In this document: piece by piece, positions 1 through 64,000 of the stretch
Numbering within the stretch: the first letter of the stretch is position 1
Layout: every line of letters begins with the position of its first letter
Origin: Procambarus clarkii
Lineage: Eukaryota > Arthropoda > Malacostraca > Decapoda > Cambaridae
Direction: 5' to 3'
Assembly (NCBI RefSeq): GCF_040958095.1
Contig: NC_091156.1
Span: forward strand, 21,941,427-22,005,426
Length of the DNA stretch: 64,000 nucleotides
Made by a program: the position numbers and the translations under genes
Notes under the pieces: model-generated
Told to the model about the DNA's origin: nothing
The model's database searches: none
The model's input: only the letters and a program-made list of their open reading frames with translations

Positions 1-1
1 A

Positions 2-352
2 AGAGAGACTAAAGTCGTCTATGCCTCCACATGCCCACTTGGGGACAGTCGGCCCCAACGATCTCAGTATATAGGCAAGACAACAACGTCTCTCTCTAGG
101 CGATTAACAATGCACACACAACAGGGCTCCATCAAGGAACATATAATCTCCTCACACAACCAGACCATCACCAGAGACATCTTGACAAGCAACACTGAAA
201 TAATCGACAGGTATAACGGCGGCAGGAGACTCGACATCAGCGAGGCAATACATATTAAAAAGTCCAGGCCAGCAATCATCAACCAGCTAACACATAATTA
301 CATTCCACTCACTTCAAGGCCCAGAGCCAATGCAGACTATAATAAAGTGTAA
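2..352 (+). pseudogene. PLE GIY-YIG endonuclease C-terminal fragment
   Basis: This is an open reading segment cut off by the window start. It encodes the C-terminal GIY-YIG endonuclease of a Penelope-like element. The motif pieces VVYA, QYIGKTTTSLSRRL and SEAIHIKKS are visible, the last holding the conserved glutamate. In PLEs this nuclease is fused after the reverse transcriptase and is thought to nick target DNA to prime reverse transcription. The sequence differs from the PLE copies at 4.6-9 kb (for example MHTQQGS against MHKQQGS, and a changed terminus ADYNKV), so it belongs to another subfamily. The rest of the element would lie upstream of the window. Identification rests on the close match to the complete C-terminus at about 6.0-6.45 kb. 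Confidence 0.85.
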
Positions 353-428
353 AAATTAACTTTGGACAGTTAATTTTTCAACTTCCCTCGACAGTGAAGA
401 AAAACGTATGAAATATTGAGAAGATTCG
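353..428 (+). mobile_element. PLE pseudo-LTR remnant
   Basis: The sequence after the stop (AATTTTTCAACTTCC and on to ATTGAGAAGATTCG) aligns by eye with the pseudo-LTR downstream of the other PLE copies at about 6,720-6,790. It is cut short by the following CA microsatellite. Confidence 0.6.
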
Positions 429-471
429 TCCACACACACACACACACACCTACACACACACACACCCACAC

Positions 472-541
<70 letters not shown>
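429..541. repeat. (CA)n microsatellite
   Basis: Nearly pure CA dinucleotide tract with a few CCTACA interruptions at its left end. Confidence 0.98.
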
Positions 542-544
<3 letters not shown>

Positions 545-552
545 TATACTGA

Positions 553-724
553 GGCTCTGGTAGATGAGTGGACAGCGAGCAGAACTAGTAATTCTGTGGC
601 CCGGGTTCGATTCCCGGACCAGGCAGAAACAAATGGGCAAAAGTTTTTTTCACCCTGAATGCCCCTGTTACCTAGCAGTAAATAGATACCTGCGAGTTAG
701 TCAGAGTTTACGGAGCTGCTTCCT
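553..724 (+). mobile_element. tRNA-derived SINE, type A
   Basis: A B-box-like CCCGGGTTCGATTCCCGG is followed by a body containing TGTTACCTAGCAGTAAATAG. The same body lies in reverse at 1,301-1,555, which defines a dispersed SINE family. The 3' end runs into a TG microsatellite, probably the element's simple-repeat tail. Confidence 0.8.
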
Positions 725-736
725 GTGTGTGTGTGT

Positions 737-818
<82 letters not shown>
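725..818. repeat. (TG)n microsatellite
   Basis: Almost pure TG tract directly after the SINE and before the LINE 3' end. Confidence 0.98.
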
Positions 819-820
<2 letters not shown>

Positions 821-1300
821 TACTCACCTGTTTGTGCTTGCGGGGGTTGAGCTTTGGCTCTTTGGTGCCGCCTCTCAACTGTCAATCAACTGGTGTACAG
901 ATTCCTGAGCCTACTGGGCTCTATCATATCTGCACTTGAAACTGTGTATGGAGTCAGCCTCCACCACATAACTGCCTAATGCATTCCATCTGTTAACTAC
1001 TCTGACACTGAAAAAGTTCTTTCTAATGTCCCTGTGGCTCATGTGGGTACTCAGTTTCCACCTGTGTCGCCTTGTTCGCGTATCACCAGTGTTGAATAGT
1101 TTATCCTTGTCTACCCGGTCGATTCCCCTGAGGATTTTGTAGGTTGTGATCATGTCTCCCCTTACTCTTCTGTCTTCTAGTGTCGTAAGGTGCATTTCCC
1201 GCAGCCTTTCCTCGTAACTCATGCCTCTTAGTTCTGGGACTAGTCTAGTGGCATACCTCTGAACATTTTCCAACTTCGTCTTGTGCTTGACAAGGTACGG

Positions 1301-1555
1301 GCTTTATCTTGAGGTTATCTTGAGATGACTTCGGGGCTTTTTAGTGTCCCCGCGGCCCGGTCCTCGATCAGGCCTCCACCCCCAGGAAGCAGCCCGTGAC
1401 AGCTGACTAACACCCAGGTATCTGTTTTACTGCTAGGTAACAGGGGCATAGGGTGAAAGAAACTCTGCCCATTGTTTCTCTCCGGCGCCTGGGATCGAAC
1501 CCAGGACCACAGGATCACAAGTCCAGCGTGCTGTCTGCTCGGCCGACCGGCTCCC
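1301..1555 (-). mobile_element. tRNA-derived SINE, type A, inside the LINE
   Basis: On the minus strand a tRNA-like head with B box TGGGTTCGATCCCAGG is followed by the body TGTTACCTAGCAGTAAA and a tail of repeated CTCAAGATAA. It splits the LINE between the AWS and LVKHKTKLENVQ segments, so it inserted after the LINE arrived. Possible short target duplications (AGCC) are too brief to be sure of. Confidence 0.85.
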
Positions 1556-1888
1556 CATGGCTCCATGCTGGGGCCGCATACTCCAGGATTGGTCTTACAA
1601 ATGTGGCATACAAGATTCTGAATGATTCCTTACACAGGTTCCTGAAGGCTGTTCTGATGTTAGCCAGCCTCGCATATGCTGCAGACATTATTCTTTTTAT
1701 GTGGGCTTCAGGAGACAGGTTTGGTGTGATATCAACTTTCTCTCTGCCCATTTCATTAAGTACTTCATCTCCTATTCTGTATCCTGTGTCTGGCCTCCTG
1801 TTTCCACCACCTAGTTTCATTACTTTGCATTTACTTGGGTTGAACTTCAGCAGCCATTTGTTGGATCATTCACTCAGTCTATCTAGGT

Positions 1889-2152
1889 CATCTCCGTGGT
1901 GTAGTGGTAAGACACTCGCCTGGCGTTCCGCGAGCGCTGTCATGGGTTCGTATCCTGGCCGGGGAGGATTTACTGGGCGCAATTCCTTAACTGTAGCCTC
2001 TGTTTAACGCAACAGTAAAATGTGTACTTGGATGAAAAAACGATTCTTCGCGGCAGGGGATCGTATTCCAGGGACCTGCCCGAAACGCTACGCGTACTAG
2101 TGGCTGTACAAGAATGTAACAACTCTTGTATATATCTCAAAAAAAAAAAAAA
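1889..2152 (+). mobile_element. tRNA-derived SINE, type B, poly(A)-tailed, inside the LINE
   Basis: The A-box-like TGGTGTAGTGGTAAGACAC and B-box-like GGGTTCGTATCCTGG are spaced as in a tRNA. A body and a 15-base A tail (about 2,138-2,152) follow. It interrupts the LINE reading just after the catalytic FADD segment and points opposite to the LINE. Confidence 0.85.
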
Positions 2153-2930
2153 ACTTGTAGCCTCCTACTATCATCATCTGTTTCAATCCTCCTCATAATT
2201 TTTGCATCATCAGCAAACATTGAGAGAAACGAGTCTATACCCTCTGGGAGATCATTTACATATATCAGAAACAGTATAGGTCCAAGGACTGACCCCTGCG
2301 GGACACCACTTGTAACATCTCGCCAATCTGAGACCTCACCCCTCACATTGACTCGTTGTCTCCTGTGGCTTAGGTACTCCTTTATCCAATGGAGTACTTT
2401 CCCTTTCACTCCAGCCTGCATCTCCAGCTTTTTCACTAGCCTCTTATGTGGTACTGTATCAAAGGCTTTCTGGCAATCCAAAAATATGCAGTCTGCCCAC
2501 CCTTCTCTTTCCTGCCTGATTTTTGTTGCCTGGTCGTAGAACTCAAGTAACCCTGTGAGGCAGGACCTGCCATCCCTGAACCCATGTTGATGCTGTGTTA
2601 CAAAGTTCTTTTGCTCCAGATGTTCCACTAGTTTTCTTCGCACAATCTTCTCCATCAGCTTGCATGGTATGCAGGTTAGGGACACTGGCCTGTAGTTCAG
2701 TGCCTCCTGTCTATCCCCTTGTATATCGGGACTATGTTAACTGCTTTCCAAATTTCTGGCAGTTCCCCTGTTGCCAGTGATTTGTTGTACACTATGGAGA
2801 GTGGTAGGCACAGTTCTTTTGCTCCTTCCTTTAGTATCCAAGAGGAGATTCCATCTGGGCCTAGAGCTTTTGTCACATCCAACTCTAGTAAACACTTCCT
2901 TATTTCCCCGCTGGTAATCTCATGCTAACA

Positions 2931-3840
<910 letters not shown>

Positions 3841-3930
3841 ACAAGGACAGTGACGAGGATTCGAACCTGCGTCTGGGAGCATCCCAGACACTGCCTTAAT
3901 CGACTGAGCTACGACAGGGAAAAGGGTTAC
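3841..3930 (-). mobile_element. tRNA-like SINE head, type D
   Basis: The minus strand reads GTAGCTCAGTCGATTAAGG, then a short stem, then GCAGGTTCGAATCCTCGTC, which match tRNA A and B boxes. It lacks a complete functional tRNA context and has an inverted twin at 3,990-4,080. It is read as a SINE head rather than a tRNA gene. Confidence 0.7.
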
Positions 3931-3989
3931 GTAAGGGTACGACAGGGAACTTACGGGATCCAGTAAGTTCAGTAGAACTTCGGTTTCAA

Positions 3990-4080
3990 CCCTTTTCCCT
4001 GTCGTAGCTCAGTCGATTAAGGCAGTGTCTGGGATGCTCCCAGACTCAGGTTCGAATCCTCGTCACTGCCCTTGTGGATT
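3990..4080 (+). mobile_element. tRNA-like SINE head, type D, inverted twin
   Basis: Plus-strand counterpart of 3,841-3,930, with GTAGCTCAGTCGATTAAGG and CAGGTTCGAATCCTCGTC. The only clear difference in the tRNA-like core is around the CAGAC(T/G)CAGG junction. Confidence 0.7.
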
Positions 4081-4099
4081 TGTTCATTTGATGCATCAC

Positions 4100-4612
<513 letters not shown>

Positions 4613-4625
4613 ATTAGACACCTAA

Positions 4626-6454
4626 CAAGCGGAACTTATTGCGGAAGGAGGAAAGAATCGAGGCAATTACAGAAGCACCATACTGTTCCCCGAGCTCAAA
4701 GCGGCAGCTAAGAGCCTTCGTGAGAACAAGGAGATCGTCAGAAAAGGTGACAAGTCGCCAATATACGTCATTCTTAAAAAAGACGAATATCTGGCGAAAA
4801 TGAACCTCATTCTCTCTGACCAAACTAAATTCCAAAGGGTAACGAAGGACACTACAGCCGAATTGAAGGCAAAGGTCAACAAATTGATCGAAACTGTGAA
4901 CGCCAAGAAATCCGGACTCCACCTGCCAAAGATTATTGGGGAATATAAGCCTGGATACGGTATGGAAATGTCAAGACACATAAGTCTGGAAACCCACTTC
5001 GGCCAATCATTAGCCAGATACCCACACCCACGTACAGACTGGCAAAGCGACTCAACGGCTTGCTGACTCCTTATGTCCCTTGCACCTTCAGCCTGAAGTC
5101 TCCAAAGGAATTTGTTGACTTACTGCGGGGAACACGGGCCACAGGGATAAGAGCCTCGTTGGACGTAGAATCACTGTTTACCAACGTACCTGTGGATGAA
5201 ACAATCGGGATGATAGCGGACAGAGTGTATCGTGATGCGGCCTGTACTCCTCTTGACATACCAGAAAACATTCTAAGGAAACTACTCCAAGCTTGTCCTA
5301 AAGAGGCACCCCTCTTGAGCCCGGATGGGCACATGTATAAGCAAGTAGATGGGGTCACCATGGGTTCTCCCCTAGGTGTCCTGTTTGCGAACTTCTACAT
5401 GGGTACCATCGAACAAAAGGTCTTAGTCGACATGAACTTGAAACCGGCCATATACTGCAGGTATGTTGACGACATTTTTACACAGGTACCTGATGTCAGA
5501 CATCTGCAGGAGCTGAAGGAGGCATTTGAGCCGAATTCTGTGTTGCGTTTCACTTACGAGATGGAGAAGGATGGGAAGCTGCCCTTTCTAGATGTAACAG
5601 TCATGGAAAGGAGCGGAGGTTTCCACACTGCAGTCTACACTAAGGAAACAAACATAGGAATGTGCCTCAATGCCAACAGTGACTGCCCAGACAGGTACAA
5701 GAGGAGTGTCGTTAACGTTTATGTCGACCGTGCTCTCGACCACAGCTCAGGATGGAAGCAAGTCGATGAAGAACTCTGTAGGGTAAGGCAGGTCCTAGTC
5801 AACAACGGCTTCTCCAACGGTTTCGTTGAAGACATCATAAGAAAGAAGGTGAAACGCCATGCAACCTCTGAAGAGACAACTAACACAACACCTGTACCCC
5901 CTATTAAACTATTTTACAGGAACTTCTTTTCCACGGCTCATAAAACGGAGGAAAGGGTTCTGAAAGATATTGTTAATAGAAACGTTATCCCTACAGACAA
6001 AAATCAGAAGATACAATTGACGATCTACTATAAAACCAAGAAAACGGCCAACTTACTCATGAGAAACTCTCCAGACACAAAGCAGAACGCTTTAAAAGAG
6101 ACCAATGTCGTCTATGCCTTCAAATGCCCACTTATGGACTGTAAGCCTCAAAGAATTCAGTATATAGGCAAGACAACAACCTCTCTTTCCAGGCGATTAA
6201 CGATGCATAAGCAACAGGGCTCCATTAAGGAACATATAATCTCTTCCCACAACCAGACCATCACCAGAGAAGTCTTAACAAAAAACACAGAAATCATCGA
6301 TAGATACAGTGATAGCAGGCGGCTAGATATCTGCGAGGCACTACACATTAAGAAGTCGACACCAGCAATCAACAGCCAATTAATGCACAACTATATTCTA
6401 CCCACTTCAAGACTCCGCACCAATATAGAAGCATCAAGAAATATGGGCCAATAG
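4626..6454 (+). pseudogene. Penelope-like RT plus GIY-YIG endonuclease (copy 1)
   Basis: This 5'-truncated PLE coding region starts at QAELIAEGG. The N-terminal part contains PELKAAAKSLREN and GDKSPIYVILKKDEYL. The reverse transcriptase core shows motif A in ASLDVESLFTNVPVD, motif B in VTMGSPLGVLFANF and catalytic YVDD in YCRYVDDIFTQ. A linker leads to a C-terminal GIY-YIG domain (VVYAFKCP, QYIGKTTTSLSRRL, EALHIKK) that ends in NMGQ and a stop. PLE proteins copy their RNA and use the GIY-YIG nuclease to open the target. Apart from one frame change in the N-terminal third the reading is continuous, so this is a fairly recent but inactive copy. The missing N-terminus can be seen in copy 2. Confidence 0.9.
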
Positions 6455-6873
6455 GCCCTCTGCAGTTACTTCCATTCTTCACTTTAACTTACAAAATATT
6501 ATACCCATTGTTTCGTGTTCTGTCTTGTGTTGAAAGTTTGTTTTCACCTCATCCAAAACTGTTGTAACATATCGCCTCACCCAAATGCAGGTATAAAAAA
6601 TCGAAGCTGTTTAATCTCTGTTCAGTTATAGTTGTGTGTCTGTAAACTAAAGTCTTTGAAAATGTAATAAGTTTTATGAAACGCGCTCAAGTGTTGCGTC
6701 AGACTAGAAATAAAAATGAATTTTGGAGAATTGATTTTTCAGTTACCATCAACAGTGAAAAAAATATAAGAAACATTGAGAAAATTCGTGTTAGAATTAT
6801 TAATCTTACTTTTTCGGTCATATTTAATAATATATGTCTACAGGAAAGACTGCTACCAAAATATACTAATATT
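6455..6873 (+). mobile_element. PLE 3' UTR and shared pseudo-LTR
   Basis: A 3' untranslated stretch of about 185 bp leads into a pseudo-LTR (~6,640-6,873) running from AACTAAAGTCTTTG to AAAATATACTAAT. It serves as the downstream repeat of copy 1 and the upstream repeat of copy 2, which makes a head-to-tail PLE pair. The same block recurs at 9,040-9,283, 59,230-59,465 and, inverted, at 59,785-59,960. Confidence 0.85.
6651..6705 (+). ncRNA. Hammerhead-like ribozyme fold in PLE pseudo-LTR
   Basis: Outer strands AGTCT and AGACT can pair (stem I). GTAA with TTA(T/C) around TAAGTT forms stem II, the invariant GAA follows, and ACGCG pairs with (T/C)GCGT as stem III. The expected cleavage C precedes AGACT at 6,700/6,701. 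The CTGATGA core is degenerate (TTGAAAAT). Hammerheads are known in PLE pseudo-LTRs; activity here is uncertain. Confidence 0.45.
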
Positions 6874-7809
6874 AAAACGCACGACCCAGCAGCAAGGAAT
6901 CAAGCCTTCACGATAAAATATCGCCAAGATCTGATTCGTGATCATATATACAAGGCAGAAAATGAAATCAAAGACAACAAAGCGCAACTACTTCAGGCCA
7001 CAAACGAATGGAGAAACAGCAACATCGACGAAAGTCTCCGTACTCGCATTGAACAACACCTCGACATCCTCACAGACCGACATCACCTCAGCACTGAAAC
7101 AAGGATAATCAAGAAACTAACAACGTATTATGGAGGACCTATGGCAATTCCACGACCAAGAGATGGCTTCCTGAACCTTGCAGGAATCAACCTCACTGAG
7201 GACCAAGTCACTCTCCTAAATCTGGGTTTAAACTGTCACGTTATGTCCAGACCGAGTGAGATGGCCCGGAAAGTGGAGTTGGAGATTCTGTTGGACGACA
7301 TATTCGACCTCGAAGCACAAAAGAAGGTCACCACCAAAGATACCTTACAAGCAGAACTTATTGCGGAAGGAGGAAAGAATCGAGGCAACTACAGAAACAC
7401 CATGCTGTCCCCCGAGCTCAAAGCGGCAGCTAAGAGCCTTCGTGAGAACAAGGAGATAGTTGTCAGGAGAGGCGACAAGTCGCCAATATACGTCATTCTT
7501 AAAAAAGACGAATATCTGGCGAAAATGAACCTCATACTCTCTGACCAAACTAAATTCCAAAGGGTAACGAAGGACACTACAGCCAAACTGAAAGCAAAGA
7601 TCAACAAATTGATCGAAACTGTGAAAGCCAAGAAATCTGGACTCCACCTGCCAAAGATTATTGGGGAATATAAACCAGGATATGCATATGGAAATGTCAT
7701 GACACACAAGCCTGGAAACCCACTTCGGCCAATCATCAGCCAGATACCCACACCCACGTACAGACTGGCGAAACGACTCAATGGCTTGCTGACTCCTTAT
7801 GTCCCTTGA
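6676..7809 (+). pseudogene. PLE ORF, N-terminal half (copy 2)
   Basis: This reading opens inside the pseudo-LTR and encodes the N-terminal half of a PLE protein. It holds a basic, helix-rich region (THDPAARNQAFTIKYRQDLI), the linker YYGGPMAIPRPRDGF, then LLNLGLNCHVMSRPSE and the pre-RT block found in copy 1 (GDKSPIYVILKKDEYL, LHLPKIIGEYKPGY, NPLRPIISQIPTP). Such domains precede the RT fingers in Penelope-group elements. The frame ends at a TGA where copy 1 reads TGC (Cys), and the next part lies in the same frame downstream. The true start is unclear because the ATG at 6,676 lies in the pseudo-LTR. Confidence 0.85.
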
Positions 7810-8925
7810 GCCTTCAGCCTGAAGTCTCCAAAGGAATTTGTTGACTTGCTGCGGGGAACACGGGCCACAGGGATAAGAGCCTCGTTGGACGTAGAATCTC
7901 TGTTTACCAACGTACCTGTGGATGATACAATCGGGATGATAGCCGACAGAGTGTACCATGATCCGGCCTGTACTCCTCTTGACATACCAGAAAACAGTCT
8001 AAGGAAACTACTCCAAGCTTGTACTAAAGAGGCACCCTTCTTGAGCCCGGATGGACACATGTATAAGCAAGTAGATGGGGTCGCCATGGGTTCTCCCCTA
8101 GGTGTCCTGTTTGCAAACTTCTACATGGGTACCATCGAGCAAAAAGTCTCAGTCGACATGAACTTGAAACCGGCCATATACTGCAGGTATGTTGACGACA
8201 TTTTTACACAGGTACCTGATGTCAGACATCTGCAGGAGCTGAAGAAGCCTTTGAGCAGAATTCTGTGTTGCGTTTCACTTACGAGATGGAGAAGGATGGG
8301 AAACTGCCCTTTCTAGATGTAACAGTCATGGAAAGGAGTGGAGTTTTCCACACTGCAGTCTACACTAAGGAAACGAACATAGGAATGTGCCTGAATGCCA
8401 ACAGTGACTGCCCGGAGAGGTACAAGAGGAGTGTTGTTAACGCTTATGTCGACCGTGCCCTCAGCCACAGCTCAGAATGCAAGCAAGTCGACGAAGAACT
8501 CTGTAGGGTAAGGCAGGTCCTAGTCAACAACGGCTTCTCCAATGGTTTCGGGGAAGACATCATAAGAAGGAAAGTGAAACGCCATGCAACCTCTGAAGAG
8601 ACAACTAACACAACACCTATTCCCCCTATTAGACAATTTTACAGGAACTTCTTTTCCACAGCCCATAAAACGGAGGAAAGGGTCCTGAAAGATATTGCCA
8701 GTAGAAACGTTATCCCTACAGACAAAAATCAGAAGATACAACTGACGATTTACTATAAAACCAGAAAAACGGCCAGCCTACTCATGAGAAACTCTCCAGA
8801 CACAAAGCAGAACGCTTTAAAAGAGACCAACGTCGTCTATGCCTTCAAATGTCCTCTTGGGGACTGTAAGCCTAAAAAAAAACAGCATATAGGCAAGACA
8901 ACAACATCTCTTAATTTGTCTTTTA
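7810..8925 (+). pseudogene. PLE RT and truncated GIY-YIG (copy 2)
   Basis: Continues copy 2 with RT motif A (ASLDVESLFTNVPVD), motif B (VAMGSPLGVLFANF) and YCRYVDDIFTQ. One frame change follows shortly after YVDD, then LRFTYEMEKDGKLPFLDVTV and the linker up to the first part of GIY-YIG (VVYAFKCPLGDC, HIGKTTTSL). The rest of the nuclease is missing and the sequence jumps to a 3' UTR-like stretch. Copy 2 is therefore broken in three ways: one stop, one frame change and loss of the nuclease C-terminus. Confidence 0.85.
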
Positions 8926-9039
8926 ATTTAAATTTCATCAACACATGTGTTGGTGAAATTAATACCCTATTAATGCCACCTCACCCCATCCACCTCACTC
9001 AAATGTAGATATAAACAAATCGGAGATGTGTAAGTTCTA

Positions 9040-9279
9040 TTCAGTTGTGTATGTGTAAACTAAAGTCTTTGAAAATGTAATAAGTTTCACGAAACGCGCT
9101 CAAGTGTCGCGTCAGACTAGAAATAAAAATTAATTTTGGAGAATTGATTTTTGAATTACCACCAACAGTGAAAAGAAATGTACGAAAGATCAAGAAAATT
9201 CGTGTTAGAATTATTAATCTTACTTTTTCGGTCATATTTAATAATATATGTCTACAGGAAAGACTGCTACCAAAATATA

Positions 9280-9283
<4 letters not shown>
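9040..9283 (+). mobile_element. PLE pseudo-LTR downstream of copy 2
   Basis: Same block as 6,640-6,873, from TGTAAACTAAAGTCTTTG to CAAAATATACTAATAT. It ends exactly where an (AT)n tract begins. Confidence 0.85.
9064..9118 (+). ncRNA. Hammerhead-like ribozyme fold, second copy
   Basis: Same layout as at 6,651-6,705: AGTCT/AGACT stem I, CGAAACGCG with CGCGTC stem III, predicted cleavage after C9113. Stem II is weaker here (GTAA against TCAC). Confidence 0.4.

Positions 9284-9363
<80 letters not shown>
9283..9363. repeat. (AT)n microsatellite
   Basis: AT tract of about 80 bp between the PLE and a MITE. Confidence 0.98.
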
Positions 9364-9364
<1 letters not shown>

Positions 9365-9367
<3 letters not shown>

Positions 9368-9741
9368 GTACCTAGTAGCCAGAACTCACTTTTTGGCCTA
9401 CTATTCAAGGCCCGATTTGCCTAATAAGCCAAGTTTTCATGAATTAATTGTTTTTCGACTACCTAACCTAACCTAACCTAACTTTTTCGGCTACCTAACC
9501 AAACCTAACCTATAAAGATAGTTTAGGTTAGGTTAGGTAGGGTTGGTTAGGTTCGGTCATATATCTACGTTAATTTTAACTCCAATAAAAAAAAATTGAC
9601 CTCATACATAATGAAATGGGTAGCTTTATCATTTCATAAGAAAAAAATTTGAAAAAATATATTAATTCAGGAAGACTTGGCTTATTAGGCAAATCGGGCC
9701 TTGAATAGTAGGCCAAAAAGTGAGTTCTGGCTACTAGGTAC

Positions 9742-9744
<3 letters not shown>
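9365..9744. mobile_element. MITE with 74-bp terminal inverted repeats and CCTAA-rich core
   Basis: The left end GTCGTACCTAGTAGCCAGAA is mirrored at the right end down to GTACGAC. The arms are 9,365-9,438 and 9,671-9,744. The interior holds (CCTAA)n and (TTAGG)n-like runs facing each other (about 9,465-9,550). There is no coding capacity. Related arm fragments lie at 58,085-58,183 and 61,028-61,130. Confidence 0.8.

Positions 9745-9807
<63 letters not shown>
9745..9807. repeat. (AT)n microsatellite
   Basis: Pure AT tract between two MITEs. Confidence 0.98.
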
Positions 9808-9810
<3 letters not shown>

Positions 9811-10000
9811 CAATGTCAGACCACGGAGGAAAAATGAAACAGGAATTTCCTTAAGTACTTTCGTATATTAAATACATCTTCAGAAGGTCAATATACCTTC
9901 AAGGTCAATTGAAGGTCAATATGAAGGTCAATATATTTAATATACGAAAGTACTTAAGGAAATTCCTGTTTCATTTTTCCTCCGTGGTCTGACATTGTCA
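9808..10000. mobile_element. Palindromic MITE, about 67-bp arms
   Basis: The arm from TGACAATGTCAGACCACGGA (9,808-9,875) is mirrored at 9,934-10,000, ending in TCTGACATTGTCA. The loop holds three or four short repeats of GAAGGTCAATAT. There is no coding capacity. Confidence 0.8.
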
Positions 10001-10021
10001 CATTCTTAATCACGTGTTTAT

Positions 10022-10046
10022 TTTCGTGATATACACACACACACAC

Positions 10047-10131
<85 letters not shown>
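10022..10131. repeat. (AC)n and (AT)n microsatellite
   Basis: A short AC run followed by an AT tract of about 80 bp. Confidence 0.97.
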
Positions 10132-10133
<2 letters not shown>

Positions 10134-10930
10134 CGTGTCTGTGTGTGTGCCTCGCGCCTCACCAGGTGGTTTCCCTCGATGACAGTTCTAGACAGCTGTT
10201 GATTGATTTGACCAGACCAACTTGATTTACTGGTCCTCTGCCTCGCCGCCATCTCGTTGCGTGAACCTCTACGAGTTACCCCCAATCTTGCCAGTACCGA
10301 GCTCCTGGTATCTTCCTCATACCAAATCAGCTCTGCTGTAAGACTCCCACGTTAGTCGATAGGTTTTCCTCTTCATTGGTGAACGTCTATTGTCTGAATT
10401 ATATCCCTCTGGAGGCCTAAACACCTCCCAAATGGGTAAGCTCTCGAGGGCACTTTCGCTCAGCTCAACACTTCAATAGCCAGTAGGTTCAGACTTCCCA
10501 CCTCCGCAGGGGCGCCTGCCGTCGTGTCTAGGTCATCCCCCCCCCCCCAGGGCAACACCATGGGTCCGTCCGGCCAGGCCCCTACCGCCAAACATTCTCG
10601 TCAAGGCTGGCACCGCTTCCATAATGCACCGGGATCTTCGCCTCTGGACGGCAAAGCGCTCCTTCCTCTGGGATTGCTCTGCCATATTTATCATGGAGGA
10701 GATGCCGATAGCCTCATTCCAAATTAACAAAAATCACAATTTCTCCAAAATTCAGTATCACGCCTCCTTTCAAGTATTAAAAAATTAACTAATGCGTCTT
10801 GTAGATATTTACAAACAGGAAATGACTCTTATATTTGGAAGAAGGGGAATATAGGCTGAACTCTGTAACATACGCCCCTCCCCTCCCCTTATAATAAATC
10901 ATACTGAGTAAAAAGCACTAGAGATGGCAA
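10132..10930. other. Unassigned stretch, possible flank of the Gypsy fossil
   Basis: No gene or known repeat recognised. There is a run of ten C near 10,540. It lies just beyond the minus-strand Gypsy fossil and could be more of that element. Confidence 0.35.
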
Positions 10931-10949
10931 GGGCTGTTCTTGCTCTGTC

Positions 10950-13678
10950 CATCCCTGATGAGGTTTTCATTTAGTCAGTGACGTGTCTGGAAACACCTCG
11001 CCAGTAACCCACATCATTCCTCCACCTTGCACAGTACCGGGTGAGGTTTGTATTCCCGGATCACATATTGTACCTTCCCACGTATCCCAGAGGGCGCTCC
11101 CGCGACTCGTTACTACCACAAGGCTTAGTGCATGCAGTGCCACCACCACCACGTTGTGCACTGGGAGGTACTCCTGCACTCCCACGCATCCTGCAGGTAC
11201 TCCTCTCTTCTCGGTTCCTCCTCTCCTGTAAGGGCGTTGGCTCTTCACAGCGACGTCTTCTACCTTTCCCTTATCCAGCAACTTCCTCTCTTCCACACTA
11301 GGTTTCTGAGTTGCCCCAGTGCCCCTCATGCTAGGCTGGCGCCAACCATCGGTATAGCCTATCCTGCCTTTCTTCCTCGGACCATTTCAGTACCATCCAT
11401 CCCATTTCTCTTGGCGTGCATCCGTATCTCTCCACGAAAATCTCTTCCCTGTAGGAACCTTCCTACGTTTGTGGATGGGTCCAGCCACCTCACTGCAGCT
11501 CTCATCGCTATGGTGGTTCTCCTTACCCGTACCACTCTTCCCCTGGCTGGCATAGAATACAGTGCATCGTGGCTCCTCCAACGCTGCCCCTCACAGCCTC
11601 TCGCTCATGCACAGGTCATCTGGCTCGCACTTACAGGTGGAGGGTGTGTGACCTGCAGCTCTTCCATCGCCTCAGGCGCCTGTACTGCTGCTCCTCGCCA
11701 CTGTATGGGTAACCACTGTCTTCTCCTCCACTATCAGGCCCACAGTCTTCTTGTGTTTGTCACATTCTTGGGCACAGTGTCCCATCACCCCACAGTTGTA
11801 ACATGGTCCCACTCTTGGGGGACCTTCACCCCACAGTTGTAACATGGTCCCACTCTCGGGGGACCTTCACTCCACAGTTGTAACATGGTCCCACTCTCTG
11901 GGGACCATCACCCCACAGTTGTAACATGGTCCCACTCTCTGGGGACCATCACCCCACAGTTGTAACATGGTCCTACTCTCGGGGGACCATCACCTCACAG
12001 TTGTAACATGGTCCCACTCTTTGGGGACCATCACCCCACAGTTGTAACATGGTCCCACTCTCGGGGGACCATCACCCCACAGTTGTAACATGGTCCTACT
12101 CTCGGGGGACCATCACCTCACAGTTGTAACATGGTCCCACTCTCGGGGGACCATCACCTCACAGTTGTAACATGGTCCCACTCTGGGGGGACCATCACCC
12201 CACAGTTGTAACATGGTCCCACTCTCGGGGGACCTTCACCCCACAGTTGTAACATGGTCCCACTCTCGGGGGACCTTCACCCCACAGTTGTAACATGGTC
12301 CTACTCTGGAGGGACATTCCCCCATTCACCTGGACCACACCTCCCTGGGTCTTCGCGTTCTGGGTCCTCATAGAACTCCCAGACACGTACTCCCTGGTCG
12401 AGCTTCCGGCACCATAGCTCGTACCTGTGTTGCTGTGAAGAGGCTTCCTCGCCGTCTCTAGAATGCTTACTTGGGCTTGGGTCATGCTACTTGAGTGATA
12501 CGACTCCTCAGGACCATACCCACTCCTCACTTCCCCACGGCTCTTCCAAGAGCGGTCTCCCTCCTATTGGGTGGGACGCCTGGATTGACTCTTCCTCCGA
12601 GAGTTGAACACCTCCAACATGTCTACCCTGTCAGCCGCTGCCCGTAAGTCCATGATGCCTGCTTCCATAATCCTCAGTCGTGTTTCTGGATGGAGTAGAC
12701 ATGAACTTCGCCACTTCCATCAGCTGCTTCACGTCCTCGAAAGTCTCCACTTCTTCAGACTTCAACCACTTGAGGAACGTATGATCCAGCTCCCTGGATC
12801 TCTCTGCATAAGTCCTCCCAGGTGCTCGAGTGCACTCGCGAAACCTCTTGCGGTATGACTCGGGTGTCAGTTGGATGGAACACAAGACCACACTCTTTAC
12901 TGCCTCGTAATTCAGGACACTCTTCTATGTCTAACATGTTCTAGGCCCTCCTGGCTTAACTTGTCAACTTACTCTGTACCAGTTCCGCCCAATCTTCTTC
13001 TGGCCAACTTTATAAAGTTGCGACCCTCTCAAAGTGGTTAAAGAATTTTTTCGCTTCCTGCAGCATAAATGCAGGTATATCGCGCTCACTAACATGGTGA
13101 TTGTCCCATCGAACAGGCTGGTGCATCAAACCACGTTCGATGCGCATTATCTACACTGTGTAGTTCGACTCTAACTCCAATCTCTTCATTTCCTCTTGCT
13201 GTAGCTGGGCAGCATGCTTTAGTTCTTACCGCTGTAGTAGTAGCTATTCACGCCCCTCCCTCTGCAGCTGCACCTCACTCTCCCTTTCCTCTCGCTGCAG
13301 CTGGGCTTCCCGCTACTCTCGCTGCAGCTGGGGTTCACTCCCCTCTCGCTGCATTTGTCGTTCCTCCCACTGCGTCTCCAGCTTCATTCTCAACATCTCA
13401 AGCTTCACGCTCTTTCAACTTCCGCTTGAACTCCCACTGCTCCCGTCGCCGTGTCGTATCTTGCCAGCACCAGCAGGTTCCTTCTCCTGCAGGGGCCTTT
13501 TCTGGCCCCCCCCCCCTCTCCGAGCTGAGCTACAATCTCCAACCGCCTCTCAGCTAAGTCCACGTATATCACTTAAGTCTTTTGACAAAGTGGACTGCCA
13601 CAGGTCTTTAGTGCAGCTCTCCAGCACACTTTCGTCTTGCAACTCAACAAACTCCGCCACATTACTATCCTCCATCTT
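10950..13678 (-). mobile_element. Ty3/Gypsy LTR-retrotransposon fossil (gag and start of pol)
   Basis: Reading right to left, gag begins with MEDSNVAEFVELQDESVLE at 13,678. It is followed by a Gln/Glu/Arg-rich coiled-coil region (~13,180-13,450), a SCAN-like capsid segment (PESYRKRFRECTRAPG, TYAERSRELDHTF, ~12,700-12,860) and a CCHC zinc knuckle (CYNCGVMGHCAQEC, ~11,790). A poorly preserved region follows where protease would be expected. Gag packages the element RNA. No RT or integrase was recognised. The copy is broken in several places and looks old. A 41-bp tandem array lies inside it. Confidence 0.75.
11786..12310. repeat. 41-bp tandem array derived from the Gypsy zinc knuckle
   Basis: About thirteen copies of a 41-bp unit containing CACAGTTGTAACATGG, with exact 41-bp spacing between the first repeats (11,791, 11,832, 11,873). 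On the minus strand the unit contains the CYNCGV codons of the adjacent zinc knuckle, so the array grew from that part of gag. Confidence 0.9.
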
Positions 13679-13679
13679 A

Positions 13680-13862
13680 GGTATGAGGCGAGTGACGGTC
13701 TCGCCTCATGCAGATCGGCATTCAATCCCCGACTGACCCAGTGGTTGGGCACCATTCCTTCCCCGCGTCCCAAATCCTTATTTTGACCCCTTCCCATTGC
13801 TATATAGTCATAATATCTTGGCGCTTTCCCCTGATAAATCCTTCCTTCACACACACAAACAC
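13680..13862 (+). mobile_element. tRNA-derived SINE, type E
   Basis: A tRNA-like 3' half (GACGGTCTCGCCTCATGCAG, then ATTCAATCCCCGA as B box) is followed by a body with GTGGTTGGGCACCATTCC, CTATATAGTCATAAT and TTGGCGCTTTCCCCTGAT. The body resembles SINEs I know from decapod genomes; this is recalled, not searched. Confidence 0.6.
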
Positions 13863-13893
13863 ACACACTCTCTCTCTCACTCTTTCTCTCTCT
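13850..13893. repeat. Short (CA)n/(CT)n tract
   Basis: CACACACA followed by CTCTCTCT runs at the SINE tail. Confidence 0.85.
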
Positions 13894-14520
13894 CCAACTT
13901 GTTAACATTTAACACCAGAAAGTTATTGCTAAATTATTTGGCATCCAAACGATGTTTAGGGAATTTTCACATGAGTGAAGAGAAATTTTGATGTGGCTGT
14001 CAGCTGGCTGCCAATCAGGTCTCTCTTCGGGAAGTTTTCCACAGTTGGATATAAGATTTCATGTTATCATGAGGCTCAAGATGGTTGTCAGGCGGCTGTC
14101 AGTTAGCTGTCAAGCGGCAGTGAGAGAGACGTCAAGTTGCACGAGGGTCTTGCTGCCCACACACCATTCCATCCTCTCCTTCCAATTTACCATGCCGTCC
14201 CCACCTCTCTATCCCGGCGCTCATACCATCCCATGCCCGTCCCACCCTTCCCCACATTAATCTGAGGAGGTGACACCACAAGACAACAGGTCAGACCAAA
14301 CACTGGTCATGATAGGTGAGTGTGGGAGTATCAGTCAGAGGTGTGAGGAGTGCGGCTGACCTCACCAGCGCCAGGTGAGGGTCGAGACATGAGACGCCTC
14401 ACTACACACCTCACTCGGCACCTCTCGTCCACACATCCACACAGCTGATTTAATTTATTTGTTTTAAATTTAGATAAATATTAAAATAAACCACAATTTT
14501 TTAAAGGAAATATAATGGTT
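13894..14520. other. Unassigned spacer
   Basis: No supported gene. It contains repeated GGCTGTCAG-type words near 14,000-14,120 and a pyrimidine-rich stretch near 14,170-14,260. Confidence 0.4.
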
Positions 14521-14565
14521 CGTTGCAAATAAGCATTTTTCTTTGCGATTATTGCGTGGGTCACC

Positions 14566-16495
14566 CCGGGACACCAGCAGGACCCGGGACACCAGCCGGA
14601 CCTGGGACACCAGCCGGACCTGGGACACCAGCAGGACCTGGGACACCAGCCAGACCTGGGACACCAGCAGGACCTGGGACACCAGCAGGACCTGGGACAC
14701 CAGCAGGACCTGGGACACCAGCCGGAGCCGGTACTCCAGCCGGAGCCGGTACTCCAGCCGGAGCCGGTACTCCAGCCGGAGCCGGTACTCCAGCCGGAGC
14801 CGGTACTCCAGCCGGAGCCGGTACTCCAGCCGGAGCCGGTACTCCAGCCGGAGAAGGTACTCCACCAGCAGCCGCGATGCCAGCAGCAGCCGCGATGCCA
14901 GCAGCAGCCGCGATGCCAGCAGCAGCCGCGACGCCAGCAGGAGCCGCGACGCCAGCAGGAGTCGGGACGCCAGCAGGAGTCGGGACGCCAGCAGGAGCCG
15001 GGACGCCAGCAGGAGCCGGTACTCCAGCAGGAGCCGCGACGCCAGCAGCAGCCGCGACGCCAGCAGGAGTCGGGACGCCAGGAGGAGTCGGGACGCCAGC
15101 AGGAGCCGGTACTCCAGCAGGAGCCGGTACTCCAGCAGGAGCCGGTACTCCAGCAGGAGCCGCGACGCCAGCAGGAGTCGGGACGCCAGCAGGAGCCGGG
15201 ACGCCAGCAGGAGTCGGGACGCCAGCAGGAGCCGGTACTCCAGCAGGAGCCGCGACGCCAGCAGCAGCCGCGACGCCAGCAGCAGCCGCGACGCCAGCAG
15301 GAGTCGGGACGCCAGCAGGAGCCGGTACTCCAGCAGGAGCCGGTACTCCAGCAGGAGCCGCGACGCCAGCAGGAGCCGCGACGCCAGCAGCAGCCGCGAC
15401 GCCAGCAGGAGCCGGGACTCCAGCAGGAGCCGCGACGCCAGCAGCAGCCGCAGGAGCCGGGACGCCAGCAGGAGCCGGTACTCCAGCAGCAGCCGCGACG
15501 CCAGCAGGAGCCGGTACTCCAGCAGCAGCCGCGACGCCAGCAGCAGCCGCAGGAGCCGGTACTCCAGCAGGAGCCGGGGCGCCAGCTCGACCCAGAACAC
15601 CTGCAGGACCCAGAACACCTGCAGGACCCAGAACACCTGCAAGACCCAGAACATCTGCAAGACCCAGAACACCTGCAGGACCCAGAACACCTGCAGGACC
15701 CAGAACACCTGCAAGACCCAGGACTCCTGCAGCACCCGGGACACCCAGGTCCTGTTGGGGAGCGCCACTCCCCACTGGGACCTGCGATCTAATGGATCTA
15801 CAAGACGGACGATTTAGTATTGAAGCAAAATCTGGGACGCCAGCAGGAGCTGGAACACCAGCAGGAGCCGGAACACCAGCCGGACCCGGTACTCCAGCCG
15901 GACCCGGTACTCCAGCCGGACCCGGGACTCCAGCCGGACCCGGGACTCCAGCCGGACCCGGGACACCCAGGTCCTGCTGGGGAGAGCCACTCCCCAGTGG
16001 GACCTGGGAACTAATGGATCTACAAGACGGACGATTTAGTATTGAAGCAAAATCTGGGGCGCCAGCAGGAGCCGGAACACCAGCAGGAGCCGGGACTCCA
16101 GCAGGAGCCGGCACTCCAGCAGGAGCCGGAACACCAGCAGGAGCCGGAACACCAGCAGGAGCCGGGACTCCAGCAGGAGCCGGGACTCCAACAGGAGCCG
16201 GCACTCCAGCAGGAGCCGGCACTCCAGCAGGAGCCGGGACTCTAGTAGGACGCGGAACACCAGCAGGACCTTGGGAACCAGTGGATATACAAGATGGACG
16301 ATCTAGGATATTAGCAAGACATGGGATAGCAGGAGGAGCTGGGACGCCAGCAGGAGCTGGGACGCCAGCAGGGGCTGGGACGTCCCGGCTGCTTTGCTCA
16401 GCAGCGGACGGATGTCCCATTAGCGGACGCCTTGCTGGCGTCCCAGCAGGAGCTGGGACGCCACGAGCGGACCACTGGCCACTGTGTGTGTGTTG
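14566..16495. repeat. 18-bp GC-rich minisatellite with long open frames
   Basis: About a hundred tandem 18-bp units resembling CCGGTACTCCAGCCGGAG. The unit is six codons, so frames stay open on both strands. The plus strand gives GTPAGA repeats for 661 codons (14,523-16,508) and the minus strand gives GVPAPA repeats for 619 codons (14,561-16,420). Inside are two near-identical copies, and a third diverged copy, of a non-repeat block whose plus reading includes LMDLQDGRFSIEAKSG (15,751-15,832 and 15,970-16,054, third at 16,265-16,330). Variation falls mainly at unit positions 3, 6, 12 and 18. These are third codon positions for both the GTPAGA and the GVPAPA reading, so strand cannot be decided. 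It may be a low-complexity structural gene or non-coding. Confidence 0.75.
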
Positions 16496-16521
16496 GGAGG
16501 TACTGTGATGGGCTATTGTTG

Positions 16522-16692
16522 ATGATGATCAATATGACTTTTGTGGTTGGCGTGTGGGTGCTGCTGCTGCATCACACCGTGGCGGCCTTGATAAGGACGA
16601 CCAGACAGAAGACTGGCAGCCACAGCCTGGTCTACCAGCAGCCCAGCGCCCAGACATCCCACCGCTCCAGTACTTCCTTCACCTCACACTAG
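16522..16692 (+). CDS. Small ORF with signal-peptide-like start, function unknown
   Basis: 57 codons beginning MMINMTFVVGVWVLLLHH and continuing TVAALIRTTRQKTG, then Ser/Thr/Gln-rich. The hydrophobic run followed by TVAA is what a cleavable signal peptide looks like. It lies just upstream of the 33-bp array, in a different frame from the proline-rich reading of that array. No splice junction joining the two could be found by eye. It could be the first exon of a secreted repeat protein or a chance ORF. Confidence 0.3.
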   Translation: MMINMTFVVGVWVLLLHHTVAALIRTTRQKTGSHSLVYQQPSAQTSHRSSTSFTSH

Positions 16693-16726
16693 GGTTTCTC
16701 TTATATTATCTCTCCCCCAGTAAACT

Positions 16727-18880
16727 TATCCTCTCCAGCGGTCTCTACCACACCAGCCTTATCCTCCCTAAAGGTCTCTACCACACCATCCTTATCCTCC
16801 TCAAAGGTCTCTACCACACCAGCCTTATCCTCCCTAAAGGTCTCTACCACACCATCCTTATCCTCCTCAAAGGTCTCTACCACACCATCCTTATCCTCCT
16901 CAAAGGTCTCTACCACACCATCCTTATCCTCCTCAAAGGTCTATACCACACCATCCTTATCCTCCTCAAAGGTCTCTACCACACCATCCTTATCCTCCTC
17001 AAAGGTTTCTACCACACCATCCTTATCCTCCCCAAAGGTCTCTACCACACCATCCTTATCCTCCTCAAAGGTCTCTACCACACCATCCTTATCCTCCCCA
17101 AAGGTCTCTACCGAACCAACCTTATCCTCCCCAGCGGTCTCTATCACACCATCCTTATCCTCACCAGCGGTCTCTACCACACCAACCTTATCCTCCTCAA
17201 AGGTCTCTACCACACCATCCTTATCCTCCTCAAAGGTCTCTACCACACCATCCTTATCCTCACCAGCGGTCTCTACCACACCAGCCTTATCCTCCCCAGC
17301 GGTCTCTACCACACCATCCTTATCCTCACCAGCGGTCTCTACCACACCAACCTTACCCTCCTCAAAGGTCTCTACCACACCATCCTTATCCTCCCCAAAG
17401 GTCTCTACCGAACCAACCTTATCCTCCCCAGCGGTCTCTATCACACCATCCTTATCCTTCCCAGCGGTCTCTACCACACCATCCTTATCCTCACCAACGG
17501 TCTCTACCACACCAACCTTATCCTCCTCAAAGGTCTCTACCACACCATCCTTATCCTCTTCAAAGGTCTCTACCACACCATCCTTATCCTCCCCAGCGGT
17601 CTCTACCACACCATCCTTATCCTCCCCAGCGATCTCTACCACACCAACCTTATCCTCCCCAAATGTCTCTACCACACCATCCTTATCCTCCCCAGCGGTC
17701 TCTACCACACCAGCCTTATCCTCCCCAGCGGTCTCTACCACACCATCCTTATCCTCTCCAGCGGTCTCTACCACACCAGCCTTATCCTCCCCAGCGGTCT
17801 CTACCACACCAGCCTTATCCTCTCCAGCGGTCTCTACCACACCAGCCTTATCCTCCCCAGCGGTCTCTACCACACCAGCCTTATCCTCTCCATCGGTCTC
17901 TACCACACCAGCCTTATCCTCCCCAGCGGTCTCTACCACACCAGCCTTATCCTCCCCAGCGGTCTCTACCACACCAGCCTTATCCTCTCCAGCGGTCTCT
18001 ACCACACCAGCCTTATCCTCCCCAGCGGTCTCTACCACACCAGTCTTATCCTCTCCAGCGGTCTCTACCACACCAGCCTTATCCTCCCCAGCGGTCTCTA
18101 CCACACCAGCCTTATCCTCTCCAGCGGTCTCTACCACACCAACCTTATCCTCCCCAGCGGTCTCTACCACACCAGCCTTATCCTCTCCAGGGGTCTCTAC
18201 CACACAGGCGTTATCCTCCCCAGCGGTCTCTACCACACAGGCGTTATCCTCCCCAGCGGTCTCTCCCACACCATCCTTATCCTCCCCAGCGGTCTCTACC
18301 ACACCAGCCTTATCCTCCCCAGCGGTCTCTACCACACCATCCTTATCCTCTCCAGCGGTCTCTACCACACCAGCCTTATCCTCCCCAGCGGTCTCTGCCA
18401 CACCAGCCTTATCCTCTCCAGCGGTCTCTACCACACCAGCCTTATCCTCCCCAGCGGTCTCTACCACACCAGCCTTATCCTCCCCAGCGGTCTCTACCAC
18501 ACCAGCCTTATCCTCTCCAGCGGTCTCTACCACACCAGCCTTATCCTCCCCAGCGGTCTCTACCACACCAGTCTTATCCTCTCCAGCGGTCTCTACCACA
18601 CCAGCCTTATCCTCCCCAGCGGTCTCTACCACACCAGCCTTATCCTCTCCAGCGGTCTCTACCACACCAACCTTATCCTCCCCAGCGGTCTCTACCACAC
18701 CAGCCTTATCCTCTCCAGGGGTCTCTACCACACAGGCGTTATCCTCCCCAGCGGTCTCTACCACACAGGCGTTATCCTCCCCAGCGGTCTCTCCCACACC
18801 ATCCTTATCCTCCCCAGCGGTCTCTCCTACACCATCCTTATCCTCCCCAGCGGTCTCTACCACACAGGCGTTATCCACAC
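16727..18880. repeat. 33-bp minisatellite (65 or so copies), possible proline-rich coding
   Basis: Units resemble GGTCTCTACCACACC plus AGCCTTATCCTCCCCAGC. Three readings stay open for long stretches: plus GLYHTSLILPS (16,554-18,902), plus RSLPHQPYPPQ (open from about 16,840 to 18,886) and minus VVETAGEDKAG (16,941-18,878). Many differences between units are silent in the RSLPHQPYPPQ frame (CCC/CCT, CAG/CAA, CGG/AGG/CGA, CTA/CTG/CTC, CCA/CCG) but change residues in the others. This frame is therefore the best coding candidate. The first two units carry a stop in it. Whether it is expressed is unknown. Confidence 0.8.
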
Positions 18881-18944
18881 CATTGAGAAACAGTTCTTAT
18901 GATAACCTCTGCAACCCAGTTTGTTTCCTGCGCGAATATATCCC

Positions 18945-19945
18945 TGCCAGTCGGCCCGACTTCCCCAAGGACTCCCCACCCGAACACCAGTGGCATTTAC
19001 CCCAAGAGTCTTCCTCAGCTCATCGTGTGGACTTACCCAAAGAACTTTCTTCCAATTGTTGGCGTGACTTACCTCAACTGCCTTTCCTCTTAAGTCGACC
19101 GGACTTGGACCATGAGTCTCCTTCACCTCGACGGCCGGACTTTCCCCAAGAATCCTCCTCCGTTGGACGGCCGGACTTTCCCCAAGAATCCTCCTCCGTT
19201 CGAAGGCCGGACTTTCCCCAAGAATCTTCCTCCATTCGACGGCCGGACTTTCCCCAAGAATCTTCCTCCGTTCAACGGCCGGACTTTCCCCAAGAATCTT
19301 CCTCCATTCGACGGCCGGAATTTTCCCAAGAATCTTCCTCAGTTCGTCGACCGGAATTTTTCCAAGAATCCTCTTCCGTTGGAGGGCCGGACTTTTCCCA
19401 AGAATCTTCCTCCGTTCGACGGCCGGACTTTCCCCAAGAATCTTCCTCCGTTCAACGGCCGGACTTTCCCCAAGAATCTTCCTCCATTCGACGGCCGGAA
19501 TTTTCCCAAGAATCTTCCTCCGTTCGACGGCCGGACTTTCCCCAAGAATCCTCCTCCGTTCAACGGCCGGACTTTCCCCAAGAATCCTCCTCCATTCGAC
19601 GGCCGGAATTTCCCCAAGAATCCTCCTCCGTTGGACGGCCGGACTTTTCCCAAGAATCTTCCTCCATTCGACGGCCGGAATTTCCCCAAGAATCTTCCTC
19701 CATTCGACGGCCGGAATTTCCCCAAGAATCTTCCTCCATTCGACGGCCGGAATTTTCCCAAGAATCTTCCACCGTTCGACTACCAGACTGGTCCTAAGAA
19801 TCTTCCTCCGTTCGACTACCGGACTGGTCCCAAGAATCTTCCTCCGTTCGACTACCAGACTGGTCTCAAGAATCTTCCTCCGTTCAACGGTCGGACTGGT
19901 CTCAAGAATCTTCCTCCGACTGATGGCCAGATTTATCCTGATTGA
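18945..19945. repeat. 36-bp minisatellite with degenerate leading copies
   Basis: Units resemble GGCCGGACTTTCCCCAAGAA plus TCCTCCTCCGTTGGAC. Plus-strand readings are PDFPQESSSVRR (18,883-19,797) and GRTFPKNLPPFD (19,112-19,945). The minus strand reads SNGGRFLGKVRP in two pieces. Degenerate 12-residue copies (WHLPQESSSAHR, VDLPKELSSNCW) extend left from the regular array to about 18,945, so the array spread from older copies. The last units change to a CTGGTC variant. No frame is clearly favoured. Confidence 0.75.
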
Positions 19946-20600
19946 AGTGTAAAAGAAAACTGAAATTGTTCCCTTTTTTTAATGTACGGTTCTTGTCTCA
20001 TAATATTTTTGGTTCCCTTTCGGGGGTTTTTTCCTGAATCTTGGAAGCGGACGTCTTCAGTCGCCATTATTTTTGGTCATACTCAGCAAAAGACGGTCTC
20101 AGCATCACGTCCGTTTATCAGCAGACGGTTCCTGTCTTATATCCCAACAACTGGCTATAGTCCTATTTATTTCTTCCTTTGTTGTTTTAGTTTTTTCCCA
20201 AAAGCCGGATCCAGTCCTACATAATTTTCGGTCCCTAATATCAACAGCCGGCTCGGCCTACAATATTTGTCTTTGTCTGTTTTAAGATTCCTTATTTATG
20301 ATAAATATTTTTCAATCTACCACACCAGCCAGGTGCCTTATCCCGATTAAGAGATTAAGGTTTCAAGGTCTAATCGAAGATTGTCCATTTAACATAAGAA
20401 TAAAGTAAAATTCAGAAGATCTAATAATATATGAACAAAAGAATTATTGACACTGCTGATGGTGTATTGACCCATACACACGCACCATCTCCTTTTTCCA
20501 TCGACCCACATTATGGTTTGTTTCACACATTGTGATGATGCTCCGTCCTATATCTTCTTTACTCCGGCGTAAAGAGTCATATCTCTGCATCCCACACGTT
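19946..20600. other. AT/T-rich stretch, no gene recognised
   Basis: Contains loosely repeated words such as CGGTTC(C/T)TGTCT and CCGGATCC(A)GTCCTA, possibly decayed extensions of the preceding array. Confidence 0.35.
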
Positions 20601-22316
20601 CTTGGATGGTCAGGGAACATTTTGGTATATATAAAGGTATTCAGAGTTATCGTGAAGGAGGTGAATTTCCTGATTTAGTTTTGTCCCTACAGGTGGCTTA
20701 CGCCCTTTAGTATCGCAAGATGGCGACGGGGAGAGGATGTTCTCGCCAAAGAAGCTTGATGCCAGCCGTCTGGTGATTGGCCAGGTAAGATCAAGTGATG
20801 GAAGTGACCAATAGCGTGGCGCCCTTGGGTGGTGTGACATCACAGGGTGGAGCGGTCGGGTCTCCTTATCTGGTGTCTGGTGCCCTTTGAGCTCAGTGTG
20901 TCACCACATGTCATTGAGCATGGACATGCTCAGGTGAGCTCTCAGTTTGGAGGCTAGGAAGCCCCAGCCAGTGGACTCAAGCGGCCGCATTGATACTACA
21001 GACGTCGAGAAAGATTAGACAACTCCTGGGGAGTGCATGGAAGCAAGGCTTAGCTGGTGTTAAAGCGCCAAGAGTTCTTATGCTGATAATATACGACGAA
21101 GGTGGGCTGTTGGCGCTTGGAGGGTCGTGTATGACACCCTGCGGGCAGCTTTCTGACACATCAAGCGTGCTGCTGTGACCGAGCTACTGTTACTAGGTCA
21201 AGTCCACTGGAAGGATGAGAAGGGGGACACTGAACCAAACTGCAAGTTTGTCTACAGTTCCAGTGTGAGAGAAGGGAGACAACGTGCATAGGGATCTGCC
21301 TTTAGTGCTAAGAAGGAGGACCTGCCTTTCAGGAATGATGAGAGAGACCCCCTGTGAAGGGAGAAATAGAAGTGCTATTGAGAGAGACTCTTATGTAGGG
21401 AGAAATAGCAGTGTTAAATGGTAAACATACAGTCTGGAACTCTGATTCCTTTCAGATGCACAGAGCATCATCTCAACAGGAAAATGTAATCTCCTAAAAT
21501 GAAAACCCAATGTAAACAAAAGGGATAAAATGGTTAAGAAAAAGCAGATTCAATGCAAGAAAATATAGAGAAACAACAGTGTTAAATGTAGAAAAACAGC
21601 CTGGAATATTATAAGACATATATATGAAGTATTGGGAAATGTGTATGACATGTATAGGGAGGGGACATTATTGGAACCAGGCAGGCAGGGACATGTGCAA
21701 GCCCCTATCAGTCACTTGGGAGAGAGAGGCAGTGAGAACCACACCAGTGTTGTGGATGGTCTCCAACAAATACAATAAGCGCAGTATTATAGATGTTTAT
21801 AGTGGTGCTTTCCCCTTTTTTATGAGCTAGAGATAGGAATTTGTGGAAATAAGTATTTTTGGAACCCTGTGTGTAGGGAGAGTGGTGTGTTGTTAATTCA
21901 GGTGTATGTGCTCAGCTGTGTGTCACATGGGGGGTTATCCACATTTATTTTGTATATCCATTTGTAAACCCAGGCCCTTTGTAGTGACCAAAGAGGAGTG
22001 GAATAGAGTAATGACCTTAAGTCCCAGGTTGTAGAGGGAGAAGGAACATCTCCCTCCCCCTTTTTGTTTGTATCAATCCTATGGTGGATCCAAGTACACC
22101 CTCCCCCCCCCCCCCTGTTCTAAGAAGTGTGAGGAAATCTGGTGTTTGTTAAATAAAATCCTTTTGTAAAATTGTACTCCAAGGTGTATTTCTTGTCCCA
22201 TGTAGTTAGAACTGGTGACTATTACTATATAGACCCCTGCACTTCCATTATTTATAAGTAAGAGCGGGTGTTGTTAGTGGTACTTTACGGTACGGCTTCC
22301 AATCTCGTACCTTACA
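20600..22316 (+). mobile_element. Possible Gypsy LTR and leader region
   Basis: A non-coding stretch that ends in CGTACCTTACA at 22,316 and contains AATAAA near 22,150. It lies upstream of a Gypsy-like gag start at 22,871. Boundaries are not proven because no second copy is in the window and no clear primer site follows. The assignment is inferred from context only. Confidence 0.3.
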
Positions 22317-22765
22317 GTGAGCATGAAGAGAATGCGCAACTACAAGTCATCTAAAGACCTTGTGTGTACTCGACTTTGATCAATGGAGGACCGACCACGG
22401 GGACAGAGGACCTCAACGATCATCGCCAGAGGATATGGCCACTTTGTAGCAGAGAGAATTAAGGCAGATATATTCCCTCCCTTTATCCCTTGATCTAGGT
22501 GAGCTAGAGTATCATTTATGCTATGTGACTGTTATCTTTATTATTATTGCCAGTGAGATAGGATTAGGCTATGTGCCAGGATATATATATATATATATAC
22601 ATGATAATGTATATTATCCATTGGAGAGTTTCAGCGCCGTGGAGATGGGGGGAGCTGTTGCCTGGGTAACAGCTTCTCCTCCGAATCAACCTACCCTGGC
22701 TCTTTGCCCTGGTGAGGCCACTCCAGCCCGACAACCAGAGCGCAACTCTATAGTCTCCTGAGACT

Positions 22766-22799
22766 GATGGATGCCTACTACTAGTAGTAGGCATCCATC
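22766..22799. repeat. Perfect 34-nt palindrome
   Basis: Two 17-nt arms meeting at ACT|AGT with no spacer (GATGGATGCCTACTACT and its complement). Short ACTACTAGTAGT echoes follow. Confidence 0.95.
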
Positions 22800-22870
22800 A
22801 CTACTACTACTAGTAGTTTACACTACTCACTAGTGTATTCCCAGGTGTGCAATTACTCAATAGCCTAGAG

Positions 22871-22976
22871 ATGGAGGATGATAATGTAGCTAAGTTTGTG
22901 GAGTCGAGGGACGCGGGGGTGCTGGAAGAGTGCACCAAGACCCAGCTGCAACTAGTGGAGAACCACTTGGGGTGGA
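22871..22976 (+). mobile_element. Ty3/Gypsy gag N-terminal fragment (fossil)
   Basis: Encodes MEDDNVAKFVESRDAGVLE followed by ECTKTQLQLVENHLG. This resembles the gag start of the Gypsy fossil at 13,678 (MEDSNVAEFVELQ). The match stops at a junction with BEL/Pao sequence. Confidence 0.6.
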
Positions 22977-22992
22977 AGATGCTATCTTCCAC

Positions 22993-25355
22993 CCCAAGGT
23001 GGAAGATAGCATCCCCACCACAGTACAGTACTGCAAGGTGCAACAAAGAGTGTCCAATCAGCAAAGTCTAAAGGTAATACGACTTTACCTACTGCCCAAA
23101 TTACCATCCAGAATAAGAGGGCCAAGGTCCATACCCGTGGGTTGTTTGACCAAGGGTCCCAGAGAACATATGTCAATAAAAAGTTGGCAGATGAATTACA
23201 ACTAAAGCCTGAAGCCCTGACGACAATCAACATCTCAGGGTTTATAACAGATGCAGAACCTCAAGTCTACCAGGTGGTACAACCATCAATACGTTTAGGC
23301 AGGTACGTCTGTCAAGTACAAGCCATTGTGGTGGACAAAATACCAGTAGACCTACAAGTTCAAGGTCTGAGAGCAACAGCCAAATTCCTGAGAAATAGAG
23401 GAATAAAATTGGCAGATAATATTAAGTCTGATCACCTCACCGACTTCGATCTCCTTGTAGGAACAGACTACTATCTGTATCGAACAGAATCGATTCATCG
23501 ATTCATCGGTAGCCCTACTAAATGTCAGGGCATAACCATGCTAAATTCTGCAGTAGGCAAATTACTCTCAGGTCCAGTATCAAGCCTGAGGAGACCTATG
23601 GCTGCAGATAAACAATACTAGTAGAAATCTAAATTTGTCAGCTGATTATATTTCTCCAGTAGCATTATACTAAGGAGATTACAGCTGACTATAGCAACAG
23701 AGTTTGATGTTAATATCATCACTAAAAGCTGAAGATGAGTTCATGAGGCCTCAGTGGCAAATCAGTGAACAGTAGCCTAAACAGCTACAAGTCACTGCGA
23801 CCAATGTCACTGAACCCACTGCAGTCTCAGAACCATTCTTTACTTTAATGATGAGCTATTCAATCTTCTGAATCAATTAACTAAATTAAACCCTAATAAA
23901 TCTGATGACTGATTTGATACATTTATTATTTAATCAAGATGTATTCCATGGGCTTCAGTGTTTATATATCAGTGACCAGTTACCTGAACAAGCTTCAAGT
24001 TATATCTAATGTCACTGATCTCACTGCAGTCCCTGAATCATACTTGACTGTAGTACTTGATCACATTCAGTCCTCTGGGTTAAATAATATGTAATTAGGC
24101 TTGAATTATAGCCTTTCAAGAGTTAACAGAGAAATGAAATCGCATTAGACTTCTAACCCCTGCAACTCGAGTACAGGACATCCGTCCTGTATGAACAGAC
24201 GCACAAATGTGTGATTACTAACTACTAACATCAAATTAATCTAATAATTCGAAGGAGGAGTATCGGTGTTCGTCTGTTCTAAATAGGACTTCGACCCGTG
24301 AGCAGCCCCCCCAGGGAATTATGTAGGAAAAAACGACACCATTTAATAATATTACATGCAATTGCAGATAATATTGCTGCCGTTGTATACACAAGTTAAC
24401 CCATAGAAAATGTAGCTTGTAGTGGAATTTTCCGTCAATAGAAAACGGGATATCATTGCCACATACTATTATAAATTCACCAGCTATTCTGCTGGGAATT
24501 ATTCTTAAATACATTAGTCTTTGGACTTTACCATCATAAAAACATCTCATTTGAATTAACTTAATTATCAGTATCAAAATAAAGTAAATGTGACCCTTCT
24601 ATCAGTTACTGATATCTGGACAAAGTAGGCCAGGCGTCAGTGAGGAAGGAGTGGTCAGCCATTGTTGTTAAGACCAGAGTCGTGGGGCATATTACAGCTC
24701 CTATAAATTCTCTTGGACGAAGTGTTATGGAAGTTCAGAGTAGTGATTTGCCATCATCAACATGCTGTCATCAACCACAGATGAAGTGTTATTCCGAAAC
24801 CCGTTTATCTAATCATTTTTGGTCATTAATGTTAGTTGGATATTGGGCGAACCGGTGAGAACACAAAGGATCGACTGAAAAAAGGTAATTAAGCCTTGGT
24901 TCTTATCTGAATCATTATACAGTGTTTTCTCTGATATAGCTGTCATATATTAGGATTCTGGCTTTACAGCTAGCGCCCTTTGACAGGAACAAGAAGAGGA
25001 AGCAAGCTTGGTATATCAGTTACTGGGTGATGGAAGCTGCCTCACACGAGGATAATTTGGTGTCTACATCCTAGTTATACCTGGTGGACTAAGCCTGTCT
25101 GTACAATAAGATAAGGAACCTCCTCAATGTATACTAATATATGTAGTTTAATACTGTAGTTTGATTGGCTACATATATATAAATTCAATATAAACCCCCC
25201 TAATGTGTAAGGATCGATTTGTGAGATTATTGCAGAAATACAGTCCACTTAACATCATACAAATTGCTATCGAAAATATAAATTAACGTAAATATAAATT
25301 CTATGTAAATTCACATAAATTAAATATATATAAATCTCACAGGTCGGTTCCCACA
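22993..25355 (+). mobile_element. BEL/Pao LTR-retrotransposon fossil, 3' portion
   Basis: The coding part shows the end of gag and the DUF1758-type protease: LFDQGSQRTYVNKKLADEL holds the DQGS active-site motif, and NISGFITDAEPQVYQV follows. A short non-coding region and a 3' LTR (24,322-25,355) come next. RT, RNase H and integrase were not seen. It closely parallels the larger BEL element at 50,558-56,198. The copy is broken and lacks its 5' part. Confidence 0.8.
24322..25355 (+). repeat. BEL/Pao 3' LTR
   Basis: About 1,034 bp, starting TGTAGGAAAAAACGAC after a purine-rich GGGAATTA and ending GGTCGGTTCCCACA. It matches the LTRs at 50,558 and 55,192 in reverse orientation, with more divergence than those two have from each other. 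Confidence 0.8.
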
Positions 25356-26882
25356 ATTGTACCAGCACTGTACCAGCACACTGTACCAGCACACTGTACC
25401 AGCAAATTGTACCAGCACTGTACCAGCACACTGTACCAGCAGACTGTACCAGCACACTGTGCCAGCACACTGTACCAGCACACAGTATCAGCACACTGTA
25501 CCAGCACACTGTACCAGCACACTGTACCAGCACACTGTACCAGCACACTGTGCCAGCACACTGTACCAGCACACAGTATCAGCCCACTTTACCAGCACAC
25601 TGTGCCAGCACACTGTACCAGCACACTGTACCAGCACACTGTACCAGCACACTGTGCCAGCACACTGTACCAGCACACAGTATCAGCACACTGTACCAGC
25701 ACACTGTACCAGACCTAAACCAGCACACTGTACCAGCACACTGTGCCAGCACACTGTGCCAGCACACTGTGCTAGCACACTGTGCCAGCACACTGTACCA
25801 GCACGGTACTATCACACTGTAACAGCACACTGTGCCAGCACACTGTACCAGCACACTGTGCCAGCACACTGTACCAGCACACTGTACCAGCACACTGTAC
25901 CAGCACACTGTACCAGCACACTGTACCAGCACACTGTACCAGCACTGTGCCAATACATTGTACCAGCACACTGTACCAGCACACTGTACCAGCACATTGT
26001 ACCAGCACACTGTGCCAGCACACTGTACCAGCACATTGTACCAGCACACTGTACCAGCACACTGTGCCAGCACATTGTAACAGTACATTGTACCAGCACA
26101 CTGTACCAGCACACTGTACAACACATTGCACCAGCACACTGTATCAGCACACTGTACCAGCACATTGTACCAGGACATTGTACCAACACACTGTACCAGC
26201 ACATTGTACCAGCACATTGTACCAACACACTGTACCAGCACACTGTACCAGCACACTGTCCCAGCACATTGTACCAGCACATTGTACCAGCACACTGTAC
26301 CAGCACACTGTACCAGCACGTTGTACCAGCACACTGTACCAGCACGGTACTATCACACTGTGCCAGCACACTGTACCAGCACAGTGCCAACACACTGTAC
26401 CAGCATACTGTACCAGCACACTGTACCAGCACATTGTACCAGCACCCTGTGCCAGCACACTGTGCCAGCACACTGTACCAGCACACTGTACCAGCACATT
26501 GTACCAGCACACTGTATCAGCACACTGTGCTAGCACACTGTACCAGCACACTGTACCGGCACATTGTACCGGCACACTGTACCAGCACACTGTACCAGCA
26601 CACTGTACCAGCACACTGTGCCAGCACACTGTACCAGCACACTGTACCAGACCTAAACCAGCACACTGTACCAGCACACTGTACCAGCACACTGTGCCAG
26701 CACACTGTGCTAGCACACTGTGCCAGCACACTGTGCTAGCACACTGTGCCAGCACACTGTACCAGCACGGTACTATCACACTGTAACAGCACACTGTACC
26801 AGCACACTGTACCAACACACTGTGCCAGCACACTGTACCAGCACACTGTACCAGCACACTGTACCAGCACACTGTGCCAGCA
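25356..26882 (+). repeat. 13-bp satellite block 1
   Basis: About 117 units of CACTGTACCAGCA with frequent GTGCCAGCA and ATTGTACC variants. It starts directly at the BEL LTR end. The unit has no stop in most phases, so long meaningless frames appear on both strands. Interrupters CCAGACCTAAACC and CACGGTACTATCAC recur. Confidence 0.97.
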
Positions 26883-26891
26883 AGTAGTAGG

Positions 26892-26950
26892 GTTGACACG
26901 CCACAGACGAATTTTTTTTTGGGGGGGGGAAATTCGTCTGTGGCGTGTCA
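26892..26950. repeat. Sub-terminal hairpin, left end of foldback
   Basis: GACACGCCACAGACGAATTT, then T and G homopolymers, then the complement AAATTCGTCTGTGGCGTGTC. Confidence 0.9.
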
Positions 26951-27710
26951 GGGTTTTCAGGTGAATTTATAAATTCGTGTGTAGCATGTCGGGGTTTTCA
27001 GGTAAATTTGGGGAGCCACACATTTGGAATTAAGGATTTCTTAAGAGTGAGTAATTTCCGAGATTTTGGAAGTATGGAATTCTTATGAGAAAAATAATTT
27101 CCGAGACTTAGAAGTTTGTTAAGGGCTTATGGGAGAAATTCAAGTAACGTATGTAGCGCTTTAGGGTTTCCAGGAGAACTCTACAGACATATTTTACATG
27201 TTTTCAACTTACAAAAATCGTCTATGTAAGCCTTAGTTATTCATGTAAATTTAGAAAGTTATCTGTGTAAGTCAGGGTTTTCAGGGGCTCGTACCTCACA
27301 CCCCCTCCCTCCCCCCCTTACCTCGCAATCTCTCGCGTCACCTTTATTTACCTTACGCCCGGCCAGCCAGACCCTTCTTGTAGGTCTCCTCTTATCATAT
27401 CTTATCTTTTCTTCTCCATAATATCTGGACCGTCCCTCCTCTCTCTCTCCTTTCATTCAGTTCAGCTATTTTCCAACATCGTATGTTTGCTCCTTTTCAT
27501 TAAGCAAGTCAGTTTTACACAAATAAATCGTGTTAGTAAGCATGTTCTAGCTCACGTTCCCCCGCCTTAGTCCCCTGTCGTATAATGAATACTATCATTC
27601 CAATCCCTCTAAAATTTAAAAATAATCATATTTCAAACGTAGTTCAATACAGTAATTTAGTTACCAAGCTCCAGCGCTTGTCCTCCGCCTTAGCTCTCTC
27701 TCGTATCTTC

Positions 27711-28150
27711 GTTAGTAACAGTCCAATTTCCCTGAAATTTTTACCCTCTGTATTTCAGGCACCGTAAATAAGATCAAAACAGTTATCGAGCTCCAGCTCT
27801 CGTCCCCCACCTTAGTTCGTTTATACAAGATCGTTAGTAACAGTCCAATTTCCCTGAAATTTTTACCCTCTGTATTTCAGGCACCGTAAATAAGATCAAA
27901 ACAGTTATCGAGCTCCAGCTCTCGTCCCCCACCTTAGTTCGTTTATACAAGATCGTTAGTAACAGTCCAATTTCCCTGAAATTTTTACCCTCTGTATTTC
28001 AGGCACCGTAAATAAGATCAAAACAGTTATCGAGCTCCAGCTCTCGTCCTCCACCTTAGTTCATTGTACAAAATCGTTAGTAACAGATCAATTCCCCTCA
28101 AATTTTTTACCCTCTGTATTTTCAGGCTCCATAAATAAGATCAAAACAGT
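27711..28150 (+). repeat. 122-bp tandem array, left arm (about 4 copies)
   Basis: Units begin GTTAGTAACAGTCCAATTTC, spaced exactly 122 bp apart at 27,711, 27,833, 27,955 and 28,077. The last copies are diverged. Confidence 0.92.
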
Positions 28151-31100
28151 TATCGAGCTCCAGCTCTTGTCCATCGCCTTAGTTCACTCATGTAAATTCA
28201 TTACTCTCAGTCCAAATCACCCAACTACATTTTCAGACATAGTAAATAAAAACCAGTTCAGTTATCAAGTTTCAACTCTTGTGCCCCAGCTTAGTTCATT
28301 TTGTACAAGTTCTTTATTTTCCAACTAAATCACCCTGAGATTTAAAATCACCTTATTTTCTAACGTAGTAAAATTAATCTGGACATTAGCCAAGTTCCAT
28401 TTCCTCAGCCTTAGATCATCAGACATAAATATATTCAATCAAGTCCATCTCCAGCCTAACTCTTATCCGAGTACACACATAACCCCAACCTGTGTAATTA
28501 TCTTTCACCCCCTCCCACCTTCCTCCATCTCATCTCATCTCACCTTACCCTTTCCCTCCCTTACCTTCTCATCCCCAACGTATCCAAACCTTCAATAATC
28601 ATACTGTATTTGCATATTTTCTCTATATTCAGCTGTGTTCTTCACTTTTTGTCCATGTTTTCTGTGTTCATTCCATGTTCTACAAATGTTCACAGTCCCA
28701 TTCAGTTCATATTTTCACAAGTATCTCCATTTTTTCTGTAATCTTTCTCTTAGTCTCATTACTTTCTCTACAAATTCTAGTCATATTTTCTATGTTTTCA
28801 TGTTCATCACATGTTCTCTTTACAACTTTTATACTCAATATTCATGCTAACTTCCATATGTTGTGTTCTTTGTCAACATTCATGTTCCTCTACAAGTTCA
28901 TATTCCCTGCATGTTCACTCTATTCAACTTTTTCTTACATGTTTTCTGTGTTCACCGTATGTTCACTGTGTTCATTCCCTTACTTAACCTCAATTTTTTT
29001 TATGTTCTTTGTTTCTTCCATTCACTAACTAGTTCTTTGTCAAATATTAGCATCAGCAATACAGTTTCCTCAACAATTTTAGTCACCAAGTTTTTATTTG
29101 CAAAAACTATGTCAAAGTAATTCTCGTAGTCAACTTAATAGTTCTACCAGCCATGTTCTTAAACAAATCTACACTTTATTCAGTTCCAAATTTACAAAGA
29201 CAAACCTTTCTTGTAACTTCTTAACTAAAAATCTTTCGCCAATCAACTGAAACATAGTCACTTTCCTCATTTCTCAACTAAACTTATTATCCAGTCAACT
29301 AAAAATAGTCAGAAATAGCCTCGTTCAACACTGTTCTTAACTAAAACAACCTTTCTCTTAGCTAAAAATTGTCAAAGGAAACTTCTTTCAGCACTTTCTT
29401 AACAGCCGCTATGTTTCATCAAGTAAGAAAAAAATTGCCAAAGGAAACTTTCCAAAACTGTTCATAACTAGCTTTTATCCATCGTCAATCAACTAAAAAT
29501 AATAACTTTCATCATTTCTTAACTAAACTTATTCCCCAGTCATCAGAAAATAACCGTGTTCTTCGTGTTTCATTGTCATTTCATAACTAAAATTATCCAT
29601 CAATCAACAGAAAAAGCCATGTTCATCATGTTTTGTCTTTTTGCTTAACTAAAATTATGTTTTGTCAAGTAAGAAAAAATAACCAAAGATATCTTTCATC
29701 GCTGTTCTTAACTGACATTATACTTTGGGGAGCACAAAAAATAGTCTCCCTCGTCATGTTTTGTCTTTTTCCTTAACTAAAGTATTCATCAGTCAACTAA
29801 AAAATAGTTGCTTCATCATGTTTCCTTGTCATTTCTTAACTGAAATATCACTTCTCTCATTTAAAATAGTCATGTGTAGCCTCTTTCCAACACTGTTCTT
29901 AACTAAAGTAACCTTTCACTTCGCTAAAATAGTCATATTCGTCATTGTTCCTAACTAAAATTATATGTCGTTAAGTAAGAAATATAGTCAAAGACTCTCT
30001 TCGAGACATCAAGGACTTACTCAAAGACATCAAAGTTGCACTCAAAGACATCCTTTGAGACATCAAAGACATCCTTTAAGACTTCAATGGGACTCTTCGA
30101 GATATCAAAAGACACTCTCAAACACTCAAAAATTTACTTGCATCCTCAAAGTTAATCTCAGAGGCATAAAAGTTATTCTCGGAGCTATCAAAATTAATCT
30201 CTAAAACAACAAAAGTTAATCTCTGTCATCAAAGTTGATCTGCAAGATATCTTCGAGACATCAAAGTTACTTTTCATTACATCAAAGACGCATTCAAATA
30301 CTACCCATGTTCTCAGAAGTCATTCTCAAAGTCATCAAAGTTATTCAAAGAGCTAACAAAAGTTATTCTCAGAGTCACTTTCGTTCTTCAGAGAAACTTT
30401 CCAAAACATCTTTGTTCATCAAAGATATTCTCTAAGTCCTGAAAGTTATTCTCTAAGACAGCAAAGTTATTCTCTGAGCTAACAAAATACTACTCATGTT
30501 CTCAAAGACATTCTCAAAGTCATCAAAGTTATTCACAGAGTCATCAAAGTTATTCTCTAACTCACTTTTGTTCATTAAAGTTAATTTCTATGTTATAAAA
30601 GTTATTCTCTATGTCATCAAAAGTTATTCTCTGAGCTAACAAAATACTACTCATGTTCTCAAAGACATTCTCCAATTCATCAATGTTGTTTCAATGACAT
30701 CAAAGTTAATCTCAGAGTTATCCAAAGACATTCTCAAAGTCATCTAAAGTTATTCTCTAAGACATCAAAGTTATTCTAAGAGTTATCAAAAGTTATTCTC
30801 AGTCATGTTATGTTATTCTCTAACTCACTTCCATTCATCAAAGACATTCTCTAAGCCCTCAAAGTTATTCTCTAAGACAACAAAGTCATTCCCAGAGTCA
30901 TCAAAAAAGTTATTCTTCGAAACATAAAATTTGCTCTGTAAGATATCTTCGTTCATCAAACTTATTCTCAGAGATATCTAAAGTTATTCTCAGAACAATC
31001 AAAAGTTATTCTAAGACAACAAAAGTTATTCTCAGAGCTACCCAAAGCTATTCTCAGAGTCACCTTCGTTCGTCAGAGAAACTTTCAAAACATCTTTGTT

Positions 31101-31439
31101 CATCAAACTTGTTTTCAAAGTCATCAAAAGTTAATCTAAGACATCTTCTTTCATCAAAGTTATTTTCAGAGACATCTAAAGTTATTCTCAGAGTCATCAA
31201 AGTGATCTCTAATTCACCTTTGTTCTCCCAAAGTTGTTCTCTAAGACACCTTCGTTCATCAAAGAAACTCTCCTTCTTCCATCATGTTATTCTTTAAGAC
31301 ATCTTCAGTCATAAAATTTCTCTCCAAAATGTAACTAGTTCAGCTTTTCATACCAAACCTGCATTTCTGTTAAAACATATTTTCTTAGTTGCTTTACCCT
31401 AAAACTGTTCTCTGAACTACACTGTTCAAACCTACGTAA

Positions 31440-32160
31440 CCTATCCTCTCCACCCAATGTTACTTAGTTAACGTAACGTTCCTAAACCTAACTTTACCTA
31501 TCCTAACATAACTTACCTTACCTTACCTATCTTACCTGACTTTACCTATCTTACCTAACTTAACCTGCATAACCTAACTTTACCTATGTTACCTTACCTT
31601 ACCTATCTTACCTAACCTAACCTAACTTTACCTATGTTACCTTACCTTACCTACCTTTCCTAACTTAACCTGCTTAACCTATCTTACCTATCTTACCTAA
31701 CTTTACCTATGTTACCTTACCTTACCTACCTTTCCTAACTTAACCTGCTTAACCTATCTTACCTATCTTACCTAACTTTACCTATCTTACCTAACTTTAC
31801 CTATGTTACCTTACCTTACCTACCTTTCCTAACTTAACCTGCTTAACATATCTTACCTATCTTACCTAACTTTACCTATCTTACCTAACTTAACTTTCAT
31901 AACCTAACTTTACCTATCCTAACATAACTTACCTTACCTTCCCTATCTTACCTAACTTTACCTATCCTAACATAACTTACCTTACCTATCATACCTAACT
32001 TAACCTAACTTTACCTATCCTAACTTAACTTACCTAACTTATTCTGCTTAACCTAACTTACCTACATTACCTAACTTAACCTGCTTAACCTAACTTATTT
32101 AACTTATCTTACCTATCCTAACCTAACTTGCTTTACCTAACTTAATCTTACATTCCCAAA
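31440..32160 (+). repeat. TTACC/TTAACC-rich array, left arm
   Basis: Irregular runs of TTACCTAACTTTACCTATC-type words. They resemble decayed CCTAA telomere-like repeats but are not pure TTAGG. Confidence 0.85.
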
Positions 32161-32901
32161 CTGATGTATCCTAACTTATCTAGTCAAACCAGACATGATC
32201 TAACTTACATAATTATTCCTTCTTGTCTTTTGTGTTTCGTCAATCATTGTCTCATATTCATTTACTCATTTCTTTAGTTAATTTCTCAAATGGTCACTTA
32301 TGGATTTCAAGTGCTATTTGTTAGAGATTGGATATTTAAGCATTTCAAAGAATTATAATTTCTCAAATGGTCACTTATGCATTTCAAATGCTATTTGTTA
32401 GAGATTGGATATTTAAGCATTTCAAAGAATTTTTGTTATATATGGGCATTTACTCATTTCAAGGGATAATTTCTCAAATGGACGTTTTGCATTTCAAGTG
32501 TTATTTGTTTAAGATTGGGTGTTTAACCATTTCAAAGGTTTTTGTTATATATGGGAACTTACTCGTTTCAAGGGCCAATTTCTCAAATGGCCATTTTTGC
32601 AGATCAAGGGTTATTTGTTAAAGTTCATCAAGTTGCTCATAAGTTGTATTTATTATGTTTGTTATCATTTATTCTTATTCCCCAACCCCTTAACCTAACC
32701 TCTTGTAATCTTAGTATATTTGGTATGTTCTATCATATGTTCTTATTCCCCAACCCTTTAACCTAACCTTTCAGATGTAGTTTATGGTGTTTTTGACGTA
32801 TTTGTTGAATATATTATCCTTTTCCTAACCTTTCAGATGTAGTTTTGTTTCTCCTTTGTATATTTTTACCCAAACCTTCTTTCCTTCTTTTACTTTGATT
32901 T

Positions 32902-33278
32902 TCCTACTCCTTCTAACCCTCCTTTTCTATCTCTCTCCCTTATTCTCTCTCTTCCTCCCCCTCTCTCTCCCTCATTTGCTCAAATGCTCTCTTGTTTCTC
33001 AAATTCAAGTCTTAATGCTCCCATTCTCACACCCTCACTCTCATTCACTTAGTTTTCTTTTTTCTCAAATTCAAGTCTTAGTTCCCCCATGCCCACACTC
33101 TCTCTCTCATTCTCTCTTCTTTGGTCCCATTTTCTTCCGCCCCCTCTCTCTTACTCCTTGCTCTTCTTTCATGCTCTCACTCCCTTGAGCTCTTGTTTCT
33201 CAATTTCAAGTCTTAGTAGATCTGATTCTTTACTATTGTAATTCTATTATTACTAAGATAAAGAATGAACTTATATGT
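32902..33278. other. Foldback central spacer
   Basis: A 377-bp CT-rich loop with three copies of TTGTTTCTCAAATTCAAGTC or close variants. It has no inverted partner. Confidence 0.85.
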
Positions 33279-34019
33279 GAAATCAAAGTAAAAGAAGGAA
33301 AGAAGGTTTGGGTAAAAATATACAAAGGAGAAACAAAACTACATCTGAAAGGTTAGGAAAAGGATAATATATTCAACAAATACGTCAAAAACACCATAAA
33401 CTACATCTGAAAGGTTAGGTTAAAGGGTTGGGGAATAAGAACATATGATAGAACATACCAAATATACTAAGATTACAAGAGGTTAGGTTAAGGGGTTGGG
33501 GAATAAGAATAAATGATAACAAACATAATAAATACAACTTATGAGCAACTTGATGAACTTTAACAAATAACCCTTGATCTGCAAAAATGGCCATTTGAGA
33601 AATTGGCCCTTGAAACGAGTAAGTTCCCATATATAACAAAAACCTTTGAAATGGTTAAACACCCAATCTTAAACAAATAACACTTGAAATGCAAAACGTC
33701 CATTTGAGAAATTATCCCTTGAAATGAGTAAATGCCCATATATAACAAAAATTCTTTGAAATGCTTAAATATCCAATCTCTAACAAATAGCACTTGAAAT
33801 GCATAAGTGACCATTTGAGAAATTATAATTCTTTGAAATGCTTAAATATCCAATCTCTAACAAATAGCACTTGAAATCCATAAGTGACCATTTGAGAAAT
33901 TAACTAAAGAAATGAGTAAATGAATATGAGACAATGATTGACGAAACACAAAAGACAAGAAGGAATAATTATGTAAGTTAGATCATGTCTGGTTTGACTA
34001 AATAAGTTAGGATACATCA

Positions 34020-34700
34020 GTTTGGGAATGTAAGATTAAGTTAGGTTAGGATAGGTAAGATAAGTTAAATAAGTTAGGTTAAGCAGGTTAAGTTAGGTAA
34101 TGTAGGTAAGTTAGGTTAAGCAGAATAAGTTAGGTAAGTTAAGTTAGGATAGGTAAAGTTAGGTTAAGTTAGGTATGATAGGTAAGGTAAGTTATGTTAG
34201 GATAGGTAAAGTTAGGTAAGATAGGGAAGGTAAGGTAAGTTATGTTAGGATAGGTAAAGTTAGGTTATGAAAGTTAAGTTAGGTAAGATAGGTAAAGTTA
34301 GGTAAAATAGGTAAGATAGGTTAAGCAGGTTAAGTTAGGAAAGGTAGGTAAGGTAAGGTAACATAGGTAAAGTTAGGTAAGATAGGTAAAGTTAGGTAAG
34401 ATAGGTTAAGCAGGTTAAGTTAGGAAAGGTAGGTAAGGTAAGGTAACATAGGTAAAGTTAGGTAAGATAGGTTAAGCAGGTTAAGTTAGGAAAGGTAGGT
34501 AAGGTAAGGTAACATAGGTAAAGTTAGGTTAGGTTAGGTAAGATAGGTAAGGTAAGGTAACATAGGTAAAGTTAGGTTATGCAGGTTAAGTTAGGTAAGA
34601 TAGGTAAAGTCAGGTAAGATAGGTAAGGTAAGGTAAGTTATGTCAGGATAGGTAAAGTTAGGTTTAGGAACGTTACGTTAACTAAGTAACATTGGGTGGA
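34020..34700 (-). repeat. GGTAA/GGTTAA-rich array, right arm
   Basis: Inverted counterpart of the left-arm TTACC array. Confidence 0.85.
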
Positions 34701-37700
34701 GAGGATAGGTTACGTAGGTTTGAACAGTGTAGTTCAGAGAACAGTTTTAGGGTAAAGCAACTAAGAAAATATGTTTTAACAGAAATGCAGGTTTGGTATG
34801 AAAAGCTGAACTAGTTACATTTTGGAGAGAAATTTTATGACTGAAGATGTCTTAAAGAATAACATGATGGAAGAAGAAGAGTTTCTTTGATGAACGAAGG
34901 TGTCTTAGAGAACAACTTTGGGAGAACAAAGGTGAATTAGAGATCACTTTGATGACTCTGAGAATAACTTTAAATGTCTCTGAAAATAACTTTGATGAAA
35001 GAAGATGTCTTAGATTAACTTTTGATGACTTTGAAAACAAGTTTGATGAACAAAGATGTTTTGAAAGTTTCTCTGACGAACGAAGGTGACTCTGAGAATA
35101 GCTTTGGGTAGCTCTGAGAATAACTTTTGTTGTCTTAGAATAACTTTTGATTGTTCTGAGAATAACTTTAGATATCTCTGAGAATAAGTTTGATGAACGA
35201 AGATATCTTACAGAGCAAATTTTATGTTTCGAAGAATAACTTTTTTGATGACTCTGGGAATGACTTTGTTGTCTTAGAGAATAACTTTGAGGGCTTAGAG
35301 AATGTCTTTGATGAATGGAAGTGAGTTAGAGAATAACATAACATGACTGAGAATAACTTTTGATAACTCTTAGAATAACTTTGATGTCTTAGAGAATAAC
35401 TTTAGATGACTTTGAGAATGTCTTTGGATAACTCTGAGATTAACTTTGATGTCATTGAAACAACATTGATGAATTGGAGAATGTCTTTGAGAACATGAGT
35501 AGTATTTTGTTAGCTCAGAGAATAACTTTTGATGACATAGAGAATAACTTTTATAACATAGAAATTAACTTTAATGAACAAAAGTGAGTTAGAGAATAAC
35601 TTTGATGACTCTGTGAATAACTTTGATGACTTTGAGAATGTCTTTGAGAACATGAGTAGTATTTTGTTAGCTCAGAGAATAACTTTGCTGTCTTAGAGAA
35701 TAACTTTCAGGACTTAGAGAATATCTTTGATGAACAAAGATGTTTTGGAAAGTTTCTCTGAAGAACGAAAGTGACTCTGAGAATAACTTTTGTTAGCTCT
35801 TTGAATAACTTTGATGACTTTGAGAATGACTTCTGAGAACATGGGTAGTATTTGAATGCGTCTTTGATGTAATGAAAAGTAACTTTGATGTCTCGAAGAT
35901 ATCTTGCAGATCAACTTTGATGACAGAGATTAACTTTTGTTGTTTTAGAGATTAATTTTGATAGCTCCGAGAATAACTTTTATGCCTCTGAGATTAACTT
36001 TGAGGATGCAAGTAAATTTTTGAGTGTTTGAGAGTGTCTTTTGATATCTCGAAGAGTCCCATTGAAGTCTTAAAGGATGTCTTTGATGTCTCAAAGGATG
36101 TCTTTGATGTCTCAAAGGATGTCTTTGAGTGCAACTTTGATGTCTTTGAGTAAGTCCTTGATGTCTCGAAGAGAGTCTTTGACTATATTTCTTACTTAAC
36201 GACATATAATTTTAGTTAGGAACAATGACGAATATGACTATTTTAGCGAAGTGAAAGGTTACTTTAGTTAAGAACAGTGTTGGAAAGAGGCTACACATGA
36301 CTATTTTAAATGAGAGAAGTGATATTTCAGTTAAGAAATGACAAGGAAACATGATGAAGCAACTATTTTTTAGTTGACTGATGAATACTTTAGTTAAGGA
36401 AAAAGACAAAACATGACGAGGGAGACTATTTTTTGTGCTCCCCAAAGTATAATGTCAGTTAAGAACAGCGATGAAAGATATCTTTGGTTATTTTTTCTTA
36501 CTTGACAAAACATAATTTTAGTTAAGCAAAAAGACAAAACATGATGAACATGGCTTTTTCTGTTGATTGATGGATAATTTTAGTTATGAAATGACAATGA
36601 AACACGAAGAACACGGTTATTTTCTGATGACTGGGGAATAAGTTTAGTTAAGAAATGATGAAAGTTATTATTTTTAGTTGATTGACGATGGATAAAAGCT
36701 AGTTATGAACAGTTTTGGAAAGTTTCCTTTGGCAATTTTTTTCTTACTTGATGAAACATAGCGGCTGTTAAGAAAGTGCTGAAAGAAGTTTCCTTTGACA
36801 ATTTTTAGCTAAGAGAAAGGTTGTTTTAGTTAAGAACAGTGTTGAACGAGGCTATTTCTGACTATTTTTAGTTGACTGGATAATAAGTTTAGTTGAGAAA
36901 TGAGGAAAGTGACTATGTTTCAGTTGATTGGCGAAAGATTTTTAGTTAAGAAGTTACAAGAAAGGTTTGTCTTTGTAAATTTGGAACTGAATAAAGTGTA
37001 GATTTGTTTAAGAACATGGCTGGTAGAACTATTAAGTTGACTACGAGAATTACTTTGACATAGTTTTTGCAAATAAAAACTTGGTGACTAAAATTGTTGA
37101 GGAAACTGTATTGCTGATGCTAATATTTGACAAAGAACTAGTTAGTGAATGGAAGAAACAAAGAACATAAAAAAAATTGAGGTTAAGTAAGGGAATGAAC
37201 ACAGTGAACATACGGTGAACACAGAAAACATGTAAGAAAAAGTTGAATAGAGTGAACATGCAGGGAATATGAACTTGTAGAGGAACATGAATGTTGACAA
37301 AGAACACAACATATGGAAGTTAGCATGAATATTGAGTATAAAAGTTGTAAAGAGAACATGTGATGAACATGAAAACATAGAAAATATGACTAGAATTTGT
37401 AGAGAAAGTAATGAGACTAAGAGAAAGATTACAGAAAAAAATGGAGATACTTGTGAAAATATGAACTGAATGGGACTGTGAACATTTGTAGAACATGGAA
37501 TGAACACAGAAAACATGGACAAAAAGTGAAGAACACAGCTGAATATAGAGAAAATATGCAAATACAGTATGATTATTGAAGGTTTGGATACGTTGGGGAT
37601 GAGAAGGTAAGGGAGGGAAAGGGTAAGGTGAGATGAGATGAGATGGAGGAAGGTGGGAGGGGGTGAAAGATAATTACACAGGTTGGGGTTATGTGTGTAC

Positions 37701-38039
37701 TCGGATAAGAGTTAGGCTGGAGATGGACTTGATTGAATATATTTATGTCTGATGATCTAAGGCTGAGGAAATGGAACTTGGCTAATGTCCAGATTAATTT
37801 TACTACGTTAGAAAATAAGGTGATTTTAAATCTCAGGGTGATTTAGTTGGAAAATAAAGAACTTGTACAAAATGAACTAAGCTGGGGCACAAGAGTTGAA
37901 ACTTGATAACTGAACTGGTTTTTATTTACTATGTCTGAAAATGTAGTTGGGTGATTTGGACTGAGAGTAATGAATTTACATGAGTGAACTAAGGCGATGG
38001 ACAAGAGCTGGAGCTCGATAACTGTTTTGATCTTATTTA

Positions 38040-39245
38040 TGGAGCCTGAAAATACAGAGGGTAAAAAATTTGAGGGGAATTGATCTGTTACTAACGATTT
38101 TGTACAATGAACTAAGGTGGAGGACGAGAGCTGGAGCTCGATAACTGTTTTGATCTTATTTACGGTGCCTGAAATACAGAGGGTAAAAATTTCAGGGAAA
38201 TTGGACTGTTACTAACGATCTTGTATAAACGAACTAAGGTGGGGGACGAGAGCTGGAGCTCGATAACTGTTTTGATCTTATTTACGGTGCCTGAAATACA
38301 GAGGGTAAAAATTTCAGGGAAATTGGACTGTTACTAACGATCTTGTATAAACGAACTAAGGTGGGGGACGAGAGCTGGAGCTCGATAACTGTTTTGATCT
38401 TATTTACGGTGCCTGAAATACAGAGGGTAAAAATTTCAGGGAAATTGGACTGTTACTAACGATCTTGTATAAACGAACTAAGGTGGGGGACGAGAGCTGG
38501 AGCTCGATAACTGTTTTGATCTTATTTACGGTGCCTGAAATACAGAGGGTAAAAATTTCAGGGAAATTGGACTGTTACTAACGAAGATACGAGAGAGAGC
38601 TAAGGCGGAGGACGAGAGCTGGAGCTTGGTAATGGACTTGATCTTATTTACGGTGCCTGAAATACAGAGGGTAAAAATTTCAGGGAAATTGGACTGTTAC
38701 TAACGATCTTGTATAAACGAACTAAGGTGGGGGACGAGAGCTGGAGCTCGATAACTGTTTTGATCTTATTTACGGTGCCTGATATACAGAGGGTAAAAAT
38801 TTCAGGGAAATTGGACTGTTACTAACGAACTTGTATAAACGAACTAAGGTGGAGGACGAGAGCTGGAGCTCGATAACTGTTTTGATCTTATTTACGGTGC
38901 CTGAAATACAGAGGGTAAAAATATCAGGGAAATTGGACTGTTACTAACGAAGATACGAGAGAGAGCTAAGGCGGAGGACGAGAGCTGGAGCTCGGTAATG
39001 GACTTGATCTTATTTACGGTGTCTGAAATACAGAGGGTAAAAATTTCAGGGAAATTGGACTGTTACTAACGATCTTGTATAAACGAACTAAGGTGGGGGA
39101 CGAGAGCTGGAGCTCGATAACTGTTTTGATCTTATTTCCGGTGCCTGAAATACAGAGGGTAAAAATTTCAGGGAAATTGGACTGTTACTAACGAAGATAC
39201 GAGAGAGAGCTAAGGCGGAGGACAAGCGCTGGAGCTTGGTAACTA
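38040..39245 (-). repeat. 122-bp tandem array, right arm (about 10 copies)
   Basis: The same unit inverted, with about ten copies counted by GGGTAAAAA. Some carry a shorter GAAGATACGAGAGAGAGC segment in place of GATCTTGTATAAACGAAC. Confidence 0.9.
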
Positions 39246-39952
39246 AATTACTGTATTGAACTACGTTTGAAATATGATTATTTTTAAATTTTAGAGGGAT
39301 TGGAATGATAGTATTCATTATACGACAGGGGACTAAGGCGGGGGAACGTGAGCTAGAACATGCTTACTAACACGATTTATTTGTGTAAAACTGACTTGCT
39401 TAATGAAAAGGAGCAAACATACGATGTTGGAAAATAGCTGAACTGAATGAAAGGAGAGAGAGAGGAGGGACGGTCCAGATATTATGGAGAAGAAAAGATA
39501 AGATATGATAAGAGGAGACCTACAAGAAGCGTCTGGCTGGCCAGGCGTAAGGTAAATAAAGGTGACGCGTGAGATTGCGAGGTAAGGGGGGGAGGGAGGG
39601 GGTGTGAGGTACGAGCCCCTGAAAACCCTGACTTACACAGATAACTTTCTAAATTTACATGAATAACTAAGGCTTACATAGACGATTTTTGTAAGTTGAA
39701 AACATGTAAAATATGTCTGTAGAGTTCTCCTGGAAACCCTAAAGCGCTACATACGTTACTTGAATTTCTCCCATAAGCCCTTAACAAACTTCTAAGTCTC
39801 GGAAATTATTTTTCTCATAAGAATTCCATACTTCTAAAATCTCGGAAATTACTCACTCTTAAGAAATCCTTAATTCCAAATCTGTGGCTCCCCAAATTTA
39901 CCTGAAAACCCCGACATGCTACACACGAATTTATAAATTCACCTGAAAACCC

Positions 39953-40011
39953 TGACACGCCACAGACGAATTTCCCCCCCCCCAAAAAAAAATTCGTCTG
40001 TGGCGTGTCAA
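39953..40011. repeat. Sub-terminal hairpin, right end of foldback
   Basis: Mirror copy of the left hairpin, with C and A homopolymers in the loop. Confidence 0.9.
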
Positions 40012-40021
40012 CCCTACTACT

Positions 40022-42992
40022 CCAGCACACTGTACCAGCACACTGTACCAGCACACTGTGCCAGCACACTGTACCAGCACACTGTACCAGCACACTGTAC
40101 CAGACCTAAACCAGTACACTGTACCAGCACACCGCACCAGCACACTGTGCCAGCACACTGTACCAGCACACTGTACCAGCACACTGTGCCAGCACACTGT
40201 ACCAGCACACTGTGCCAGCACACTGTACCAGCACACTGTGCCAGCACACTGTACCAGCACACTGTGCCAGCACACTGTACCAGCACACTGTACCAGCACA
40301 CTGTACCAGCACACTGTACCAGACCTAAACCAGTACACTGTACCAGCACACTGTATCAGCACACCGCACTAGCACACTGTGCCAGCACACTGTACCAGCA
40401 CACTGTACCAGCACTGTGCCAACACACTGTACCAGCACACTGTACCAGCACACTGTACCAGCACACTGTACCAGCACACTGTGCCAGCACACTGTACCAG
40501 CACACTGTGCCAGCACACTGTGCCAGCACATTGTGACAGTACATTGTACCAGCACACTGTACCAGCACACTGTACAACACATTGCACCAGCACAATGTAT
40601 CAGCACACTGTACCAGCACATTGTACCAACACACTGTACCAGCACATTGTACCAGCACATTGTACCAGCACATTGTACCAACACACTGTACCAGCACACT
40701 GTACCAGCACACTGTGTCAGCACTGTGCCAACACACTGTACCAGCACACTGTACCAGCACACTGTCCCAGCACATTGTCCCAGCACATTGTACCAGCACA
40801 TTGTACCAGCACACTGTACCAACACATTGTACCAGCACACTGTACCAGAACATTGTACCAGCACACTATACCAGCACGGTACTATCACACTGTGCCAGCA
40901 CACTGTACCAGCACACTGTACCAGCACTGTGCCAACACACTGTACCAGCATACTGTACCAGCACACTGTACCAGCACATTGTACCAGCACTCTGTGCCAG
41001 CACACTGTACCAGCAAACTCTACCAGCACATTGTACCAGCACACTGTACCAGCACACTGTGCCAGCACACTGTACCAGCACATTGTACCGGCACACTGTA
41101 CCAGCACACTGTACCAGCACACTGTACTAGCACACTGTAACAGTACATTGTACCAGCACACGGTACCAACACACTGTACCAGCACTGTGCCAACACACTG
41201 TACCAGCACACTGTACCAGTACACTGTACCAGTACACTGTACGAGCACACTGTACCAGCACACTGTGCCAGCACATTGTACCAGCACACTGTACCAGCAC
41301 ATTGTACCAGCACACTGTACCAGCACACTGTACCAGCACATTGTACCAGCACACTGTACCAGCACATTGTACCAGCACATTGTACCAGTACATTGTACCA
41401 GCACACTGTACCAGCACACTGTACCAGCACATTGTACCAGCACTGTGCCAACACACTGTACTAGCACACTGTACCAGTACATTGTACCAGCACTGTGCCA
41501 ACACACTGTACTAGCACACTGTACCAGCACACTGTGCCAGCACATTGTACCAGCACACTGTACCAGCACACAGTACCAGCACACTGTACCAGCACACTGT
41601 GCCAGCACACTGTACCAGCACTGGGCCAACACACTGTACCAGCACACTGTGCCAGCACACTGTGCCAGCACTGTGCCAACACACTGTACCAGCACACTGT
41701 ACCAGCACATTGTACCAGCACATTGTACCAGCACACTGTACCAGCACTGTGCCAACACTGTACCAGCACACTGTACCAGTACACTGTACGAGCACACTGT
41801 ACCAGCACACTGTGCCAGCACATTGTACCAGCACATTGTACCAGCACATTGTACCAGCACACTGTACAGCACATTGTACCAGCACACTGTACCAGCACAC
41901 TGTACCAGCACACTGTGCCAGCACACTGTACCAGCACTGTCCCAACACATTGTACCAGCACACTGTCCCAGCACATTGTACCAGCGCACTGTACCAGCAC
42001 ACTGTACCAGCACACTGTACCAGCACACTGTACCAGCAGACTGTGTCAGCACACTGTACCAGCACACTGTGCCAGCACATTGTACCAGCACACTGTGCCA
42101 GCACACTGTACCAGCACACTGCACCAGCACACTGCACCAGCACATTGTAACAGCACACTGTACCAGCACACTGTACCAGCACATTGTACCAGCACACTGT
42201 ACCAGCACACTGTACCAGCACATTGTAACAGCACACTGTACCAGCACACTGTGCCAGCACACTGTACCAGCACATTGTACCAGCACATTGTACCAGCACA
42301 TTGTACCAGCACACTGTACCAGCACACTGTACCAGCACTGTGCCAACACACTGTACTAGCACACTGTACCACCACACTGTACCAGCACACTGTGCCAGCA
42401 CTGTGCCAACACACTGTACCAGCACACTGTACCAGCACACTGTACCAGCACACTGTGCCAGCACACTGTACCAGCACACTGTACCAGCACTGTGCCAACA
42501 CACTGTACCAGCACAATTTACCAGCACACTGTACCAGCACATTGTACCAGCACCCTGTGCAAGCACACTGGGCCAGCACACTGTACCAGCACACTGTACC
42601 AGCAAACTGTACCAGCACACTGTACCAGCACACTGTACCATGTACCAGCACACTGTACCATGTACCAGCACACTGTACCAACACACTGTACCAGCACATT
42701 GTACCAGCACACTGTACCAGCACACTGTACCATGTACCAGCACACTGTACCAGCACACTGTACCAGCAAACTGTACCAGCACACTGTACCAGCACACTGT
42801 ACCATGTACCAGCACACTGTACCAACACACTGTACCAGCAAACTGTACCAGCACACTGTACCAGCACACTGTACCATGTACCAGCACACTGTACCAGCAC
42901 ATTGTACCAGCACACTGTACCAGCACATTGTACCAGCACACTGTACCAGCACATTGTACCAGCACACTGTACCAGCACATTGTACGGCACAC
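40022..42992 (+). repeat. 13-bp satellite block 2
   Basis: About 228 units of CACTGTACCAGCA. The same interrupters as block 1 recur (CCAGACCTAAACC near 40,105 and 40,320; CACGGTACTATCAC near 40,877). Near 42,640-42,890 a local variant inserts CATGTAC, giving CTGTACCATGTACCAGC several times. Confidence 0.97.
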
Positions 42993-43311
42993 TGTACCAG
43001 CTATTATAGCTTGCTTGTGGGTTGGCGTTGTCGTCGTCGTTGATCCTTCTCTACGGACAACCCAACCCACAACTCGGTAGAGTACTTATACCTCTCTAGG
43101 AGATCACCCTTGGCGCTTCTGGCTCTTGGAGAGGGGCTCAACGTCACACATTTAGGGGATGCGGCTCCCACACCTAGCCTCGTTGTCACGTGCACACACC
43201 CACTCGAGCCGCTGTGACTCCCCACTCTCTCCTTAGGTGATATTATCTCCTCAATCCCCCTTTGGCTTATTAGTATTACCTTCTACCCTGTCCACAGCGG
43301 TGGCTCTTGGT

Positions 43312-43406
<95 letters not shown>

Positions 43407-45191
43407 ACTATTTCCTGGGAAGCCTCACTAGGACAAGGGCAAACACCAGCAAATTGGAATACATTTACTGGACAAAGCACATACACAGTACACACACACA
43501 TATAATAATAATGAATCCTGTACTCTATAATATTACAATCGGGTTGCTCTCCAACACCATCAGAACTCTATCATCAGCTTATCAAGTGGTATACTATCTC
43601 CTGGTTCACCACCTGATACTATCAACCTCCTCAAGTTGATCAAGTCTACATACACTGTTGCACCATCAGCAAGAGAATATATATATGTATCTATAAATGT
43701 GTACAAAGAAAATCAGCATGTGAATGCAATAACATATATCAATATAAATGTTCTTTGATACATAACAATGATCAATCGATCACCCTATCAGTCCTAGAAC
43801 GCATACGTCTGTAGGTAATGCAGCCTACGATTGTAACTCTAAACTTCAGTATAAAACACTCCTTGACATGAGAATGCAAACAACCACTCACCTCTCACTG
43901 CGTCTTGCACACTAATGACAACCAAACACTATCAACTCCCTACAAGTAATCCACCAGAACTTCCCTTCCACCTCTAGAAGTTCACTACCCTGATATCTTC
44001 AGGTTCTTTTGGGCTTAACTACCAGGATCCTCTGCAGCTCCTTGAGGCTGCTACCATGAAGTTTCCTTGAGCAACTACGGTGCTTCACCCTTCTGCTAGG
44101 GTCCTCCACAGCTCTCTTGGCTGCTACACCATGAAGTTTCCTCGAGCAACTATGGTGCTTCACCACCTCTACAGAAGCATGTGACACTCTTCTTCACTGC
44201 TTCTCCTCACAGCTCGAGGTCCTCTGCTCCACTACCTTGGAGTCTCATCAACTACTTCATCTGGGCTGGCTTCGAAGTTCTCAGCAACTTCTTCCCCAAA
44301 GACAAACCTGCAACCCATCGACACTCCAATAAAAATGTTTCCCCTTTATCACATAAACAAAAATAATCACACAATATGTTTGCCTCAAACCTCTATCTGT
44401 CCTCTACATACAGTGAGAGTGGACTCCCCCGTTTTGGCCGGGTCCATACTCCACCTCGACCGGTGGGCCTCCTCACTCAGGGAGGGTCCTTCACCGTCAG
44501 GAGCTGGCTCCCTCAGTTGCCTGCCAGCGCTCAGAAGGAACGGACGTCGCTCCGTGTTCCTCCCTCTCCACTCTCTTATTTTAGGCCTTCTGCCTTATTA
44601 AAACATGTCTAACTTATCAATAAACATTGCTACTGTCGCTGGGCACACGACCAACTACAAGCAATCACTATGAACTGGCGTATATCGTGCTTACCACAGA
44701 TTGTCTAGTCGAGGGCGCTCCTCCCTCTGCCGAAGCTTGGTCAGGGCGCTGCCACGGCCCCTGGTAATGCCTCTGGGCGGTTTAATACTCTCCTCTTCGA
44801 CCAGGACTTGAGACCACAACGTTCCCAGCTCAGTTCCACAGCTGGAACGTCTACACACTTCTCTTCTCTTCGATATATCACTAGGAGTTCCCTTCTGACG
44901 GGAGCTCGAACGGAGCGCGGCTTTCCCCTGCGATGTCTGGCACTCAAGTGAGGTCAAAGCCCCTCCAGAAGCGAGCCTCACGCCTCCAGCAAAATGTCCA
45001 CATCTCCTAGTCAGTCATTTATCTGTTTTCTTCTTCACTGCCCATAATCTCAAATTGTTATATATATCCAAGCAACTATTTTACATATGTGTTATCACCT
45101 CAATATTTGCTAGACCTTCTAATCAGGTCAGGCTTGATGAATAACTCTCAAGGAGGGAGACTCGTTTCTCCTGCAGGCTGAGATCATAACA
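42993..45191 (+). mobile_element. LTR-like block, long version
   Basis: Begins TGTACCAGCTATTATAGC and ends GATCATAACA, with satellite on both sides. Its first 440 bp and last 500 bp align with the shorter block at 47,500-48,290 (shared GGACAACCCAACCCA, CACTCGAGCCGC, GGACTTGAGACCACA, TAGGAGTTCC). The middle, about 43,440-44,740, is absent from the short block. It holds two direct copies of a roughly 75-bp unit with CCATGAAGTTTCCT. Probably an LTR of the neighbouring Gypsy family. Confidence 0.5.
43315..43400. repeat. (CT)n microsatellite
   Basis: Pure CT tract of about 85 bp inside the long LTR-like block. The short block has only a brief CT run at this position. Confidence 0.98.
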
Positions 45192-47499
45192 CAGCACACT
45201 GTACCAGCACACTGTACTAGCATACTGTACCAGCACATTGTACCAGCACACTGTACCAGCACTGTGCCAACACACTGTACCAGCACACTGTACCAGCACT
45301 GTGCCAACACACTGTACCAGCACACTGTACCAGCACACTGTACCAGCACACTGTGCCAGGACATTGTACCAGCACACTGTACCAGCACATTGTACCAGCA
45401 CACTGTACCAGCACATTGTACCAGCACACTGTACCAGCACATTGTCTCAGTACATTGTACCAGCACACTGTACCAGCACACTGTACCAGCACACTGTACC
45501 AGCACATTGTACCAGCACTGTGCCAACACACTGTACTAGCACACTGTACCAGCACACTGTGCCAGCACATTGTACCAGCACATTGTACCAGTACACTGTA
45601 CCAGCACACTGTACCAGCACACTGTACCAGCACACTGTACCAGCAGACTGTGTCAGCACACTGTACCAGCACACTGTGCCAGCACACTGTACCAGCACAC
45701 TGTACCAGCACACTGCACCAGCACACTGCACCAGCACATTGTAACAGCACACTGTACCAGCACACTGTACCAGCACATTGTACCAGCACATTGTACCAGC
45801 ACACTATACCAGCACACTGTGCCAGCACACTGTACCAGCACATTGTACCAGCACATTGTACCAGCACACTGTACCAGCACACTGTACCAGCACACTGTAC
45901 CAGCACATTGTACCAGCACACTGTACCAGCACATTGTACCAGTACATTGTACCAGCACACTGTACCAGCACACTGTACCAGCACACTGTACCAGCACATT
46001 GTACCAGCACTGTGCCAACACACTGTACTAGCACACTGTACCAGCACACTGTGCCAGCACATTGTACCAGCACATTGTACCAGTACACTGTACCAGCACA
46101 CTGTACCAGCACACTGTACCAGCACACTGTACCAGCAGACTGTGTCAGCACACTGTACCAGCACAATGTGCCAGCACACTGTACCAGCACATTGTACCAG
46201 CACACTGTACCCGCACACTGTACCAGCACACTGCACCAGCACATTGTAACAGCACACTGTACCAGCACTGTGCCAACACACTGTACCAGCACACTGTACC
46301 AGCACATTGTACCAGCACACTGTGCCAGCACACTGTGCCAGCACACTGTACCAGCACACTGTACTAGCACATTGTACCAGCACACTGTGCCAGCACACTG
46401 TACCAGCACACTGTGCCAGCACACTGTACCAGCCCACTGTGCCAGCACACTGTACCAGCCCACTGTGCCAGCACACTGTACCAGCACACTGTACCAGCAC
46501 ACTGTGCCAGCACACTGTACCAGCACACTGTACCAGCACACTGTGCCAACACTGTGCCAACACACTGTACCAGCACACTGTACCAGCACATTGTACCAGC
46601 ACACTGTACCAGCACACTGTACCAGCACACTGTACCAGCACACTGTACCAGCACACTGTGCCAGCACACTGTGCCAGCACACTGTACCAGCACACTGTAC
46701 CAGCACACTGTACCAGCACACTGTGCCAGCACACTGTACCAGCACACTGTGCCAGCACACTGTACCAGCACACTGTGCCAGCACACTGTACCAGCACACT
46801 GTGCCAGCACACTGTGCCAACACACTGTGCCAACACACTGTGCCAACACACTGTACCAGCACACTGTACCAGCACACTGTACCAGCACAGTGTACCAGCA
46901 CAGTGTACCAGCACACTGTACCAGCACACTGTACCAGCACACTGTATCAGCACACTGTACCAGCACACTGTATCAGCACACTGTACCAGCACACTGTACC
47001 AGCACACTGTATCATCAAACTGTACCAGCACACTGTATCAGCACACTGTACCAGCACACTGTATCAGTAAACTGTACCAGCACACTGTACTAGCACACTG
47101 TACCAGCACATTGTACCAGCACACTGTACCAGCACACTGTACCAGCACACTGTATCAGCACACTGTACCAGCACACTGTATCAGCACACTGTACCAGCAC
47201 ACTGTACCAGCACACTGTATCATCAAACTGTACCAGCACACTATATCAGCACACTGTACCAGCACACTGTACTAGCACACTGTACCAGCACACTGTACTA
47301 GCACACTGTACCAGCACACTGTACCAGCACACTTTACCAGCACACTGTATCAGCTCACTGTACCAGCACACTGTACCAGCACACTGTATCAGCTCACTGT
47401 ACCAGCACACTGTACCAGCACACTGTATCAGCTCACTGTACCAGCACACTGTACCAGCACACTGTATCAGCTCACTGTACCAGCATTGAGCCAGCACAA
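45192..47499 (+). repeat. 13-bp satellite block 3
   Basis: About 177 units. Near 47,300-47,490 a 39-bp higher-order unit (three monomers, marked by TATCAGCTCAC) is repeated several times at exact 39-bp spacing (47,348 and 47,387). Confidence 0.97.
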
Positions 47500-48290
47500 T
47501 GTACCAGCTTTAATGATGTTGATGGTGGTCAGTTATCCGTCCTTCCTTTCGGACAACCAACCCAAAATTCCGTAGAGTGCTTATTTTGACCAGGAGATCA
47601 CCCTGGGTGCTTTTGGCACTTGGAGAGGGGTTCAACGTCACACGTTTAGGGACTGCGGCTCCAGTACTGACCTCGTTGTCTCGTGCACACACCCACTCGA
47701 GCCGCCGTGACTCCCCACCCTCCTTATTCGGTATGACCTCCTCAATCCTGTTTCTCTTATCATTATTCTGTTCTACCCTGTCCACAGCTGTGGTTCTTTC
47801 TCTCTCTCTCTTTTCTACTTTCTGGGAAGCCTCACTAGGACGGGCGCACACACTACTGCCCCCGAAAATGTCTCTGGGCGGCTTCACAACTCTTCTTGCC
47901 GTCCAGGACTTGAGACCACACGTTCCCAGCTTGATTCCATAGCTGAAACGTCTGCACACTTCCTTCCTCTTGAAGGCATATCAACTAGGAGTTCCTCTCT
48001 AACAGGAGCTCACACGGAGCGCAGCTTCCCCTCACACTGTCTTGTGCTCAAGAGAGCTCAAGCTCCTCTCAAGCGAGCCTCACACCTCCAGCAAACTCTC
48101 CACATCTCATGTCAAGTCATTTACTTATATTCTTCATCACTGCCCATACTCTTAAACTATTTATCAAATCTAACCAATTATTTTACGTATGTATCTCCAT
48201 GTCTATATTTCTTTGACCTCTTATTTTGGTCAGGTGTTGCAGAATAACTCTCAAGGTAGACTCGTTTCTCAGCTACCTGGGATCATAACA
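47500..48290 (+). mobile_element. LTR-like block, short version (791 bp)
   Basis: Runs from TGTACCAGCTTTAATGATG to GGGATCATAACA, TG...CA-bounded. It is followed by a short satellite block and then a Gypsy gag. Similarity to 42,993-45,191 and its position upstream of gag suggest the 5' LTR of that element. No primer site was confirmed. Confidence 0.5.
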
Positions 48291-48560
48291 CAGCACACTG
48301 CAAAGCACACTGTACCCACATACTGTACCAGCACACTGTACCAGCACACTGTACCAGCACACTGTACCAGCACACTGTACCAGCACACTGTACCAGCACA
48401 CTGTACCAGCACACTGTACCAGCACACTGTATTAGCACACTGTACCCGCACACTGTACCAGCACACTGTACCAGCACACTGTACCAGCACACTGTACCAG
48501 CACACTGTACCAGCACACTGTACCAGCACTCTGTACCAGCACTCTGTACCAGCACACTGT
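48291..48560 (+). repeat. 13-bp satellite block 4, abutting Gypsy gag
   Basis: About 21 units, more uniform than the other blocks, lying between the LTR-like block and the gag reading frame. Confidence 0.95.
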
Positions 48561-48567
48561 ACAAACA

Positions 48568-50440
48568 GTGTTAGTGCACCTGTTAGAAAACGATATAATC
48601 ACTCCAGAGATGCATGAACAACATCAGATAGCAGATAAGACCGCCCTGGCAGCCATGAAGTTGAAGATCGACCTAGTTAACATAGAATGTGAACGTCAGA
48701 GAGAACAAGCTGTCCTTCAGAAGGAAGCTCTTCAGGTAAGAGAACAGAACGCTGCCCTCCAGAAGGAACAACTTGAACTCCAACGTGAACGTGAGAGAGA
48801 GCAAGCTGCCCTCCAGAAGGAACAACTTGAACTTCAACTCCAAGTCGCTGAACAACACGCTGCATTAGAACGTGAGAGGGAACAAGCTGACCTACAACGT
48901 GAACGTGACCAAGAGAGACTAGAGCTCCGAGTCAAGAGCTTGACCTTGAAACCGCCCACGTCACTCAGCGCCAGGAAGCAGAGTCTAAACTCCCGGTTCG
49001 TTTCAATGTTTCTTGCGCCATTAAGTTAATGCCACCTTTTGTAGAGACTGAGGTGGATGCATTCTTTACTTCATTTAAGGCTCTAGCTAACCAACCCAGC
49101 TGGCCTCAGGATCAGTGGTCAATACTTCTCAGATCCCATTTGACAGGTAGAGCTGCCTTGACTCTCGATTCTCTGGCTACAGAAACTGACTATCATGTGT
49201 TCAAACAGGCAGTGCTTGATGCCTACCTTCTATCAGTAAAGAGTTACAAACGAAGATTTAGGGATTACATCAAATCTAGTGCTACTATTTATTTAGACTT
49301 CGCCCAAAATAAGACAAGATATCTATTGAGGTGGCTGGAATCAGCCCAAATAATCACCTTTGCAGATCTCATCAACCTCATCTTGATGGAAGAATTCCTT
49401 CGCCGTTTTCCTACTACCATCCGTCTTTACCTTTCAGACAGAGAGACTAACCTTACTAAGTGTGCATAGTTGGCTGACACCTACATCCTAATTAACAGAT
49501 CGTCATCAGACACACTTCCTGGTAAACTGTCTTGGTCCGCTCCTGCTAAAGTGAGTACAGTACTGGTGATGTGAACTACTCACTTTATTGCAGGTACTGT
49601 AAAGTGTATGGGCATACCGTAGAAAAGTGTACCAATCCTCACAGTCCAGCAGTGAGGCCCACAAACCCAAACTACCACCTCCTAAAACACCTAAGCCTGT
49701 ATTGAATATTGATGTTCCGTCCTCTCATCTTTCTCTCTTCCACAGACAACTATACCCCGAAACTGTCTCTGCCAGCGGGGGAGATTCTGAGGGAAGGATC
49801 GAAGTGAACATCTTGAGGGACACAGCTGCTCAACAATCGGTACTCCTCAAGGCAGCTGCACCCAACGTCACCTACACCAGAGAAACCGTCCTCATCACTG
49901 ACCTCATTACAACCACTCCATACCCACCCACTCGCCACAGTCCACCTGGATTGTTCTTTCGTACATAGTGAAGTCGCCATCAGGGAGAAACCTTTCCCCA
50001 TGCCAGGAATTCAACTTCTCCTGGACAACAACTTGGCGGAAGATCAACAACCCACGAACCACATCATCAGTGACAAACCCCAGGTGTGTGAATCTTCCAT
50101 GGAAAATCCTGTTGTGCAATTCGTTGCAGGAGGAGGTCCAACCGACTAACGATTCTGAGGACATCTGAGGGGTGACGATGCGTGCCCAAGCTGCTCGACC
50201 GCAACCAGCCTCTCCAGCTGTCCCTCAAGCTTTTCAGGGCCTCCCACCGAATCTCAACTTGTTGGAGTTCTGTAAGTTGCAGAGAGAAGATCAATCCCTA
50301 ACATCTTTATTCTTTCGGGCCAAAGACACAACCATATTCTATCCCTGGTTTTTTCTTGGATAACCATATCCTCTCCCGCAGATATAGACCCAGTAAGTTG
50401 AAGGACGACGACGATTGGGCTAATGTTGTAATGTAAATCG
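48568..50440 (+). mobile_element. Ty3/Gypsy fossil (gag, protease region)
   Basis: Shows a long charged coiled coil (AALQKEQLELQREREREQ and neighbours, ~48,660-48,950) and a capsid-like segment (VDAFFTSFKALANQPSWPQD, LRSHLTGRAALTLDSL, ~49,050-49,450). A CCHC zinc knuckle (YCRYCKVYGHTVEKC, ~49,590) and a protease-like stretch with LRDTAAQQSVLLK (~49,815) follow. A short, worn downstream part comes last. RT and integrase were not recognised. The gag start expected from relatives is not seen; satellite lies in its place. Broken in several places. Confidence 0.75.
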
Positions 50441-50487
50441 TTCACTGTTTACCCAAACACATTTGGTAACCTTAAGTAGATTTAAAG

Positions 50488-50557
50488 AGGGCGAGGCAGC
50501 CGGGCCGATGAGAGAGGGCGAGGCAGCCGGGCCGATGAGAGAGGGCGAGGCAGCCAG
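50488..50557 (+). repeat. 27-bp minisatellite, left part
   Basis: Units of AGAGAGGGCGAGGCAGCC plus GGGCCGATG, interrupted by the BEL insertion and continued at 56,199. Confidence 0.9.
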
Positions 50558-51564
50558 TGTGGGAACCGACCTGTGAGATTTATATTTATTTAATTTATAT
50601 GAATTTATATTTACGTTAATTTATATACTTCGATAGCAATTTGTATAATGATAAGTGGACTGTATTTCTGCAATAATCTCATAATCTCACAAATCGATCC
50701 TCTACACATTAGGGGGGGTTTATATTAATTTATATATATGCAGCCAATCAAACTACAGTAATAGACTACATACATTGAAGAGGTTCCTTATCTTATAGTA
50801 CAGCTGACCTTAATCCACCAGGTATAACCAGGATGTAGACACCACATTTTCCCTCTTTGAGGTAGCTTCCATCACCCTGGTAACTGATGCACAAAGCATG
50901 CTTCCTCGTCTTGACCTGTCAAAAGGGCGCTAGCTGTAAAGCCAGATTCCTATATATGACAAGCTATATCAGATAAAACACTGTACATGGAACCTTAAAG
51001 ACCTGGCTTAATTACCCTTAGTATGAGGCGATCTGGCGCTCTAACCGGATCACCCTATCCAATGACATTAATGGCCACTAATGATAGATAAATGGGTTTC
51101 GGTAGAACACTTAACTTGAATTTGTTGACAGCGTGTGATAATGGTACACCTTTGGTTTCCATAACACTTCGTCCAAGTAAAATTAACAGGAGCCGTATTT
51201 GCTCCCGTGAGCCTCTGTGGTCTTAGTATTAACACTGGCTGCCCCTCCCTCACCCCTGATGCCTGGCTTACATTGTCCAGATGACAGAAAGTGATAGAAG
51301 GGTCACATTTACTCTACTTTAATATTGATAATTAAGTTAATTTATATGAAATGTTTTATGATGGTAAAGTCCAAAGACTAATGTATTTAAGAATAATTCC
51401 CAGCAGAATAGCTGGTGAATTTATAATAGTATGTGGTGATGATATCCCGTTTTCTATAGACGGTAATTCCACTACAAGTTACATTTTCTATGGGCTAACT
51501 TGTTTATACAACACAGCTATTATCTGTCTGTATGTAATATTAAATGGTGTCGGAATTTCCGACA
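50558..51564 (-). repeat. BEL/Pao 3' LTR
   Basis: On the plus strand it reads TGTGGGAACCGACC to GGAATTTCCGACA. It equals the other LTR in length, with about a dozen single differences. Confidence 0.9.
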
Positions 51565-54500
51565 TAATTCCCCAGGGGCTGCTCACGGGTCGAAGTCCTT
51601 ATTAGAACAGACGAACACCGATACTCCTCCTTCGAATTATTAGATTAATTTGATATTAGTAGTTAGTAATCACACATTTGTGCGTCTGTTCGTACAGGAC
51701 GGATGTCCCGTACTAGAGTTGCAGGGGTTAGAAGTCTAATGCGATTTCATTTCCCTGTCAACTCTTGAAAGGCTAATATTCAAGCCTAAATACATATTAT
51801 TTAACCCAGAAGACTGAATGTGATCAAGTACTACAGTCAAGTTTGATTCAGGGACTGCAGTGAGATCAGTGACATTAGATATAACTTGAAGCTTGTTCAG
51901 GTAACTGGTCACTGATATATAAACACTGAAGCCCATGGAATACATCTTGATTAAATAATAAATGTATCAAATCAGTCATCAGATTTATTAGGGTTTAATT
52001 TAGTTAATTGATTCAGAAGATTGAATAGCTCATCATTAAAGTAAAGTATGGTTCCGAGACTGCAATGGGTTCAGTGACATTGGTCGCAGTGACTTGTAGC
52101 TGTTTAGGCTACTGTTCACTGATTTGCCACTGAGGCCTCATGAACTCATCTTCAGCTTTAAATGATGATACTAACATCAACCTCTGTTGGTATAGTCAGC
52201 TGTAATCTCCTTAGTATAATGCTACTGGAGAAATATAATCAGCTGACAAATTTAGATTTCTATTGGTATTGTTTATCTGCAGGCATAGGTCTCCTCAGGC
52301 TTGATACTGGGCCTGAGAGTAATTTACCTCCTGCAGAGTTTAACATGGTTATACCCTGATATTTAGTAGGGCTACCGATGAATCGATGGCAATAGTCTGT
52401 CCCAACAAGGAGACCGAAGTCGGTGAGGTGATCAGACTTAATATTATCTGCCAATTTTATTCATCTATTTCTCAGGAATTTGGCTGTTGCTCTCAGACCT
52501 TGAACTTGTAGGTCTACTGGTATTTTGTCCACCACAATGGCTTGTACTCGATAGACGTACCTGCCTAAGTGTACTGATGGTTGTACCACCTGGTAGACTT
52601 GAGGTCCTGCATCTGTTAGAAACCCTGAGATATTGAATGACATCTGGGCTACAGGCCTTAATTGTAGTTCATCTGCCAACTTTTTAGTGACATATGTTCT
52701 CTGGGATCCTTGGTCAAACAACCCACGGGTATGGACCTTGGCCCTCTTATTCAGGATGGTAATTTGGGCAGTAGGCAAAGTCGTATTACCTTTAGACTTT
52801 GCCGATTGGACGCTCTTTGTTTGTTGCACCTTGCAGTACTGTACTGTGGTGGGAATGCTATCTTCCACCTTGGGGTTTGGAGACGTTGTTTTGGTGTCTC
52901 TGCACAATGCTGCATGGTGCTGACCTTTGTTACACCTATTACAGGTGTGTAATTGGGTGTCACAGTCGTTGATGTTATGTTTCCTGAGGCACCTCGTGCA
53001 ATGTTGCAAATCTTTGAGTCGCTCAACACGGGCGTCACTATCAGGAAAATTAGGGCAGTGGTACATTGAATGTTTCTCATTGCAGAACAAACATGTTCCA
53101 TAGCTTACAGTACCCTTTGGTGTCACGTTCTTGGATGACAGAGTAACTATAGGCTTGGAGGGTCCCACTGCATATACGCCCACACTGCTACTGTTCCACT
53201 TTGGTGTTGAATTATATTGTCTAGATTGATTTGGAGTACCTTTGGTACTCTGTGGTTTACTATTATTGGTTTCTGAGGGTTTACTTGGTGGTTTTAATTT
53301 GTCATGTATTCGTAATTGATGAACTACTGACTTTAAACCTTCAGATATTTCACTCATGGATAAGATGCTTTTATTGTAATGAGCACTCATTTGTCTCAAT
53401 ATGTCCCTAGGTATTTTCTCCTGGACAATTATTTTCAAGACCCACTCAGCCCCGTTTGTATCTGCTGTCAGGCTGAGGGCATTGATCAATGATTCTACCT
53501 CCAGCTTGAAGACTTGGAGTGAATCAGCTGAAGCCTCCGGTGGGGGTAAATGCAACAGCTCATGAACTAAATGTGATGTTCTTACTTCTGGATCAGCATA
53601 ATTATCCTTGAGGAGTTTTACTGCCAGATCATAGCCGTCATTAGTTAATCTCAGATGGGATACTACTGTTTTAGCCTCACCTGATAATTGGCCTTGCAAA
53701 TAAGTGAATTTACTACTCTTTGATAAAGATTGTTTTGAGTCTACAAGGTCAACGAATTTGGTCCAAAATTCGTCCCAATCTTCCTCATCTTTTCCTGAGA
53801 AAGTGGGTAAATTAATTGGAGGGAGTCGAGCTTCTGCTTGACTCGTATTAGATGCAACTGTTGTTGTTTTTGCTGTTGCCTTGTTCTGGGCAATTAATTT
53901 GACATAAGGCTGTAACGTGGCCTGAGTGTGATCTTCATAATTCGCAAGATCAACCATAATGTCGTCTATTTCTGTTTCTGATAAATTGGTGTTGGCAAGT
54001 TCAGCCACATATGTTGCTATTTGGCATTTGATTTGCTCAAATTTACCTGCAGCTGCTTGATAATAGCTTTCCAGGTCAGCATAATCAACTTGAGATTGTT
54101 GTGACAAATCTTCACATTTCTTGATTTGTCTTGTTAAGTGGCTTTTAAGGGTTAAGGGCAAGGGTTCTTTTCATTCTCCCTGCATTATCCATACTGGCTA
54201 GTTGGAGAAGCCTTGTGGGACTTGTACTTGGGCTGCTCATAATACTGAACAAGCTCTAATGGTTGCCTAGGGTAAAATGCACTCACTAGGCAATAATCCT
54301 ACCTCTACTAGAGGTTAGCACTTAAAATTAATACACATTATATATATATATACAATCATACACACTAATGATTTGAGTGATAAACCAGTGTCACTGGAAG
54401 TACCTTTAGGTTAGCTCTTCTATATCACCCTAGGATGGAATAGACACTAATTAATCACTCAAAGGTGTAATGATCATAAGTAAATTATTATATATACACA

Positions 54501-55191
54501 ACTCAACTCGAGTTGATAAAAATTACACCCAAAATAGGGTCTGGACCATTCATTAATGGTGTTAGGTTGTTGAATATAGTACAACTGACTATGGTAATAA
54601 TGCGACTAGGATGAACGATAATAGTTCAACTAGTCAGTGGTAATATCCTACCCTGTTGTGGGTTGGCAATTAGTAAATATTATACTGTGAACACTCTTGC
54701 AATATATATTAAATAATTCTCTATTTTGGAGAAATAATATACACAATTATTGATAATAGCCTCTTAATTAGCCTCTATGAAACTTCTAATATTATCAAGA
54801 AGTATTAAATATTATTAGTGACCTCGCGAAATAAAGTCCACAAAATTCGTAGATAATCTCTCGCGAAATTTAACACCACGAAATCTGTGAACAATCTCGC
54901 GAAACCACAGCCACTACTTTGGCTGGCTTCAATATTAGCGCTGTCATTTCACAGAATAACACGCCACCAAATCTGTGGGTGTGCATGAAACCGCTGACTA
55001 AGGCTTAACCGGGCTGAGGGAGGCTCCTGAGCTCCCTCGAGGCTACGCTGCCGTCTTTGACTGCTGGCCTTGTATAAATCACACTGCACTAGTATATTTA
55101 ACGAATCCACTGGTTAACTGGTTCATCCGGTACTAAGATGACCAAATGTGGGTTCAAAGGACCGAATAATCCGGTTCGAAGGACCAAATAA

Positions 55192-56198
55192 TGTGGGAAC
55201 CGACCTGTGAGATTTATATTTATTTAATTTATATGAATTTATATTTACGTTAATTTATATACTTCGATAGCAATTTGTATAATGATAAGTGGACTATATT
55301 TCTGCAATAATCTCATAATCTCACAAATCGATCCTCTATACATTAGGGGGGGTTTATATTAATTTATATATATGCAGCCAATCAAACTACAGTAATAGAC
55401 TACATATATTGAAGAGGTTCCTTATCTTATAGTACAGCTGACCTTAATCCACCAGGTATAACCAGGATGTAGACACCACATTTTCCCTCTTTGAGGTAGC
55501 TTCCATCACCCTGGTAACTGATGCACAAAGCATGCTTCCTCGTCTTGACCTGTCAAAAGGGCGCTAGCTGTAAAGCCAGATTCCTATATATGACAAGCTA
55601 TATCAGAGAAAACACTGTACATGGAACCTTAAAGACCTGGCTTAATTACCTTTAGTATGAGGCGATCTGGCGCTCTAACCGGATCACCCTATCCAATGAC
55701 ATTAATGGCCACTAATGATAGATAAATGGGTTTCGGTAGAACACTTAACTTGAATTTGTTGACAGCGTGTGATAATGGTACACCTTTGGTTTCCATAACC
55801 CTTTGTCCAAGTAAAATTAACAGGAGCCGTATTTGCTCCCGTGAGCCTCTGTGGTCTTAGTATCAACAATGGCTGCCCCTCCCTCACCCCTGACGCCTGG
55901 CTTACATTGTCCAGATGACAGAAAGTGATAGAAGGGTCACATTTACTCTACTTTAATATTGATAATTAAGTTAATTTATATGAAATGTTTTATGATGGTA
56001 AAGTCCAAAGACTAATGTATTTAAGAATAATTCCCAGCAGAATAGCTGGTGAATTTATAATAGTATGTGGTGATGATATCCCGTTTTCTATAGACGGTAA
56101 TTCCACTACAAGTTACGTTTTCTATGGGTTAACTTGTTTATACAACACAGCTATTATCTGTCTGTATGTAATATTAAATGGTGTCGGATTTTCCGACA
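55192..56198 (-). repeat. BEL/Pao 5' LTR
   Basis: Reads TGTGGGAACCGACC to GGATTTTCCGACA on the plus strand. Its inner edge is next to the candidate primer-binding site at about 55,170-55,190. Confidence 0.9.
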
Positions 56199-56380
56199 GC
56201 CGGGCCGATGAGAGAGGGCGAGGCAGCCGGGCCGCTGAGAGAGGGCGAGGCAGCCGGGCCGCTGAGAGAGGGCTAGCCAGCCGGGCCGCTGAGAGAGCGC
56301 TAGCCAGCCGGGCCGCTGAGAGAGCGCTAGCCAGCCGGGCCGCTGAGAGAGCGCTAACCAGCCGGGCCGCTGAGAGAGGG
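56199..56380 (+). repeat. 27-bp minisatellite, right part
   Basis: About seven units of GCCGGGCCGCTGAGAGAG plus (G/C)GC(G/T)AG(G/C)CA, with a drift from GGGCGAGG to GCGCTAGC along the array. Confidence 0.93.
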
Positions 56381-57249
56381 TGCGAGGGAGTGGCAAGGAC
56401 GCTGCTCCAGGCTGCCTCCCGGTCACCCATCCACCACGCCACCACAGAGTACAAAGCTGATTAATATCCAGCTAATTATCAAACCTGTACACTTTAGTGT
56501 GGTGTAACAGACTAAATAACAGTGTCGTAGACACATTGTCCAAGGTGTGTGTCGTTAAGAATACACAGAGTCGTGTGTGTAGAGTATAGAGCGAGAGCCA
56601 AAGGGAGCCGGTGACGTCTGGTCACACCGACGCCGTTACAGGTAAACCTACACCATTTCATCAGTAACCTTCATGTTAACTACAGCAAAATACAGTGCCC
56701 AGCCTGCTAAGAGGACTATGCAAAGTCTTAACAAAGGTCTCAATAAAATATCAACGACAGTGGGCACCCGTGTCGACCCTTTGGTTAAGGAAGGTTTGCG
56801 AAACATAATTATTTTTGACAGGGATCCTTGCCAAGATTTTGTCACTGTTTCTGTTGCAGGATCCGGTTATACCAGCAGCTCTCGTACTCAATGCAGTAAG
56901 CAAAAGATACTTGCCAACTAATTACATATAACTAGCTAGGGTAATTAGTACTAATATTGTGAAATATTGCAAATGTTTAAGCATAAAGCAATATACTTTG
57001 CAATAATTCAAACCAATAACAATTCAAGTAACTGTTCTTACCATTGTTTAAATAAACAAATACACTACACAAGAAAACAGAAGTTAAGGTTAGACAATGA
57101 ATAAAATACGGAAGTCATATTACATGCTGAACACAACTACGCTTATTCTAACACCAGCCACTGAAGTTTATTCATCCGGCAAGTAATGGAAGGCAGCGTC
57201 ATACTGTACTGCCTGGGTCCTCCTTATAGCAAGCACAGCCAGAGACAGC
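56381..57249. other. Mostly unassigned region with one small ORF
   Basis: No element recognised. It includes the ORF at 56,673-56,921 and an A/T-rich stretch after it that leads to the 46-bp array. Confidence 0.4.
56673..56921 (+). CDS. Small ORF of unknown function
   Basis: 82 codons from ATG: MLTTAKYSAQPAKRTMQSLN through TRVDPLVKEGLRNIIIF, then a Ser/Cys-rich end. A good 3' splice-like site (TGTTTCTGTTGCAG) ends at about 56,860 inside it. A spliced reading would continue DPVIPAALVLNAVSKRYLPT to a stop. The opposite strand also has an open frame with a membrane-helix-like stretch (LCIVLLAGWALYFAVV), so strand is not certain. No family was recognised. It could be a host exon, the end of an old retroelement or chance. 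Confidence 0.25.
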   Translation: MLTTAKYSAQPAKRTMQSLNKGLNKISTTVGTRVDPLVKEGLRNIIIFDRDPCQDFVTVSVAGSGYTSSSRTQCSKQKILAN

Positions 57250-58036
57250 TGCCCTCTCCTCATCCTCCAGGGCACCAGGACTGATCACAGGACCATGCCC
57301 TCTCCTCATCCTCCAGGGCACCAGGACTGATCACAGGACCATGCCCTCTCCTCATCCTCCAGGGCACCAGGACTGATCACAGGACCATGTCCTCTCCTCA
57401 TCCTCCAGGGCACCAGGACTGATCACAGGACCATGCCGTCTCCTCATCCTCCAGGGCACCAGGACTGATCACAGGACCATGCCCTCTCCTCATCCTCCAG
57501 GGCACCAGGACTGATCACAGGACCATGCCCTCTCCTCATCCTCCAGGGCACCAGGACTGATCACAGGACCATGCCCTCTCCTCATCCTCCAGGGCACCAG
57601 GACTGATCACAGGACCATGCCCTCTCCTCATCCTCCAGGGCACCAGGACTGATCACAGGACCATGCCCTCTCCTCATCCTCCAGGGCACCAGGACTGATC
57701 ACAGGACCATCCTCATCCTCCAGGGCACCAGGACTGATCACAGGACCATCCTCATCCTCCAGGGCACCAGGACTGATCACAGGACCATGCCGTCTCCTCA
57801 TCCTCCAGGGCACCAGGACTGATCACAGGACCATGCCCTCTCCTCATCCTCCAGGGCACCAGGACTGATCACAGGACCATGCCCTCTCCTCATCCTCCAG
57901 GGCACCAGGACTGATCACAGGACCATGCCCTCTCCTCATCCTCCAGGGCACCAGGACTGATCACAGGACCATGCCCTCTCCTCATCCTCCAGGGCACCAG
58001 GACTGATCACAGGACCATGTCCTCTCCTCATCAAAA
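57250..58036 (+). repeat. 46-bp minisatellite, about 17 copies
   Basis: Units of CATGCCCTCTCCTCATCCTC plus CAGGGCACCAGGACTGATCACAGGAC-like sequence (split here for length). Exact 46-bp spacing was seen at 57,294 and 57,340. Two copies near 57,710-57,780 are shortened by 10-11 bp. Confidence 0.95.
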
Positions 58037-58084
58037 TGAACTTCTATATAATGCAATGGAATGTCTGATCATTTCATTAAAAAG

Positions 58085-58182
58085 AAAAGTTGAAAAATAC
58101 ATAACCAGGAAAACTTGGCTTTTTAGGCAAATCAAGCCTTGCATAGTAGGCCAAGTAGTGCGTTCTGGCTATTAGGTACAAC

Positions 58183-58183
<1 letters not shown>
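58085..58183 (-). mobile_element. MITE arm fragment (relative of 9,365-9,744)
   Basis: AAAACTTGGCTTTTTAGGCA through GTAGTGCGTTCTGGCTATTA to GGTACAAC resembles the right terminal repeat of the MITE. Only one end is present. Confidence 0.7.

Positions 58184-58258
<75 letters not shown>
58184..58258. repeat. (AT)n microsatellite
   Basis: AT tract between the MITE arm and the inverted pseudo-LTR fragment. Confidence 0.98.
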
Positions 58259-58263
<5 letters not shown>

Positions 58264-58323
58264 AAATATGACCGAAAAAGTAAGATTAATAATTCTAACA
58301 CGAATTTTCTCTATCTTTCTTAC
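58259..58323 (-). mobile_element. Inverted PLE pseudo-LTR piece
   Basis: ATTAAATATGACCGAAAAAG to CTATCTTTCTTACG is the reverse complement of part of the pseudo-LTR. It is fused directly to the truncated PLE ORF. Confidence 0.75.
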
Positions 58324-59061
58324 GCTTATGTCGACCGTGCCCTCAGCCACAGTTCAGAATGGAAGCAAGTCGACGAAGAACTCTGTAGGGTAAGGCAGGT
58401 CCTAGTCAACAACGGCTTCTCCAATGGTTTCGTGGAAGATATCATAAGAAGGAAAGTGAAACGCCATGCAACCTCTAAAGAAACAACGAACACAACACCT
58501 ATACCCCCTATTAGACTATTTTACAGGAACTTCTTTTCCACAGCTCATAAAACGGAGGAAAGGGTCCTGAAAGATATTGTCAGTAGAATCGTTATCCCTA
58601 CAGACAAAAATCAGAAGATACAACTGACGATTTACTATAAAACCAGAAAAACGGCCAGCCTACTCATGAGAAACTCTCCAGACACAAAGCAGAACGCTTT
58701 AAAAGAGACCAACGTCGTCTATGCCTTCAAATGCCCTCTTGGGGACTGTAAGCCTCAAAAAACCCAGTATATAGGCAAGACAACAACATCTCTTTCCAGG
58801 CGCTTAACGATGCATAAGCAACAGGGCTCCATTAAGGAATATATAATCTCTTCCCACAAACAAACCATCACCAGAGAAATCTTAGCAAACAACACAGAAA
58901 TCATCGATAGATACAGCGATAGTAGGCGGCTTGACGTCTGCGAGGCACTACACATCAAGAAGTCAACACCAGCAATCAACAGCCAATTAATGCACAACTA
59001 TATTCTACCCACTTCAAGACTCCGCTCCAATATAGAAGCATCAAGAAATATGGACCAATAG
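58324..59061 (+). pseudogene. 5'-truncated PLE ORF (linker plus GIY-YIG), copy 3
   Basis: Starts at AYVDRALSHSSEWKQVDE, far downstream of the RT core, and reads without a break to the natural stop after NMDQ. It carries the complete GIY-YIG domain (VVYAFKCPLGDC, QYIGKTTTSLSRRL, EALHIKK). The clean frame suggests a recent insertion truncated during reverse transcription. It matches copies 1 and 2 closely. Confidence 0.88.
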
Positions 59062-59229
59062 GTTTTCTACAATTACTTCCATTCAATACCCATTGTTTCG
59101 TGTTCTGTCTTGTGTTTGAATTTAATACCCATTTAATACCCATTGTTGAAAGTTCGTTTTCACCTCATCCACCACACCCAAATGTAGATATAGACTCGAA
59201 GATGTGCAAAGCTCTATTCAGTTTCAGTT

Positions 59230-59462
59230 GTGTGTTTGTAAACTAAAGTCTTTGAAAATGTAATAAGTTTTACGAAACGCGCTCAAGTGTCGCGTCAGAC
59301 TAGAAATAAAAATGAATTTTGGAGAATTGATCTTTGAATTACCATCAACAGTGAAAAGAAACGTAAGAAAGATAGAGAAAATTCGTGTTAGAATTATTAA
59401 TCTTACTTTTTCGGTCATATTTAATAATATATGTCTACAGGAAAGACTGCTACCAAAATTTA

Positions 59463-59465
<3 letters not shown>
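59230..59465 (+). mobile_element. PLE pseudo-LTR after copy 3
   Basis: Same block as 6,640-6,873, ending CAAAATTTACTAATAT at the start of an (AT)n tract. Confidence 0.85.
59247..59301 (+). ncRNA. Hammerhead-like ribozyme fold, third copy
   Basis: The best-preserved copy: AGTCT/AGACT stem I, GTAA/TTAC stem II with loop TAAGTT, GAA, ACGCG/CGCGT stem III with loop CTCAAGTGT, and predicted cleavage after C59296. The CTGATGA core reads TTGAAAAT. An inverted twin lies at 59,891-59,945. Confidence 0.45.

Positions 59466-59534
<69 letters not shown>
59465..59534. repeat. (AT)n microsatellite
   Basis: AT tract between the pseudo-LTR and a SINE. Confidence 0.98.
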
Positions 59535-59535
<1 letters not shown>

Positions 59536-59670
59536 CTGAAAACTCACACCCCAGAAGTGACTCGAACCCATACTCCCAGAAGCAACGCAACTGGTATGTA
59601 CAAGACGCCTTAATCCACTTGACCATCACGACCGGACATAATGAGGTGATAGCCGAGGCTATCACCTCAT
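59535..59670 (-). mobile_element. tRNA-derived SINE, type C
   Basis: The minus strand holds TGGTCAAGTGGATTAAGG and GGGTTCGAGTCACTTCTG, as in the other type C copies. It lies in the loop of the inverted repeat. Confidence 0.75.
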
Positions 59671-59785
59671 TAATAATTCTAACATTAATTTTCTAATTAA
59701 TATTTATAATTAGTTTATAAATTTATAATATTAATTTATAATTAATAATCTAATTAATCATTAATAATTCTAACATTAATTAATT
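59671..59785. other. AT-rich loop of the inverted repeat
   Basis: Repeated ATTAATAATTCTAACATTAA-like words, apparently small duplications of the pseudo-LTR edge. Confidence 0.6.
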
Positions 59786-59890
59786 CTAAGATTAATAATT
59801 CTAACACGAATTTTCTCTATCTTTCTTACGTTTCTTTTCACTGTTGATGGTAATTCAAAGATCAATTCTCCAAAATTCATTTTTATTTCT

Positions 59891-59945
59891 AGTCTGACGC
59901 GACACTTGAGCGCGTTTCGTAAAACTTATTACATTTTCAAAGACT
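59891..59945 (-). ncRNA. Hammerhead-like ribozyme fold, inverted twin
   Basis: Exact reverse complement of the motif at 59,247-59,301 by eye. Confidence 0.45.
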
Positions 59946-60130
59946 TTAGTTTACAAACACACAACTGAAACTGAATAGAGCTTTGCACATCTTCGAGTCT
60001 ATATCTACATTTGGGTGAGGTGGATGAGGTGAAAACGAACTTTCAACAATGGGTATTAAATGGGTATTAAATTCAAACACAAGACAGAACACGAAACAAT
60101 GGGTATTGAATGGAAGTAATTGTAGAAAGC

Positions 60131-60868
60131 CTATTGGTCCATATTTCTTGATGCTTCTATATTGGAGCGGAGTCTTGAAGTGGGTAGAATATAGTTGTGC
60201 ATTAATTGGCTGTTGATTGCTGGTGTTGACTTCTTGATGTGTAGTGCCTCGCAGACGTCAAGCCGCCTACTATCGCTGTATCTATCGATGATTTCTGTGT
60301 TGTTTGCTAAGATTTCTCTGGTGATGGTTTGTTTGTGGGAAGAGATTATATATTCCTTAATGGAGCCCTGTTGCTTATGCATCGTTAAGCGCCTGGAAAG
60401 AGATGTTGTTGTCTTGCCTATATACTGGGTTTTTTGAGGCTTACAGTCCCCAAGAGGGCATTTGAAGGCATAGACGACGTTGGTCTCTTTTAAAGCGTTC
60501 TGCTTTGTGTCTGGAGAGTTTCTCATGAGTAGGCTGGCCGTTTTTCTGGTTTTATAGTAAATCGTCAGTTGTATCTTCTGATTTTTGTCTGTAGGGATAA
60601 CGATTCTACTGACAATATCTTTCAGGACCCTTTCCTCCGTTTTATGAGCTGTGGAAAAGAAGTTCCTGTAAAATAGTCTAATAGGGGGTATAGGTGTTGT
60701 GTTCGTTGTTTCTTTAGAGGTTGCATGGCGTTTCACTTTCCTTCTTATGATATCTTCCACGAAACCATTGGAGAAGCCGTTGTTGACTAGGACCTGCCTT
60801 ACCCTACAGAGTTCTTCGTCGACTTGCTTCCATTCTGAACTGTGGCTGAGGGCACGGTCGACATAAGC
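60131..60868 (-). pseudogene. 5'-truncated PLE ORF, mirror of copy 3
   Basis: The same coding remnant as 58,324-59,061 in reverse orientation. It arose by duplication of the whole arm rather than by independent insertion, because the flanking pieces are mirrored too. Confidence 0.88.
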
Positions 60869-60928
60869 GTAAGAAAGATAGAGAAAATTCGTGTTAGAAT
60901 TATTAATCTTACTTTTTCGGTCATATTT

Positions 60929-61130
<202 letters not shown>

Positions 61131-61183
61131 TTTAATGAAATGATCAGACATTCCATTGCATTATATAGAAGTTCATTTTGATG

Positions 61184-61326
61184 AGGAGAGGACATGGTCC
61201 TGTGATCAGTCCTGGTGCCCTGGAGGATGAGGAGAGGGCATGGTCCTGTGATCAGTCCTGGTGCCCTGGAGGATGAGGAGAGGGCATGGTCCTGTGATCA
61301 GTCCTGGTGCCCTGGAGGATGAGGAG
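61184..61326 (-). repeat. 46-bp minisatellite, three inverted copies
   Basis: Three units in reverse orientation to the array at 57,250-58,036. Confidence 0.93.
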
Positions 61327-61330
61327 ATAA

Positions 61331-61590
61331 CTATCCGAGTGCCGGCGGTGGGGTGGTTCAAATAGCCTCGGCTATCACCTCATTATGTCCGGTCGTGATG
61401 GTCAAGTGGATTAAGGCGTCTTGTACATACCAGTTGCGTTGCTTCTGGGAGTATGGGTTCGAGTCACTTCTGGGGTGTGAGTTTTCAGTTGCATATTGTC
61501 CAGGGGACCATTCTGGCTTGTTCGCATTTGTGTTCCTCACGTGTGCCCCTAAGAATGAGGTGATTTGGTAAAATGCTATGCCCAAGATAA
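61331..61590 (+). mobile_element. tRNA-derived SINE, type C, tandem copy 1
   Basis: Full 260-bp unit from CTATCCGAGTGCCGGCGG through the tRNA-like TGGTCAAGTGGATTAAGG and GGGTTCGAGTCACTTCTG to ATGCCCAAGATAA. Confidence 0.85.
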
Positions 61591-61782
61591 CTATCCGAGT
61601 GCCGGCGGTGGGGTGGTTCATATAGCCTCGGCTATCACCTCATTATGTCCGGTCGTGATGGTCAAGTGGATTAAGGCGTCTTGTACATACCAGTTGCGTT
61701 GCTTCTGGGAGTATGGGTTCGAGTCACTTCTGGGGTGTGAGTTTTCAGTTGCATATTGTCCAGGGGACCATTCTGGCTTGTT

Positions 61783-61786
<4 letters not shown>
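61591..61786 (+). mobile_element. tRNA-derived SINE, type C, tandem copy 2
   Basis: Begins exactly 260 bp after copy 1 and is cut at TTCGCATAT by an (AT)n tract. It is nearly identical to copy 1. Confidence 0.85.

Positions 61787-61870
<84 letters not shown>
61787..61870. repeat. (AT)n microsatellite
   Basis: AT tract of about 84 bp. Confidence 0.98.
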
Positions 61871-61871
<1 letters not shown>

Positions 61872-61873
<2 letters not shown>

Positions 61874-62350
61874 ACTAGCTGGTTCCCAAGACTACCTCCT
61901 GGAGGACATCAGAATAATCCAGGAGCAAGGGGCAATTTTTAGGCCTCACCCTGAACTCTTCTAAGAGTGAAATAATATGTTCCATCCAGGGCATCATAGA
62001 GAGAATAGAGGGTCTTCTGCCAAATATCCCCATAACTAAACCTGAAGACAGCTCACTCAACCTCAGGGAAGGGGCTCCTAGGAAAGCCATCGATGAGGTC
62101 CTTGATAAGAAAATTGCCGACCTTAAGAGGATGGATGGGAGGATTGAGGATATTGATGCTCATGATGCACTCTACCTCATCACCAGATGTCTGTCCCTCC
62201 CCAGGTTAACCTACTTTCTGAAGTGTTCACTATCCTACAGTAGCCAAAAACTAGGTGAATATGACCTGTTACTGAAATCAATGTTAGAAAAAGCCCTCAA
62301 CCTCTCTCTCTTGATGACCTACAGTGGAAACGAGCTGCTCTTCCAGTAAG
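61872..62350 (+). pseudogene. Non-LTR retrotransposon RT fragment
   Basis: The best reading includes [14 protein letters not shown] (the conserved region after the RT catalytic motif), KAIDEVLDKKIADLKRMDGR, DALYLITRCLSLPRLTYFLK and LEKALNLSL. This pattern belongs to the thumb region of LINE reverse transcriptases. The frame changes at least once and both ends are missing. Clade not assigned. Confidence 0.55.
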
Positions 62351-62351
62351 T

Positions 62352-62850
62352 GCTAATTGACTGTTGATTGCTGGTTTTAACTTTTTGATGTCTAGAGCCT
62401 CGCTGATGTCGAGTCTCCTGTTATCGTTGTATTTGTCGATAATTTCTGTGTTGCTTGTTAAGATTTCTCTGAATTTGGTCTGGTTGTGTGAGGAGTTTAT
62501 ATGCTCCTTGATGGAGCCATGTTGCTTGTGCATTATTAATCGCCTAGAGTCTTTGTTGTCTTGCCTGTATACTGAGATCTTTGGGCCTAGCAGTTCCCAA
62601 GTGGGCGTGTGAAGGCATAGACAACGTTGGTCTCTTTTAAGGCATTCTGTTCGGTGTCTGAAGAGTTCTTCATAAGTAGGTTGGCCGTCTTCTTATTTCT
62701 GTAGTAAATTGTTAATTGTCTCTTCTGATTTGTGTCTGTGGGGATAACATTCGTATTAATAATATCTCTCAGGACATTTTATGACGTTTTATGAGCCGTC
62801 GAAAAAAAGTTCTTGTAAAACAGTCTAATAGGAGATACAGGTGTTGTAAG
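62352..62850 (-). pseudogene. PLE fragment of the first subfamily
   Basis: On the minus strand: NFFSTAHKT, NVIPTDTNQKRQLTIYYRN, VVYAF, then MHKQHGSIKEHINSSHNQT and SEALDIKKLKPAINSQL. This is the linker and GIY-YIG domain of a PLE. The wording is closer to the fragment at 2-352 (ILTSNTEIID, RRLDISEA) than to copies 1-3. Frame breaks are present. Confidence 0.75.
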
Positions 62851-62923
62851 TAATTATCAAAAGGAGGCACCAAACTGGGAAGGCTATGTAGCTCCATCAA
62901 ATGTGTGGGATAATCGGAGGGCG
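62851..62923. other. Junction between PLE and LINE fragments
   Basis: No recognisable content. Confidence 0.4.
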
Positions 62924-63960
62924 CTAAATATCACCAAGGATGCCAATACGAGAACAGAAACGCATAAGGTGAACGATATCAAAAGTATCCGAGTCGCCAA
63001 GAATTCTATACAGGGAAAGAGCGACCGTAAGAAGGACAATGCAATTTGGACAATAAGGAGCAGGGCGGCGATCCATTAAGTGACCATGAGTTAAATGGGT
63101 ATAGCCAATACATAACCTAGCCAGAGCCGTTTCCCACCACCGGTTACAGTGGTAGGAGGAAGCCGACTGGGACACACGACTCTTAGGAGTATGCAGTTTG
63201 TTACCAATAACAGAAGACCAACAACTCTGCCAGCGGGCAAGGATGGAGACATGAATAACTGGGTTAAAGTCAGAATAAGGAACACCTTTACAGGAGATGG
63301 GACAAGTGCGAATAGCTTCCTGAGCGGTAGCATCTGCACGCTCATTTAAAGAGACACCAACATGGCTGGGAACCCAACAAAACTCAACCGACTTAAATTT
63401 ACTGGAGATAAGAAACGGCCAAAGTTGAATCTCGATGACCATTGGGTGGACCAGATTAAAGGACCCTAAAGCCATGAGGGCACTACGAGAGTCAACTACC
63501 ACCACAAAGGAGGATTGACACCGGGAAAGCAGGAGACGAAGAGCATAGAGAATAGCATGAAATTTTGCTGTGAAGATGCTAGCCTCCGGAGGAAGGTGAC
63601 ACATGTAAGTGTGGTCAGGAAAAACAACAGTAGCCCACGCCGTCAGCAGACTTTGACCCGTCGGTGAAGATGAGAACGGAGTGGGAGTGAGAAGAAAAGT
63701 GCTCAAGGAAGAGGCGTTTCAGAACTGTAGGAGAGGTAAAAGCTTTAGTGATGCGGGTCAGAGAAGTACAAAATTTGGGAAGGGGGACCCTCCACGGGGG
63801 CAAGGATGGAATAATATGAAGAGAAACATTGGTAATATGAGCTGAAAGAGAATCCTGTAAGCGAGACAAATGGACAAAGAGGAAGGAGGTGAAGAGGAAC
63901 AGGAACTACAGGAGGGGTAAAAGTCAAAGCACGATAGAGGCGAGAGTGAGAATGCTGTAA
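62924..63960 (-). pseudogene. LINE ORF2 C-terminus with RNase H domain
   Basis: Reading right to left: VLIFTDGSKSADGVG (first catalytic Asp, ~63,690), PPEASIFTAKFHAILYAL, VVVDSRSALMAL (Asp), CWVPSHVGVSLNERAD (His/Asp region), then ARLCIGYTHLTHGHLM and YCPNCIV, a CCHC-like tail. This order matches the RNase H end of Jockey-group LINEs, which removes RNA from the RNA-DNA hybrid. The usual second acidic residue in FTAE is Lys here. The reading shifts frame near 63,640-63,690 and its end is altered, so the copy is inactive. It continues beyond the window edge. Confidence 0.8.
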
Positions 63961-64000
63961 GGATTGAGCAAGATAGTGAAGACTGTAGTGATCACGGCGA

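What the first reader, a model, noticed from the sequence alone, without database searches (positions are those of the whole stretch)
26883..40021. 13.1-kb foldback element embedded in a 13-bp satellite
Seen: two arms of 6,019 and 6,743 bp in inverted orientation with matching tips and a 377-bp loop, while the satellite on both sides keeps the same direction. That arrangement fits insertion of a palindromic mobile element and does not fit a simple inversion. The arms are mosaics of several tandem-repeat families with no clear gene. Foldback elements with repeat-filled long TIRs are known, but 6-kb arms are extreme.
Basis: partly seen in the sequence, partly recalled or inferred. Interest (0 to 1): 0.85.

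Follow-up and report, generated by a model that had tools for sequence, protein, structure and literature searches.

The report
Gene-less foldback relative of Maverick transposon
A 13-kb piece of DNA that is almost a mirror image of itself turns out to be one member of a large, young-looking family of gene-less hitchhikers that share their ends, and apparently their moving machinery, with virus-like Maverick transposons in the same large animal genome.

Summary
The foldback is real. Arms 26883-32901 and 33280-40021 differ at 12 of 5,986 aligned columns, plus gaps that are mostly whole repeat units. It is a dispersed mobile family, not an artefact: the exact 20-base tip occurs 118 times in the 4.03-Gb assembly, reversed-pattern control 0. 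Of 21 two-ended copies examined, 20 have a perfect 6-bp target duplication, all different, CCAGCA here.

The tips read 5'-AGTAGT...ACTACT-3', the Maverick/Polinton end motif (PMC8097293). Two of the 21 copies are gene-bearing Mavericks with the same tip and ~90% identical outer TIR; they carry a B-family polymerase, a chromodomain integrase and a packaging-type ATPase. The window element is a non-autonomous foldback derivative, very probably moved in trans. Its arms beyond ~0.65 kb match neither gene-bearing copy.

In 14 of 16 clean foldbacks the aligned parts of the arms are at least 99.1% identical, while different copies differ by several percent. One arm may be re-made from the other at each replication cycle. 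Foldbacks (median 12.9 kb) are about as long as gene-bearing copies (13.2-13.4 kb), which hints at packaging. My ten paper searches listed no foldback Maverick.

The parts
25358..26882 (+). 13-bp satellite, left flank and insertion target
   Evidence: TRF array, period 13
26877..26882 (+). left copy of target-site duplication CCAGCA
   Evidence: sequence
26883..26902 (+). left tip AGTAGTAGGGTTGACACGCC with (AGT)2 end motif
   Evidence: 118 exact copies in the genome; motif as in PMC8097293
26894..26950 (+). sub-terminal stem-loop, 21-bp stem, T9G9-containing loop
   Evidence: DNA fold z = -12.2; 5 of 20 stem pairs with changes on both sides over 11 distinct rows
26883..27530 (+). outer TIR shared with gene-bearing Mavericks (C17 to ~27449, C55 to ~27530)
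   Evidence: 90-91% identity
26883..32901 (+). left arm
27709..28185 (+). 122-bp tandem array, 3.9 units
30004..31264 (+). degenerate 21-22-bp repeat region
31480..32129 (+). AACCT/TTAGG-like degenerate array
32279..32623 (+). 38/77/110-bp nested repeats
32902..33279 (.). central loop, unpaired; matched in 13 of 16 clean foldbacks, in either orientation
33280..40021 (-). right arm, inverted copy of left arm
33558..33902 (-). mirror of 38/77/110-bp repeats
34036..34664 (-). mirror of AACCT/TTAGG-like array
34885..36166 (-). mirror of 21-22-bp repeat region
37986..39194 (-). 122-bp tandem array, 9.9 units
39373..40021 (-). outer TIR, right copy
   Evidence: left end mapped by the arm alignment
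40002..40021 (-). right tip, ends ACTACT-3'
40022..40027 (+). right copy of target-site duplication CCAGCA
40022..43001 (+). 13-bp satellite, right flank, same direction and phase

Best explanation
The 13.1-kb element is an integrated copy of a non-autonomous foldback derivative of a Maverick/Polinton family. It keeps what the Maverick machinery plausibly needs at the ends: the AGTAGT tip, a sub-terminal stem-loop and about 0.6 kb of TIR. The rest is two ~6-kb gene-less repeat arms around a 378-bp loop. Shown here: the shared ends, the 6-bp target duplications, many dispersed copies, gene-bearing relatives in the same genome, and arms that match within a copy better than between copies. Inferred: gene-bearing relatives supply the polymerase and the integrase in trans; during protein-primed replication the displaced strand folds back and one arm serves as template for the other, so the arms leave each cycle nearly identical; the linear product is then inserted with a 6-bp stagger, here into a 13-bp satellite.
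For: Tip: 118 exact copies, control 0; 635 with up to 2 mismatches, control 5. TSD: perfect 6 bp in 20 of 21 two-ended copies, all different, the other 5/6. The 7 of those 21 whose site is not spanned by a tandem array all have 6/6, so array phase does not explain the TSDs. End motif (AGT)2//(ACT)2 with 6-bp TSDs is reported for Mavericks. Gene-bearing copies C17 and C55 carry the same tip and ~90% identical outer TIR. Pfam: DNA_pol_B_2 6.9e-17 and rve 6e-9 in C17; rve 8e-9, Chromo 4e-6 and a Pox_A32-type ATPase 6e-8 in C55. Integrase search: 110 places scored, each at least 98% identical, 108 without a stop. Within-copy identity of aligned arm parts is at least 99.1% in 14 of 16 clean foldbacks; between-copy medians are 83.5-96.8% by segment. 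The partner arm is the best hit for 31 of 40 arms.
Against: Movement in trans is not demonstrated. Beyond ~0.65 kb the arms match neither gene-bearing copy, so the foldback is not a simple deletion or snapback product of those two. Two of 16 foldbacks (C6, C10a) have arms only 96.5% and 92.3% identical, each closer to other copies; one C14b arm is also closer to another copy. The identities leave out indels: arm lengths differ by about 0.7-1.1 kb in the window, C5, C14b and C38. So equalisation is not absolute. The whole 1,300-aa polymerase frame of C55 gave no Pfam match at E 0.01; only the C-terminal 868-aa piece of C17's did, and that piece had no PDB match. Capsid genes are candidates by order only, without a significant family or PDB hit. 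Protein priming was not tested.
Confidence: 0.86

Rival explanations
1. A classical Foldback element (Mutator-like, or P-like as Galileo) moved by its own cut-and-paste transposase.
For: Long, internally repetitive TIRs around a small middle domain are the Foldback anatomy (passages of PMC4079207 and PMC3573991).
Against: TSD is 6 bp in 20 of 21 copies, against 8-10 bp for Tetris and 7 bp for Galileo. Tip and outer TIR belong to a Maverick in the same genome.
Confidence: 0.03
2. Maverick-derived foldback as above, but the arms are kept alike by gene conversion between arms in the chromosome, not by copying at replication.
For: Long nearby inverted repeats convert readily (general knowledge). 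Mosaic patches 100% identical to other copies exist in C6 and C10a.
Against: C6 and C10a kept perfect TSDs but diverged arms, so conversion does not always erase differences. In 8 of 16 clean foldbacks (C8a, C8b, C9, C11, C14a, C14c, C27, C34a) the arms align as one block with at most 22 gap bases over 4.6-6.4 kb, arrays included; but in four others array or segment lengths differ by 0.7-1.1 kb.
Confidence: 0.25
3. Assembly artefact or local inverted duplication.
For: Palindromes can arise from chimeric reads, and the locus lies in a satellite.
Against: Satellite direction and phase are kept with a 6-bp duplication. There are 118 exact tips and 33 pairs of facing tips among the first 100 listed, with distinct perfect TSDs in unrelated flanks.
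Confidence: 0.02

Closest known systems
Maverick/Polinton self-synthesising DNA transposons
   Same: (AGT)2//(ACT)2 ends, 6-bp TSD, outer TIR shared with gene-bearing copies that hold PolB, integrase and ATPase; similar length
   Different: No genes found in it. TIR of ~6 kb against 46-1,447 bp in intact vertebrate Mavericks and ~0.9 kb in the two gene-bearing copies here. Long TIRs as such are not unheard of: a survey of Polinton-like viruses speaks of TIRs up to thousands of bp and kept TIRs of 100 bp-8 kb (passages of PMC12220804).
Foldback elements: Tetris, Galileo
   Same: Long TIRs with internal tandem repeats, small middle domain, gene-less or defective, moved by a relative; exchange between copies as in Galileo (passages)
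   Different: TSD 8-10 or 7 bp against 6 bp. Tetris TIRs reach 1,735 bp. Galileo chimeras had non-matching flanks, whereas C6 and C10a have perfect TSDs.
Snapback genomes of adeno-associated virus (satellite or defective genomes)
   Same: Self-complementary molecule with an end of the helper, symmetric or with a loop (passages of PMC8235507)
   Different: Here integrated in many dispersed chromosomal copies; arm interiors are not derived from the two helper copies sampled.
Truncated endogenous mavirus-like elements (EMALEs)
   Same: Shortened elements that still have TIRs, said to have regenerated after truncation (passage of PMC8547959)
   Different: Their TIRs are 0.2-2.3 kb and the passages seen do not describe foldbacks.

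Membership tests
Maverick/Polinton (lineage, including derivatives) | 6-bp target-site duplication | tested here: met
   20 of 21 two-ended copies 6/6, one 5/6
Maverick/Polinton (lineage, including derivatives) | (AGT)2//(ACT)2 or (AG)3//(CT)3 end motif | tested here: met
   AGTAGT...ACTACT against section 7 of PMC8097293
Maverick/Polinton (lineage, including derivatives) | TIR homologous to that of a gene-bearing Maverick | tested here: met
   outer 556-655 bp, 90-91% to C17 and C55
Maverick/Polinton (autonomous, self-synthesising) | encodes PolB and rve integrase itself | tested here: not met
   nine frames of at least 85 aa from the left arm and loop, no family above cut-off
Maverick/Polinton (autonomous, self-synthesising) | protein-primed replication and capsid packaging | not testable with these tools
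   DNA_pol_B_2 hit in C17, priming not shown; capsid candidates by gene order only
Foldback (Mutator-type) | long internally repetitive TIRs | tested here: met
Foldback (Mutator-type) | 8-10-bp TSD | tested here: not met
   6 bp
Galileo / P superfamily | 7-bp TSD | tested here: not met
   6 bp
Snapback / defective-interfering genome | arms derived from the helper genome's end | tested here: not met
   only the outer ~0.6 kb matches C17 and C55, the two helpers sampled; the interior does not
Snapback / defective-interfering genome | self-complementary arms nearly identical within each molecule | tested here: met
   aligned parts at least 99.1% in 14 of 16 foldbacks; C6 and C10a lower, four copies with 0.7-1.1-kb length differences

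The most novel reading that the evidence does not exclude
Foldback Mavericks are satellite genomes of a capsid-forming Maverick. They replicate as self-complementary hairpins whose arms are re-copied every cycle, and their length is held near that of the helper (16 foldbacks, median 12.9 kb, range 10.9-14.0; five gene-bearing copies 13.2-13.4 kb) because they are packaged in the helper's particles. They would be an integrated, heritable counterpart of snapback defective-interfering genomes.
Probability: 0.3. Interest if true: 0.88.

Novelty: new variant of a known kind. Interest (0 to 1): 0.77.

Why it matters
It joins two kinds of element usually treated apart, Foldbacks and virus-like Mavericks, and offers a natural experiment on Maverick replication. 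Hundreds of tips, gene-bearing relatives and arm-versus-arm comparisons sit in one genome. If the arms are re-made at each cycle, palindrome identity becomes a readout of a replication step that has been inferred but, as far as I recall, not watched. Ten-kb-scale palindromes scattered through a genome would also matter for genome stability, double-stranded RNA and assembly quality.

Tried and rejected
Classical Foldback: rejected on TSD length and tips. Artefact: rejected on copies and TSDs. Hidden genes in the left arm and loop: nine frames scanned, no family above cut-off. A specially conserved loop: I suspected it from the early blast rows but dropped it, because inner arm segments are about as alike between copies (medians 95-97%) as the loop (91-100% in all partial loop hits but one of 75% in C14c).

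Insertion preference for minisatellites: a tandem array spans 14 of 21 sites. The only controls held were poor (5 of 8 at sites, 4 of 8 at 0.6 kb and 4 of 8 at 1.4 kb from the same sites; 17 of 85 positions elsewhere in this window), so it stays a lead. Empty-site paralogue within the satellite: the joined flank aligns over 377 bp at 92.8% with another array; the last 200 bp of the left flank match one place at 97.5% but the right flank does not continue there, so no empty site is claimed. The tip in viral contigs: 0 exact matches. Sequence searches of solved structures: polymerase piece no match at E 1, capsid and protease candidates nothing significant. The segment comparison stopped with an error at the loop because the loop is split between halves; the rows before it stand. 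It used only copies with a hit over 85% of the segment, so copies without one were dropped.

Full report
Observation. The inverted arms are real. The repeat finder gives long collinear inverted blocks. An arm-to-arm MAFFT alignment gives 12 mismatches in 5,986 columns; its gaps are 732 (6 x 122), 21, 9, 9 and 14 bp plus three single bases. BLAST counts 21-24 mismatches over about 5.2 kb because it places the array gap otherwise. The left arm is 26883-32901, the right arm 33280-40021, and the loop about 378 bp. The arms are built of tandem families: 122 bp, 21-22 bp, AACCT-like, and nested 38/77/110 bp. Nine frames of the left arm and loop hit no family above cut-off.

Boundary. The left flank ends ...GTGCCAGCA and the right flank starts CCAGCACACTG... 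Removing one CCAGCA restores the satellite without a phase change. The tips are 5'-AGTAGTAGGG and CCCTACTACT-3'. Section 7 of PMC8097293 (read) states that the commonest vertebrate Maverick end motif is (AGT)2//(ACT)2, and a passage reports 6-bp target duplications in intact elements.

Family. In the assembly that holds the window (G000, 4.03 Gb, 2,308 contigs), the exact tip occurs 118 times, 63 forward and 55 reverse, against 0 for the reversed-pattern control. With up to two mismatches it occurs 635 times against 5. Among the first 100 places listed I paired 33 facing tips within 20 kb; 26 of the 33 span 12.0-13.5 kb (coordinates, recount). The other 34 listed tips were not paired and 18 were not listed. 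I examined 21 of the 33 pairs: the window, 19 fetched as halves, and C50 fetched whole. They are 16 clean two-arm foldbacks, one foldback with extra DNA (C31), one that lost most of its right arm (C50), two gene-bearing Mavericks (C17, C55) and one cargo-type element (C29). Twenty of 21 have a perfect 6-bp target duplication, all different; C5 has 5 of 6.

Helper. C17 (13,340 bp) and C55 (18,790 bp, with an insert that has RT and RNase H matches) have TIRs of ~0.9 kb. Their outer 556-655 bp match the window arm at 90-91%; the rest does not match arm or loop. Genes as they stand: a ~1,300-aa polymerase frame (DNA_pol_B_2 6.9e-17 for its C-terminal 868 aa in C17; no Pfam match at E 0.01 for the whole frame of C55), an ATPase (Pox_A32 6e-8) and a 374-aa integrase (rve 6-8e-9; Chromo 4e-6 in C55, 2e-5 and just under the cut-off in C17). 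The 314-aa and 467-aa proteins are capsid candidates only by order, following the module order given in PMC8097293. The 188-aa protein is a weak C48-protease candidate (E = 0.038, below cut-off). The integrase search scored 110 places, each at least 98% identical, 108 without a stop; the 467-aa protein scored 91, each about 99%, 88 without a stop. The tool scores only the best candidates, so these are lower bounds biased to the most similar copies; its first-look counts (thousands) are unconfirmed. Gene-bearing pairs with measured length and no sign of an insert: C17 13,340, C39 13,367, C2 13,338, C12 13,182, C54 13,229 (ends; genes). The foldback loop scored 40 places at 98-100%. An arm piece scored 40 full-length places at 98-100%, 22 of them as 11 facing pairs within 9 kb.

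Arms within and between copies. The partner arm is the best hit for 31 of 40 arms; the nine failures are both arms of C17 and C55 (shared genes dominate the 5.2 kb compared), both arms of C6 and C10a, and one C14b arm. In 14 of 16 clean foldbacks the aligned parts of the arms are at least 99.1% identical (lowest C38, 99.15% and 99.3%; C9 0 mismatches in 5,678, C14c 1 in 6,353). C6 has 96.5% and C10a 92.3%. Indels are not in these figures: eight copies align as one block with at most 22 gap bases, while the window, C5, C14b and C38 differ by 0.7-1.1 kb between arms. Between copies the medians are 83.5% for the tip segment, 92.5% for outer TIR, and 95.3, 96.5 and 96.8% for three inner segments (14-17 copies each, the first two including C17, C55 and C29). 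Because 13 of 16 copies share one loop (in C8a the centre was not fully fetched; C14b and C38 gave no match), the palindrome most likely arose once, and its arms have stayed matched within lineages that since diverged. C10a's left arm is identical to C34b's over about 2.7 kb, and C6's left arm to C9's over about 0.9 kb, while the partner arms are not, yet both copies have perfect TSDs. So copies exchange pieces, either before insertion or by later conversion.

Tip stem-loop. Next to the motif there is a 20-21-bp stem (DNA fold z = -12.2). A perfect stem of 15 bp or more was found by string search in 8 of 20 left tips. On 14 tips that I selected for this stem type (11 distinct rows), 98.6% of cells pair, 5 pairs changed on both sides and none on one side only; one pair is broken in 3 rows; 0 of 500 shuffles reach the 15 double-change cells, 37 of 500 reach the number of pair types. 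The other six tips (C5, C8a, C8b, C14a, C14b, C31) have a different arrangement and were left out. Whether the pairing reflects selection, templated copying or shared descent of a few tip types is open.

Mechanism. Shown: shared ends, TSDs, dispersal, gene-bearing relatives, arm matching. Inferred: movement in trans by the Maverick integrase; replication by the Maverick polymerase with fold-back copying, so that one arm templates the other. A precedent for TIR regeneration is the statement on truncated EMALEs (passage of PMC8547959), and for snapback satellite genomes the AAV work (passages of PMC8235507). Length matching (16 foldbacks: median 12,945, sd 704, range 10,850-14,018) suggests but does not show packaging; shared ancestry could also explain it.

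Host. Chromosome-size contigs (35-63 Mb in the listings), a 4-Gb genome, AACCT-like repeats and reverse-transcriptase and DUF1759 frames (Penelope and BEL/Pao type by recall) fit a large arthropod, perhaps a decapod. That is inference only.

Literature. Ten searches listed no title or abstract start that names a foldback or palindromic Maverick; several lists were capped (for example 10 of 254, 15 of 108, 15 of 38), and the library is open-access only. Two crayfish or decapod repeat papers mention Mavericks only briefly in the passages I saw.

Noticed in passing
L041/L042 (G000 C29 copy, 12.58 kb): A third architecture with the same tips and TSD: 3.2-kb TIRs around an interior with BIR and BIR/RING (inhibitor-of-apoptosis type) reading frames (2.6e-14, 7e-10, 1e-12); none of the seven frames scanned matched a Maverick gene family. 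Its first ~1.9 kb matches the foldback arm at ~85%.
   Followed up: partly
G000 insertion sites of 21 copies: A tandem array (periods 13-73, different sequences) spans the joined site in 14 of 21 copies; background control weak. Possible preference of the chromodomain integrase for minisatellites.
   Followed up: partly
G000 C1175: 13930-26759: Three head-to-tail hits of the same arm piece spaced 6,195 bp on one small contig: satellite-like amplification of an arm, or an assembly effect.
   Followed up: no
window 57885-61327: Another inverted duplication, 1.5-kb arms 98.5% identical (57885-59405 against 61327-59787), each carrying the same ~300-aa frame that resembles part of the reverse-transcriptase frame at 4949-6454 (Penelope-like by recall).
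   Followed up: no
window 22765-22800: Perfect 36-bp palindrome without a spacer whose core is the 9-bp tip motif head to head, upstream of a frame with an aspartyl-protease match. Probably chance or a retroelement leader.
   Followed up: partly
window 14505-19945: Consecutive 18-, 33- and 36-bp minisatellites that stay open in frame for hundreds of codons (667, 1,034 and 283 aa).
   Followed up: no
window 50558-56198 and 22991-25355: Direct repeat of 1,007 bp at 98.7% flanking a DUF1759 frame (LTR-like pair) and an 88.5% inverted relative at 22991-25355: BEL/Pao-type elements by recall.
   Followed up: no
G000 C85:13197263-13209850 and 13250244-13262829: Two tip pairs of nearly equal length (12,588 and 12,586 bp) 53 kb apart: segmental duplication or two insertions.
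   Followed up: no
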